A stretch of DNA of 64,000 nucleotides from Lineus longissimus (lineage: Eukaryota; Nemertea; Pilidiophora; Heteronemertea; Lineidae): positions 9,297,431-9,361,430 of the forward strand of contig NC_088322.1 of the NCBI RefSeq assembly GCF_910592395.1, written 5' to 3'. Made by a program: the position numbers and the translations under genes. Below, piece by piece: positions 1 to 64,000 of this stretch; positions within the stretch are counted from its first letter, which is position 1; every line of letters starts with the position of its first letter. The notes below the pieces were generated by a model. It was not told the origin of the DNA, ran no database searches, and saw only the letters and a list, made by a program, of their open reading frames with translations.

Positions 1-3000
1 GATGTCTTGCCCAGTCTTTGGGTTGAACACTGATTCTATTGCATGCACGGGATTTCTGACAGGCATGGCCTTGACTAAACCCATCTCCATCGCCTCTTGT
101 ATCGGCAACAGCTTCGTTGATTTCGGATCAAAGAAACCACCCTTTTCAAGATCGACAAACCCCTTTTCGATGGCTTCTTCAAGGGTCAGCTCTGCTCCAG
201 TGTTTGGTTCAACAATACAGATGGGTGCGTATGTCTCCTTTCTCTCCGCAGTTCCCTTTAACAATTCTAAATCGATTGCCACCTTGGCTGGTATCTCCTT
301 CAACGTGGTAGGCTCTATGTAGCACATGATGTCCGGATTATAATGACCTTGTTCTATCGCTTCTTTTAGTGGCAATTCCTCCCCGGTCTGTGACCTCACC
401 GAATCGACTCTGAAGAATGTAACGGCCAATGGGCCACTTGGAACAGGTATGACGTCATCCAAATTCTTCCAATCCAGACCCAGATCGATTGGTGCAGACC
501 TGACTTCTAGCATGGGTTGAGGCACAATTTCATCTTCATAATCCCCAACATTGCACGGCACTGCATTGATAAGGTTCTGGTCTATCGCCTGCTGGATGGG
601 TACTGCTTTTCCAGTGTTTGGATTCTTGTAGTGATACTTTAGTAGGTCCAAAATCTGTCGCTCTACTGCTTCATCAAGAGAGAGCGTATCGCCGGCTCGA
701 GGATCTATGACATTTAGGATCTGAACAGGGACGGTATGCACAACGCCTTGATTCACAGCCTTTTGAAACGGTATGGTCTCATCAGTTTTAGGGTTGTAAT
801 ACGTGCCATTCTCAAGATCAACGATGCCTTGTTCCAAGGCATCTGATAAAGGAATCTTCTCGCTTGATGTAGGGTCAGCAACAGTGTCAATGAAGTACAC
901 AGGATTCTCCACTGGAGTCGCCCTTATGCGGCCATCCGCCATAGCATCTAGAATGGGTACAGGCCTCTTCGTCTTCGGTTGTAAGTAACAACCCTTATGT
1001 AGGTCTAATAACCCCATATCGCTTGCTTCGTAAATTGTCAGTTCTTTGCCAGTAGCTGGTTCAAGGACAGAGATAGCAATGAAAGTTTCCTTCGAATCGG
1101 GATTGCCTTTCATCAACCCGTGTTCTATTGCTTCGATGAGAGGAACCTCCTTGAGGGTTACTTGGTCTATGCAGGCCATCTTCTCTGGATCATAAAGACC
1201 TTTCTCAATTGCCACGGAGAGTGGAAGTTCTTTTCCATCTTTGTCTTTCACTGATTCCACTTTGAAGTCTGTGACAGTCAAGGGACCACTAAGGTAAGAT
1301 ATGACATCATCTTTTGTAGGTTTACCCTTCATCAGTCCCTCTTCAATGGCTTGTGGAATTTCAATCGCTTTCCCGGTTTTGGGTTCTACGTAGCATCCCT
1401 TCGCAAGGTCTAGTAGTCCCTTTTCGGTTGCTTCCTCAACTGTCAAATCTGCCCCTGCATCAGGATCCACAACTGACAAACTGGTGTACGTTTCCGTGTC
1501 TTCTGGGTGGCCTTGGATTAAACCAGACTCAATACTTTCTATGAGAGGAACCTCCTTCTGAGTGATTGGATCAATACAAGCCATCTTCTCTGGGTCATAG
1601 AGACCTTTCTCAATTGCCTCAGCGAGTGCAAGTTCATTTCCATCTTCGTCTGTGACTGATTCCACTTTGAAGTCTGTGACAGTCAGAGGGCCACTCAGGT
1701 AAGAAATGACATCATCTTTCGTAGATTTACCCTTCATCAGTCCTTGTTCAAGAGCTTGTGGTATTTGAATTGCTTTCCCGGTTTTGGGATCTACGTAGCA
1801 TCCCTTCTCAGGGTCTAGTAGTCCCTTTTCGGTTGCTTCTTCAATTGTCAACTCTGTCCCTGTATCAGGATCTAGAACGGTCAAGCAAGAGTAGGTTTCG
1901 GTGTCCTCTGGCTTGCCTTTGATTAAGCCAGTCTCTATAGCTTCAATGAGGGGAATTTCCTTCTGAGTGTTTGGATCGATGCAAGACATCATCTCTGGAT
2001 CATAAAGACCTTTCTCAATTGCCTCAGCGAGTGGAAGTTCATTTCCATCTTTCTCTGTGACTGATTCCACTTTGAAGTCTGTGACAGTCAGGGGGCCACT
2101 CAGGTAAGAAATGACATCATCTTTCGTAGGTTTACCCTTCATCAGTCCCTCTTCAATGGCTTGTGGTATTTGAATCGTTTTCCCTGTTTTGTGATCTACG
2201 TAGCATCCCTTCTCAGGGTCTATTAGTCCCTTTTCGGTTGCTTCCTCAATGGTCAATTCAGCACCTGTATCAGGCTCCACAACTGACAAACTTGTGTACG
2301 TTTCCGTGTCTTCTGGGTGGCCCTGGATTAAGCCAGTCTCAATAGCTTCCGTGAGAGGAACCTCCTTATGGGTGATTGAATCGATACAAACCATCTTCTC
2401 TGGATCATAAAGACCTTTCTCAATTGCCTCGGTGAGTGGAAGACCATTTCCATCTTTATCTTTGACTGATTCAACTTTAAAGTCTGTGACAGTCAAAGGA
2501 CCACTCAGGAAAGATATGACATCATCTTTTGTAGGCATACCTTTCATTAGTCCCTTTTCAATGGCTTCTGGAATTTGAATAGCTTTCCCTGTGTTGGGAT
2601 CAACGTAGCATCCCTTCTCAGGGACTATTAGTCCCTTTTCGGTCGCTTCCTCAATTGTCAATTCAGCACCTGTATCAGGATCCACAACTGACAAATTTGT
2701 GTACGTTTTGGTGTCTTCTGGGTGGCCCTGGATTAAGCCAGTCTCAATAGCTTCTGTGAGAGGAACCTCCTTATGGATGATTGAATCGATACAAACCATC
2801 TTCTCTGGATCATAAAGACCTTTCTCAATTGCCTCAATGAGTGGAAGCTCATTTCCATCTTCGTCGTTGACTGATTCCACTTTGAAGTCTGTGACAGTCA
2901 AAGGACCGCTCAGGAAAGATATGACATCATCTTTTGCAGGCATACCTTTCATTAGTCCCTCTTCAATGGCTTCTGGAATTTGAATAGCTTTCCCTGTGTT

Positions 3001-6000
3001 GGGATCAACGTAGCATCCCTTCTCAGGGACTATTAGTCCCTTTTCGGTCGCTTCCTCAATTGTCAATTCAGCACCTGTATCAGGATCCACAACTGACAAA
3101 TTTGTGTACGTTTTTGTGTCTTCTGGGTGGCCCTTGATTAAGCCAGACTCAATACTTTCTATGAGAGGAACCTCCTTCTGAGTGATTGGATCGATACAAG
3201 CCATCTTCTCTGGATCATAGAGACCTTTCTCAATTGCCTCAGCGAGTGCAAGTTCATTTCCATCTTCGTCTGTGACTGATTCCACTTTGAAGTCTGTGAC
3301 AGTCAGAGGGCCACTCAGGTACGAAATGACATCATCTCTCGTAGGTTTACCCTTCATCAGTCCTTGTTCAAGGGCTTGTGGTATTTGAATTGCTTTCCCG
3401 GTTTTGGGATCTACGTAGCATCCCTTCTCAGGGTCTAGTAGTCCCTTTTCGGTTGCTTCTTCAATTGTCAACTCTGTCCCTGTTTCAGGATCTAAGACGG
3501 TCAAGCAAGAGTAGGTTTCGGTGTCCTCTGGCTTGCCTTTGATTAAGCCAGTCTCTATAGCTTCTATGAGGGGAATTTCCTTATGAGTGATTGGATCGAT
3601 ATAGACCATCTTCTCTGGATCATAAAGACCTTTCTCAATTGCCTCAGCGAGTGGAAGTTCATTACCATCTTTGTCTGTGACTGATTCCACTTTGAAGTCT
3701 GTGACAGTCAAAGGGCCACTCAGGTAAGAAATGACATCATCTTTCGTAGGTTTACCCTTCATCAGGCCCTCTTCAATGGCTTGTGGTATTTGAATTGCTT
3801 TCCCTGTTTTGGGATCTACGTAGCATCCCTTCTCAGGGTCTATTAGTCCCTTTTCGGTTGCTTCCTCAATGGTCAATTCAGCACCTGTATCAGGCTCCAC
3901 AACTGACAAACTTGTGTACGTTTCTGTGTCTTCTGGGTGGCCCTGGATTAAGCCAGACTCAATAGCTTCCGTGAGAGGAACCTCCTTATGGGTGATTGAA
4001 TCAATACAAACCATCTTCTCTGGATCATAAAGACCTTTCTCAATTGCCTCAGTGAGTGGAAGACCATTTCCATCTTTGTCTTTGACTGATTCAACTTTGA
4101 AGTCTGTGACAGTCAAAGGACCACTTAGGAAGGATATGACATCACCTTTTGTAGGTATACCTTTCATTAGACCCTCTTCAATGGCTTCTGGAATTTGAAT
4201 AGCTTTCCCTGTGTTGGGATCAACGTAGCATCCCTTCTCAGGGACTATTAGTCCCTTTTCTGTCGCTTCCTCAATTGTCAATTCAGCGCCTGTATCAGGA
4301 TCCACAACTGACAAACTTGTGTACGTTTTTGTGTCTTCTGGATGGCCCTTGATTAAGCCAGACTCAATACTTTCTATGAGAGGAACCTCCTTCTGAGTGA
4401 TTGGATCGATACAAGCCATCTTCTCTGGATCATAGAGACCTTTCTCAATTGCCTCAGCGAGTGCAAGTTCATTTCCATCTTCGTCTGTGACTGATTCCAC
4501 TTTGAAGTCTGTGACAGTCAGAGGGCCACTCAGGTAAGAAATGACATCATCTTTTGTAGGTTTACCCTTCATTAGTCCTTGTTCAAGGGCTTGTGGTATT
4601 TCAATTGCTTTTGCGGTTTGGGGATCTACGTAGCATCCCTTCTCAGGGTCTAGTAGTCCCTTTTCGGTTGCTTCTTCAATTGTCAACTCTGTCCCTGTAT
4701 CAGGATCTAAGACTGACAAGCAAGAGTAGGTTTCGGTGTCCTCTGGCTTGCCTTTGATTAAGCCAGTCTCTATAGCTTCAATGAGGGGAATTTCCTTCTG
4801 AGTGATTGGATCAATATAGACCATCTTCTCTGGATCATAAAGACCTTTCTCAATTGCCTCAATGAGTGGAAGCTCATTTCCATCTTTGTCGTTGACTGAT
4901 TCCACTTTGAAGTCTGTGACAGTCAAAGGACCGCTCAGGTAACAAATGACATCATCTTTCGTAGGTTTACCCTTCATCAGTCCTTGTTCAAGGGCTTGTG
5001 GTATTTGAATCGCTTTCCCTGTGTTGGGATCTACGTAGCATCCCTTCTCAGGGTCTATTAGTCCCTTTTCGATCGCTTCCTCAATTGTCAAATCAGCACC
5101 TGTATTAGACTCCAAAACTGACAAACTGGTGTACGTTTCCGTGTCTTCTCGGTTGCCCTGGATTAAACCAGACTCAATACTTTCTATGAGAGGAACCTCC
5201 TTCTGAGTGATTGGATCGATACAAGCCATCTTCTCTGGATCATAAAGACCTTTCTCAATTGCCTCAATGAGTGGAAGACCATTTCCATCTTTGTCTTTGA
5301 CTGATTCCACTTTGAAGTCTGTGACAGTCAAAGGACCGCTCAGGTAACAAATGACATCATCTTTCGTAGGTTTACCCTTCATCAGTCCTTGTTCAATGGC
5401 TTGTGGTATTTGAATCGCTTTCCCTGTGTTGGGATCTACGTAGCATCCCTTCTCAGGGTCCATTAGTCCCTTTTCGGTTGCTTCCTGAATGGTCATTTCT
5501 GCACCTGTACCAGGCTCCACAACTGACAAACTGGTGTACGTTTCCGTGTCTTCTGGGTGGCCCTGGATTAAGCCAGTCTCAATAGCTTCTGTGAGAGGAA
5601 CCTCCTTATGGGTGATTGGATCGATACAAGCCATCTTCTCTGGATCATAAAGACCTTTCTCAATTGCATCGGCGAGTGGAAGACCATTTCCATCTTTGTC
5701 TTTGACTGATTCAACTTTGAAGTCTGTGACAGTCAAGGGACCACTCAAGTAAAATATGACATTTTCCTTTGACGGTTCACCCTTCATCAGACCCTCTTCA
5801 ATCGCCTCCGGTATTGAAATAGCCTTTCCTGTTTCGAGGTCTATATAGCATCCATTCTCGCGGTCTATTAATCCCTTTTCGGTTGCTTCTTCAATTGTCA
5901 ACTCTGTCCCTGTATCAGGATCTAAGACTGACAAGCAAGAGTAGGTTTCGGTGTCCTCTGGCTTGCCTTTGATTAAGCCAGTCTCTATAGCTTCTATGAG

Positions 6001-9000
6001 GGGATGTTCCTTCCGAGTGATTGGATCGATATAGACCATCTTCTCTGGATCATACAGACCTTTCTCAATTGCCTCAGTGAGTGGAAGTTCATTTCCTTCT
6101 TTGTCTGTGACTGATTCAACTTTGAAGTCTGTGACAGTCAGAGGGCCACTCAGGTAAGAAATGACATCATCTTTCGTAGGTTTACCCTTCATCAGGCCCT
6201 CTTCAATGGCTTGTGGTATTTGAATTGCTTTCCCGGTTTTGGGATCTACGTAGCATCCCTTCTCAGGGTCCATTAGTCCCTTTTCGGTTGCTTCCTGAAT
6301 GGTCATTTCTGCACCTGTACCAGGCTCCACAACTGACAAACTGGTGTACGTTTCCGTGTCTTCTGGGTGGCCCTGGATTAAGCCAGTCTCAATAGCTTCT
6401 ATGAGAGGAACCTCCTTATGGGTGATTGGATCGATACAAGCCACCTTCTCTGGATCATAAAGACCTTTCTCAATTGCCTCGGTGAGTGGAAGACCATTTC
6501 CATCTTTGTCTTTGACTGATTCAACTTTGAAGTCTGTGACAGTCAAAGGACCACTCAAGTAAAATATGACATTTTCCTTTGACGGTTCACCCTTCATCAG
6601 GCCCTCTTTAATCGCCTCCGGTATTGAAATAGCCTTCCCTGTTTCGAGGTCTATATAGCATCCATTCTCGCGGTCTATTAATCCCTTTTCGGTTGCTTCT
6701 TCAATTGTCAACTCTGTCCCTGTATCAGGATCTAAGACTGACAAGCAAGAGTAGGTTTCGGTGTCCTCTGGCTTGCCTTTGATTAAGCCAGTCTCTATAG
6801 CTTCTATGAGGGGAATTTCCTTTTGAGTGATTGGATCGATATAGACCATCTTCTCTGGATCATAAAGACCTTTCTCAATTGCCTCGGCGAGTGGAAGTTC
6901 ATTACCATCTTTGTCTGTGACTGATTCCACTTTGAAGTCTGTGACAGTCAGAGGGCCACTCAGGTAAGAAATGACATCATCTTTCGTAGGTTTACCCTTC
7001 ATTAGTCCCTCTTCAATGGCTTGTGGTATTTGAATTGCTTTTCTTGTTTTGGGATCGACGTAGCATCCCTTCTCACGGTCTATTAGTCCCTTTTCGGCAG
7101 CTTCCTCAATGGTCAATTCTGCACCTGTATCAGGCTCCACAACTGACAGACTGGTGTACGTTTCCGTGTCTTCTGGGTGGCCCTTGATTAAGTGAGTCTC
7201 AATAGCTTCTGTGAGAGGAACCTCCTTATGGGTGATTGCATCGATATAGGCCATCTTCTCAGGATCATAAAGACCCTTCTTAATTGCCTCAGTGAGTGCA
7301 ATCTCATTTCCATCCTGATCTTTGACCGATTCGACTTCGAAATCAGTGACAGTCAATGGGCCACTCAAGAATGAAATGATATCACCCTTATCATCCTCGG
7401 CCTTGGTTGCCATTATCAGTCCCTCCTCGATGGCCTCCGCTATTGGCACTGCCTTCATGGTTTTCGGGTGCAAGAAGCATCCCTTTTCCAGGTCTATTAG
7501 TCCTTGGTCGGATGCTTCTTGAATGGTCAATGTTGCCCCAGTAACAGGATCTACAACATACAGGCTTGCGTAGGTCTCTTTATCTTCTTGATGGCCCTTG
7601 ATTACGCCTAGTTCTATTGCCTCCTGGACAGGGATCTGCTTGTGGGTTACTGGGTCTATGTAGGCCATCTTTTCCGGTTCATAAAGCCCCCTCTCGATTG
7701 CCTCCGAGAGTGGTATTACATTTCCATACTTGTCTTTCACGGATTCTACTTTGAAGTCTGTGACAGTCAAAGGACCGCTCAGGTATGAAATTACATCTTC
7801 CTTGGTTGGAGAAGCCTTCATCAGTCCTTCTTCAATGGCCTCTGGTATCGGAATAGCTTTCCCTGTTTTGGGGTCTATGTAGCAGCCCTTTTCAATATCA
7901 ATCAGCCCTTTTTCAACAGCATCCTCTATTGACAGTTTAGCGCATGTATCAGGATCCACAACTGACAGACTAGTGTAGGTTTCTGTTTCCTCCGGGTTTC
8001 CTTTGATTAATCCAATTTTTATGGCTTTAATGAAAGGAGTTTCCTTGCGCGTGACTGGGTCTATGTAGGCCATCTTCTCTGAATCATAGAGCCCCTTCTC
8101 GATTGCCTCCGAGAGTGGAATTTCATTTCCATCCTGGTCTTTGACATATTCTACTTTGAAGTCTGTGACAGTCAAAGGACCGCTAAGGAAAGAGATTACA
8201 TCTTTTTTATCGTCTTTCGTCTCTGGCAGTGGAATGGCTTTCTTAGTTTTGGGATGTATGAGGCAACCTTTCTGAAGATCAATGAGGCCTCTTTCGCCCG
8301 GTCTGTCAGTCGTCATCTTTGTTTCTCTATCCGGATCAAATATACAAAGTGTGTTGTAGGTATTTTTATTCACCGGCGTACCTTTTACTATGCATTTTTC
8401 TACCGCATCGTGGATTGGGATTTCTTCCTGGGTAACGGGGTCTATATAGACCACCTTATCGGGATCATAGAGGCCCTTGGCGACCGCCTCGCCAAATGAC
8501 AACTCATGCCCCTCATTGTCTTTGACTGAGTCTACTCTGAAGTCCGTAAGTGTCAAAGGCCCACTCAGGAAAGAAATGACATCTTCATGATCATCTTGGA
8601 GCGGGGTTCCCTTCATAAGGCCTTCATCGATAGCCTCTTGCAATGGGATATCTTGTCCTGTTTTAGGGAGAATGAAGCAGTTTCTGTCGAGGTCTATAAG
8701 TCCTCGTTCACACGCCTCCTCAATGCTCAGCTCAGCCCCTGTGTCGGGGTCCATGACACACAGGGTGGCATAGGTTCCTTTACCAACGGGTTGGCCCTTC
8801 ACTAGGCCTAGTTCTATTGCCTCCTGAACAGGTATTTCTTTCTGTGTAACCGGATCTGTGTAGGCAATCTTGTGTGGGTCAAACAGACCCTTGGCCTTAG
8901 CCTCTTCCAGAGGCACCTCGTTACCATCTGGGCCAGTAATTGACTCGACTTTGAAATCTGTAACAATCAGAAGGCCCGTCACGTAAGAAATGACATCATC

Positions 9001-10306
9001 CATATCCTCCCAATCCGAGGTGTCAAACTGACTTGGTGTGGACCTGTTTTCTCTGATGACTTCTGGTATGATTTCTTCAAGCTCGTTCAGGTCTTCAGCA
9101 ACGTAATCACCAGGTAGGAATTGTTTAGCTGATGACCTATAAACTATTTCAACACCTTCTGGTAGTTTCGCTTCTAGCCCTAACGAGTCAAATATGTCAA
9201 TCGGGGATGATTTTATTGTCTCTGCTGTCTGATGCTCAATGGTATCTTCTTGGACGACACAATCGTTGAAGGTTTCTCTTGGTTTTTCGGCAAAGCAGAC
9301 CTCCTTCCTCTCCACTGCTTTGACAACAGGTTGGGCGACAACCATTCCCAATTTAATTGCCTCATACAGGGGAATCTGTACTTCTTTCTCCGGGTTAATG
9401 AACAACTGTTTATCTGGGTCCAGAAAACCTTGTTCAACTGCTTCGCTCAGCTGTGTTTCTGCGTTGGTGATCGGATCGACTATGAATTCTACTCTAAAAA
9501 TCAACACGCCGTTACCAGTTTCGACTTCGATATCATTAGGTGTACTGTCCCATTTTTGTATCAGTAAGTCCTTGGCAACGGCATCAGGGATTGTCATCCT
9601 CTCTTCCGCCTTCAGGTCGACAAAGAGCTCATCCTCCGGCAGTATAATTCCAAGATCTAATGCCTCATCTACAGTCACCTGTGTCATCGTTCTCGTATCA
9701 ACAGCACCAGAAATACAGAACTCCTTGGTCTTATAGACTGTTGTAACTGTAGACTCGACCACGTTGGACACCATCTCGGCCATGATTAATCCTTGGTTCA
9801 TTGCTTCAGCAATCGGCATCGTTTCTTTGGTCACAGGGTTAAAATAAATCCCCTGTTCTTGGTCCACGATTCCTTCCTTGATCGCATCAAACATACTGAT
9901 CTCGTCACCAGTTGTTGGGTCTATGACACAAGTAATGACAAAACTACTTGTCTCTTGCGTCTCCATTAGAACCATATCCACGGTTTCCTCTTCTGTGCAC
10001 TCGACAGTCTCTTCATGAGTGACCTCTTCGAAGAAGTTCGACTCCTGCTCCAAGGACTTGCCTGGGATCACTTCACGCTGGACTAACTCCCCTCCCAGCT
10101 CAAGCGACGCGTAGGGCGACTCATGTGCAAGTTGCAGCGTCGTCATCTCTATGTGTTCTTCCATTTCTTCAGTTCTGTTATCAGCTGTCATCAAGTCACC
10201 TTCGTCCAGCTGTGGCGTCCTCTCGTGGACGAAGATGAAACTAACGTCATCTTGCTCGGGAGTTGCTCCCTTTGATTGCCGTTTGCCCTCGAATCTTGGG
10301 TCGATT
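1..10306 (-). CDS. Giant plakin-repeat exon, partial (runs off left edge)
   Basis: On the minus strand, codons in positions 3k-2..3k are open from the TGA at 10390-10392 down to base 1, about 3,435 codons without a stop. The exon starts at 10306 after a strong acceptor (tacttttcag). Its first base completes the CG left by the upstream exon to give Arg, then Ile-Asp-Pro. The first ~420 residues are a less regular, acidic segment with a few diverged repeats. The rest is plakin repeats with motifs such as GLIDPEKG, GLYDPEKM, IPQAIEEGLM and SGPLTVTDFKVESV. In other plakins such repeats fold into globular modules that bind intermediate filaments. Carrying them all in one huge exon recalls the alternatively spliced plakin-repeat exon of invertebrate spectraplakins; that comparison is from family knowledge. 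The left edge shows no splice donor, so the exon is longer than the window shows. Confidence 0.93.
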
Positions 10307-13300
10307 CTGAAAAGTAGTTGTGTGCTATATTGCACCTTTAAGAGCAGAACTGCCCGACTTGGTCTGTCATCGGCATTCTGGCATCTACTTCACGGTCAGC
10401 ACGTTTGTTTACAGAAATAGACAGTTTGGAATGAAGTATATTTATTCTGTTGTTCCTATATCTTTTATCAACTATAGATCAGTTACGAATGTTGAACTTT
10501 CTAGCTATTGTTCAAAAGACTAGCTCTTAAATTGTTCTATTTCGAGATACAGGGAGCTTTTTTATCAAATAATCATTTCCAATTCATTAACGAGCGAAAT
10601 TATTGGATTGCTTCTGCCTGTTCAGTTCAGTTCATTATCACGTGTACCACTCAACCTATCCTGCTTTCTACCGTCATGTTAGGGCTTTCAAGCAGTGTTT
10701 CATAATGACAAGAGTAGAGATTATATTGGGCTAAAAATTAAGACACTTACCGCTTGATATAGGCAGTGGAAACAAACTTTACAGAGCTATCCTCATTGAC
10801 AATCCTTCGTTCCTCATTCCGAGTTGTCCATAACGTATTCTCATAGCATCGGTAGTATACCAGCAGATCCTGTAACATAAACACAAATTGTACAAAATGG
10901 CGCCTACTCAGACGACACAAAAACTCAAATTACTGGCACACGCAATTATTCGTCATAGAGGACGATTGATGGCCCATTTCGAATTGTATGTATCAGCAAT
11001 TTATAGACAGCAATTTTCCGGAGGCATGCGGTGGCTTGATATACTTTTAAGTGAATAATGTTGATTTATTTACTGCTCTTGCTGAACTTAAATTACGCCA
11101 ATAAAATATTTTTTCAATAGATGGAGCATTCTATTGGCATCAATCCCGTATTTCTCGGCTGGGTGTTAAGCTAATTAATACTTTGACATTGATAACAGGA
11201 ATGTTCATTACCTTACGTAACTTGGTCGAAGGGAAAACTACAAAAACTGGGGTGTTATAATTGTTCGTAACAATTTGAAAATATCATAATGCGGGAATGT
11301 TATTTATCATATACCCTATGTGCACTGATCCGGCTGATAAGACATCGAAAAATTCATTTAAACTTCACCAAAATCAATGACAGTGGACCCAAGGCCGACT
11401 GTCTAAGATAACAGAAGCAGCAATTTGGGACTTTAAGTCAGGCAATAACCAATCAAAAACCACATAGGCCATGCTTTCTACACCAGACAAACGCAATTGG
11501 TGCCGTCTGATTGGCTAATACATGACAAAAACTTACAAATTGCTAATTGAGAAAAATTATATATGATATTCGTTTTATGTACATTTATTAATCATTATGA
11601 AATTCATCGATCTAGTAATACCAAAATTCATGTAAAATGCGTCCAGATAATTGCATCTGCAAAATAGTGCGATGCCTTTTCGGAATTAGCATCATTATGG
11701 CTTGCTGACTTGATTAACCTGAGCATTTGGTTCACATATTTTGAGTCGGAGAGGAACTTACACCCAACAACGTAACGACACGATCGGCCTCCCTCCAATT
11801 CGTCATTATATCGTTGGTCTGCGGTACGTCACCTCCTCCCTTTCTCCCCGCATGTGGCTCGGAGTCTGTTGGAATGATTCGGATGGCGAAGACACGGATG
11901 GTCCGGTAGAGGTCTTGAGTTTCCTGCCCCACGGCTCCGACGGAATCGAACATATCTAACGCCTCATCGAGGATTTCCCGGATCTTGTGGCGGTCGTGAA
12001 AGTCAAACTGAAGCAGCTGGAAACAGGCAGTGCATAGACGAATAACGCATTATTTCAAATAGAATCTCCCCGATAAGCAAGTAAGAAAATACTGTCTTGC
12101 ATGGCATCCATTACAAGTGTCCCGCTCACAGGCGCTTTCACAAAAAGCACTTTTTAGAGGTCATGGCCTTCAGCCCTATCTTGAGACTGGCCACAGGACT
12201 ACTTTCTCGCACTGAAGAGTCAAGCAAGTTCCACATTCTACCAGTCCTAGGTGTGTAGCAGGTTGAAAAGTGTCGACACAGTATGATAAAAACATTAGCG
12301 CTAACAGAATGGTCTAATTTAAAGGTGGTTTGACTTAACGTAATCATTGTACCGCCTCTGGCCACTTACCATATCATCTGTAGTGTTTTGTATGAGTCCC
12401 AGCAAGCACCTGGTCACCTGGTACCTCAAACAGATGATGAAGCTCCGCCAGGTGGTCAGTAGGTGCTGCCGGAGTCTGTGGGCTAAGTCCACGGCCTCGC
12501 GGTCAGGCGAGGAAAAGATTAGCACCAATGAGGGGACGATTGAGGTATCATTATTGAAACTTCGGATCTGAAATGAAACGATAATGACTTAATTGGGTGA
12601 CCTTTGGAGACAAGAACATTGGCCTTTCTTAAAGGAAATGAGATAAGAATAATGGCCTTTCTGAAAGAGATACTAGAGGTGTGTGATTTCGTGTTATTTC
12701 GTCCATCTGAAAATCACTTGCTGGTATTAAGTTATTCCCATCACTTACTACCTGTATGTCACGACATCCAGATGATGTGACAGGTTTTTAAAAAACAGTA
12801 TGACCAAAAACTCATTATTTGAAGTAATATTTTTCTTTTTGTATACAACAATAACGGATGTTACCACATATTTGCCAGACATAACCTCTCTCCGCCACTT
12901 TCCTCATGTTATAAACATACTAAAAACCACTTACCATCCATTTGCTTTGGTCCACGGCTTCAACTATTTCGTAAACATGGCCCTTGATGACTGATATCTG
13001 AAAAATTGTTTAACATGCATGAACATTCTTTCAAAAAGTTGTTTTGCATTCTTGCATAGCACCTTTTCATTCACGCGTCCACGAAGTGCCGCCATGTTTG
13101 TGATATTACGCTCAGTTGCCGCAGGAAGCGCACAGGTTCCACGCTAACTAAAGTACATATAGCCGGCACGGAACTTCAGCGGTCGCTAGACAAACCAGGC
13201 TTTGAAGAACCGAGCCCTGCTCTTCGGGGAAACCCCGTATACCTACGTCATCATGCGCGTAAGTTACCAACGCGCGAACTTTCTGCGGACAGTCTGGCCT

Positions 13301-16300
13301 TCTTCTCTGCTTTAGCGGCTGGACGTCTAAACATGTCTTCGATAGCCATTCGACTTGCTCTTGCAGCTGCAGGAGTGTCTTAGATGCATCCTGAAAACAA
13401 CCAATTGGATTGAAAGACACATGTAGCCTTGCATTTAGCACTTTACTTCAGTTGTCTCGTCATTTGAAAACGTGAAACCGAGATTCTTGATTTTGCCTGA
13501 TATTATCCTTAAACTACAGCGTTTTTATTGAATAAAAGATCACTTGACAACTCTTTCATATAATTCACCATGCACCAAGTGCACCAAATTGCATGAAATT
13601 CCTGTCACAGAATTGTCTTTTTTCCGAATGCTTCCTCAGTAGCTACTGAGACTAAATAATTAGGGCATTCAAGGATGTTTGCTATCTTTTTTTATGAGAA
13701 GACAGCTTGAAAGTCTGAGACTGGCTATGAATGTAAACTACACCTACCCTTACTGTGTGTATAAGAGAATGTGGATCGAAGTACTGTATCTCTGTCTGAT
13801 ATTTCTTTAGCTTGACAGCCACGCCTGCGATTCTTCTTTCGACGATATGTGCTCGGTGGTAAAACTGGAAATACAATAGTTATGTCGTAAGCTATATATA
13901 ATGCCATTTATCTTAAAGCCAGGATTATACTTTTAGAGATACATGTATCTATATTTAAAATCAAACGGTATGGTATTGTAAGGTATGGTTCGAAAAAGGC
14001 CCATGACCTTCATCACCTTAAAGAGCCTATCCTAGGACATCAACTATTTCACCGGAAAGCCATACGATAGACAAACAAGCTCTTTGCAGTTGGCTTATTA
14101 TGAGGAGCAGTGCCCTGATGAGAATTTAACTCTGGACCAACCTGGTGATATGTTGCGGCATTCTTCGTATGGACCTCCTGACACTCCGAGACTTTGTCTA
14201 ACCATTGCCATGTCTCGTTCAACTTGTGCGCGTCTAGGTGGTCCTCTTGTACGAAAGACTTTGAAGGGTAGGTGGGCACTATCTCACTGGCTACGAGATT
14301 TAGAGCCCTCTCGCTTACTTCATTGGACAGATTCTGAAAGAATGGATTTCTAAATGACGGAAGAGTATATGGTTGTGCAGTTTCACTGCGATGGTCCTTA
14401 CCAAAACTGATGAACAAGATGACATGGGGACACGCCTTGTCAATGCATTTCTCTAAAATGTGCTTCGTTTCATGTTTGGTGCACTAACAACAAACGATTT
14501 CATACTACGATCATAGAATTACGTTGAATTTATACGTTCACCATTGTTTTAGTGCGAACATATTTATGTATACAGCCCCCTCGCTTACTGGACAGAAAAT
14601 TATATTCAAAATTGAAATGGATCTAATTTTAAATCATACTAAAATGTAATGTGACAAGCCTGAAAGAGAGAACATCGAAAGTGATCATGAGACAACACAC
14701 CAAGGTACACAAATATCAACGGGCAACAAAATTGATAGCAGCCGACCTCTTACCTGATAAAAGTCTTCTACCTCAACTACTTGGAGTACTGTTTCTAAAT
14801 TCTTTTGACGGTAATGGGCGGATTCCTGAAGAAAAAAGTTAGCAAATTGCAAGAAAAATCAAGAACGCTTATTGAGAAGCTTGGTATCGAAATTGAAATA
14901 TTATACCCTCTCTTTTCATTCAGGTTAGTGATATAACCCGGAATGAAGTCGTCGAAGCGAAACGAAATCATAGAAACGAAAGAAACCTTCTCAGCGAAAT
15001 GTACCCCTCGAAATATAGAAGATTCGTTAAAATAGCAAGGACGAAATTAGTTGTGTTAACTATCGAAATTGTAGATCTTAACCATTTTAATGGATATTTC
15101 TTACTACTTTTTAAAGATAGAACAACTAATCAATGGTTACTTTCACCACTATTTTTACGAATTTCAAAGTTGGTGCACCGGATTAGTTGTTTCTACTGAT
15201 AACTTTTTTAAGAGGGCGGGGGTACCAGCATTGAGGAGCCCATAGAAATTGAGAAGTCTCCATTGTAATAAAACTCACCACTAATGAACTGTATCGGGAC
15301 TCTAAGCCATCGATGTCATCTCGTGACGTCTGAAAGGACAAGAAGTTAAACCTATGTTACCGAGTGGCTGATATTGATCATTTGGTCGATTGGCGCGCCT
15401 GCAGCTTTTCGAAGTTCTCCGAAACGTTTTCTCCGATGCCAATAGACCTAGAAGGAATTGAACAATGTCGACAATATATAAACTATGTTCGCTTGGCTAG
15501 TCCTTGCTAAATGTTGTTGTGGTCGATCATGACCTCGAATTAGTGAGAGAAAAAAACTGCGCTGGGTAGCAAAAACTCTTTATCGGTGAAGATAAATAAG
15601 TGGTGAAATCACCGATCCCGCCTGCTGTAATGTTATAGAAAGTCGTCAACCATTACATGGCGAAAAAAGTTGATAAGATGTCAAGCATCATAATCTAATT
15701 GCGAATGTCTAATTTACCAACTAATTTACGTTTAAATATCTTATATTATACCAGTGCAAGGTCACCTAGTCATTATAGAGTATAATAGTAGAATCGCCGT
15801 GTATGAGCATAGCGGCTGTACACCCAAGGAAACGAATTTCGAGCTATTTGAAAATTTCACAACACTAGTCAACAAATTAAACATGTTTCTAGCATCGCAT
15901 GGCTGTAGCTGTATCTTATGGCAATGATGGCAAACCAAATCATTAAGAGTCTGCACCAGATCATGTATATTAGCGGATTGCTGCCACACCTACATCTGCG
16001 AACAGGCTTTCAAACTGTTCATGCTACATGAAAATGCGTTAGTTTGAATCATAGTATCTATTCCAACCCCAATTCTCAGGAGAGTTCTAAGCGTTATCGT
16101 CGTTATAATGTAAACATAAATATAACAGAAACAAAATTGCACACAACATCCGGCGATTTGCGTGCAGGTAGCATGTCGACGACACGTTGCCTCTTGTCAG
16201 AAATGAAGAGGAACGGTGTGTCTTTAATATAGAGTTTTCGCAAAGCCCCCGAAACGTCAACGTGAACGCCTATTCCATTGTTCGATATCGTTACCAGGAA

Positions 16301-19300
16301 GGCGAATAATCAGACATGCGTTAACGTTAGAGTTTCGAGGGATTCGCGAAAACTCCCTATTGTCAGGTATGCGCGAATCCATAATACGAACCATAATCGA
16401 CTTCAAACGGAGATGACGTCAAAAGGAGAAAACAAACGACTTCTGATCGAACTCTGAACCTCTCTGGTATATGATACAGTGAGTCATAAGTAAATCGAGA
16501 TTCGTTGAGTTCTGCAACACCTGGGCTATTGTTTTTATCGATGATAAAATACCTCTCGAATTTCAAAATACATGTTAAAGGAAAGCTCAGGACAAGAATT
16601 GCTCGTGTTCATAACTAAAAAATAACGACGGCTTCAGTGAACGAGATTATTACTTAGAAAAAATTCTCAGTATTCGTTCAAGAGTGGACGTTTTTCACAT
16701 TGGCTGTAGTAGAATAGTCTAAACGTCCTATTTCGAAACCTTAATGGACATTGGCTTAAGACATCATTATCTGATCAAAACCAGCGTGAAACCGGGTTGA
16801 TCACTCGGAAAAGGGACGCCATATTATATTTACCAGGGCTATACCCGAAACATATAAATTTTGTAAAAAGATAAACGAATCATACGTTTCGGAGGTTGAA
16901 AACCGTTCAGCTGAAAAATGCCTTGTTTCGATGTCATGTGTTCGTATCAATAAACTTGTCTTATCCGTGAAAGAAAGTAAAAAATTGGCATTTACACTCC
17001 CTTGACATATTGGATTGGCATAAGACGAATATTAAGGTTCAAACAAGGGCCTTCACTGAAAAAAAAAAAAAAAACTAATTCATCAGTAGGACTCTCAGTG
17101 TGACTTTGGGACGAGCTTAGTTCTCAGATGATATGATTTTGCCCTCCACAGGTTGTGAAATACGTCATTGGTAAAAGAGCTTTCGTTGTTAAACTAAGCA
17201 ACCGTGATTTCATCTCTTTCAACACTCAGTACTACAACTAATCGCCAGTTGCCATGGACGCCCTTAAGAGCCAGTTAATATTTCATGCTATTGCCTTATT
17301 ATTGCTAATTAACAATATTATATTGCAGATGGTTAGTGCCAGTTTGATCAAGGTATTTACTTCTCATACGGAGTGTAGGACATGTAGGGACATGTGACAA
17401 CACCTACTCACTTTGAAACGGCCGTCTGGGTCACCTTTCAAAACTTCTTTGACAAAAATCGGTGTTGTTCACATCGAACTTCTTACCTCTCTGTCAGGAC
17501 TTGGCCGCCATTTTGCCCTGTCCCTGTAATATCTCCATGACAACGAATGACGTAATGGAGAATGACTTCTACTTCTCCTAGTCCTGTTGCCCTTGATACT
17601 TGCGTAATACTCTGTCCAAGGCCTCACAGAGTTGTGATACATTTTTAATCCTTTGCCGAGCAATACCTTTACAAAACATTTACAAAGTTCTGATCACGAA
17701 AGCGGATTTCCTCCCAAAGGCTTCTGTATCCTTTTTTGTCCAAAGTCGGAATTATTGATATCAGGAAAGGATGTTCTCAAAAATAAATCCGGTGATCAAC
17801 CTTTCAATTTGTATTCGTTGCGCCTTTCTCTCAGTTCCAGAGTCGACACCTACGAAATGAGACGAACCTCTTGTGTTTTTGGGGGGACCGGCTGCCGGGC
17901 TAGTTGAAGAAATTTCTGATTAACACGACCCGGCACGATACGGTGATAGAAGACGCACCTGCTATCCAAAGTAATGTTCAGATTCAAAGTGAAAGAAGCC
18001 CAAGAAAGAAACAAGTAGAATAGCCACTAACACGCCTTGAGAATTAGTAATAGCTAAATTAGGTATCCAATGGACAGGTATAAATCCTCTATACCGTCTT
18101 GCAAAAGATTCGGACGAAGGTCCAGACGTTCGAAGCGTAGCCGCAGTAGCTTTACGGAAAATCGTAAGAACCATAGAACTCTGATGACTCCAATCAGGTT
18201 TTACGATATCCACCCTGTTTACTCGAACAAGAACCTATCCTGAATTATAAGTGACCCAAACCAGCCCTGCTGATCAAATGAATCGACACACCCCTCCAAT
18301 GTCGAGAATGACAGCTTATTAAAATGGTTAAGAAGTTAAGAACCATAGCTTTGACTATGCCCTTGAGTTGGTTCCCTGGCCAGACAATCTGTCAAGGCCG
18401 ACAAGAAAACAACTCCGATCATTAGATTCACAGGAGGATGCATGACATACCTGTGATCCATGACCTTGTAATGGGCCTAAAGATAAACCCTTTTGCATAA
18501 GAATACAACAGATGTCTCAATGACAATTATTTGTATGCACATGTATATACAATGTACATGTACAGCGTGTATCAATCGAAATCATACACTGCAATGGACT
18601 GCAGTTATGTTTTTTTCGATACCCGGTAAATCTTGATATCTATAAAGGCACTCACTGCGTTCACCTGGGACTGAAAAATCTTCTTTGTCGTCCGTGAAGG
18701 GGTTGCTAAACCTGCCTAATTAAAGATTTGAACATGCCTGATGAACCGAAATGATAATATTATATATTCCCCATTTTTGTCTGGCAGTGTTTCGAAAAAT
18801 GTACTTCAAATGTATATACAAAAAGTACATAAATAGGAAGCCCGACACTTATAAGTGCTCATCGAAACACTTGTTAAACATTGACTGACGTTCGATAATT
18901 CGTCAATACATTGAGGCTATGATCGGAGAACGAGAGCGCAGTTGTTCCAGGGGTCCTTAGCTATCATTCCTAACATACTAAGTATGTAATGGAGCACGTC
19001 AAAATTATTTTGAAGAAAAAATCGAACAATGTTTGAGCTGCTACATAGGTTTTCAAAGCACTACAACCATTTTTCAGCGTCAATACCAATAAAAGGCAGT
19101 GAATAGCCTACAATAGCAATGCATCCATCAGCAGCGCTATCTAACGATGCCATCAAAATATTGACCAAAGCAACAGGTTGTTAAAAGTAAGCATTTCGCC
19201 AGGAACAATGCAGAATTTCATTACGGTATGAGTTATTTTGTGACTTATCAGATGCCAGAAAATTGCAAATTGCGAAAAATGAAGAAAACCGAAGGATAAT

Positions 19301-22300
19301 CCTGCTTTCCTCCTACAAAGGGACACATAATAGACCTTCCACAACGTAAATCCATGATGGTGGCCTATCGATAGTTTGGAAATGAAAGCAATGGAAAGAG
19401 GAATATAGACTCGAATGGCAGTGAAATTACTCCACACGGCATAAAAGCGAATCAAATTAGCGAAAAACCTCAGAAATAAATCCGTCGTATCAAGAAGCCT
19501 GCGTCATGTAAATCCAATCCAAAAACAAAACACATGCTTCGAAATACATTCCGATGTTGTCTCCATTCAACTCACAGTTATGGCAAGAACAAACTGACTG
19601 GTGGTATATGGTAGTGAGTATGTAAAGTTTGGGGTGCGGGGGGGGCTGACACATTGATCCAATGGTAAATATGCGCCTACACTCCCGACGAGACTGACAG
19701 CACACGTTCGAATGTCAACTCGTGTGTCAATCATATCAATCTCACTACCGTGTCTCATTATTTACCGTAATTGCTAATGTGTTAGATCAGTCTTCAGCAA
19801 ATGTCCTGGACACGTGCTTGGTCGATTGGGTTGATAAGTCGAACGAAAAGGGAAGGATTGTCTTCAGTGGCCTGTGGCGCCTTTAAGGTCAAAATGATCC
19901 TTCTAATCTCCATATTGTATATCATATTTACCAACAAATATTAAGTAAATACCTAGAAAAACTGATCCGATTGAAATATCGCCTTTAACAATGGTGTGTG
20001 TTTTTGTGGTTAGATTAAGTTACAAGTCGGAATCAAGTGATTAGAGAGTACTTCAGTGTTTCAATAGGTACACGTACATAACATTGAATGAAGTCATTTG
20101 TTTAACCAGACATCAAAATTAAGACAACATGGGTCTGTATCAAGACTCAAAAGGACCACGCGCCGAATGGTGATGGTGATGGTGATGATGATGTTAATGA
20201 TGATGATGATGATGATGGTGAGGACGACGACAACGATGTCTATGATGATGATGACAATGATGACGCCGACGAAACTGCTACCCTGCTTGTCAACAGACGG
20301 TATCTGCTTAACGATATTGTTGCTAGTCACATCATCTATTAATACCTTCTAAATACCACGAGTATACCAACTCCGTATTGGACGAAAAGATACCTCGGGA
20401 AAGGGAGAAAAATGTTATGCACTCCGTCCTCAGTGCCAGATCACATGATCAGCCCCTGAGGAGTTTATTCCAGTGTAATTTCGTACCTGTGGAACAAGAC
20501 TTATCAATGAAATCTACCCCGCCAAAGGGTTTTGAAACTACCTTTTTTATCAGCGCTTCTCTATATGTTTCCTTTAATGCCAATCAAGCCCTTTCATTTC
20601 AAAAGCACGTGTCCTGCAGCAAAGTCATAAGATCCTTTGTATCAAGATCAGATAAATGAGAGGAAAAAATCTACCGTTAGAGCACAATCGGCCCAATATC
20701 ACATTTATTCATAAAGTATTATATCTTCCCCTTACCCCGACAACCAATTACCATAAAATTTACTTGTACCATTAAAAGCGCATTTTATATCCTCAATACT
20801 AGTATATTATGGAGTCACCGGATATGATCGTGGTATTTTTTGTGTACAGTCACGTAATGGTCATACCTTGAGGACTATTTTGATTGGAGGAGTTATTTGC
20901 AAATATCAAAATATTCCCGTACATGTCAGGATCATTTGAAGCGCTAAGTGTGTAATTATGTACGCGAAAGTGTGCTTCGTTTTCAGTCCGCCAGAATCAT
21001 AATGCAGTTTGATGACAGCCAAAGAGGAATTTCAACTTACACTCCCAGAAAAAAGTATGTTTGAGTATTTTAAAAACCTTTAAAGAGATTTCGCCCAACA
21101 TATATATGCACCCCGTTTTCCGGTAAAACGAAAAAAACTAAAACTGTTTTTGAATAATTGTGGAAAACTCGTCTAAGGGTTTTTCATTTTGCTAAGAAGC
21201 ATCTACGGGCTGCATATTTGTGTTGACCGAAAAACTATTAAAGGTTCTTCGAAAGCTCAAAAACCATCATTTCTAAGAATCTATACAAGTATTCTTTGGT
21301 ACATGTACGACATGATAATTTGAGCGAATCTATGTCTCGCACCGATGAGCTCTAACGAAACCAATTGAATCAAGGTCCGAGCTCCACCAGGACATTTTCC
21401 GGGCCGGGGCATTTTTTCCAGAAGAAGACTTCTTTTCAATTCCTAGACTATTAACAGGATACTTTACAAATGTGCCAACTCACCCCTAACGACTTATATC
21501 TTTCTATGAGTTCCCTAAAGCCTTCGATTTCCTTTCTCTGCACGTGTAGCCTCCTGATGCAATGTTGTACTCCTGTCAGACTGCCCCCTAGTGGCGAATT
21601 CTGTAACGCAGTCTGAAAAGAAGACACGAGCAGATTATTTCATTTTCAAGTACCCGATTCAATGGCGCTATTTAAAGAAAGCCTAAAGGCGGGAGCTGGG
21701 CGCAGCATTTAGTAGTTTACAGGTGGCGTGGTTGCAACTGAAGGAGATAACGCCAGTCAGGAAATGACAATGCAGCTGATGTCAACAGCGCAGCTCGTGG
21801 TTCACCATTTCCTGGCAGTGTGATATCATGACCTGATAAGGTTAACCTAGTTATCAAATAAAAACATTTCCTGCGGTCGTGATTATTTCATTGTCGTACT
21901 GGTTAATGGGCAAGTGTAACACTAGGTTGACTATCATTCCACGAATTCTGCTCACCGGTACCGAAGTTGCGGGGGAAGCGATGTCAACGACTTAAAAAGG
22001 AAATAGAATCATACAACCCGTCTCTCGTTTTACTCATCATGTAGCCCATCTTTTCCCATCACGCATTCTTTTTCCATTTTGTATGATATAGTACAGGTTA
22101 TCGATGTTAACAGCAGTGTATTGTTAACAATTATCAAATGACTAATATCAAGTTGTCACTGACAGTTCGTATTGACACATTAACTTGTTTGCCTACTGAC
22201 TGGCAAGGGACTATTCCATCCTGAAGCTCAGGTCAACACTCGGCACTATCCATCCAGTGCGAGGGGAGAAGGATACGACTGACTCTGGGATATCGAGGAC

Positions 22301-23420
22301 GGGCTATTCGGGCCACCAAGACCAATATGAATAGGACCCCTGGGACAACAAATTGTGACATAATTATGTCGCTTGCATTGGTGTAGCGCCATACCTGATT
22401 GATATGACAGGATAATGCCTTTCTGCATCAGACCTATATTTTGGGGGTGTTGGGCTCAGAGGTCCCCCCCCCAAAAAAATGCTTGCAAAATCTTGTCCGA
22501 CAACAATATTCAGGATATAAGCCGATTTTTACCAGTGATACTTCTCTTATTTCAAATACCACAAACGTAGTACTATGTGCTCTAATTTATCGTTATCTCT
22601 GTCGTGCCAGGCGGTAAGTGCTTACAGAGGAGTTGTACATGTACGTGCAATTACACACAAATTTCATCAACATGTCCTTATGTACACCCCCATGCATACT
22701 CTGATACTATTGACCATCTTCTCAAGTACCGCAGTTCAAAAGCACCGAGGGTGCCCCTGGAATAGGCCGGTGCCGCCTCGTCCGAACAATATAGGAAAGA
22801 GAAAATCAATCGACTTTATAGCGGACATATGCTCGCCGTGGGTTGGTTTCTGGGATTATCGACCTTATCAGGTCAAAAATAGACATTCACGTGTATCATT
22901 TTAGCTATACTAGATATCGGTTCATACGTTTGGTGGCAATCGGCCCGTGCGTAATTTCGACCACATGACTTTGATTTTTGGCCTAATGACCTTTACATTT
23001 GACCTCGTCGACCTCTCAACGGCAGACTATATGTGTCAAACGGGCCGAGGGCTTGGGAGTAGTGGAATGAACAAACAAGCAGAGTGAGTGAGTGAAAGAC
23101 AGCCAGACACACAATCAGTCCTAGAATTCTAGTGTGATGACGTTGTGGCTTGAATCATCTCAAAACGCGGAGAGTCAAAAGGCTGAGGTACAATGAAGTT
23201 ACAAAGTACGTCACAGTACATCCCCACGTGCATGCATTGCATTGACCCGAGATGCCGGGGTATTCGCCCGATCGACGATCTGAGAACTGGCGTTTTAAAC
23301 ACAGGTGGATGATTGTCTTTTTTGTCTATGCCTTGTTAAATGCCCTACCTTATAATCCTCGAGCCATTTGATGCACTCTTTAGGGCTCAGTGGTCCTAAT
23401 AACCGAAAATCCATCACCAT
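1..23420 (-). CDS. Plakin/spectraplakin-type cytoskeletal linker gene (13 exons seen, both ends incomplete)
   Basis: Gene-level entry. Exons from 5' to 3' (high to low coordinates): 23420-23349, 21612-21484, 18670-18656, 15329-15279, 14825-14754, 14333-14142, 13864-13754, 13390-13247, 12997-12935, 12567-12370, 12016-11762, 10869-10751, 10306 to beyond 1. All joins are phase 0 except the last, which is phase 2 and restores an Arg codon. Together they give about 474 residues of plakin domain followed by at least 3,435 residues of plakin repeats. The plakin domain shows spectrin-like helices, the conserved NETWQWLDKVSECQEVH region, an SH3 domain inserted in a spectrin repeat, and VPSLVLIF...PDREAVDLA after the SH3. 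Plakins link actin, microtubules and intermediate filaments to junctions. No calponin-homology actin-binding exons are visible, and the 3' end (spectrin rod, GAS2/EF-hand if present) lies left of the window. Whether this is the single invertebrate spectraplakin or a diverged paralogue cannot be told from here. Confidence 0.85.
1270..7340 (-). repeat. Array of ~15 near-identical 405-bp plakin-repeat units (135 aa each)
   Basis: The landmark encoding the DPEKGCYVDP region recurs every 405 bases at about 1396, 1801, 2206 and so on to 7066: 15 copies with no length change. Each unit encodes two sub-motifs, one around GLIDPEKGCYVDP and one around GLYDPEKM. Shared rare variants show larger copying units. 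Blocks beginning near 5400 and 6210 match at 810 bp (two units), and blocks near 1801 and 3421 match at 1,620 bp (four units). Units left of about 1270 and right of about 7340 are clearly diverged; one near 8230 lacks part of the AIEEGLM segment. Confidence 0.92.
10751..10869 (-). CDS. Plakin exon immediately upstream of the giant exon
   Basis: Acceptor ttatgttacag, donor gtaagtgt, 119 nt. It encodes DLLVYYRCYENTLWTT and continues to VSTAYIK plus two bases (CG) that pair with the first base of the giant exon to make Arg. It forms the end of the plakin domain. Confidence 0.85.
11762..12016 (-). CDS. Plakin exon, spectrin-like repeat after SH3
   Basis: Acceptor ctgtttccag, donor gtaagttc, 255 nt (85 codons, phase 0-0). 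It starts LLQFDFHDRHKIREILDEAL and ends ADRVVTLLG. The heptad-like helix fits a spectrin-type repeat. The middle (DSEPHAGRKGGGDVPQ) is a flexible insertion not expected in a compact three-helix repeat. Confidence 0.82.
12370..12567 (-). CDS. Plakin exon: SH3 C-terminus and start of next spectrin repeat
   Basis: Acceptor tttcatttcag, donor gtaagtgg, 198 nt (66 codons, phase 0-0). Residues VPSLVLIF close the SH3 fold, and SSPDREAVDLAHRLRQH begins the next helix. This matches the known plakin arrangement in which the SH3 is followed directly by a proline-containing link and a spectrin repeat. Confidence 0.88.
12935..12997 (-). CDS. Plakin exon: central SH3 strand
   Basis: Acceptor caatttttcag, donor gtaagtgg, 63 nt (21 codons, phase 0-0), ISVIKGHVYEIVEAVDQSKW then Met. 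The KG..YEIVEA...KW pattern is the SH3 n-Src/distal region, joining in frame to flanking SH3 exons. Confidence 0.87.
13247..13390 (-). CDS. Plakin exon: spectrin helix and start of SH3
   Basis: Acceptor ggttgttttcag, donor gtaggtat (weaker than its neighbours), 144 nt (48 codons, phase 0-0). It encodes a helix (LLQLQEQVEWL) and then the linker VQPLKQRRRPDCPQKVRALV that opens the SH3. The P.R.P..P..V.AL pattern is typical of plakin SH3 entry. Confidence 0.85.
13754..13864 (-). CDS. Plakin exon: spectrin-repeat helix
   Basis: Acceptor ttgtatttccag, donor gtaagggt, 111 nt (37 codons, phase 0-0), FYHRAHIVERRIAGV onward. It directly continues the ATYHQ|FYHRA junction, equivalent to the conserved aromatic helix before the SH3-bearing repeat in plakins. 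Confidence 0.83.
14142..14333 (-). CDS. Plakin exon: most conserved spectrin-repeat segment
   Basis: Acceptor cattctttcag, donor gttggtcc (non-consensus at +3/+4), 192 nt (64 codons, phase 0-0). It contains KLNETWQWLDKVSECQEVHT, closely resembling the W-rich helix that precedes the SH3 in plakins. This exon and the SH3 exons are the strongest evidence for the family call. Confidence 0.87.
14754..14825 (-). CDS. Plakin exon: spectrin-repeat helix (72 nt)
   Basis: Acceptor ttttcttcag, donor gtaagagg, 24 codons, phase 0-0, ESAHYRQKNLETVLQVVEVE then DFYQ. Amphipathic helix. The segment between this exon and the next is shorter than in vertebrate plakins, so an exon might be missing or this repeat is reduced. 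Confidence 0.8.
15279..15329 (-). CDS. Plakin exon: short helix exon (51 nt)
   Basis: Acceptor gtcctttcag, donor gtgagttt, 17 codons, phase 0-0, TSRDDIDGLESRYSSLV. The LESRY.SL pattern matches the LESQY-like helix that follows the third plakin spectrin repeat. Confidence 0.8.
16229..16356. mobile_element. MITE-like element with imperfect terminal inverted repeats
   Basis: The left end (tagagttttcgcaaagccc) and the reverse complement of the right end (gagttttcgcgaatccctcg) match over about 25-30 bases around AGTTTTCGC and CGAAAC. The element is about 128 bp, has no coding capacity and lies in an intron. Flanks suggest a TA target but the duplication is not clear. Confidence 0.5.
17487..17642 (-). 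CDS. Possible alternative first coding exon of the plakin gene
   Basis: An ATG-initiated reading frame (ATG at 17642-17640; another in-frame ATG at 17663) encodes 52 residues starting MYHNSVRPWTEYY and ending in PSPDRE. It is rich in Arg and Ser (TRRSRSHSPLRHS). It ends at a good donor (gtaagaag) in phase 0, which would splice in frame onto the exon at 15279-15329. No acceptor is evident upstream, as expected of a first exon. Plakin genes commonly have alternative promoters with short unique N-termini. The phase match could still be chance (one in three). Confidence 0.35.
18656..18670 (-). CDS. 15-nt plakin microexon (SQVNA)
   Basis: Acceptor atttttcag, fifteen bases encoding SQVNA, donor gtgagtgcc, phase 0-0. 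It lies alone between the exons at 15279 and 21484 and joins YKSLG and TSRDD in frame. Inclusion or skipping keeps the frame. The call rests on two good splice sites plus phase; no protein comparison can confirm five residues. Confidence 0.6.
20167..20220. repeat. (GAT)n microsatellite
   Basis: About 17 triplets of gat with scattered variants (gat/ggt/gtt). Intronic. Confidence 0.9.
21484..21612 (-). CDS. Plakin exon: spectrin-like repeat helices B/C
   Basis: Acceptor cttcttttcag, donor gtgagttg, 129 nt (43 codons, phase 0-0). TALQNSPLGGSLTGVQHCI is followed by RRLHVQRKEIEGFRELIERY. It aligns by eye with the third plakin spectrin repeat (short helix-breaking loop, then a helix of the form V...I..F...L). 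Confidence 0.83.
22215..22287. repeat. Dispersed repeat, copy 1 (inverted partner at 47713-47808)
   Basis: The stretch containing gaggggagaaggatacgact is found in reverse complement near 47715-47745, and the flanking ccatcctgaa...caacactcggca also matches. This copy lacks about 25 internal bases present in the other. Small non-coding mobile element of unknown class. Confidence 0.65.
23349..23420 (-). CDS. Most 5' supported plakin exon
   Basis: Acceptor tctctttctag, donor gtagggca, 72 nt (24 codons). MVMDFRLLGPLSPKECIKWL then EDYK: helix A of a spectrin repeat with the diagnostic Trp. A polypyrimidine tract and AG precede it, so at least one more exon lies upstream. The leading ATG could be the true start if that exon is a non-coding leader; otherwise this is internal. 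Confidence 0.8.
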
Positions 23421-23561
23421 CTAGAAAGAGAGGAAAACAGAAAATAAGTTGTAATTGTTTTTTTAAACCATGAAAAAGCAATTACAGGCTCTAAAGAAAA
23501 TGACTACTGAAAAAGCAGATGTGTAGGATAAATAGTCTTTGCATGTAGAGGGTTTCTTTTC

Positions 23562-23720
23562 TGCAAGTTGCAAGTTGCAAGTTAAAAATGCAAGTTGCAA
23601 GTTAAAAATGCAAGTTGCAAGTTAAAAATGCAAGTTGCAAGTTAAAAATGCAAGTTGCAAGTAGGAAACGCAAGTTGCAAGTTGAAAATGCAAGTTGCAG
23701 GTTGAAAATGCAAGTTACAA
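23562..23720. repeat. 20-bp minisatellite, array 1
   Basis: About 7-8 units of caagttgcaagttaaaaatg, changing to the gttgaaaatg variant toward the right end. Open frames across it are repeat artefacts. Confidence 0.93.
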
Positions 23721-24526
23721 AAAATGTATATACCCTTTCCCAGAGGCAAACAAATAGACCAGCCATCAGCCTGTCTCACTTCTGTTCCATAGGTCTTGCC
23801 ACTTCACGATGCTTTCTTGCACTTAACCCCCCCCCCCCCCCGCAGTGTTGTGTGCTCAATAGCCTTGAGGACTGTATTCAATGCAAACTTAACACTAGAG
23901 AGTGCTTTTTCGGTGCTCAAAGTACCCTCTAGTATATATCAATGAGTGGCTGCCATCTTGAAAAGTAGTTCCGGCGTGGAAGTTTATCGTCCTTTTGTGA
24001 TCAGGATTTACGAGTAAGCTATCATGGGGCGGTGACAATTGTGTATTTTCGAAAGTTTCGGACCAGCTCAGTATGATTTTATGATCGTAACTTATTTTTT
24101 GAAAGATTAGAAGAAGTTCTGGCAGCCCATTTGAGGCAAGTTTGGGGTTATGAGTGTTCGTGTGAATTGGCGAAATCTATTTTTAGACCGGCCTTGTCGT
24201 CATTCAAAATGGAAGTTTCGCAACGCCGGCAGTGTTTGATATTGGAGCATCTCCACCTGGCGGAGAGATTGAATACTGTTGTGGAGTTAGTATTCAATGC
24301 CCTATGCACTGCACGTACTACGATGCACCTTCTTCGATGACAGTTCTAAATCCCTGGAATGTTCCAGTCTATGAGCACAGTTCCAAGTGTTGCACTAGGG
24401 GAGAATCTTCTGACACTATCCCAACTACATTTGACTTTCTGGATTTTTAGAACTGTCCGTTTCATTGAACAACTGGAATGGGAGGACCCCTTTGTATACG
24501 GTTTTCTTGAAAATGCACAGTTTCAA

Positions 24527-24750
24527 AGTTGAAAATGCAAGTTGCAAGTTGAAAATGCAAGTTGCAAGTTGAAAATGCAAGTTGCAAGTTGAAAATGCAA
24601 GTTGCAAGTTGAAAATGCAAGTTGCAAGTTGAAAATGCAAGTTGCAAGTTGAAAATGCAAGTTGCAAGTTGAAAATGCAAGTTGCAAGTTGAAAATGCAA
24701 GTTGCAAGTTGAAAATGCAAGTTGCAAGTTGAAAATGCAAGTTGCAAGTT
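24527..24750. repeat. 20-bp minisatellite, array 2
   Basis: About 11 nearly perfect copies of gttgcaagttgaaaatgcaa, the same family as the array 0.8 kb to the left but more uniform. The long open frames on the minus strand across it (FSTCNLHFQLATCI...) are artefacts of a repeat without stops. Confidence 0.95.
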
Positions 24751-27387
24751 TCAATCAATCAAATTGAAAATCTTATGCAATGTACTCAAAGTAGATTGCT
24801 TATGCCATGTTACTGGTAGGCCTACTCGAGGTAGACTGTCTATAGATTGTCTAAGGAACCAAATGGCAGGAAAAGATCTGGTAGGCCAGTATTGGGTTTC
24901 TTCAGTAAACTCTTTAAACCCACATTTAAATATTGACGTGTCTATTCCATTTTCTATTCCATGGTCATTGTGAGGTGAACATGTACTGGGTTATTTTCTA
25001 TGTTGTGTTCTCCATCTATCTATACTATTAAAAGAATAGACTACGGGACTTTGCGGAAATACCAATGGACCTGTGCTCATGAAACTTTCCCAACGTCTCA
25101 ACTTGATAGGGGGTTGATACTGTGCTCTCGTGTTTAAAAAGGTCTAGCAGGCTTGGTCAAATCAATCTATCGTATAGTATGTACACCATATTATCAACAA
25201 GATTGGCGTATGATGCATATCTGGATTATAAGATGGCCATTGACGCCTTATTCTGTGACTCTGGCATGCAGTTCACCCTCCTAATCAAGGCAGCTGGCAA
25301 CTTTCAGCATCTGAACACTCGTTAATCCAGTCGTCTATCCTCGCACCTACTCACACAAACAGGGGATAGAGTGGGTTTTGCGGTGACCCCAGACTGAATT
25401 ATTGAGTCTACTGAACACAGACTGAACAAAATCATGCAAATAATCATTTTTCAGTTTCCCTTTAGAGTAAATTCCTTGATCTTCAATATGATTCCAGTGA
25501 AGAAACTGGTTCCTCGATTTAAAGTAACAGGAAGTCTTTTGATTTCTATTCAGGATTGAATGCATCAACAAAAAGTTAGAAAAAAAATGTTTACTTAACT
25601 TTATTGAATCATCATATAATAATGCAGAACTATTTTTTATGAAACACTCTGTATGCTGACATCATTGAAGCATGAACATTGAGACATAAGAAGGATTATT
25701 ATAATAGGTACAGTATGAAATTATAATTTCTAACTTTCTAACTTTCCATCTCTTAGTCGCCAAAATCCCTAAGTCGACGTAAAATTCTTGGTCCCAACCA
25801 TGCAAAATCAATGATTTTCCCCTCTCAGCTCTTCACACCCAGTCTCTCCACAAACCTTCAGTAGAAATCAAGGAATGCTACAACCAGCGTTACACTTGGC
25901 AATTCGGCCAGTTCACAGTTAACTACACAGTGGCTCTGGCAGGGTATCTATCCCACTACTCCAAATCACGTGCAACCACGCATATACATGATTAATGTTT
26001 AAAGGATATAGAAATCTTGACCTTGAGTGTGTTTAGCTTCAGTTTTGATCATTGCCCATAGGAGCCAAAAATTGGTTGGGCTTCCCAAAAAGGTAATTTA
26101 TGCTAAAAATACTATAGGGCTTACGTAACATGCACAAAATGTGATGAAAACAGATCAAGAAACCCAATATTGAAATATGCAATGGAATTCCTGGCTTTCT
26201 TTAATCATTTATCTAGACAGCATCCAACTTCAACTCTCTAGAAACCACCCATAACCGGAACGTGGGAAAAATTCTAGGATAGTGCCAAAGAACTTAAAAT
26301 TAGACTTAAAACTACAGTAAAGGCTTATACGCGATTTGTTGCCTTTGTCGCGCTTTCGTCCAAAATACAGCATGCATGTATTTTGAATATTACAAAATCT
26401 ATTTGATCCCAAACCTAACTCTATATCAGTGCCAAGCTATTGTTCATAGGACACTTTACCCAGGACACTTAAAACCTTTACACCAGTTATCATTTGACCA
26501 AAAAAGTCAACACACTCTTTTAATAGGCCCTAACCGATCGGCAGCTTTATCAATCATACTTGCATGCATGAATTTGGCCCTTGGAATTGAGGCGTTCGGA
26601 CAATTTGACAATGCGACAACGGAAGAGCCCAGGGCAAAATCAGATCTGATCCTTTTAACCTGGGCTGTTCTTTGCATTGCTCATCTACCCTACCCTATAG
26701 TTGGACTCAGTTTGATTAGAATGTGCCAGCTAAGTGGAATTTTAAAGTATGCGCTCTTGGGAGCCGGGGATGTGTGTGGTCAAGCTCACTGTAAACTCTA
26801 GAATCTAGAACTCTAAAATCAACATTTTTTTACCGTAGGGGGCCTACTCTTTATGAGGGCCGGGGTGGGGGGTCTAAGGGAAAGAGTACTCTTAGCAACC
26901 TAGTGAAAACGTTGGAAAGTGAACAACCCAATATAGACTATGCTAAAAATGTCCAGTAGGCATAGTCAGGCAACATGCATGACATGAGATTGATCGAGAT
27001 AATAGTAGCCTTGGCATGATATATAGCTACCGGTATACAATCAAAATACAATGTACAATCAAAATTATGAATTGACCAGGCCATGCTCTCTAAACAGCAT
27101 TGACCTTTGAGCAAAATTGCTATCAGGACAGAAACACATGTATTAGATGAATCGTACTTGCGAACGACAGTAAACATGCATGAATAGATATCGCTCCACA
27201 CGGTGAAATAATAAAATGGTCAAGTGGGACCATGTGCTCACCTGTTGTCATAGGTCGAGAAGCATTTTTAGCATCTCTTGTATTGGAATGAAAATAAATT
27301 TGACTGGCAGTTAAGGACAACAAGTTCAAAAATTCGGTACACAGACTACAAAATTTTCCAGTGTGTTTTCCTTTCTAGTCGAGTGAC
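24751..27387. other. Gene-poor interval between plakin and kinase genes
   Basis: No convincing exon. A splice-like block on minus at 25354-25420 (acceptor gattttgttcag, donor gtgagtag) has the wrong phase for the plakin exon at 23420. A non-coding plakin leader exon could be hidden here. Confidence 0.5.
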
Positions 27388-27668
27388 GGTGCCCTCCTCC
27401 CCATAAGTCTGAAACATCATATTTCTGACACCCCACAAGTCCGATCGGCATTCAAGAAAAAAGTATCATAGGTCTGACCAGACGTCCCATATGTCCAAAA
27501 ACAGAGCATCCATCGGGATTTGGATAGTGGCTTTATGGGAAGTTGGACTTGTGATACCTTTTTCTTTAATGTCGGACTTGTTGTGTGACGGACTTATGGG
27601 AAAAGGTCAGAAAAGATATCTCCCTTGTCAGACTTATGCGGTGTCAGACTTCTGTTGTGGGGGGCACC
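27388..27668. mobile_element. MITE-like element with 9-bp target-site duplication
   Basis: The element begins GGTGCCC and ends GGGCACC. Terminal inverted repeats of about 25 bp match at roughly 20 positions. Identical 9-bp direct repeats (tcgagtgac) flank it at 27379-27387 and 27669-27677. Internally it has many short inverted copies of a 'gtcagacttat/ataagtctgac' motif. 281 bp, no coding capacity. The target length would suit MULE or P-type transposases, or hAT if read as 8 bp. Confidence 0.8.
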
Positions 27669-27704
27669 TCGAGTGACAGGTTAGATTGTTTGAAAACTGA
27701 ATTA

Positions 27705-28615
27705 TTAAAGGTGCACGCCAAACTTGGTGAGAACTCTCTTGTGTCCCTCAGATAAATCAGGTTTCACCTCGTCATGTACAACAATTTGACTAATTTGACT
27801 GTAGGGTTTCACCATCCTAACGCAGTTGATGTTCAAATGGAAGTATGTTGCAGAAGTCTTGGAAGCAACGCGTTCTTCCCCATTAACCATGTATGTCCTC
27901 TTCAGGAATGTTTTGAGAATTACATCATTTGGTGGCTTTTTATACTTGTCTGCAAATTGATGCTTGCACCCATAGCATGTTTGAAGGTTCATTACCAAGG
28001 TAGCAAGGCATACGCAAACAGGCTGTTCATCCTTTTTTGGTGTGGCCGTGCCTTGTTCTTAAGTTGGTTCATTTCTTTGCCTCTGCTCTTTTGGCGTATT
28101 GGAAACTTGGGACTTCTTTCGGCGTTTAGATTTAGGTCCCTGTTCTGTAGGGCGATGAGAATCCTTGCGAAATTCCCAAATCTTTGTAGCTGGGCACTCA
28201 ACACTCTCAGCAGGTTTACCGCAGGAAAAACACACCTGAGTGTCACTTTCCTTCTTAAATTGTTTTCGATTTTGGCTGCCATACATCTGCCGAAACTGGC
28301 ACTCCCCATTCACACATATTGGGGATCCCTTGCAATGAGCAAGTCTCCGCTCTCCTGAAAATCCCTTTCTTGAACTTAGACAGTAACGTGCCCATGGTCT
28401 ACCATCTTTGGAGACCTTCATCATAACCTTCTTTTCACTGCAAGGAACATGGTCCGTGTTCAACCCATCAATATCATGGGGAAGTTCCTCTACCTTTCGT
28501 GGCTGGCACTCTGCCCAATGTATTAGATCATACTGGTCGTTTCTATACCTATTCTTCTTCTTCGGTTTTGTAGCAGTCTCATCTGTGCTGTCAATAGACG
28601 ATATCAGGAGATCAT
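27705..28615 (-). CDS. Last exon: Cys-rich C-terminal region with in-frame TAA
   Basis: Acceptor cttttttcag, 911 nt, phase 1 in, ending at TAA 27705-27707. It begins DDLLISSIDSTDETATK with a basic KPKKKNR tract. A domain follows around LPHDIDGLNTDHVPCSEKKV and RRLAHCKGSPICVNGECQF, then VCFSCGKPAESVEC, a very basic tract (KSKRRKK), and after the interrupting TAA at 28059-28061, TCYGCKHQF and HLNINC. The paired CxxC/CxxxxC and His-x-x-x-x-Cys suggest zinc binding, possibly nucleic-acid or protein recognition. I recognise this as resembling an uncharacterised invertebrate family but cannot name a function. Confidence 0.78.
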
Positions 28616-31600
28616 CTGAAAAAAGTGAACTTATATGATAAGAACTATAGGTAGGTAAGCAGGCCCTGCCTAAACTACCGGGCCCAGTTGCACAATCGGT
28701 GTAATTCACTGACGCTGGCATTAAGGCCTGTTTCCACTGCGACTAGTGGCAGCACTGGGGGTGAAAAACATGTCCCCACGTCCATTTTCTGGTCAGGGTC
28801 AAAGGGCTGGAAATTGGTTGACATCGACACTGAAAGGGTTAACAACAAGAGTGCTATGTGGCAAAAATCATAACAAAAAGAATGTTACCTGTTTTGACAA
28901 AGCCAGGTGATGTTTCATATATTTTGCTGCAGTTTGCTTCATTTCCTCCATCTTTACGACCAATAACTGAAAGCAAATGGTTTCTGTTGAGAAATCATAG
29001 GCACCCCACCGGAAATTTCTATGGGGTGTTGCCCTAGCACATTGAATGTTCCCTATCAATTTTCAGCCTTCACTTTCACCCTCTGCCCAAAAGTGAAGTA
29101 ATCCAGCATGTCTACTTCAGTTTTTAGGCATCCCATCGACTACCTAAATGTAAATTACATACTGATTTTGTATCCAATTCAAAATCCGAAGTGGCCGCCT
29201 GGTAGCCGTCTTAGTTTATGAATTCCGACCTTAAAAAGAACCTGACCTTTAAAAAGAACCCGTGGCCCATTAGACTGTAAAATTGTTTGTGGTATCTTTG
29301 ACTGGGTTCCGACCCAAATTCCAAGATGTCGGCCAGGCAACCATCTTAGTGTTTGAATCTTAATTTCTAGAACCGCTCTTTTTCGTGGACATGAATTTTA
29401 TGGGACACCTTCGTCAAAGGTAGGGAAGACACCCATGTTGTTTTATTTATTCCATCTTCTATCTCAGGCGGTCTGACAGACGCAAATTCTCTGTGGTACC
29501 ATCAACCAAAGACAGGGGACGTTCCAGGTTTTCATGTTAACATAAAAAATGCTATCTAAATCTAAATCTAAAACAAAAAATAATCTTACCAGGTGATGTT
29601 TCATCTCTCTTGCTGCAGTTTCCTTCATTTCTGTCATCTCTACGACCAATAACTGAAAGCAAATGGTTTCTGTTGAGAATTCTGAAAAGGTTTTCTTTTG
29701 ATAGGCCTACAGTCTTAGGTTGAAAGACACCTTAGTCAACTGAAAATGGTTGCCTCGACAATAAATGACCATTCTTTTTAAGAATGGCGATTTAGCTCAG
29801 AGGGCTAAGGCGTTGGTACATTCGTGCGAGGCAGTGTTGTCGAAGTCGTGGATTTAGAGTCCTAGTCAGAGTTGGAACTTTTCTTTTTTTTTTTCATCAC
29901 GATGATTATTGGTGCAATTTTAGTATATTTGTACATCGCCTTTCAATTAATAGCTGCAAGCTAGATTTTGCAGTGTGCTGCGTTTTTAATCCATGGATTA
30001 CCAGTGTTTAAAAAACTACATGTATATGGTAAATCGTTATCACTTCATTGACCACCACTCGTTCCATTCTTGACAATTACTCACCTTCTTCTGCCAAACT
30101 ATGCACATTAACCTTGAACAGATCTATCTGCTGCCCGTCATCAGGATATCGTCTTGTGAGGTGTTGAATGAGCTTCTGTTTCGATCGGAATTCTATCAAA
30201 CCTGCACTTCCATCTGGGTCGGACATGCCCTTTGCTTGGCAGGCATGGCTGTCAAAAACAAACCATGCTCCATTCCGTCCTGGCAATATTGCGTTGGATC
30301 GGTCACCAACTCTCAGCACGTATGAAACATCCGCCTCCTCCTGCACCTGCTCATTGATTAAACCCTTCATCTCCATACCGAATTGTGGCTCTGTTAACAC
30401 ACTAATGTTGGCTTGTATGTGCTGTTCATCTAGAGTACCAGTCTGGATCTCGGAAATCTCATCAATATCTACTGTCAAGTCTGTCCTATTCTCTGGCCAT
30501 CCGAGACGTTCCAGTGCTTCCGCATGTGCCCGGTGTCCCTCAATGAGCACTTGGTGAAGAGTAAACTTCGTCCAATTCTCAGGTGGTTTGAGAAGGGCAA
30601 GTACAATTGCCATCACACTCATGGAAGTGCACTGAGAACCGGCAAATTCATCATTAAATATCAAGTCAGAGGCCTGGTGGAAGTCTCCCAATACTGCATA
30701 TCCCTCCTCATCATCCTGCAAAAAGAGATAGAATAAAAATTCAAGCACAAACTGACTAATTTGTCACCAGCATAACTTCAGGCAGTACACTGCTGCTTTA
30801 AGTGATGGCGAATATTGTATGATTCTCATATGGTGGCAATTTCAAGTGCAATCTACAGGAATTTTCGGCCTCAGGGAGGATGTATCTGACACCAGAGTCA
30901 TTCATGGTCACCATCTCTAGCAAGGAATCGCCAGTTGAAGCAGGGCAGTCGCAATCTGATATCATCAACCTTAAAGTACTCTTAACCCCTTCAGACCCGA
31001 CCACCCCGAAAGGGACGGTAAACAGCCAGCTCTGACCCTGTCCAACACATGTGTGACACAATAGCTTTGCACCATATCCGCCATCTAATGGACCTACTTT
31101 TCAAGGTCACAGAGGTCAAAGTGTACTTGAATTTACGAATTTGAATTTGAATTGAAGTTTCATTTCTTTACAACCAATGAAGCTATTGAGACCAAATTTG
31201 ATACATATGTACCTCTAGGTAACAACATTGACTTGGACACTAAGTTTCGGTCTTGTACGATCCATCGTTTGGCCACAAGAGGACCAGGGTTAGATGTCAA
31301 AACAAAGTCAGTGCAATTTCTCCCTAATCATTGGAAACAGCTCAACCAAATGTTCGTGTTGGATGCATCTATAACATATTCTACATTTGTCTTCTTTAGA
31401 AAAGCACATCTTTTCTGGACCAGGTCGGGGGCATAAGCCACACCCTGCATTGCTCTTGTCATCTCTTATTAGTCTATTTATGAACCAAACATTTAGGCCC
31501 CTAAAATAACGTTTCAAATCCAGCTCAGGCCACACTTGACGCCTTCTATACTCTAAGAGTAGATGGTCAATGGTAAATGTCATGAGTCTTCAACTGTCAA

Positions 31601-34600
31601 TCAAGGTGCCCTATGGGTTTTTCTAAATAGCGGCCCTCTCATTTACAGTTTTCTGCAACACATACACTGCTCCTTTCAAAAGGAAGAAAAGACCACAAAC
31701 AAATGAAATATCTTACTCACCGATATTTGGTCTTTTGGTTCATGTGGCACAGTTGTTAGTGACTTTCTGAAAGCAGAAACAAAATTTGGTATGCTAAAGA
31801 ATACTGAATAAGGTGCGGTGTACAGCCTCTGGGTCTACCCCCTCTATTTGAGGAGCCAGGAGGAGGAAAAATAGGGTTAATTTAATAAACAGGACGTCTG
31901 ATGGACAAATGGTCAACTTTACGAGTTGGCACATTTAAGTTGGAATAAATCCAGAATTAACATTGAACCAACTGTACTTCATTTTGCCATGGGCGGCAGA
32001 GTTGTCTAAGGACATTTAAGGACAAAATTATCTGACCTTGACCCTGCGACCTGGAAAATTAGGTCGAAAGAATTTAAATGCGGAGGATATTGTACCTTTG
32101 CTATAAATATTGGAAAACCTACCAAGTACCATATATTTTTCAAATTTTTCGTGAGTAATCGTATATATTCTGTTCTAAAGTTTTAGGTCAAATAAAAAAT
32201 CGGAGGATATGCGATGTACCATTAGTAGAAGTACATTACCATATTTTTTCTCCTATTCTTCGGACCCGTAAAGGAGAAAATGCAAATTTTCATCTTTGAC
32301 CTTTCGGCCAACCCATGAATCATCTGACATCATACCATCGGTGAGCCAATTGCAAGGGCGTTGGTCACATTTCGGTATCGATCATATTTTCAGATCAGCT
32401 GAGATTGGCTAATAGGTTTACGTATTGTACTTACGTTACTTGATAAGGCTTTCGTCCATGTCTTTGTCTAGGCTGATGGATGATGTCCGGTATTTCTTCA
32501 AAGTCATTGTTGTCCTTAAAAATAAATTATGTGACCAATTTACCAATACTTGGGGCCAATGTCTGATGTTGGCGCACTATTTTGTTGAAAGGATGTCCAC
32601 CAAGTGGATAGACGGACTTCTAACAAAAGTTTGTACGATTTTCGTGTGACCTGTAAAGCAGAGCTTATTCAGTGAAATATTGCATGTCTCTCACAATGAA
32701 TTAAAAATGATAACATAATATAAATGTACACTGGTGTAAGATTTATCACTGTGGTCAACGTACAGATACTTGCCAGGCGTTCACTCGCATTGACGCAATT
32801 CCGACTTGCTTACTTGCAGTGAATCGAGTGCATTGTGTTGTGAAGTTAGACAAAAGTTGATGGCGTCTAGGGTGTACGACTTTTAAAGATTCTTTACATT
32901 TTCTGCCTCAAATCTCAGCAAAACCTTCAAACTTCACACAATTTCCCACAATAAAATGTTTCATTTGTACCTGAATTCTTCCCTTTGGGACTGAATGCTG
33001 GAAATGTCCCTATTTCTCCAAAGACAGAACTTTTTTTCAACGCAAGGGTTACATCGCGTTTAGAATTTATTACAAGATAGAATGACTTAAAGAATGTCAC
33101 GCAAGATAAAGAATTGGTTACCCAGTATAAAAAAATCGAGACCCCGGTGTTAATTGATTGATTTGGGCAGCAAAGGCAACCAAAATGTGCTTTGACAAAT
33201 ATAGCATCTGCTTTCGGAAGTTCAACTATGCGGTAAACGCCTAGCGTCTATGTGTAGTTGACCACAGTGTTCATGAATTGTCACTGACCATACAGATACA
33301 AATGATTGTGCACAATTTGAGAGCAAACAAAATTTATGATCAGGTGTGGAAATCAAGCCGCAAATTCATTTCATGGCAACTACGCCTAGTAGGTAAATGG
33401 CCAATCTTCCTTACCTCTCTTAAACTTCCACTGCCGGTTGACACACTTTCAGCACTGCGACTTCCTTGATGGTCTTCATCAACATTAGGCTCTGACAATC
33501 TGAAATTAGAATTTTTTCTTTTCTTTATACGGTACTGTTTTTTAAGTAGGCTATCAGAAAAGAACCAGACTTTGACCACTTAGTTATTTTCTAGGATGAC
33601 CAGAAAATAACAAAACTCTGAGAAGTTGGCTTAATGTTAAATAAAATATAATCAATTTTTCAAAATTAGATAACCCCTAGGAAAGGCTTACTTTTGGTGG
33701 TCGACCTTGCTAATGTCTGTCGAGTCCAATTCTAGTCGAAGATTGTCTGCATTCTGTTGACTACCGGTTGATTCTCCATTAGGGTGGCTTGATGTCATCT
33801 CATGTTCTATGAATGAAATGAATGTATTGCTATCTATCATTTATGCAACATGGAACATACATGTACATGTACAATCACTGACTAGACTGTTTCAATTGAG
33901 AAATATGATATACGTGTTGGTTCCAAGGGTTCAATACTGAAGGAGCTGGGGGAAAATACAGTGGCGCCACCCAAATTCCAGCTAGTCTTTCATCCTGGCT
34001 GGTTGTTTGAAACATGCTTCTTCTTAGTGCATTGCATGGACAGAGGTTTTGATTGTAAGTTCCAATTCAGGCTGTTTACATTGCTCTCTTTCCGTTGTTA
34101 AAACTAGCAGTGCGTCACCTAACGTTTATTTGAGTTATGGACGCGTTCAGATTAAGCTATACCTAGTGATTTGTTTATTGAGAGGGAACGTCTAATTTTG
34201 CGGAGATGTACCACCCATAAATACCGTTTATCGTATCACTTCCTATAGTATCCGCGATGTGATTCATTTTCAGAACAAAATGTTTGGAAAAACCACAGAT
34301 AATTGCATACCCTTGTGTGAATTTGATCGCTGAGAGTGTCTATTTTAGAGAGGAGGTCGCACTTGTTCAGTTGCTATAGTACCAGCCTATCTTGAGCATC
34401 AAGGCATATGGACCCTGCATCTGCGTGTCCTACTATGTATGTCAGAGGAATAGGATGGCATGGGTCCCTCTGCCACCAAAACAATAGTGACTGTCTATGG
34501 AGATAAAGACCCCAGTGCCACACCCCCGTGGCTGACTTCCTTCAGAAAATAAGGTGGGTGCTGCAATGTTAAACCTGCACATGCCAAAATTACGGATCAC

Positions 34601-35829
34601 CAAAGTCAACCAACCACTTTCACCAAGTACCCAGCACAGCATGTCAGGCCCCTGGAATTAGGTGGACGGTAAAAAGAGCTGATGTACATGTGTACAGAAG
34701 CTCCTACCAAGAGATAAATGGGGAAGATAACCGCTGTGTTTGAATGGTAGAATGTAAAATGGGAATTTTGATGAATAGCAAACTTACCGGTTCCTCTATC
34801 GTCATCTGTTTCAGGCTTAGGAGTAATCTTTCTGCTGAAGATTCGTTGAACATCTTCAATACTCGGCCTTTCCTTTGAGTCAAATACCGAGCAAATCAGG
34901 AAAACCTCATGAACCGGATCCCAATATCTTTTCCGGGTCAGTTCATATTTCGGAAGATTGCATGGTCGCCTTTTCTTCATCATGTGACGTTCCAGAGATT
35001 TCCTTTGATTCATTTCTTCTGATTCTTCCACTTCCTTCCAGTAAGGGAAGCTTGAGTCTGGATTGCACATGGAATGTGCAACCATGCCTAATGACCAGAT
35101 GTCCATTCTCTTCAAATCTCCTAAATTTGCAGTGACAAGGGTCTCCAGCAGGGCCTCCGGCGCCATAAAAGCCGCTGATCCTCGGACAAGCTTTCGAGTA
35201 TTCCGCGATAGTTGAAACGTTTGTATGAGGTCTGACCGAGCCTCACCGAAATCTGTCAGCTTCGCAATCACTGGACATGTATTCCACAGGTCTTTCATGC
35301 AGGAACCTGGATTTAAAAAATGTTGGTTGGACACAAGGATGTTGTCAGGTTTTAAGTCCCTGTGCACAACATTGCTTCTGTGTAGATAAGCCAATCCTGA
35401 TATAACATCCTTCATGATAAAGCCCTGCATATGCTCGAAGTTCTCGAAATCACATAGATCGTCACATTCCTGTAGAAGTTCCCCAAGATTGTTTATAGGC
35501 TGCTTGTCAATCGATAGCAACTGGAACTGGAACTCCATGAACTCCAGCAGCATCGACGAAGATTGTTCATTAAAGGCTAAGAACTTGACGATGTTGTCAT
35601 GTCTGTGGCTACAAATAAGCCTAGCTTCCTTCAGGACAAGAGCCTTTTCATGCCGTTGCTTTCCTAGACTCGTTTTCACAACAACTCGATTGCCATTCTT
35701 GTTGGCCACATAGACAATGCCATAGGTCCCCCTGCCTACTTCACGAAGGCTGCTTAGTTCATTTTCCTCGAAAGAAGGAAGATCGTGTGTCTGAGGCTTC
35801 GTTTTCAAGGTGATCGGAACTTTGAACAT
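27705..35829 (-). CDS. Chimeric protein kinase - C76-like cysteine protease - Cys-rich protein (9 coding exons, one internal stop)
   Basis: Gene-level entry. Coding exons 5' to 3': 35829-34788, 33806-33692, 33499-33415, 32514-32435, 31766-31721, 30715-30085, 29652-29590, 28966-28889, 28615-27705. Lengths sum to 3,051 nt (1,017 codons) and every junction keeps frame. Order of parts: protein kinase (residues ~25-330); Ser/Glu/Asp-rich linker (~348-456); protease-like domain (~457-667) with Gln484-Cys485 and Asp611-x-His613; two short duplicated segments; Cys-rich C-terminal region. A TAA at 28059-28061 (codon 899) interrupts the last exon, but the same frame continues 117 codons with conserved-looking CxxC motifs to a second TAA at 27705. 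It may be a truncated functional gene, a young pseudogene, a polymorphism or a sequence error. Likely role, by inference: signalling linked to deubiquitination or innate defence. Confidence 0.85.
28059..28061 (-). other. In-frame TAA stop inside the last exon
   Basis: In the frame set by the upstream exons the codons read ...NEPT-stop-EQGTATPKKDEQP..., and the frame stays open for 117 more codons. TAA is not a selenocysteine codon. A single C-to-T or A-to-T change from CAA or AAA would create it. Confidence 0.85.
28889..28966 (-). CDS. Duplicated short exon, copy 2
   Basis: Acceptor catttgctttcag, donor gtaacatt, 78 nt, phase 1-1. VIGRKDGGNEANCSKIYETS then PGFVKT. It is 15 nt longer at its 3' end than copy 1 because a donor further downstream is used. 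Both copies are multiples of three, so either can be skipped. Confidence 0.8.
29590..29652 (-). CDS. Duplicated short exon, copy 1
   Basis: Acceptor catttgctttcag, donor gtaagatt, 63 nt, phase 1-1. VIGRRDDRNEGNCSKRDETS then P. It differs from copy 2 (28889-28966) at only 8 of 63 aligned bases, and about 30 bases of preceding intron are also shared, so exon and 3' splice site were duplicated together. Confidence 0.8.
29785..29895 (+). repeat. Degenerate tRNA-derived (SINE-like) fragment
   Basis: It contains a good Pol III A-box (TAGCTCAGAGG) in a tRNA-like 5' half. The B-box equivalent (ggatttagagtcc) is degraded. It ends in a T-rich run. No cloverleaf can be completed, so not a functional tRNA. 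Confidence 0.45.
30085..30715 (-). CDS. Cysteine-protease-like domain exon (herpes-tegument/C76-type)
   Basis: Acceptor tctctttttgcag, donor gtgagtaat, 631 nt, phase 0 in and 1 out. One domain of ~210 residues. It has an N-terminal GDFHQASD...F motif, then GSQCTSM (Gln484, Cys485) before a hydrophobic helix, and near the end WFVFDSHAC (Asp611, His613). A Gln-Cys early and an Asp-x-His late in a ~200-residue domain, with the GDFHQ lead-in, is the signature of peptidase family C76, the deubiquitinase fold at the N-terminus of herpesvirus large tegument proteins. Related domains occur in invertebrate genomes. The residues are seen directly; the family assignment is inference and a distant OTU-like or other papain fold is the alternative. 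If correct it would cleave ubiquitin or a related modifier. Confidence 0.7.
31721..31766 (-). CDS. Kinase-protease gene, short linker exon 5
   Basis: Acceptor ctgctttcag, donor gtgagtaag, 46 nt, phase 2 in and 0 out. KSLTTVPHEPKDQIS. Good splice sites and phase on both sides. Confidence 0.78.
32435..32514 (-). CDS. Kinase-protease gene, linker exon 4
   Basis: Acceptor ttatttttaag, donor gtaagtac, 80 nt, phase 0 in and 2 out. DNNDFEEIPDIIHQPRQRHG then RKPYQVT. An acidic stretch is followed by a basic one. Confidence 0.8.
33415..33499 (-). CDS. Kinase-protease gene, linker exon 3
   Basis: Acceptor ctaatttcag, donor gtaaggaa, 85 nt, phase 2 in and 0 out. Ser-rich acidic linker (LSEPNVDEDHQGSRSAESVS). 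Likely disordered, with many potential phosphorylation sites. Confidence 0.85.
33692..33806 (-). CDS. Kinase-protease gene, linker exon 2
   Basis: Acceptor catttcattcatag, donor gtaagcc, 115 nt, phase 1 in and 2 out. Encodes a polar linker: EHEMTSSHPNGESTGSQQN and so on. No domain. Confidence 0.85.
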
Positions 35830-35839
35830 GATGAACTGT
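34788..35839 (-). CDS. Kinase exon (start codon, full protein kinase domain)
   Basis: Acceptor ttttctctttcag, then 10 bases of 5' UTR and the ATG at 35829; donor gtaagttt in phase 1. It encodes a complete Ser/Thr-type kinase: glycine loop GRGTYGIV (32-39), VVVK with Lys52, alpha-C Glu68 (KEARLI), catalytic HRDLKPDN (156-163), DFG (193-195), APE (223-225), DIWSLG (243-248) and the Arg of the last lobe (ERPS). All catalytic residues are present, so an active enzyme is expected. Between DFG and APE there is no obvious receptor-kinase signature and no membrane segment, so it is probably cytosolic. An insert after APE (LETLVTANLGDLKRM) is slightly unusual. The subfamily is not identifiable by eye. 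Confidence 0.93.
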
Positions 35840-36911
35840 CTGAAAGAGAAAACATGTTGTCATAAATTCCCTCATTCACTAAGTTGGATGTTGTTCTGGT
35901 CATTATCGCCTAGATGTACCCAGTCTTGTTAAAAAAGTAAAAGACATCAAACATTGCCTTGCCATTATCTGTGATACTGGCCCAAAGATTAAGTATCATA
36001 CACCCAAATGGCCTCCTTTCTGCTGGATAGTCACGCCAAAAGGGTGGATGTCATCCTGGGTAAGGAAAAGATTGACCCAGGACGGTGCTGGGTAAACTTT
36101 GTCCGGGCAAAAGATTTTTAATCTCTTATAAGATTTGATACAGGTAACGTAGAAGAGAGCAACTGGTACCAGCATAAACTAGGCCTATATATTCGATAGT
36201 GAAGGTCGCACCTCTCTAGCATCAATGGTTATTGCGTAACAGGCGCTAAAAAAAACTCCCAACCAGATGCTTTTTGACATTTTTTAGACACTTTTAGGCC
36301 CTACTTGACAACAAGTTCATGTGGATTTCCCATTTTAATGGTAAATTATATTATATTATGAGGCTTGGGACCTTAATTAGGCCTATTTAATGTGAGATGG
36401 CCAGTGCATGACATGCATCAGCACATGCATTGATGCATGTCATGTGCATGCATAGAGATGGACACACCCACATCATCATCATCATCATCATTTCCATGCT
36501 ACTTATCAGAGAAAACCATCCTAAATTCACCTAAGAAGATGTTCCAAAGAATCCCCTAATGTTCATAAGAATGATCCCCTAGCAACTGACACAATCAATG
36601 GTCAATCAATGCTGTAAATTCAGCAGATTCTACAATGTTCTAAGGGCCTAAGTCCTTCAATGTATCCACCATCTTGTTTATTGATTTTTTTTGTGGACTC
36701 TGTGACCTCCCTAGGCCCAGCTGCAGGGACCAAAGTATTAAAGGGACCATCTCAAACATTTCGTCGTGCCCGAAAGAATGCATGCTAGGGAAACCCTAAA
36801 GTATGTATTCCAACCATGGCCTAATAGCCCCCCCCCCCCCTTTTCCCGGGCCCACCCACATAAGTGAGACCAGGATAACGATAGGGCAACATATATATCA
36901 TTTTTCCTTAC
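35840..36911 (-). other. Putative first intron of the kinase-protease gene
   Basis: Bounded by the acceptor at 35840 and a candidate donor at 36911. It holds a (CAT)n run (36469-36490), a palindrome (36407-36444) and a C-tract (~36829-36842). Confidence 0.4.
36407..36444. repeat. Perfect 14-bp-arm palindrome
   Basis: catgacatgcatca at 36407-36420 is exactly complementary to tgatgcatgtcatg at 36431-36444, with a 10-base loop that is itself rich in atgcat. Confidence 0.85.
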
Positions 36912-37000
36912 CTTATCCAATATCTTGTCTCTGTGGTCTTTGAATCCGATGCAAACGCAAGTGATGGACGGAAGTGACTTCTGTTCAGAATGTGATAATT
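36912..37000 (-). other. Possible non-coding leader exon of the kinase-protease gene
   Basis: A consensus donor (GATAAG|gtaaggaa) at 36912/36911 lies on the correct strand upstream of the kinase start-codon exon, whose own 5' side is an acceptor. The 5' boundary is arbitrary and no promoter motif is recognised. Confidence 0.35.
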
Positions 37001-37339
37001 CTCCAGATGATATTCAAGGACCAGCTAACTCAATCCAAGCACATGAGGTCAGTGGTGCTTCTCTACCAAGAAGGCTACAAGTCCACTTGCATAATGATAT
37101 GATGTAGGCCTATAAGACAGATACAACACTGTACTGATAAAGCTTCAGACTAACAAGACCGTATCAGCTCAGTCTTTATGTATTAATTAATGTATAATAC
37201 GAGGTTGAAATAAGATAGGATTTAAAACAGGAAGTACATACAAAAGAACAGAGCCCTCTCATAGAAATGACCCAAATATCCATTTGATCCCAATCCCCAA
37301 GGTACTATATGTTTATACAAGGGTTTAATTCTAGAATGG

Positions 37340-37405
37340 ATATCACAGTATGGTTAAAGGAATTGAACCCGAGGCGGAGGACCTTGGTTGAGTTACCAAG
37401 ACACT
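37340..37405 (-). repeat. SINE-like tRNA-derived fragment
   Basis: On minus, a B-box that fits the consensus (GGTTCAATTCC) lies about 25 bases after an A-box-like tggtaactcaaccaagg. No complete cloverleaf. Confidence 0.45.
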
Positions 37406-37426
37406 CTCGGGTGGAGCTAAAATACA

Positions 37427-37460
37427 GTCCAAACCCGAGCCGATAGGCGAGGGTTTGGAC
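37427..37460. repeat. Strong hairpin
   Basis: gtccaaaccc (37427-37436) pairs perfectly with gggtttggac (37451-37460). Inside, gcc/ggc pair again around a gata loop, so almost the whole 34 bases fold. Confidence 0.85.
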
Positions 37461-40187
37461 GAAATTTTACTTATAAAATGTACTGATAAAATTGTACTGA
37501 TAAAATGTAGGCCTACTTGACATGCAATCCTACCTTCATACGAAATAAGAACAACCCAAACGAATTATGAAAAATAACTCCAATGAACGTAAAAATATGA
37601 ATTGGGAATAAGGATTATGAATACGGTATTCAAATTGAAATCAAGAATAAGAAAATGAAAAGATGAAAACACCGCAAAAGAAATGAAAACACGAATGATT
37701 TAGGTTGCCACGACTAAAAGGTATCACTGACTCGAGCGAAACGGTAGCCCGATGCACAGAGCATGAAAGATAAAATAAGAATGTTGAAAGAATCGAGTCA
37801 TCTTTGTTATGTTTCCTGAAGCAGGAACCAAAAAGCCCACTATATATACGTATGTTAGGACGCCTCCATCTATCGCGACCTAGTAACCCGGCGGTATAAT
37901 AATCGCCACTCCTTACATGTGGCCGCAGGTGATATTTGCTGTTACAGCCATGGCCAAATTAAGTTTTTTAACCTTTATGACTGACTGGTCAATTGAGATA
38001 TGATTTTTTCAAAGCAAATTGAAGTATAAAAAATTATATTTTATTTGCCGACACTTAAGGCGTTTTGAAAAAAGAATAAAAATTCCATATTGATCATTTG
38101 ACGTCTGATCTAGTATTTTTTAACCTGGTGAACTTTTTGAAAACTTCGATCCATGTCGAGTAAACACTTGAATGCATAATTGCCGCGACGACTGAGGTGT
38201 CGCAGCGACCACCTGGCTCATACTCATCCCGAAAGATATCTTAAACCTTTTTGAATTTTGCGCCACTTTCTTTCGTTTGCTTATCGGATGCTCAGCCTCG
38301 ACCATGATAATTATCCAATACCGTATTAACTGCCCTCTGTTTCTCGCTGCATAAGACCAGCATTTTGAGATGTTTTGCAAACTTCCTCTATAAACTTAGT
38401 AGCGGCACAGAACCGACACAGGCACAGCTGCCATTAAAACTTGACTTTCCGTATCAAAAGTGCGGGATAACCAGCTAAACTACAATATCAAATGACACAA
38501 CACTACAAATATTTGTTTCAACTGAATCGGTGTTGAAAATACCCCACTTCAGTCCCAAGTAGCTCAAAATCCTTGACTGGCCTTGGAAAACACTAAATAA
38601 CTCAGCTGTCAAAACCGCGTGAATCATTGCACTAACATGCCGATCAAAGAGAACTAGCTTTTTTCTCGCTTCCTGAAAACGGGTAAGCTTCCGTGAATAG
38701 CATTCAGGTGTGTCCCATTATCTCCAATGACGAGGTAAAAAGGGAACTGGCTTGTAGAAACCTCAGTCATGAGGTGAACAAGGGAAGTCGAATAATGGAT
38801 GGGCGAGCATGTTTGTGCTTCCGGGAGTTGATTTATATGGGTGGGAGCCGACGAATTCTAAACTGATATATATCGGATAGGATGCCAGTGAAGTACTTGT
38901 AATGCGCTGCTCTATCAGCGTCTATTTCGTTAAGTTTCCTTCGCTTGGGGGAAAAGTTAGTTTGTACCTTGAAATCTAGATGAAGGCTTTTTTATGTCAA
39001 TTCATTCCTTAATCATGTCTGAATAGACTCTGTCCATACTTCTATTTTTCGAGAAAATCGACTGCATTCTCCTTCATCACTTGATCCTCGTAGCTACATT
39101 TATATGTCATATGAGTTATCATGATAGTCCAGGAAACTTTCGACAGCGTTGACGAAGTTGTCTAAACACAACCAGTTTCAACACCACCCCATCACATCAT
39201 TCACCAACGATTGTCCGTCGGTCGACATGTGAAGGTTATTCAGTGCAACCAATTACTACATAAAGATACTGGAGGGTTTGTACTTAGTTTTTCTTGCCAA
39301 AGAAAGTGCGTTAATAAGTTCTAATGATAAGTTAAATTCACAGTCTAGACTGAAATCTTTTGAACAATAATACATGTATATACTAAAACCGAACCTGACT
39401 GTTGCATTGACACGTTAATTTATTGGTAATGACTCGCCTAATAAAACTCAGAAGTTACCTGCCATTTCAAATGATTTTCATCATAGCGCTAATTGATAAA
39501 AACTACTCATAATGAGCTGGGCTAATTGATGCTGCACGCGGACTAAGTTTCTCAAAATGAAGCGCCTCGCTTGAATAACAATGTACCATAGTTTAAACGT
39601 ACTGGTGACAATAGGCCAACATCGAAGACAATTGTTAGTTATTGCCTCGCCTTGTGTTACTAAACATCGAAACACTACGTGTCAAGTTTTATCACCTAAC
39701 GTTCAATGAACGCTTCTCTTAAAAATTGAGGCTTTCAGTTCTCGAAAATCTTTTCGGTGTTTTTAGAATGGGGGTGACAATCGCAAATTGCATGACTGAC
39801 ACGAAGGGCAACGATAATGGCTTAACGAATAGATGAAGTTGTTCATCATATGAGTTGTATGCGTGGTGTTGGTTAGATGCTTCCATCTTCGGTGTGCTTT
39901 TATCTGTCCATAGCTTGGGCTCCAGGGCTGCCTGCCCGCACACCGTTGCTTGCACACGGCACCAAGGTTCCGATCCCAGGTTTTATCTCGGAGTTTTTTC
40001 TTTTTAAACTGGTTGCCTGGAAGACTCAAGGAGGCCATTCTCCGCCAAGAAGAACCGTTGAAAAAGCTTGCCCATCTTAGAAACATACACTATACGCTGA
40101 TGAGTGCCCCCATGGTGGCCAAGTAAAGGTATTAGACACTTGAGTTTCTAATCAGTGTAAATCATCTCCATCATCTTCACAGGTGCA

Positions 40188-40322
40188 GCTGCTGAAGTGG
40201 AAGATGTCTTTCTGTGACGCTTTGTTGACAAACAAGACTGAGACGTCTGCAATATTCCACGTCTCATCGAAACAACTTCGTGTCCAGGTGGAGGAAACTA
40301 TAGACATAACACTCCAGTGGTG
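40188..40322 (+). CDS. Weak candidate terminal exon, plus strand
   Basis: An acceptor-like catcatcttcacag is followed by 44 open codons, VQLLKWKMSFCDALLTNKTE and so on, ending in TGA. Composition looks coding-like, but no upstream exon or polyadenylation signal was found. The protein is not recognised. Confidence 0.2.
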
Positions 40323-42311
40323 AAAGAATCCACAACCTGGTATTGAGGTCACATGGGCTCCGACCATTTTGATCCGTTGCTGATATCATATTCAGTCCAG
40401 AAGAAACACCACAAATCAATATTTGTGTAAATATAGATGTCGCCACCTGTGAAAACAGATCCACTGATAAGAGATGAATCAGATCATGATTGGTAATGTT
40501 TTTAGAATGGAGAATGCAAGCGTAAGAAGCTGGCCAATGAAATGGCAAAAACCACGCCACCTCAACCTTTATGACAAGCGCGTTACAAGCATACTCTGCC
40601 GTACAGCCAGGAAGAACAGTCAATTGGCTACATGCTTTGTTACTGTGTGGGGGGAGGGGAAGAGTGCACATTTTAAGGCCGACGGTATGTAAACGATACA
40701 ATATCGTGCCCGAGTGGCACGGAAAGACCCGTTCTTACGAAAATGGCATCTTGCATTGGCATCATTAACTGTGTCTGAGACTGAAATGTGTTTCATCCAG
40801 ATTTACGGTCTCCCCCAAACAGTTTGTTTGCCCTGCTTCCTACGCCCCCCCCCTCCCCCCCCCCCCCCAGCCCCTAGAATTGGTGTATCCACCCCCGACC
40901 GAGAAAGTCACATTCATCAACGGCAAAGAGTGATCATACCGACAGCGTTTCGGCCTTCCCTCAACAGATGTATCAGTATAAAAAAGTGCTTCGTGATACT
41001 CTGATAGTTTTGATTTCTGCCCAGCAGTCGTCCATCAATAGCTCACACCTTGCAACCTATATTGATATCCTCACATTCAGAGTGGCTAATTTTGAATGGT
41101 TAGTCATTGACGTTTTAATGATTATCGGTTGGGGATACGACGCTAGCTATGATGGAATATACGTTGGCTTTCCGTTTGTTCAGAAAGAGCATCAATGATA
41201 CTTTTCAAAAAGATCGGAGCTGCTTTTGGCAAAATATATTGAGATCAGTCGCATAATATTGGGCAGAAATCAATTGTTTGTCATGGCACGTACATGCAGC
41301 TAGCCATCAAGTTTTTTATGAGTCAAAATGTAGACTGGAAGCGGGCGGTCACGGAGTGGTCCCATGCCAACATTTTCTCGAAATAATAGTGAGGACTTTA
41401 ATACTTTTATAATGCATTCAAGGTATAGACATAAAAGACAAACTAATTAACAAAAGGAGCAGCTACGAAGCGTATCACATAGTCTTCGAAATCTAAGAAA
41501 CGTGGAGGTAACAAAGTTTGGAAGCGTGGATTCGAACCCACGACCTCTCCGTAAGAATAATCTGACCACCACGCCACCCCGCCACTGGAAACACTCTTCA
41601 ATCGCTGTCAGGGTGAAGAAATGACTTCCGCTATCAATGTTCCACTGGTGCGGATCTCGGAAGGGGCGCCATGCTGGTTTTAAGGGTGAATTGAGCGTTC
41701 TTCAACGGGGACCAGGGCGCCCCCGCAGCATTTACCACTTGCCAGTATTCAAGCCCGTTCCTTAGAGGATTCAGGAGACAGCCTACTTGTAGATGATGTG
41801 AAACTGATCTAACGTAGTATCATATCATAGCATGACTAAGTTAACTAATATCATAAGAGTCAGATAGTTAGTGAGGCATGGATTGTGTTTTTCTAGATAA
41901 CACATTCGTTGCCAAGTGTTCGTCTACCTCCCTGAGGTGAGAGAACAGGTAGAAAGATACTCCATTCTTTGATGTGGCAGAGAAGACTTAGAGACCAATG
42001 TAAGCTGGCTACTGCTTGAGCGATACAAAACAACCACAGACGCCAGACTATCGCCTCCTGCACAAATGCCAGCAAAGCATTCCCATCCACTTACCTGAGG
42101 AGGACCGAAGGAACCTGGTCGGAAGCCCATTTTGTAACACATAGGAAGGAGGGACTTGTGTCTACACTATGCAGAAACCCATAACGTCTATAGAGGCCCG
42201 CTTCATTTGGTCAGGAAGGAGAGAATGGGTCAAAACGCCTTGATGAGGCAGAAAAGACAAGCTTTGAATGAAACATGCGCCTTTCACGTGGTCTCAAGTG
42301 GTCCAGTATAC
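40323..42311. other. Gene-poor interval
   Basis: Contains a C-tract (40846-40868) and a SINE-like fragment (41512-41587). A minus-strand donor (CTCCTCAG|gtaagtgg) near 42095 after an in-frame MGFRPGSFGPPQ could be an alternative first exon of an upstream-extending gene, but nothing confirms it. Confidence 0.5.
41512..41587 (-). repeat. tRNA-derived SINE head
   Basis: Minus strand: perfect B-box (GGTTCGAATCC) in a T-arm-like stem (cgtgg/ccacg), with an A-box-like ggtggcgtggtggtcag 35 bases before. The T-loop would have 8 bases and there is no full acceptor stem, so a SINE fragment rather than a tRNA gene. Confidence 0.55.
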
Positions 42312-42499
42312 CTTCCAAGAGGTGGCCGAGTTCAGTCCCATGTCCAAAGAGAACTTGGCATTGCGCATATCATTTTCTTCTCTGACTTCCTCTTCTTCTG
42401 AATTTAGATTAAGGTTACTCGTAGCAACAAAGGATTGGTTGTTTGCTGCAAGTCTTCGTCGGTTCCCCGCAGTTTTGTCTTCAGTGACGTACGTGCGCA
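42312..42499 (-). CDS. Candidate internal exon of unknown gene
   Basis: Acceptor-like gttgaattttag, 188 nt open as 2 bases plus 62 codons, donor gtatactg. Reads RTYVTEDKTAGNRRRLAAN...NLNLNSEEEEVREENDMRN, a polar, charged sequence with low stop-chance bias. Its phase-0 end would fit the plakin exon at 23420, which would make the kinase gene nested in a plakin intron. Speculative. Confidence 0.22.
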
Positions 42500-45400
42500 C
42501 TAAAATTCAACATGATTTGAGAGGGAGAGACACCGGAGAAGGGCTAACTGACCCGACCAGGTAAACCACTCACAGTTAATGGAGCGCAAGGCTTGGGAAG
42601 AATATTCAATTATCAATGCATGATTGTTTTACAAATATTTGTGGGACGATTCGCTTAGATAAACCGGTAAATCGTTTGCTGTTATTGGTACTTTCAGCTG
42701 TGAACATTTTACAAGATAGGGGTAATTCCTACAGTGGTATAGAACCCTGCTCTGTACACTGCTCTTTGTTGATAATGCCACATCGGCTTTGAAACGAAGG
42801 GAAGACTAGAGTAGTGCCTTTGCAAAGAATAGTTCTCACTAAAGACTAGACACAACTGACTACCGAACCACGTTTTACTAGCTACCAGTTTTGGCGAAGA
42901 GTTCTTCAAATATCAAATACACACTTATGCAATTTGATACAGTTAATAATTCTTGATAGCACTGTGTTCGTTTTCAAATTGAGTACCGACATATTATTGA
43001 CACGAATTCATGCTTTATCTCATTTACAAGTGAATACTTGGAATATGCTGACACAATGCAACGTTCCCACGATTGGGGCAATAAAGACTGGCATCATTAC
43101 CATTTGGCAGCTTTTGCTCGGTGCAAGATAATGATCATTGTCATAAAATGATCATACAATAGCGTAAGAATTAGTACCAGGACACGAACCGACTGATACT
43201 AGTTAAGAGATCGAAATTGAGACGATATCGGAGACTCCTGATCTTTGGCAAACTGCCGGTTTTGATTTGAAACATGCAACATCATCATGACATATACGTC
43301 TAATGCCGCCCCTGGTAAGAACCCCCCCCCCCCCCCCACACCCTTGACTCACTCAAAAGGAATTGCTGTGGCATCGGATTTTCATTACGTCTGCAAAAAA
43401 CAATATTGCAACCAGTCGCCGAAACTTACAGGTGTTTTACATGTAGATGAGAATAACAACTGCACAAGTTTAATTTTTTTTCAAAACGTTCACATCATTA
43501 ATCTTGTTTTTATTTTTTGAATCGGCAAAGGTTAATACACAGGAAAATACAAGATCGGGGGATCAAAGAAAGAAGTATTCTGCGAAACTTGAACTTTTTT
43601 AGTCCCAACATTCACGTAACTGACTTAGCTTCACGTGTTTTTGATGTTTCATGCTTTTGATTTTGCATGTTTTTGATGTTGAATGTTTAAGTCGGTACAT
43701 GTTTAAGATTTGAAATTGCCTGAGGATCAGACAACATCCCCCGGACATTGAGCATCCACCTGGGTAAAATCACCAGTTAGATCAGACAGTTCAGCGATAA
43801 AGACGTCGATAACTCACACTTAACGAGAGCCGCCTGGTTTCGTTTATAAAAATGGAAACAGGAGAATTACCTAGTATGCCTGCCTTAGTTGAGTAGTTTA
43901 AAGCGAGAAAAGGGCGTCGATATTATATATGATAACAATAAAATTAAGTGTAATCCAATGATATAGACGAATATTAAGAGTTTGGGTTCTTTGGGGGATT
44001 TTTTTTACCCTCCGAAAGCGCTAAAAAAATATCAAAGGAGTCGAATAGTTTTACTTGCAACTTATTGATTCCAAATTGGGACATCGTTTGATAGGATACA
44101 CGATATAAAACATGTAGGATAATTTGGGTTTTTGTTTCGCGTCGGGGAATGAAATATAGCTTCATGCTCTAGCCTAGGGACGTTTTTTAAGTGACATTCT
44201 CCTCTCTTACACACATTCCGTCACCATTATGCCTACGTGTACATGCAGTTATGTTTTCTCCGCATTGAATTCTCACAGGCGACAGAATCTCAACACTTCA
44301 GAAAATGGCCACGGTAAAATATGTTTTTTCGTTTATCAATTGCCATTCCAAGCTAACCCAGGATGTAGCTAACAGCCTATCCCTGTGGCCAAATTATCAA
44401 ATGATAATATTTTCATAACAAATCGGCAAAATATAAAAAGTGGTATATTATCTAGCTGAGTCATTGGGCACTCTCAGCATGTCACGATGTTATGACCAAA
44501 GACCGCATTGGGTAAATATTGCGGAAAAAATAACAAAATAGCAAAGCCTGTAAAAAAGATATCAAGTGTCTGATAAATTCCATTAATGTTGTTCAGAGTT
44601 TGAATACATACGTTCTTGGTTTTATCAACATACTGGATCTATACATTGGTTTTATGTATCAACGTCCCCGTTACCTGCATGAGGACATTCCCCAGGAATC
44701 ATTGTTGAGAAGATGTACAAGCACTGGGGAAGCGCATAGCTGACAGTTTCAAAATGGATTTGGCAGAGGCCTTGGTAGGCCTACACAAAAGTTTCAGGTG
44801 GAGACTCAGCCCTGCAATGCCCCTCTTTTGTACCAAAGCTCTGGACTGAAGATGACCGTAGGGCCTAAAGGATGCGGCCTGGTCTAAACATATCCACGAG
44901 GGAGGTCTATGAATACTAGTACTACAGTCCTTGGCATTGACTAATTACTGTGGCTGCTCTGGACACCAGTTTATATCACCAAAGAAACTCGTGCCCAGGC
45001 ACATGGCAGAATATCATACCAAGCGCTGTATGTGATGTTTCAGTCATAGAGCTTCCACCTGAGGGCGAGCTTGTGGGTAATGTTGATTGTTATGGCCAAA
45101 CCCATGTATTACTGCGAAGACGCACATGAATTTGAAGGTTCAAGGTCACCCCACTGGTGAACAAACTACGATTGGCGGAGAATAAGAGTCACGTGATCGA
45201 CAAGAGTTCCAAAATGGCGCCAATCTGTCATGCGGACTCAAAACACCTTTGCTAGATACGAATCATTTATTTTTTGTCAGATAATGTATATATCTTCTTG
45301 TTATTTTTATTCGATGGCTAGTGTCACCGACATGCTACGGTATCACGCTTCAAGTCAACGCGAACAGAGTCAACCGCACCTATACATGTATATGAAACAA

Positions 45401-46099
45401 TGAATGTAAAAGCGAGAGTGCCCCACGAGAATACATATAACATAATTCTCAATATTTCAGTTCAGCGTTTCCTACTCACCAATTATTTGTCCTGCAATAC
45501 GTCTGTGAATTCTCTCAAAAACAAAACAGAATCATGCTTTTCGTTCCGAAATGCTTGGCACCACGAATGACCCGGACTGGTCAAGGGGGACAGCAGATGT
45601 CTACGAATACTGTTGGCGGAACTAAACTATGCCCACATAGGCCTATAGCATTGGAATGCCAAAAAAGGAAAGAATTATTTTGAACAACGAAACACCTTTG
45701 TTATAATAGCATGAAATATGATTTAGGCCCTGTAATCTTCTCTTTACGCAACTGTCTAGCCACAAAATTGTCAACATCTGATTCGGATCCTCTGTAAAAG
45801 GATTGAAGTCAGAAAACCCATTTGTCCGGTTTTTCAACTTTCGAAGTACGACAACAGACAATGAAGTGTGATCATCATTGTATCCACTGCGATACGTTGT
45901 TGACAACGCGATCTGACCATTATTACGTAAAATGTGGTAACAACATTACGAACAAGTGTCGCAAATTATGAAGTTAATAATCAATTGGATTATGATCGTG
46001 ATGATTGGAGACATGAAAACAAGTGGCTCTTGTATAAACTGTGACATATGTGAAACGAAGAAGTTGCTGACTGTTAAGTGTTGACCATAGGCACCATTA
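42500..46099. other. Gene-free interval
   Basis: AT-rich with a C-tract at 43322-43338. A splice-bounded 34-nt block on minus (45478-45511, acceptor tttgtttttgag, donor gtgagtag) was seen but is too short to judge. Nothing else. Confidence 0.5.
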
Positions 46100-46250
46100 T
46101 TTTGGCTAGAACTTGAAATCCTAAAGCAATTATAGGTCTTTAAAAACGAAGTGAATGCCAATTTCAAGGGTGGGAGTGTGTTTTAAATGGCCATTCACAT
46201 CATTTTGAAGGAGCTCTAATTGCTTTAGGATTTAAGGTTCAAGCCAAAAT
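46100..46250. mobile_element. MITE family A, copy 1
   Basis: Terminal inverted repeats of ~38 bp: left ttttggctagaacttgaaatcctaaagc and its near complement at the right end (gctttaggatttaaggttcaagcc). The same ends occur at 58406-58579. Non-autonomous, no ORF. Confidence 0.8.
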
Positions 46251-47712
46251 GGGGATGCCGATGTTCAAGGGAAACATCTGCATGTTTGCGTTATGCGCTC
46301 CCATGTGTTCTAGGTATACATCATACCTCAACAACGAAGACTGTATCATGCCCATGTTTAAAAAATTTGCCTAGAGATTCGATACGCCAAATTGCCCTCT
46401 TGCGATGTTATTGTTGTAATTGGATAATAACGTTGTTGCGGAATACATCGTCACTCTCATAGAAATATTGTCGAAATATATAGTAAATGTTATATTCTAC
46501 CACTGCTGCGGCTTTACATACTCTAACGTATTGATGTCATCTGGTCCCCCATCGATAGAAAATGGTGGGTATTGAGTATGCACTGCACAGACATTGTATT
46601 TCAGTGATAAATGCATTGGTGAACACAGAAAAAACTTGTGAAAAAAACTCAAACGCAAATAAAATGTTTCAGATTAGCTTTGGAAAAGACGTCAATGCTG
46701 TAAATATTCCTACTAAATTGACCGAAAGTTGGCTTAATCCCATCAAGTTCTTGAACAGGTTAGTCTGGGATAATATTGGATAAGTCTGCTGAACTTATAC
46801 TTAAAATCGTGTTTGTCCTTCGATCAGGGGCGCAGGGTGGTCAAAACAGCTGTTTTAGTTATTATAGTTAGCAGTGGGGGCTTAATGAGGGGTCAATCGT
46901 ACACCACTGGGAGGTTACGTTGGCCCATGTTGCGAAGCATTGCACCATGTTATCTTTAGGCTACACACACGTCGCCTTGCATCGTGCTTTTCTCATGTTG
47001 TTTTCAATAGACCGATGGTAACTAACCTAACAGTGACACCTTATAAATATGAACTGGAATCTTTCTGTACGGTACATGTATTTACTACAGAAGGATTTTG
47101 AATGCTAAACAGCTAATGAAGGGTTGCATTAAAGCTACACTAGGAAGATTTGTTGGTGTTATAGAAAAGAAATAGATAGAGACGTGTAGTTGTCTCATGG
47201 AGGCCTACTGATTTTTGTGAACTGGTGCGGCACTTCGCGATATGCGATTTCATGTATTTTGTATGATCGTAGGACAAGGCTTCTTGGGTAGCGTCTGTAT
47301 CATCGATATTTAACACCAGGTCGAACTCTATACAGCATGACTGAGCGGCCATGTTACTGTAATATAATATTGATTTAAGTTATACAAATCAATTTAACAC
47401 CCCCGCAACATATGTCAACAAACCTGGAGTTCGTTCAAATCATGAACCATTGCCTGGATACGTTTGGTTTTAATTGGCAATTACTGTACTGATGGTGGGT
47501 TCACACTGATAGTCCTAAGCTATCTTTCATCAATGGCTGGAGGATATCAAGGACGTTTTATAGATAACTTCCTTGATTTAATAGAGGCCTGGATCTGCCG
47601 GGTTATTTGGTGTCTTCGTAAACACCAAGAACACATTTGCCGATTATTCTTGCGGATGTCTAGATTTGTAATTCACATCGATTATGACTGTTCGTCATCC
47701 TGTAAAAACAAG
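46251..47712. other. Interval without a clear gene
   Basis: A minus frame at 47140-47352 starting MAAQSCCIEFDLVLNIDDTD looks somewhat protein-like, but it has no partner exon with matching splice sites. Nothing else seen. Confidence 0.4.
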
Positions 47713-47808
47713 AGTCAGTCGTATCCTTCTCCCCTCGCGCACGTTACACGTTATCAGGCTCGGTCTTTAATGCCGAGTGTTGCCCTGAATTTCAGGATGG
47801 ACTGCACG
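47713..47808. repeat. Dispersed repeat, copy 2 (inverted partner at 22215-22287)
   Basis: Reverse complement of the copy at 22.2 kb, with about 25 extra internal bases (gataacgtgtaacgtg region). Part of a longer open frame on plus, which is therefore probably not a gene. Confidence 0.65.
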
Positions 47809-50800
47809 TACATGTTTACTTCCGCATCACAGTTCCAATCGACCAATATGTTGGCTGGTTCGCTGCATTTCTGATGATAGGCAATTATTATTAGTCAATC
47901 AGTTGTTAATAAACGTTACAGAGATAGCTATGCAATGTTAGGTAGCCACCACTGCATTAGAATCTGGCGAGGTATTCACTATCCAACCTTTCCATCACTG
48001 CATTTCCTATTCGGATGTTTTGAAACATAGACCTGGTATTTCCTTGTAACAACTACACTGATTTCGATAGTATGCATTAAGCTCGTACATGTAATGTACC
48101 ACACGTAGTATGTAGGTTGACATCAATGCCAGATTGTCATATTTGTTATTCTTATCAATAATATGCGTGTTTATTTGAAGCCATAATACTGTACGTATGG
48201 GTTAAGCAAGTAGAGGAGAGTCAAATTAAAAACAGAAGTTTACCAAAAGCCTTTGATAGGAACTGCATATATTTTACCGCAGGCTAAAACACTGTGCTAA
48301 CTACAGTTTTAATTTTGGTGCTTTTAGTCTTTGGTTGGTAAACGTATATGCCCGTCCCTTTTTTGTGCTGCACTGTGTCGTAGTCCTAGATTTTGGCATA
48401 AGTTAGTACACTCCGGCTTTCAACGCTCATCGGCTTACATAAACCGAACTCACAATATACGTACGTGTATTATGCATATTCTCACACCACCTCCAGAAGA
48501 ACATTTTTGAGCTGATATTTCGAAGGGCTCTCGCTAGTGATATTGAGTGGGTTGTAATTGTTCACGTGAAGTCTTTTTCGTACGCTAACGAAATATTAAT
48601 GAAATATAAGCAAAAGTTTTGAGCAAACCAAACTATCTATTTGTTATGTGCAACTAGTATACTTACATGACTTAGGGCACACCATTAGAACACACCATTA
48701 CGTCGACACCCACTGCCCTTTCTAATTAGCTATGAAAAGTTTGTTTTTCGGATCATGGGTCGGGTGGGCAAACACATTTGCAACTCTCAAGCGAGCGAAA
48801 GCAGTGGGGCCTTACCAGGAGATTCTCTATCATGAACTCTGGCATTGACAAGTTGGCTCATTAACAACAAGTAGGCCTACTTTCGACGATTCAAGCATCT
48901 TCAAACTAACAACAATGATGCAATTTGTGTCCAAATCACGTAATATGATATTAAAATATATGTCAACCTGGACAGACAATGAAAAAACAGGTGTCCCGAC
49001 AAGGTTTTTGCCGTAAGAGCGTACTAAGGTTACATTAGTAGCCTGCTGGGATGCATCCTGAGGAGATCCGGGGTTAAAGTTCGTTTCTCCGGCCCATATT
49101 CCATATTTGCCAAATTCCACATTCGCCATTTCCACATTCACCATTTTTAAATACAGCCTTTACCCCCTGCATAGTTGAAATGGATGTCGAAGGTGCCATT
49201 ACCTTGAACTACCAAGGGTATACATTCACTGCGCCAGTCGGGCACAACTTCCTGGTCGCGGAACCTGGGCCCGGAATAGTGTAATCTCTGACCTAATATA
49301 TATCATTGAGATATTCACGGAGAATAGTGTAGGGCCTAGCATAGTCACAATGCCGAGGATTGAATCCACCTCGAACGTCAGCACCTATGATGTGGAAAAG
49401 ACGAAACCAAGGCACCGCAAAAGTGGTCCTGAATGGGTGTTCCCAATTTGTACTAATTGGGCTAATGCTTAAATAAGGTCTTTCAACCAAATGACACAAA
49501 ATTCTTTCATTGTTTTATACACACTTATGACATCACCATTGACGAAAGACCACCTGGCCTCACTAATGTGAAAAAGAAACATTTTAAATATAATTACGCT
49601 GATGCTGTCCTTGTTGTTAAGGTAATAGGCTAAGCCTGGGGAAAGGACCCTTACCCCAGGCTTGGCCTAACCTGGTGATGTAGTGGTCCAAAGGAGCGGC
49701 CCTTCCTGACTATAATAAAAGCAGGTGTGTGTCGTTCGACGGTTAACATTTTCAGCCAAGTAATTTGTCAAAGTTTCCGTCAAATTTTTCGAAGGTCAAA
49801 GTGAACGAAGACATTCAGTGTATGTGTTATAGGAATATAGCCCTTTCCATTCGTTCGGCAAAAAAATTAAAAGCTTGTAAAGCATTGGTGTCATGCGCTT
49901 CTAAAATCTGACGATCAGATATTTATTTATACATGTATTACAGTGTTTTTTAAAATGTGGCGAAACAATTGGGCAATATTTAAGTATGAATGTCAGTAAA
50001 GGCCAATTATTTTCTCAAAAATCGTTTAGAAAAATAATTAATCAATAACTTACCAGCCAGTTAATATACCTCGTCATGATGAGGCCCTGTCCTATCTTTG
50101 TATAACTTATCCTTTCCTTCCCGCGCGGGCCACGCGTGGACCTTACTCTAACCCCAATACCGAAACATTCGCCACACCAACTACCACGAAGTGATAAACC
50201 CGCCCAATGAAATGATGGTTCACCAACTTCAGAAGTTATTCACTCTCGTAAAAAAGTCCATAGGCACTTAGGGTTAGTCACCGCCTTAAAGATGGTCCGC
50301 TGTGAGTACCGCGCGGGCCAGCCGCTAGCCATAACCGCCAAGTTCAACTGAAGGTACTCATACCGCTCTGCACTGTTTGTTATATTCTCGGTAGTGTAAC
50401 TGGAATTCCCAAGCGCTACAACCAATGAAGTCAGTCAATGGGTCTGTAGTGTCGATATATTTGTGGTTATGTTTACGGCTTTTCATCAAGTTTGCATGAT
50501 ATGTCGGCAGTGAAACGAGTTTTGGTGCAATATTTTTCAAATAAGACATCCCGAAATATTTTGTGCCTGTATGTTCCAGTCTGATACCAATTATCAAAAG
50601 ATTTTGAGGTATTTTTTGTGAACAATTTGACTTTTTTTTCTTTTTTCTCACGATACATTCTATGCATACATTCTCTCATCACGTTTGCAAATATCGGGGG
50701 ACTAAACTTTTTTCGTTTTTGCAACAATACTACTTCGTGTTGAAGTCTTTTTTGGTACGGTACTGGTGCTTTTTCACTTCATCGCATTATCTGCGCATTC

Positions 50801-53800
50801 TTTCCGTAAAACTTGTAGTTTTATAATTAATCGAATTATTGGTCTCGTTGATTTATGTTGTACATTTTAGTTACAGTCCCGGGCAAATCACATTTGGTAT
50901 CCATTAATGCGCGTTGTTACGCGACATGTGTTCGGTAGTTGCGCATAGCCTGCACACTGTACCCTGCGCGCGGGTTTCCCGAATGAAGAGCATGACGTCA
51001 TCTGCGTAACTCAGCACACCTTTATTTCTCTCTCGGCTCAGTAACCTTTCATAGATGTCCGTTCAAATGAAATCTATTATAATGTTTGGACAGACAAATG
51101 ATGTCCCGAATGAACCTCACTATTAGAAATAGAGAGGTTCAACATGATATAAATGTGGTTTTGGTATACCTAATACAATTGACTGTGAAAATCCTCCTTT
51201 CTTGTACCTGATCATGGTTATTTCAAAATTGTTCAGCATGCAGCATTTCTGTTGTGTCAAAATATTCGTGGTTTGACTACGTCCACTTAACATCAGTATA
51301 AAAAGTACCTACTGTCATTGTTGTCGGACAAGTACTGTATCTAATGCATTCAAACATATTGCAAATCAATGAAATACAATTTGCATGGTATTCTAATGAG
51401 CCAACCTTATTTATTTACTTCTACACTGTACTTTTTTTGTATTGGGTAACTCAAGTGAATTTTCGCAATCGACCTAGGTGTTTTTTCTCAAATCTGGCAT
51501 ACCACGTCTGAAATTGTATCACCAAGGAATTCAATTAGAAACTTCAATCGACCAATGATTTTTAAAAAACGATTAATGATTTAAATCACGCGGCTCTTGT
51601 GATGCAGGTTACGGCCTCAAAAAAATAAATGGAACATCACATTTATCCTATTTCCGAAGGCCTGCTGGGTCACTTGTGGATACGTTTCATCCCCTATACG
51701 CTCGGTTGTTCAAAAGCACAAAAGCCGCGTTATCTCCTAACGACGTTATCCTTAAGGACGTTGCATGTATACATGTATATCTTTCAGTTAATCCCATCAA
51801 CATTTATATGTAAAGACTTAACGGCGCCGTTAAAGCAGCAACATCTCAGCCCTGGCCTTTAAAGTGATCTTTACCCGGCCTTCTTGCTGTGACCTGGTCC
51901 TCATAAGACCGCGGTGTCTTAGATAGCACATTGGGCTCACACGGCACCTTCAAATGCACTGTACACATGACGATGCATTGAGAACAAGCGTAAAAAAGGG
52001 ACTCGAGTGCTCTGAAAAATACCTTTTCAACAATTCTCGAGCAGCGACTAATTCAGTGTTTAGCAACAGCGTTATGTGGAAACCGCCACTGGTCGCTTGT
52101 GCAAGTTGTCAATGCATTACTTGACACTGTCCTGTCTCTCATTTGATGGATTAAAACCCCAATCTTATCCGGTATCGAGTGCCAGTGCACAACCGAAAGC
52201 ACGGTCGTTTTCTACCAGACACCAAGGGGTGCATTTCAAATGAATGCTTCTAGAGACACTGGAGCAGTACACAAAACGCCTGGAAGCTAATCTTGAAGGA
52301 AAACTGGATTCTTTACACGTATACGTATAGTACATTGGATCTCATCCAATACTTGTGTTTACTTATAACGATTGGATAACTATTTTGGGTGTGAACGTGG
52401 GGGCGGGGGGGGGGGGGTATGTTCAGTGGAAGATCCAAAGGTATATTTTAAAACCGGTTTGTATGCTTTGAGGTCAGCAAGTAACAACATCCTACTATAT
52501 TATCAGACAATTACTATGCCAAATGAACTAAATAATATGTTACAAGGGTAGTGCCAATTGTAAGCGTTGATACTCTCCAGCATATCCAGATAGATATCAG
52601 ACTGGAAAAAAGCATTTTAGATATCTAATCGGCATCTTTATAGCCAAGTGAGTCATGCAAATCATGACTTAGTACTATTTGCAAAACATGCTCAGAGGTC
52701 GTCTTATCTGGTCAGACCCATATGGCATGTTGAACTAACTTTTTTAAAGTTAACAAATCTTACCTGGAAGTGATTGAAAAAAATGCAATGAATTTATTGC
52801 ATCTATGAAGGTAACGAGAACCAAACGGATTCTTATTCTCGTTCTCATCGTATTTCACTATCAACCAATCGTCACGCTCTCTGTTGGTAAAACTGCCGAC
52901 TTGAAAAGTCATAATTGAACATTTATACCAAGTATGTTGTTTGCTCAGCCAAAAACCAGAAATTCTGTTGTAGATTCAAGAAGCATAAATCTTTAGGCGA
53001 ACAGTTACACGAATCGTGATTCTTCTGCATAGCACGATAATTCATTGCATAATGTACCTCGTTGAGAAGCATTTGCCGTGGTGCTCAAGCAGAAATTAAG
53101 TGGGAAGGTAATTATAATCTGTTTCTCTCCACAACTTGCCTACAGATTTCGCGCGAGCCCCATAATGGACTTGGAACTCTGATGGAGACCAACTAACTTT
53201 TTTCAAAATCAAAAAGTCGAGATTTTTCAATTAGAAGCAATGCAATAACAGCTACAGGAGAACGGCTGTTGGAACACAGGCAACACGAATCTCACCAAGA
53301 TGGCGGGGCTGTTCTTACCGCCACGCGTGGGTCATCACATAGATACTGGGTGGGGAAAGACCTCGCTTTTATCATGATTATTATTAAATGATGATGATGG
53401 TCCATGATTGCGATGATGAACAATGCGAAGTTCAACCGAATTTGAAAATGAAATACAGGCTTACCTAATTTTTAGATAGGCGCTTTGATATATTCCACTA
53501 TATTGTGCTGTCCTATAAACACATCCAGTCGCCACCACATCACACTGGAAGAAGAGACCTGTATAGATAAATCGGCTACTTGATATTGAATATTGTTCTT
53601 CACTGATAATCAATGAAATGAGACCATGTCAAAAGTTTGGATGACATGTAGGATTAAACACTTTTATCTTCAGCTGACTCATATCAAATTTATTTATTGC
53701 GCCGAAAAAATGTAGCTGGATTTTTGTAGTTTAGTTCAAATATGCCATTTGCTGGTCAGCGTCAAACAAACGAAGTGTCTCTTCCTCTGATATGGCTTGT

Positions 53801-54114
53801 TTGTTAAACTTAAAGATAGACAGGGGTCAACGATGTTGACACTACCGGGCCATATTTTGGGCTGTTCTACTGTTTCGTTGACAAGGATGAGAGACTAGTG
53901 TTCTCACACCATACACCTCGCGCTAAGTGCTACCGGCCCATTTTCTGGCGTTTTACACAGCGCAGGGTGGACTTCAAATGTGGGGTGTTCAAAAAAGCCT
54001 AGAAAGCGGTCTAAATTTGCAGGTTGTTCTCGCTTGCGTGTTTTTGCCTAACCGCGGCCCTTTCAGTAAAGACAGTCTAAAAATCGTAACTAATTTTTTC
54101 TTCCCTCTTTCCAG
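47809..54114. other. Gene-poor interval
   Basis: A G-tract at about 52400-52420 and an ATG/GAT microsatellite near 53370-53415. On minus near 50053-50076 a short frame MTRYINWL ends at a donor (gtaagtta) in phase 0 and could be an alternative plakin first exon; evidence is minimal. Otherwise nothing. Confidence 0.5.
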
Positions 54115-54357
54115 TTGGTTTTCATAACCCACGAAATCACTCGCGACAACCTTGTTCACAAGGACAAGCTACTGATATTCGCGAAAATGGGCCCTGATGG
54201 ACCCAGGGTAAATGCGCGTAACGACCATGAGGTCCCTGATGAGGCCATTATAACTATACGATCTGGTCAAGTCCCAGGTATAAATGTACGTGCACTGGCT
54301 CCATTCGGACGACATGTACCAAGTCGAGTATTGGAAGCTAGTAAGGAGAAACAATAA
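54115..54357 (+). CDS. Candidate terminal exon of a plus-strand gene
   Basis: A very strong acceptor (ttcttccctctttccag) at 54114 is followed by 80 open codons to TAA, starting LVFITHEITRDNLVHKDKLL and ending SRVLEASKEKQ. An AATAAA-type signal lies about 28 bases after the stop (54385-54390). The sequence is balanced and not repetitive. The family is not recognised and no upstream exon was found in the preceding 10 kb, so the gene may be partial, or a decayed fragment. Confidence 0.4.
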   Translation: MVFITHEITRDNLVHKDKLLIFAKMGPDGPRVNARNDHEVPDEAIITIRSGQVPGINVRALAPFGRHVPSRVLEASKEKQ

Positions 54358-55631
54358 GAGGAGTTCTCAAACACACACTCTTGAAAATAAAGGATACCAA
54401 GGAGCTATTGGGAAAAGCATTCAAGGGACTTTCAGTTGGCACAGACACAACCCCGAAATGGTACAAGAGAAATGAAACCCTTAATGGTTTCAGGAAAATG
54501 AAAAACAAATAGAGGTTTTTCCGAACGTCAAAGCTTTTAAATGTCTTTTCATTTCCTCGATAGGCCGTTTTGGGTTGCATATTTTTGCCTGGCAAACATG
54601 TCAAAACCCCTTAAGGCTTGGGTTTTCGGACATTGTCTAATTATTCTTACATATATACATGTAGTCACATCGAGATGGTCCCCGATTTCAATATTTATGT
54701 ATATAGTACATTTGTACTTGATAAAATTCTGATCGAATGTTATTTTACAATTATCGTTGTGACATTGTAACTACATGTATTACGTCTGCTAATAAAACGT
54801 AACGAATTTATTGCCCATTGTTATAATCGTATTTATAAAATATTTTTAAAAATACGCCTGGTCATAGTTTCACCAAACTAGGCAAATATTTGATTTGATA
54901 CTGTACTAGGTTTACTGGTAGTCCATGTAACTCTGTGCTTGACATTGATATTCAGTTTTTGCTTTCTGTCCAGACACTGCAGAGAGAACTGCCTTGGCAC
55001 ATGCTCAGAGATTGAAACTGAGGCTATGTGTGTGTTTCGACAATTTCTCCAACTTCACAGTGGAAAACTCCATATTTTCGCTCTCTGAGGAAATAAATGG
55101 AAGCCTCTGAACCCTCGATCTACACTTTTGTAACGTCCATTTCTTTGACTACGTCATATATACAAAAAGTGTTCGTGTGAGCACCCCACGATCAACTGAT
55201 AAGCCCCCCTCCCCCCGGCTCTTTACTGCCCCGTTAGATCATGGTTTAGTCTAAATAATCCTGCTCACGGCTATTTCAATGTTCAAAATGCATGCATTCG
55301 CGATAGGAGCCTGGTGGACGAGGATATAGGTCACGGTCTGGGCGCGCCCGCCGAGGTCAGAGGCTACTATACTCTTTATAATGCTTCAGCATAGGATACC
55401 ATGAATAGCGTTCCAGTTACTGCGGTTGCTACATGTACATAGATAGACGGAGGGGTCCGTCAACTGAGATCACACGCCGTTGATAGGGCCATGATGCAGA
55501 TTGCCCACATCCGCGGACCGTGACCAGTTGCAAGTGCACTTTCTTAGTGATACAGTATCTTACAGATCAATGCTGGACAAATCGACCGTACATCCATTAT
55601 ACAGGTAGGCCCTATGTACGATAATCTGGAC
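54358..55631. other. Gene-free interval
   Basis: C-rich stretch near 55206-55218. Nothing else recognised. Confidence 0.5.
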
Positions 55632-55679
55632 ATGCGAAAGCAGCGAAAGATGGCGGGCCAGAAGAGGAAGACGATGCAC
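55632..55679 (+). CDS. Possible first coding exon, plus strand
   Basis: ATG at 55632, 16 codons MRKQRKMAGQKRKTMH, then a consensus donor (CAC|gtgagttt). The second ATG (55650) has an aaagATGG context. Very basic. A possible next exon starts at about 56515 (acceptor gttttttcatttag) but its hydrophobic frame needs a different phase. Unconfirmed. Confidence 0.22.
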
Positions 55680-55902
55680 GTGAGTTTAGTCGGCATTTTT
55701 TTGTATATCTCCACTCTTAGATTCGGTACCAGGTAAAAATCCCCCCCCGGTAAATATCCCCCCAGTAAATATCATCCCTGTCCTTTTCCAAAGAAGACAC
55801 ATCTTCTGTCGTTACAGACCATTGCCATTGGTATAACTATTTTATCCTAGAGTGGGAACATAGAACCCGGCGAACAAAGGGTTGAGCTCTCGTCCCGGTG
55901 TA

Positions 55903-56055
55903 GAAGTTTAAAATGTCCTAGGATAAAATGTCCGGGAACAAAGGATTCTATTATGCGCTTCAATCTCTGAGCTATTGACGGTCAGGGTCTCTACAGATTG
56001 AACCATATTGCAGAATACAATAGGGCCGGACACTTTTTCCAGGGGGGACACTTTT
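55903..56055 (+). repeat. Dispersed repeat B, copy 1
   Basis: It starts gtagaagtttaaaatgtcct and contains attctattatgcgctt and cagaatacaatagggccgga. The same order of motifs is found in reverse complement at 61083-61264. Possibly a MITE. Confidence 0.75.
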
Positions 56056-56099
56056 TACTTTTACGCAGGCCCTGTCGGCCCCTCACGCAGGCATGTCGG

Positions 56100-56360
56100 A
56101 GTGACATCTTGATAGAATGATGTCATTTGGCATGATGATTTGGACATCATTCAAATGATACCATTATATCAGTCACTATAGATGTTATTATGATATCAGT
56201 GACCTCATGTCAGAATGACACCGCAGAACGGCATTATGGGACATTAACTGACTGCTATCACCAGATGATGTCAGATTGATATCATTTTTTCAATAACGTC
56301 AGATTGCAATTACTATCAATTTCGATGACGTCAGATTGATATCATAATTTGTTTTAATGA
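56100..56360. repeat. Degenerate repeats of a TGATGTCAGATTGATATCA-like motif
   Basis: Three to four loose copies (near 56264, 56297, 56322), one giving a perfect CRE-like tgacgtca. Function not implied. Confidence 0.5.
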
Positions 56361-57249
56361 CAGACTGTTTTATGATGCGAAGTGATTATATGTCGTCACA
56401 TTGGCCTCTCCATCATGGACTTATCAGAAACTTATCAGAGTAAGTATAGATAGATAGATAGATTAATCTATCCTTAATATCAGCTATGTATCTGTTGTTG
56501 TTTTTTCATTTAGTGGCTGTTGTTCTCATCGGGACTGTATTCTATACGATGCATTGTATAGGCCAGTTCAATGCATTTGAGTTCAAGATGTGCACACTAT
56601 GTACTCGCAGAGACGTATGACAATGCATGGCGCACCTGGTCCAATCAGACTACTTCATGTCTGGGAGACAGCAGTACATGTATAGGCCTACCACATGGTA
56701 TACAAAGATCGGAAAATTTGTTGCTTTTTATCAGTAATGTTTTAAGTTTTATACATTCATGCCTATCAATATATCAATGTACTTTTGCATAGGTTTTTGT
56801 AAACGAGGGTGCTGCAGCATGGACACATACGTTTAATACACTTAGGCCTACGATGCCTACCATTGGCCACGTTTAGAGCCAAATGCATTACACTTAAAGA
56901 GTGACAATTTCCATACTTCATCATAATAGTGATTGATGGTTTTAGGAAAGTTACATTCACGTTTTGCTGCTACTACAGGATGTGTTGATAAAACTCCGCT
57001 ATGCTCCCACGGGACTCCCCTAACATAGCAGTACTCGACCTTCATGCTAAAAACATGAAGGTCCATCATGGCTGCGAACCATCGTCAGTACAAATGTGGT
57101 ATTAACAACAGCAGTATTTCTGTATGAATCTGATGTTTTTTGACATAATCTAAAAAAGCATAAACCTTAGAAATAATGAACCCTGTATTTTTGCCCTACC
57201 TGTCGTTTCGCAACCTGCCTTTATGAGCATCACCCAACCTTGCTGTGAA
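56361..57249. other. Interval without recognised features
   Basis: (GATA)n-like run at 56447-56463. No gene seen. Confidence 0.5.
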
Positions 57250-57605
57250 AAACTCTCCACTGATGTCAAACTCCCCTAATGATGATCAACTAAACCCAGC
57301 TGGTGTTAAGCTTAACTAAATGTTAAACTCCACTGATATTGAACTTAACTGCATTCAAAACCAACTGATGCTAAACTTAACTGATGCTAAACCTTACTGA
57401 TGTTAAACACAATTGATGTTTAACTCGGCTTATGTTTATCCCAACTGGTGGTATACTCAACTGATGGTAAATTCAACTGATGTTATTCTCAACTGATGTT
57501 AACCTTAACGAAGTTGACATTGTACTCAAATGAAGTTATTCTTAAATGACGTCCAACTCAACTGATGTTAAACTCAAATGATGTTAAACTCACCTGATGC
57601 TACAC
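57250..57605. repeat. Decayed ~20-bp minisatellite
   Basis: About 15-18 degenerate copies of ctcaactgatgttaaa spread over 350 bases, with frequent insertions and substitutions. Confidence 0.75.
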
Positions 57606-58405
57606 TCAATATATCATGCACACTGAGCACGTTTGTGATCATATCCTGAAGATGAATTCAGTTGTGACCTAAGCAGGTGAATGTCTTTCTCATGAATATA
57701 CACAATACGTCGTCTGCCAACTCCCCCACTAATAACAGGTGTTCAGCAATGCGAAGAGGAATGTGATAAACATTGATGTATCAGACAACGTACATGCGAC
57801 TGTATTGTTGTCATTGCATACTCGGTGTAACATAATGTCAGTGTTCCCTGAATTTCGGTGTTTCGCGTATTGTTCCCCTACTCACAGTAGCCGTCCACCT
57901 ACCAAACAAAAACTATTTAAGGCCAGACGAACTGTATAGGGAATCAGTGACACATAGAAACACTGGTACTCCACTGGTGTGAAAGAGTCCTATCGATAGA
58001 AATATAAGTTGCATCAGGTTCGTATTATTGTCGGTTTTTGTCCTCAGGATTATCAACAAATGACCATGTCAGTCTAATGGTCAGTTACTGTCAGGAAACT
58101 GGATCTGGTTTGATTTGAAGGAATAAAAAGGTGAAAAAATACCCTTACACAAGTGTGAATAGTGCCGATGTACAAAATGTACTGCGAGACAATAGAGACA
58201 CGTACTGTACATCTCGGTGACTTGGTAAAACTTGATGTGGACCACCTAGCTCCACCTACGAGTCATCCCTTTGTTGACAGTGGACATTGCCATCTGTCGC
58301 ATTGATAGAGGTGCGTCCAAGAAATTAGTGGCGTGGAGAGCCATTTCCCGCCTTGGCCCCGGGATCAAAACTTACATGCAGGCTTGACCATGAGCATCCT
58401 CATGA
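57606..58405. other. Interval without recognised features
   Basis: A 66-codon plus frame at 57739-57939 has no splice support. Nothing else. Confidence 0.5.
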
Positions 58406-58579
58406 TTTGGCTAGAACTTGAAATCCTAAAGCAATTAGAACTCCTTCATAATGGCCCATTTAAAACCTTGGAAGCTGTTTTCTGGACAAAAAAGAACCAA
58501 CTCCCACCGCTGAAATTGGCACTCACTTCATTTTGAAAGGGTTCTTATCGCTTTAGGGTTTCCAGCTCTAGCCAAAATG
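58406..58579. mobile_element. MITE family A, copy 2
   Basis: The left end ttggctagaacttgaaatcctaaagcaatt is identical to the copy at 46.1 kb; the right end is the inverted version (gctttagggtttccagctctagccaaaatgg). About 174 bp, slightly longer than copy 1. Confidence 0.8.
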
Positions 58580-59973
58580 GTGGCGCCTATCGTCGAAGTC
58601 ATCCCTTAACCGGTCTTCCCTTTCGGAAATTATGCGATGATATGAATTTGCTGGGCACTCATGGACATGTAGACCTGTCAATAAACTAGAGCACAGTATA
58701 TTTTCAGACTTTGATTACTTACTTAATGAAATGTCTCAGACAGTCACATGGACACGGGTCACTCCAGGTGAGTCTTTCCGATAGACATTTGAGTAGAAAT
58801 TGCGAAAATGTCGGTTAGAGTGTCCAGTCAGTGACTTACCATCAATAAACTGTATGCATGTTTTAATTTTGCATATCCAGAAAAAATCTGGAAGCCTGTA
58901 TATGCATGTGATGGTAACATAATGTAATATTATTCACAGCATTATACATGTCTCGGGCATTTGTCACACCACGGAGATGTAACTATAGACTCCCTGTGGA
59001 AAATGTCTAACAAAGCAAACAATCGATTGCGGATGTCCCGGGAACTCCTTTGATTGTGCCATGAGTTAAAGGGTAATGACCTATTAAAAGTGTGGTCGTG
59101 TCTTCAGGTGAGGATATCTGATTGGGAGCATCGGGGACTTCCAGCGTGTAGGACGTGCTTTGATACCGACTGAGGTGCGGGAAGGCATTGCATTGCGCTT
59201 GCGAAATGCGATTTAAAGGGTAGCGCCGTGTACTGGTTGTCCAGAAAAATAGAGATGCAGTTATATCACAATGCCGTCGTGTAGTTATCATGCATAGATT
59301 TACAGAAACTAGATATTTATAGAGTGTTTATATCTGTCTTCACAACGGCATGCCGGCCAGTTTTTACTCGGTACGTATTTACACACTTGGCAATTTTCAA
59401 ATTCAAATACAGATTTCAAATATTTATCGAACGCCATTGATAGGCCTTTAACGTTAACACTATTGCCAGCGGAGAAGATACGCGATTGGTGTCGTGGATG
59501 GTCGACAGGTATTGTCCGAGCGACCAGGCACGTCATTGCTTTAAAATGCACCAGTAGCATATGTTGATCCAGCCATGCCAGTGTACTTCCTAAAGCATAT
59601 ACCTTGTTGATATCAAATCAGCCAGGTCTATGTGTCCATAGGCCTACCTGAGATGCTGCGTCATTTCCTCCTGTCCTGAAATTGATTCAGGGAACAAGTA
59701 CGGAGACTGACATAGATCCGATTGTCAGCCCAGTCAACGAAAACCATATTGTGAATTCCAAGATTCTTCTATCTTAAAGCCTACGCCTTTCGTTAGATAT
59801 TTGAAATTTGTTATCAAATTTGAAAATTTCCAATCGTGTAAATGCTAACTGATATGAATTTCAAGAATACCGTTGTGTAGACTGATGCACAAAAACTATA
59901 AACACCATGTTTCGGCAAATTCGTATGAATTATAACTGTACGACGGTATTGTGTTTAATTGCATTTCTATTTT
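58580..59973. other. Gene-free interval
   Basis: Small open frames on minus (59007-59291, 59309-59560) have no coding or splice support. Confidence 0.5.
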
Positions 59974-60209
59974 CCGGTGTGACAGCGGATATAGTCCCCC
60001 TGGAGTCATAGTCCGGTAGCATTGTATTTGATCAATTACCCGGTGTGCAAGGGATAGTAGTCCTAGGGCTGATAGTCCGTGTAACAATAGCCCGCATTGC
60101 TAAATGTTTTGGTTAGGGTTAGCGGTACAATAGATCATGCTGCTTAATTGATCAAATACAATGCTACCGGACTATGACTCCAGGGGGACTATATCCGCTG
60201 TCACACCGG
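59974..60209. mobile_element. Foldback element with perfect 65-bp inverted repeats
   Basis: 59974-60038 is the exact reverse complement of 60145-60209 over all 65 bases; ends are ccggtgtgacag.../...ctgtcacaccgg. The 106-base centre contains ttagggttag. No ORF. Perfect arms imply recent insertion or gene conversion between arms. Confidence 0.92.
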
Positions 60210-61082
60210 GATTACATACAGGAGCTAGGTGGGTACGATTAGTTATCTTCCTCACGCATGTTACAGTACGATGGCACTCTCCATGCTTGCAGTGGAAGAG
60301 TATTTTTCCCCAACAAAAACCAGATTCAGTTTCCTGTGCATAAGGTCCCTGAAAACCACCAATTTGACTCCCTATCTCCTGCCTAGAGTCCCCATCTCCT
60401 GCCTAGAGTCCCCATCTCCTGCCTAGAGTCGAGTCCCCGTTTAAAGTGGTATTGTCTTTATGAAACGCGTAAACTGTAAATAGGCCCCTAATGTCTCATC
60501 TTGACCATCAATGTATTGACATAGCTAAGCTTACAGACAACGCGCTGGAGGCAATATCACTTGAAGTTCAGTAAGATGACGAAAACGTACCTGTGTAGGG
60601 TTGGCTGTGTCCCGAAATGAGATGGCAGTTTCAGAAGTTTGATATCCAGTAGTAGCTAATGGCAATTAGAAAGCTTATCCAAAGTACGACTGGGGCCTAT
60701 TAGCCTATCCTACTAGCACATTGCTGCGTTACTCGTATCAGTTACACTGTGACGAGAAATGGCGATTTTTGGACCGCAGGTGGACTGACCTGAAACTTTC
60801 TAGTTTGGTCATGGAAATTCTCTAATTAAATATTTAAAGTTATTGACCGTGCACCGAATACTACAGCACATCAGCTACGTTCAAATCTCCTTCTGGCCAC
60901 AATGCGCCATAAAACGCTTATGAGAGCTTTATTGTAAGTAAACTTAGGGTAGTACCCTATAATCTAGTCGATATCGAGGGCAGCTTATTCCTATCGACTG
61001 GACAGCCCATGATCCAGTAAGGAAAGTAAGGATTTATCTAAAAGCATGAAGTAAAACAGCAATGAAACACCAAAAACGTCGG
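60210..61082. other. Interval with one short tandem repeat
   Basis: 60369-60428 holds three 20-bp copies of tccccatctcctgcctagag. Otherwise nothing. Confidence 0.6.
60369..60428. repeat. 20-bp x 3 tandem repeat
   Basis: Three units of tccc(c/t)atctcctgcctagag, differing at one base. Confidence 0.92.
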
Positions 61083-61264
61083 TCAGTGCAGAAGTAGAAT
61101 ATGTCCCCTGGAAACGTGTCCGGCCCTATTGTATTCTGACAGCTTATGGTACTAGTTATCTGGCTCTATAGAGGTCATGACTGTCAACAGCTGAAGGATA
61201 AGCGCATGATAGAATATTTTGTTCCCCCGACATATATCCCAGGACATTTCAAACTTCTACAGTG
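61083..61264 (-). repeat. Dispersed repeat B, copy 2
   Basis: Reverse complement of the 55903-56055 copy: gtgtccggccctattgtattctg and gtcctgggata...gaacaaaatattctatcatgcgctt are recognisable, with a longer central part. Confidence 0.75.
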
Positions 61265-61733
61265 GCAACATGGTTTATATTTTCAAATTAACGTAAGATT
61301 CAAAATGTAGCAGGTGGGCATACAAAGCATTGTCGGTAAAAAGAAATACATCACGAATCAATAACTTCTTTAAAATAGGATTCTGTCCATATCCTGGCTC
61401 GGTTTCATAGTGAATATTGATTCAATAAAATATTTGACAAAAATGCGTTCAATGCCTTACTTAGACTGCTTCTCGCCAATTAAAGTGATTTTAGGTTTAA
61501 AAAGAATGTTCAATGACACGGCTGAGACCTTTAGCTGGCCTGTTTTTTTCATGATGTACCGACACAGCAGATTGGTTCTTCAGTTCAATAATGTGGTTAT
61601 GTAGCCAACAACAGAATATGAATTACTAGTAGTTTATCATGGTTCAAAATGTTAATCACCTGATGATAATGAAGTCAGGCTGCAGGAATTCTGCAGAAAG
61701 GTCATGTGACCCATCTTTTATATGTTGTTTAAT
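61265..61733. other. 3' flank of the coiled-coil gene
   Basis: Expected 3' UTR of the minus-strand gene ending at 61734. No AATAAA on minus is obvious in the first 120 bases. Confidence 0.4.
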
Positions 61734-63716
61734 TCAAAGTGACATTTCAGCCCCATATCTGATCACGTATCGATCCAGTCTCAAGGTCGCTTTCATACAC
61801 TCGTCATCCTTCACCACAAACCTTGCCTCCAGGTCCTTTAACTGACCCTCTAAATCCTGGAGCCGAGAGTGGAGGGTCTCAGTAGTCTCACGCAAATGGT
61901 TGCGGGCAGCTTCCTTCTGCTCTTGAATTTCCCGTCTGTACTTCTCCTCCAGAATTTTCATTTCCGCTTTGTGTTGGCTATGGCATTTTTCATCCCTGTC
62001 TTGATAATCCTTGGTGATCTTCTCTATATACTGCTTCAAATCGTCAAGCCGGTCTTCCAACTGCTTCTCAACTGACTGATGTCTCATGGCACCGTCCTCC
62101 AAATCTCGTAGCGCCTTCTCATCCCGGTTCTTCACTGTACTCCTGTGGTGTTCATCAGCTCTCTTGCGCGCCTCTTCATGCCTCTTCTCGACCCTCGCAA
62201 TATCAGCCACGTGCTTGGCCTCCTGGGTCTTCAAACGCGCCTCCAACTTGGCAACTTCGCCCTGAAGTTCACGGACCCTGTCACCATATCTCTTCTCCAA
62301 CTTAGACCTCAGCTCCCTCTCCAAATCTGTCTTCATCTCATTCATCTCTTGAACTCTGGTCTTCCTATTTGCACTCGCCTTTTCCTCCTTGCTTCTCAGT
62401 TCTCTTTCTTCTCTTCCTGGCTTCGTGTCCATCTCCATCTTTTCTTGCATTGCGTGTGCCTCCCTCTCTAGTTGCTGTACCTTCTCAGTGATATCTTTCT
62501 GGCGCTCCTCCTTCAGATCGGCAATAATCTTCTTCAAATACGCCGACTCGTTCTCATGTCTTTGTGCATGCTCCGCAGAAGAAGCAGAATATTTCTCAAA
62601 CAACCGAGCTATTTCGTGTTTATGACTGGCTTTCAGGTTCTTGATATCTGCTTCTGATTTTTCAAGCTGGTCCTTAAGTCCTTTCAGCCGTATTTCGTGC
62701 CTGCTCTTCAGCTGTTCAATTTCCGTCTTATACCTGTCCGCCATGCTCTGGTTCGCAGTCTGGAGTTTCGATTTCTCAACTTCCAATGACGTCACTCTCC
62801 CCTGCAGAGATGCAATTCTTTCTTTCAAGTTCTCAACTTCTGTGGCATGTCTCTCAGTAAATCGTTTCTTCTGCATGGCCTCTGTTCCGGTTCTCTCCTC
62901 TTCTCGCGCTCTCTCGTCTTCTCTCGCCTTCTGACTCCTCTTCTTCTCATTTTCGACCTGCTCCCGGCATAGCTCCTGCATCTCGATAAAACTCTGCATA
63001 CGCTGCTCACTCTGCGTCTGGAAGTCCTTGATCTGCTCATTTAAATCCGCAATAATAGTGTCCTTACTACTGCGGACTTTCTCTATCATGCCAAGGCATT
63101 CTTCCTCAGCAATCTCCAACTCCTTCTTCCACTGCTCATCTGACTCTGCCAACTTCTTCTCCCACTCTCTCTTGGCGTCAATAACTCTTGCCCTCTCCAC
63201 CTCCATCTCTGCAGCATGCTTCTTATCCTTCCTCTTCGTCTCCTTGTTGAAATCCTCCACGCGGTTCAACAGACACTTCTGTACACACTCTGCCCTTTCC
63301 CGCCTCTCCTTCTCCTCGACAATCTGACGTCGCTGCTCCCCCTCACGCTGCTCTGCATTCTGCCTCAGATTCCGCTCCTTATCTTCAAGTTCCTTCTTCA
63401 ACGCCTGTATCTCCTCCTTCTTGCGACCGATATCATCTAAGTGTTTCACATCAGCTGTCTTTTTTTGAAGCTTGGCATCTTGCAGATCTTCTTCAAGTGC
63501 GTGTTTTGACCTCTGACTCTGAAGCTTTAAATCCTCAATTTCTGTTTTCTGGTCTTCAATCTTTTTTTCTGATTCTGACAAATCAGCTGGAAATATGAAA
63601 CGAATGGTTAAATGAATGGGACCATTTTTATCAGCGTACTGGCAGATGATCGTATCGACAGAAGACAGCGTGTCTCGATCCCATCGGGCGATAGAACAAA
63701 TGCATAGCAGCATCAT
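61734..63716 (-). CDS. Long coiled-coil protein, single large exon
   Basis: An open frame of 660 codons ends at TAA-type stop after RYGAEMSL. From about residue 48 (DLSESEKKIEDQKTEIEDLK) almost to the end it is charged heptad-repeat sequence rich in Glu, Lys, Arg and Gln, with few Pro or Gly, i.e. a continuous alpha-helical coiled coil of roughly 600 residues. Two start options exist. A strong acceptor (catatttccag) at 63586/63587 would make this the last exon of a gene extending right, with phase 1. Alternatively the ATGATG at 63716, after an upstream in-frame stop, would make a 660-residue protein with a short hydrophobic start (MMLLCICSIA). Such proteins serve as scaffolds or filament-associated rods; the specific family is not recognisable from coiled coil alone. 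Confidence 0.85.
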   Translation of the reverse strand: MMLLCICSIARWDRDTLSSVDTIICQYADKNGPIHLTIRFIFPADLSESEKKIEDQKTEIEDLKLQSQRSKHALEEDLQDAKLQKKTADVKHLDDIGRKKEEIQALKKELEDKERNLRQNAEQREGEQRRQIVEEKERRERAECVQKCLLNRVEDFNKETKRKDKKHAAEMEVERARVIDAKREWEKKLAESDEQWKKELEIAEEECLGMIEKVRSSKDTIIADLNEQIKDFQTQSEQRMQSFIEMQELCREQVENEKKRSQKAREDERAREEERTGTEAMQKKRFTERHATEVENLKERIASLQGRVTSLEVEKSKLQTANQSMADRYKTEIEQLKSRHEIRLKGLKDQLEKSEADIKNLKASHKHEIARLFEKYSASSAEHAQRHENESAYLKKIIADLKEERQKDITEKVQQLEREAHAMQEKMEMDTKPGREERELRSKEEKASANRKTRVQEMNEMKTDLERELRSKLEKRYGDRVRELQGEVAKLEARLKTQEAKHVADIARVEKRHEEARKRADEHHRSTVKNRDEKALRDLEDGAMRHQSVEKQLEDRLDDLKQYIEKITKDYQDRDEKCHSQHKAEMKILEEKYRREIQEQKEAARNHLRETTETLHSRLQDLEGQLKDLEARFVVKDDECMKATLRLDRYVIRYGAEMSL

Positions 63717-64000
63717 CTGTCATTTAAAAATCAGTACTTTTTAATTTTCGCGAATTGCAAAGATAAATGTGCGCGAGGATTTGGTGGTGTACAGTAAGCA
63801 AATTTAAAAACGATGTCGTCGGCCAAAGTTATAGGATTCCCGTTGTCGTTTGTCAGTTTTCACTTGTCACGAGTTGACAGACTAAAAGGCTTGAAAACAC
63901 GACGTGAGGGTGAAATCGTATGTAGCCCACTCTTTAAAAAAGGCCTGTTCGTTTTTCGTGACACGGTTTTTTTAGGAACCAGGAAAAGCAACGCTGCAAT
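63717..64000. other. Region upstream of the coiled-coil frame
   Basis: No exon or promoter motif recognised; it could be intron or 5' flank. Confidence 0.4.

Follow-up and report, generated by a model that had tools for sequence, protein, structure and literature searches.

Which kind of gene joins a protein kinase to a herpes-tegument-type (C76/VTD) protease in a nemertean genome? This question is raised by a 64,000-nucleotide stretch of Lineus longissimus DNA (GCF_910592395.1, NC_088322.1; C15:9297431-9361430), hereafter the window, in which a first-pass annotation had recognized a host signalling gene, perhaps with a role in immunity. Searches of the genome (391 Mb, 30 contigs) and of public databases point elsewhere. 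The locus is a DNA transposon copy whose transposase core is deleted, and we regard it as very likely, the working model given below included, that it represents a Mutator-like (MULE) element, now inactive, of a kind that encodes a kinase together with a tegument-like deubiquitinase (VTD). A host immune gene was discarded as a candidate, given that the nearest relatives found of its parts are repeated, transposase-bearing elements.

The gene is composed of nine minus-strand exons with GT..AG borders at 8/8 introns, and their in-phase join yields 898 codons. Splice sites and exons are common to a second genomic copy on contig C8, so that splicing is predicted from the sequence and its conservation in another copy. 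Exon 1 (34788..35829) contains the start codon and the kinase domain, identified by frame, Pfam and motifs and sharing 98.6% amino acid identity with the C8 copy. It is followed by the linker exons 2 (33692..33806), 3 (33415..33499), 4 (32435..32514, differing in length by 9 bases from the C8 copy) and 5 (31721..31766), all placed by phase, splice sites and the C8 copy, and by exon 6 (30085..30715), which encodes the VTD. Exons 7 (29590..29652) and 8 (28889..28966), defined by frame and comparison with the C8 copy, are near-duplicates of each other; together with their flanks they form a tandem duplication that is also present in the C8 copy. Exon 9 (28059..28615) comprises a truncated WRKY/GCM-like DNA-binding region, then a deletion scar, then a stop codon. 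The joining of kinase and protease exons is predicted from sequence, which leaves room for two separate genes lying merely side by side; however, the eight canonical junctions are in phase and common to the second copy, and the database proteins P0001-P0004 as well as the genomic locus L013 encode the kinase and a Cys...D-x-H domain within a single frame, making such an arrangement highly improbable.

Both enzymes named in the first-pass annotation withstood closer inspection. The kinase is intact, with Lys52 (VVVK at 49-52), HRD, DFG and APE all present, and a Pfam Pkinase match of 3.4e-32 (112.3 bits versus a cut-off of 31.7), together with the intact Lys, HRD and DFG, identifies it as a eukaryotic protein kinase. 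An NCBIfam scan matched only kinase models, far under their cut-offs. Among solved structures TAO2, MAP3K5, p38 and RIPK1 were nearest, all of them too distant for one to be named as parent. In the protease, Gln484-Cys485 and Asp611-x-His613 sit at the residues originally assigned to them. The Pfam check against Herpes_teg_N returned a match at 6e-4, but its 19.9 bits remain under the cut-off of 25, as do the 20.1 and 20.6 bits of relatives; the predicted fold, which matches 8add and 2j7q, confirmed a tegument-like protease and, thus, the combination of kinase and VTD on one predicted polypeptide. By sequence, the window VTD had no match in the PDB. GSQC and DSHAC, containing the catalytic Cys and D-x-H, are invariant in six sequences from families 1 (the window copy and its close copies), 2 and 4, and ubiquitin cleavage is the predicted activity of this domain.

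The end of the gene had to be revised. Nine exons in phase were found as described, but not a coding length of 3,051 nt, since an in-frame TAA (28059..28061, minus strand), absent from 3/3 other family 1 copies, ends the frame after 2,697 nt and leaves 354 nt beyond it; the figure given earlier is the sum of the two, obtained by reading through the stop. This past-stop stretch (27705..28058, minus strand) possesses real coding homology to the C-terminus of P0001 (40% to residues 1296-1391, E 1e-26) and to L009 (56%); it is the remnant of a C-terminal Cys-containing domain and the far side of an internal deletion, and gave the first hint that a bigger gene had been broken. Likewise, the reported Cys-rich tail exists in the last exon, but constitutes the first part of a transposon DNA-binding domain that is cut short. 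Just past the gene, inside the stretch common to the C8 copy, lies a palindromic repeat of ~260 bp (27400-27658), perhaps a small inverted-repeat element.

What the window copy is missing becomes evident from its relatives. A public protein search with residues 440-898 returned a single match, the 1,391-aa protein P0001, which is collinear with the window protein (kinase 39%, Cys-rich region 37%, C-terminus 40%) and has ~400 residues between Cys-rich region and C-terminus that the window is without. The search from P0001 yielded 15 proteins, P0001 included, six of which (P0001-P0005 and P0009) run in a single unbroken frame from an N-terminal Pfam kinase to the long C-terminal part seen in P0001, while for P0006-P0008 and P0010-P0015 (9/15) a Pfam kinase is not listed. 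A Cys...D-x-H domain lies between kinase and C-terminal part in P0001-P0004; as P0005 joins the kinase to the transposase without a middle protease and the motif is not evident in P0009, it is the kinase that occurs more consistently of the two additional enzymes. A VTD assignment for the middle domain of P0001-P0004 and of family 3, in which a Cys...DTH domain is fused to the kinase, was not supported (hhalign probability 3%, E 0.015), the Cys...D-x-H layout alone being in common.

Three further family 1 copies were found in the genome, on C8 (L019+L023), C20 (L036) and C6 (L037). Pairwise alignment with the C8 copy at 13.57 Mb covers 25719..37356 of the window (minus strand), with 98.5% identity over 8.4 kb and further blocks at 96.8, 99.2 and 98.2%; the C20 copy is 99.2% identical over 7.5 kb and the C6 copy 97.3% over 4.1 kb. 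The deletion breakpoint is located at 28161..28162 (minus strand), where the transposase catalytic core is missing (1,240 bp versus C8, 1,239 bp versus C20); at the same site, the C6 copy contains transposase sequence interrupted by an insertion. Some damage or a missing part is found in 4/4 family 1 copies: the C8 copy carries a frameshift and a 56-bp loss, the C20 copy, whose 733-aa frame keeps all transposase motifs, misses the kinase start and diverges near the end of its C-terminal part, and no kinase was found in the examined stretch of the C6 copy. In the better-preserved copies, the encoded protein opens with the protein kinase followed by the VTD, continues with a WRKY/GCM-type DNA-binding domain and then a DDE transposase, and closes with the C-terminal Cys-containing domain. 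The window is not among the transposase search matches, and its copy does not combine a core with two termini.

In the element family, the DDE transposase has a CxxH between the second D and the E, as is characteristic of MULEs. Against this classification, the Pfam MULE cut-off was reached neither by the first transposase lineage (P0004 at 0.15, the L009 ORF without any match) nor by the second (8.9e-5 and 2.6e-4; 23.3 and 21.8 bits versus 27.6). Nine first-lineage transposase loci were found, with an upstream kinase match in 6/7 examined. In families 3 and 4, the transposase downstream of the kinase is of the second MULE-type lineage, with frames of 738 and 610 aa, and the VTD of family 4 matches Herpes_teg_N at 3.8e-4, below cut-off.

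The association of VTD and transposase extends through the genome. Searching with the window VTD gave 30 matches: 12 are close loci, each at E 1.2e-35 or better, one is a small additional fragment belonging to one of these, and 17 are distant loci (23-35% identity, 8/17 in frames of at least 1,000 aa). At 11/12 close loci, a MULE-type transposase match follows 2.0-3.9 kb downstream on the same strand, the twelfth being the window itself; seven of these matches belong to the first lineage (C20, C8:13.58, C6:8.96, C13, C6:11.38, C8:15.19, C6:8.98) and four to the second (C1:14.20, C14, C1:11.20 and, as fragments, C6:9.17). The one distant locus checked, L039 (C14:4723600-4732600), is a Helitron frame with a VTD (Helitron_like_N 2.6e-25, Herpes_teg_N 4.3e-11) that is 26% identical to the window VTD; such a VTD-bearing Helitron is expected from PMC9741609. 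A Helitron origin of the window gene was dismissed, since neither the window protein nor the L009 ORF matches Helitron_like_N or helicase; at E <= 1, the scan that detects L039 (2.6e-25) gave no Helitron match in either.

These relatives also bear on the host-virus exchange that had been suggested for the protease. A derivation from a large DNA virus is favoured by the fold and by the Pfam resemblance, below cut-off, to the tegument protease of herpesviruses. However, the nearest VTD relatives found are not viral: they sit on MULE copies elsewhere in this genome, followed by distant loci, the one checked being a Helitron, and PMC9741609 argues for the opposite direction, from transposon to herpesvirus. 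We, therefore, give a viral origin next to no weight.

Evidence for mobility comes from the ends of related families. In family 2, copy A (on C6) measures 11.7 kb and copy B (on C8) 11.5 kb; the two are 98.8% alike, have inverted repeats of ~370-400 bp made of 21-bp repeats, and are flanked by target duplications of 9 bp in copy A (AAAAATAAA) and 8 bp in copy B (ACTGTTGG). The family 3 loci L012, L014 and L015 have GGGTGTCTATAAACCGAAGA at both ends, inside long inverted repeats, and perfect flanking 9-bp duplications (CTATTTTTT, GCAATTTGT and GGATAAAGT). MULE target duplications measure 8-11 bp; hence, families 2 and 3 display the long inverted repeats and duplications of this superfamily. For family 1, neither a complete pair of ends nor a target duplication was found, which counts against the MULE reading. 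The window retains one terminus of the family 2 type (GAGGGTTTCTTTT...) with a 20-bp repeat array (23548..23720, plus strand) and a second such array (24507..24750, plus strand), while nothing past 37356 in the window corresponds to the other end of the C8 copy. A 9-mer beside the surviving terminus recurs exactly at 51761; it was rejected as a target duplication and counted as chance, because no element terminus adjoins there. As an observation in its own right, L012, L014 and L015 are short, kinase-bearing elements that match neither transposase, although their ends are intact and their 9-bp duplications perfect (in L014, a 564-aa kinase frame occupies ~3.3 kb between the ends, without a transposase match), as if the kinase were carried along by non-autonomous elements.

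HRD, DFG and APE are present in 7/7 kinases compared, namely those of P0001, P0002 and five families of the same genome, with family 5 assembled from two pieces of frame. Identity amounts to 36% in the kinase, 60% in the VTD and 63% in the transposase core when family 1 is compared with family 2; a kinase diverging faster than VTD and transposase while keeping its motifs would be compatible with competition against a target in the host, or with less stringent constraint. For the VTD, the same pair of families gives dN 0.26, dS 0.86 and a ratio of 0.31, and thus the VTD was under constraint. Ratios from the comparison of copies A and B were set aside, the transposase value being invalid because the two frames do not correspond, and the VTD value unsafe on the same grounds. 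In a tree, 11 element kinases separate from 8 host kinases with 100/100 support; the host set consists of the top Pfam matches, of which two are poorly filled or have very long branches, and closer host relatives may be missed. MULEs are known to pick up host gene fragments, and a host kinase-protease gene could have come first and been taken up recently. Besides the tree, the same domain order in divergent families (33-46% kinase identity) and in uninterrupted database ORFs speaks against such a capture, and no host gene with a kinase-VTD pair was found among some candidates scored from the matches listed; we consider this sequence of events very unlikely.

Alternatively, the host may have kept a copy that had lost its transposase core, as a domesticated kinase-deubiquitinase gene. 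The 898-codon frame is open with kinase and VTD motifs intact, the deletion is a multiple of three versus the C20 copy, and domesticated VTD genes are reported in PMC9741609. Comparison of the kinase with that of the C8 copy gives a dN/dS of 0.27, but the ten codons that differ (5 synonymous, 5 nonsynonymous) are too few to decide; the VTD tends the other way (6 nonsynonymous, 2 synonymous, dN/dS 0.83), with eight codons again too few. Exons and introns, however, have diverged from the C8 copy alike (26/2,556 and 46/5,056 sites), the stop and the truncated DNA-binding domain remain, and near-identical copies of mobile type exist. Domestication is, thus, unlikely, albeit the least unlikely of the alternatives, and the locus is best read as transposon debris: missing the transposase core and one terminus, the window copy should be unable to move by itself, although it might make an 898-residue kinase-VTD protein.

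For the better-preserved elements, the following working model builds on the computed domain order, copies, folds and window deletion, and on the inverted repeats and target duplications of two related families. The DNA-binding domain would recognize the repeat-rich inverted ends, and the transposase would cut and paste, leaving 9-bp target duplications. The VTD may strip ubiquitin from the transposase or its partners, preventing their degradation, while the kinase may phosphorylate the transposase or transposition-limiting host factors. For both enzymes, we infer catalytic activity, targets and help to transposition.

Cut-and-paste transposons are usually thought to hold a transposase and little else. 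Other MULEs and Helitrons carry Ulp1 or OTU ubiquitin-type proteases, which like the VTD are ubiquitin-directed cysteine proteases on a DNA transposon, but differ in protease fold; none of these elements is known to have a kinase. With MULEs, including Rehavkus, the window-type elements share a DDE transposase with CxxH, a zinc DNA-binding domain, long inverted repeats and 8-9-bp duplications; in Rehavkus, a minisatellite precedes one end (PMC6446971), and tandem repeats lie inside the ends of window-type elements, too. The difference is the kinase and VTD ahead of the transposase. In the main texts of two MULE surveys (PMC6446971, PMC13359780), "kinase" and "protease" have 0 occurrences, and no report of a DNA transposon with a kinase of its own was found in the open-access literature searched. 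VTD Helitrons/Helentrons (PMC9741609), of which L039 is one in the same genome, are likewise DNA transposons with a tegument-like deubiquitinase, but use another transposition enzyme, have, in L039, a VTD of only 26% identity, and lack the kinase, a feature of the window element. Domesticated VTD genes, among them Drosophila ms(3)76Ca, described in the same source, also contain a transposon-related VTD in an invertebrate genome, but are single-domain, whereas the window gene keeps kinase and transposase remnant and exhibits no sign of host retention.

Taken on its own, the window copy is ordinary debris; it is the element family that deserves attention. We consider it probable that a MULE group, undescribed in the literature searched, maintains an active kinase and a tegument-like deubiquitinase as lasting, selected transposition machinery. 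Several divergent families within a single invertebrate genome, with two transposase lineages, would share this equipment, and the kinase, if not both enzymes, also occurs in sequences from other sources. That very divergent families retain a ubiquitin protease and a kinase whose active-site motifs are intact would imply that these elements act on host regulation in a virus-like manner, making them a testable system for the escape of DNA transposons from host control. If true, a mobile element would bring its own phosphorylation and ubiquitin-editing enzymes and be a possible source of new signalling genes. Caution is also advised with invertebrate gene models that join a kinase to a deubiquitinase, as these may be relics of transposons. 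The combination of kinase, deubiquitinase and transposase would surprise specialists of mobile DNA.

Elsewhere in the window, a 3,463-aa open frame (1-10389, minus strand) is built of a 405-bp tandem repeat (1130-8202) and matches Plectin repeats (1.5e-68 on its 1-3000 piece); it is probably a large plakin-type exon. On the same strand, a 661-aa coiled-coil-like open frame occupies 61737-63719, for which a baculovirus-protein Pfam match just under cut-off was put down to composition. It may be part of the plectin-repeat gene, in which case the transposon copy would lie in an intron.
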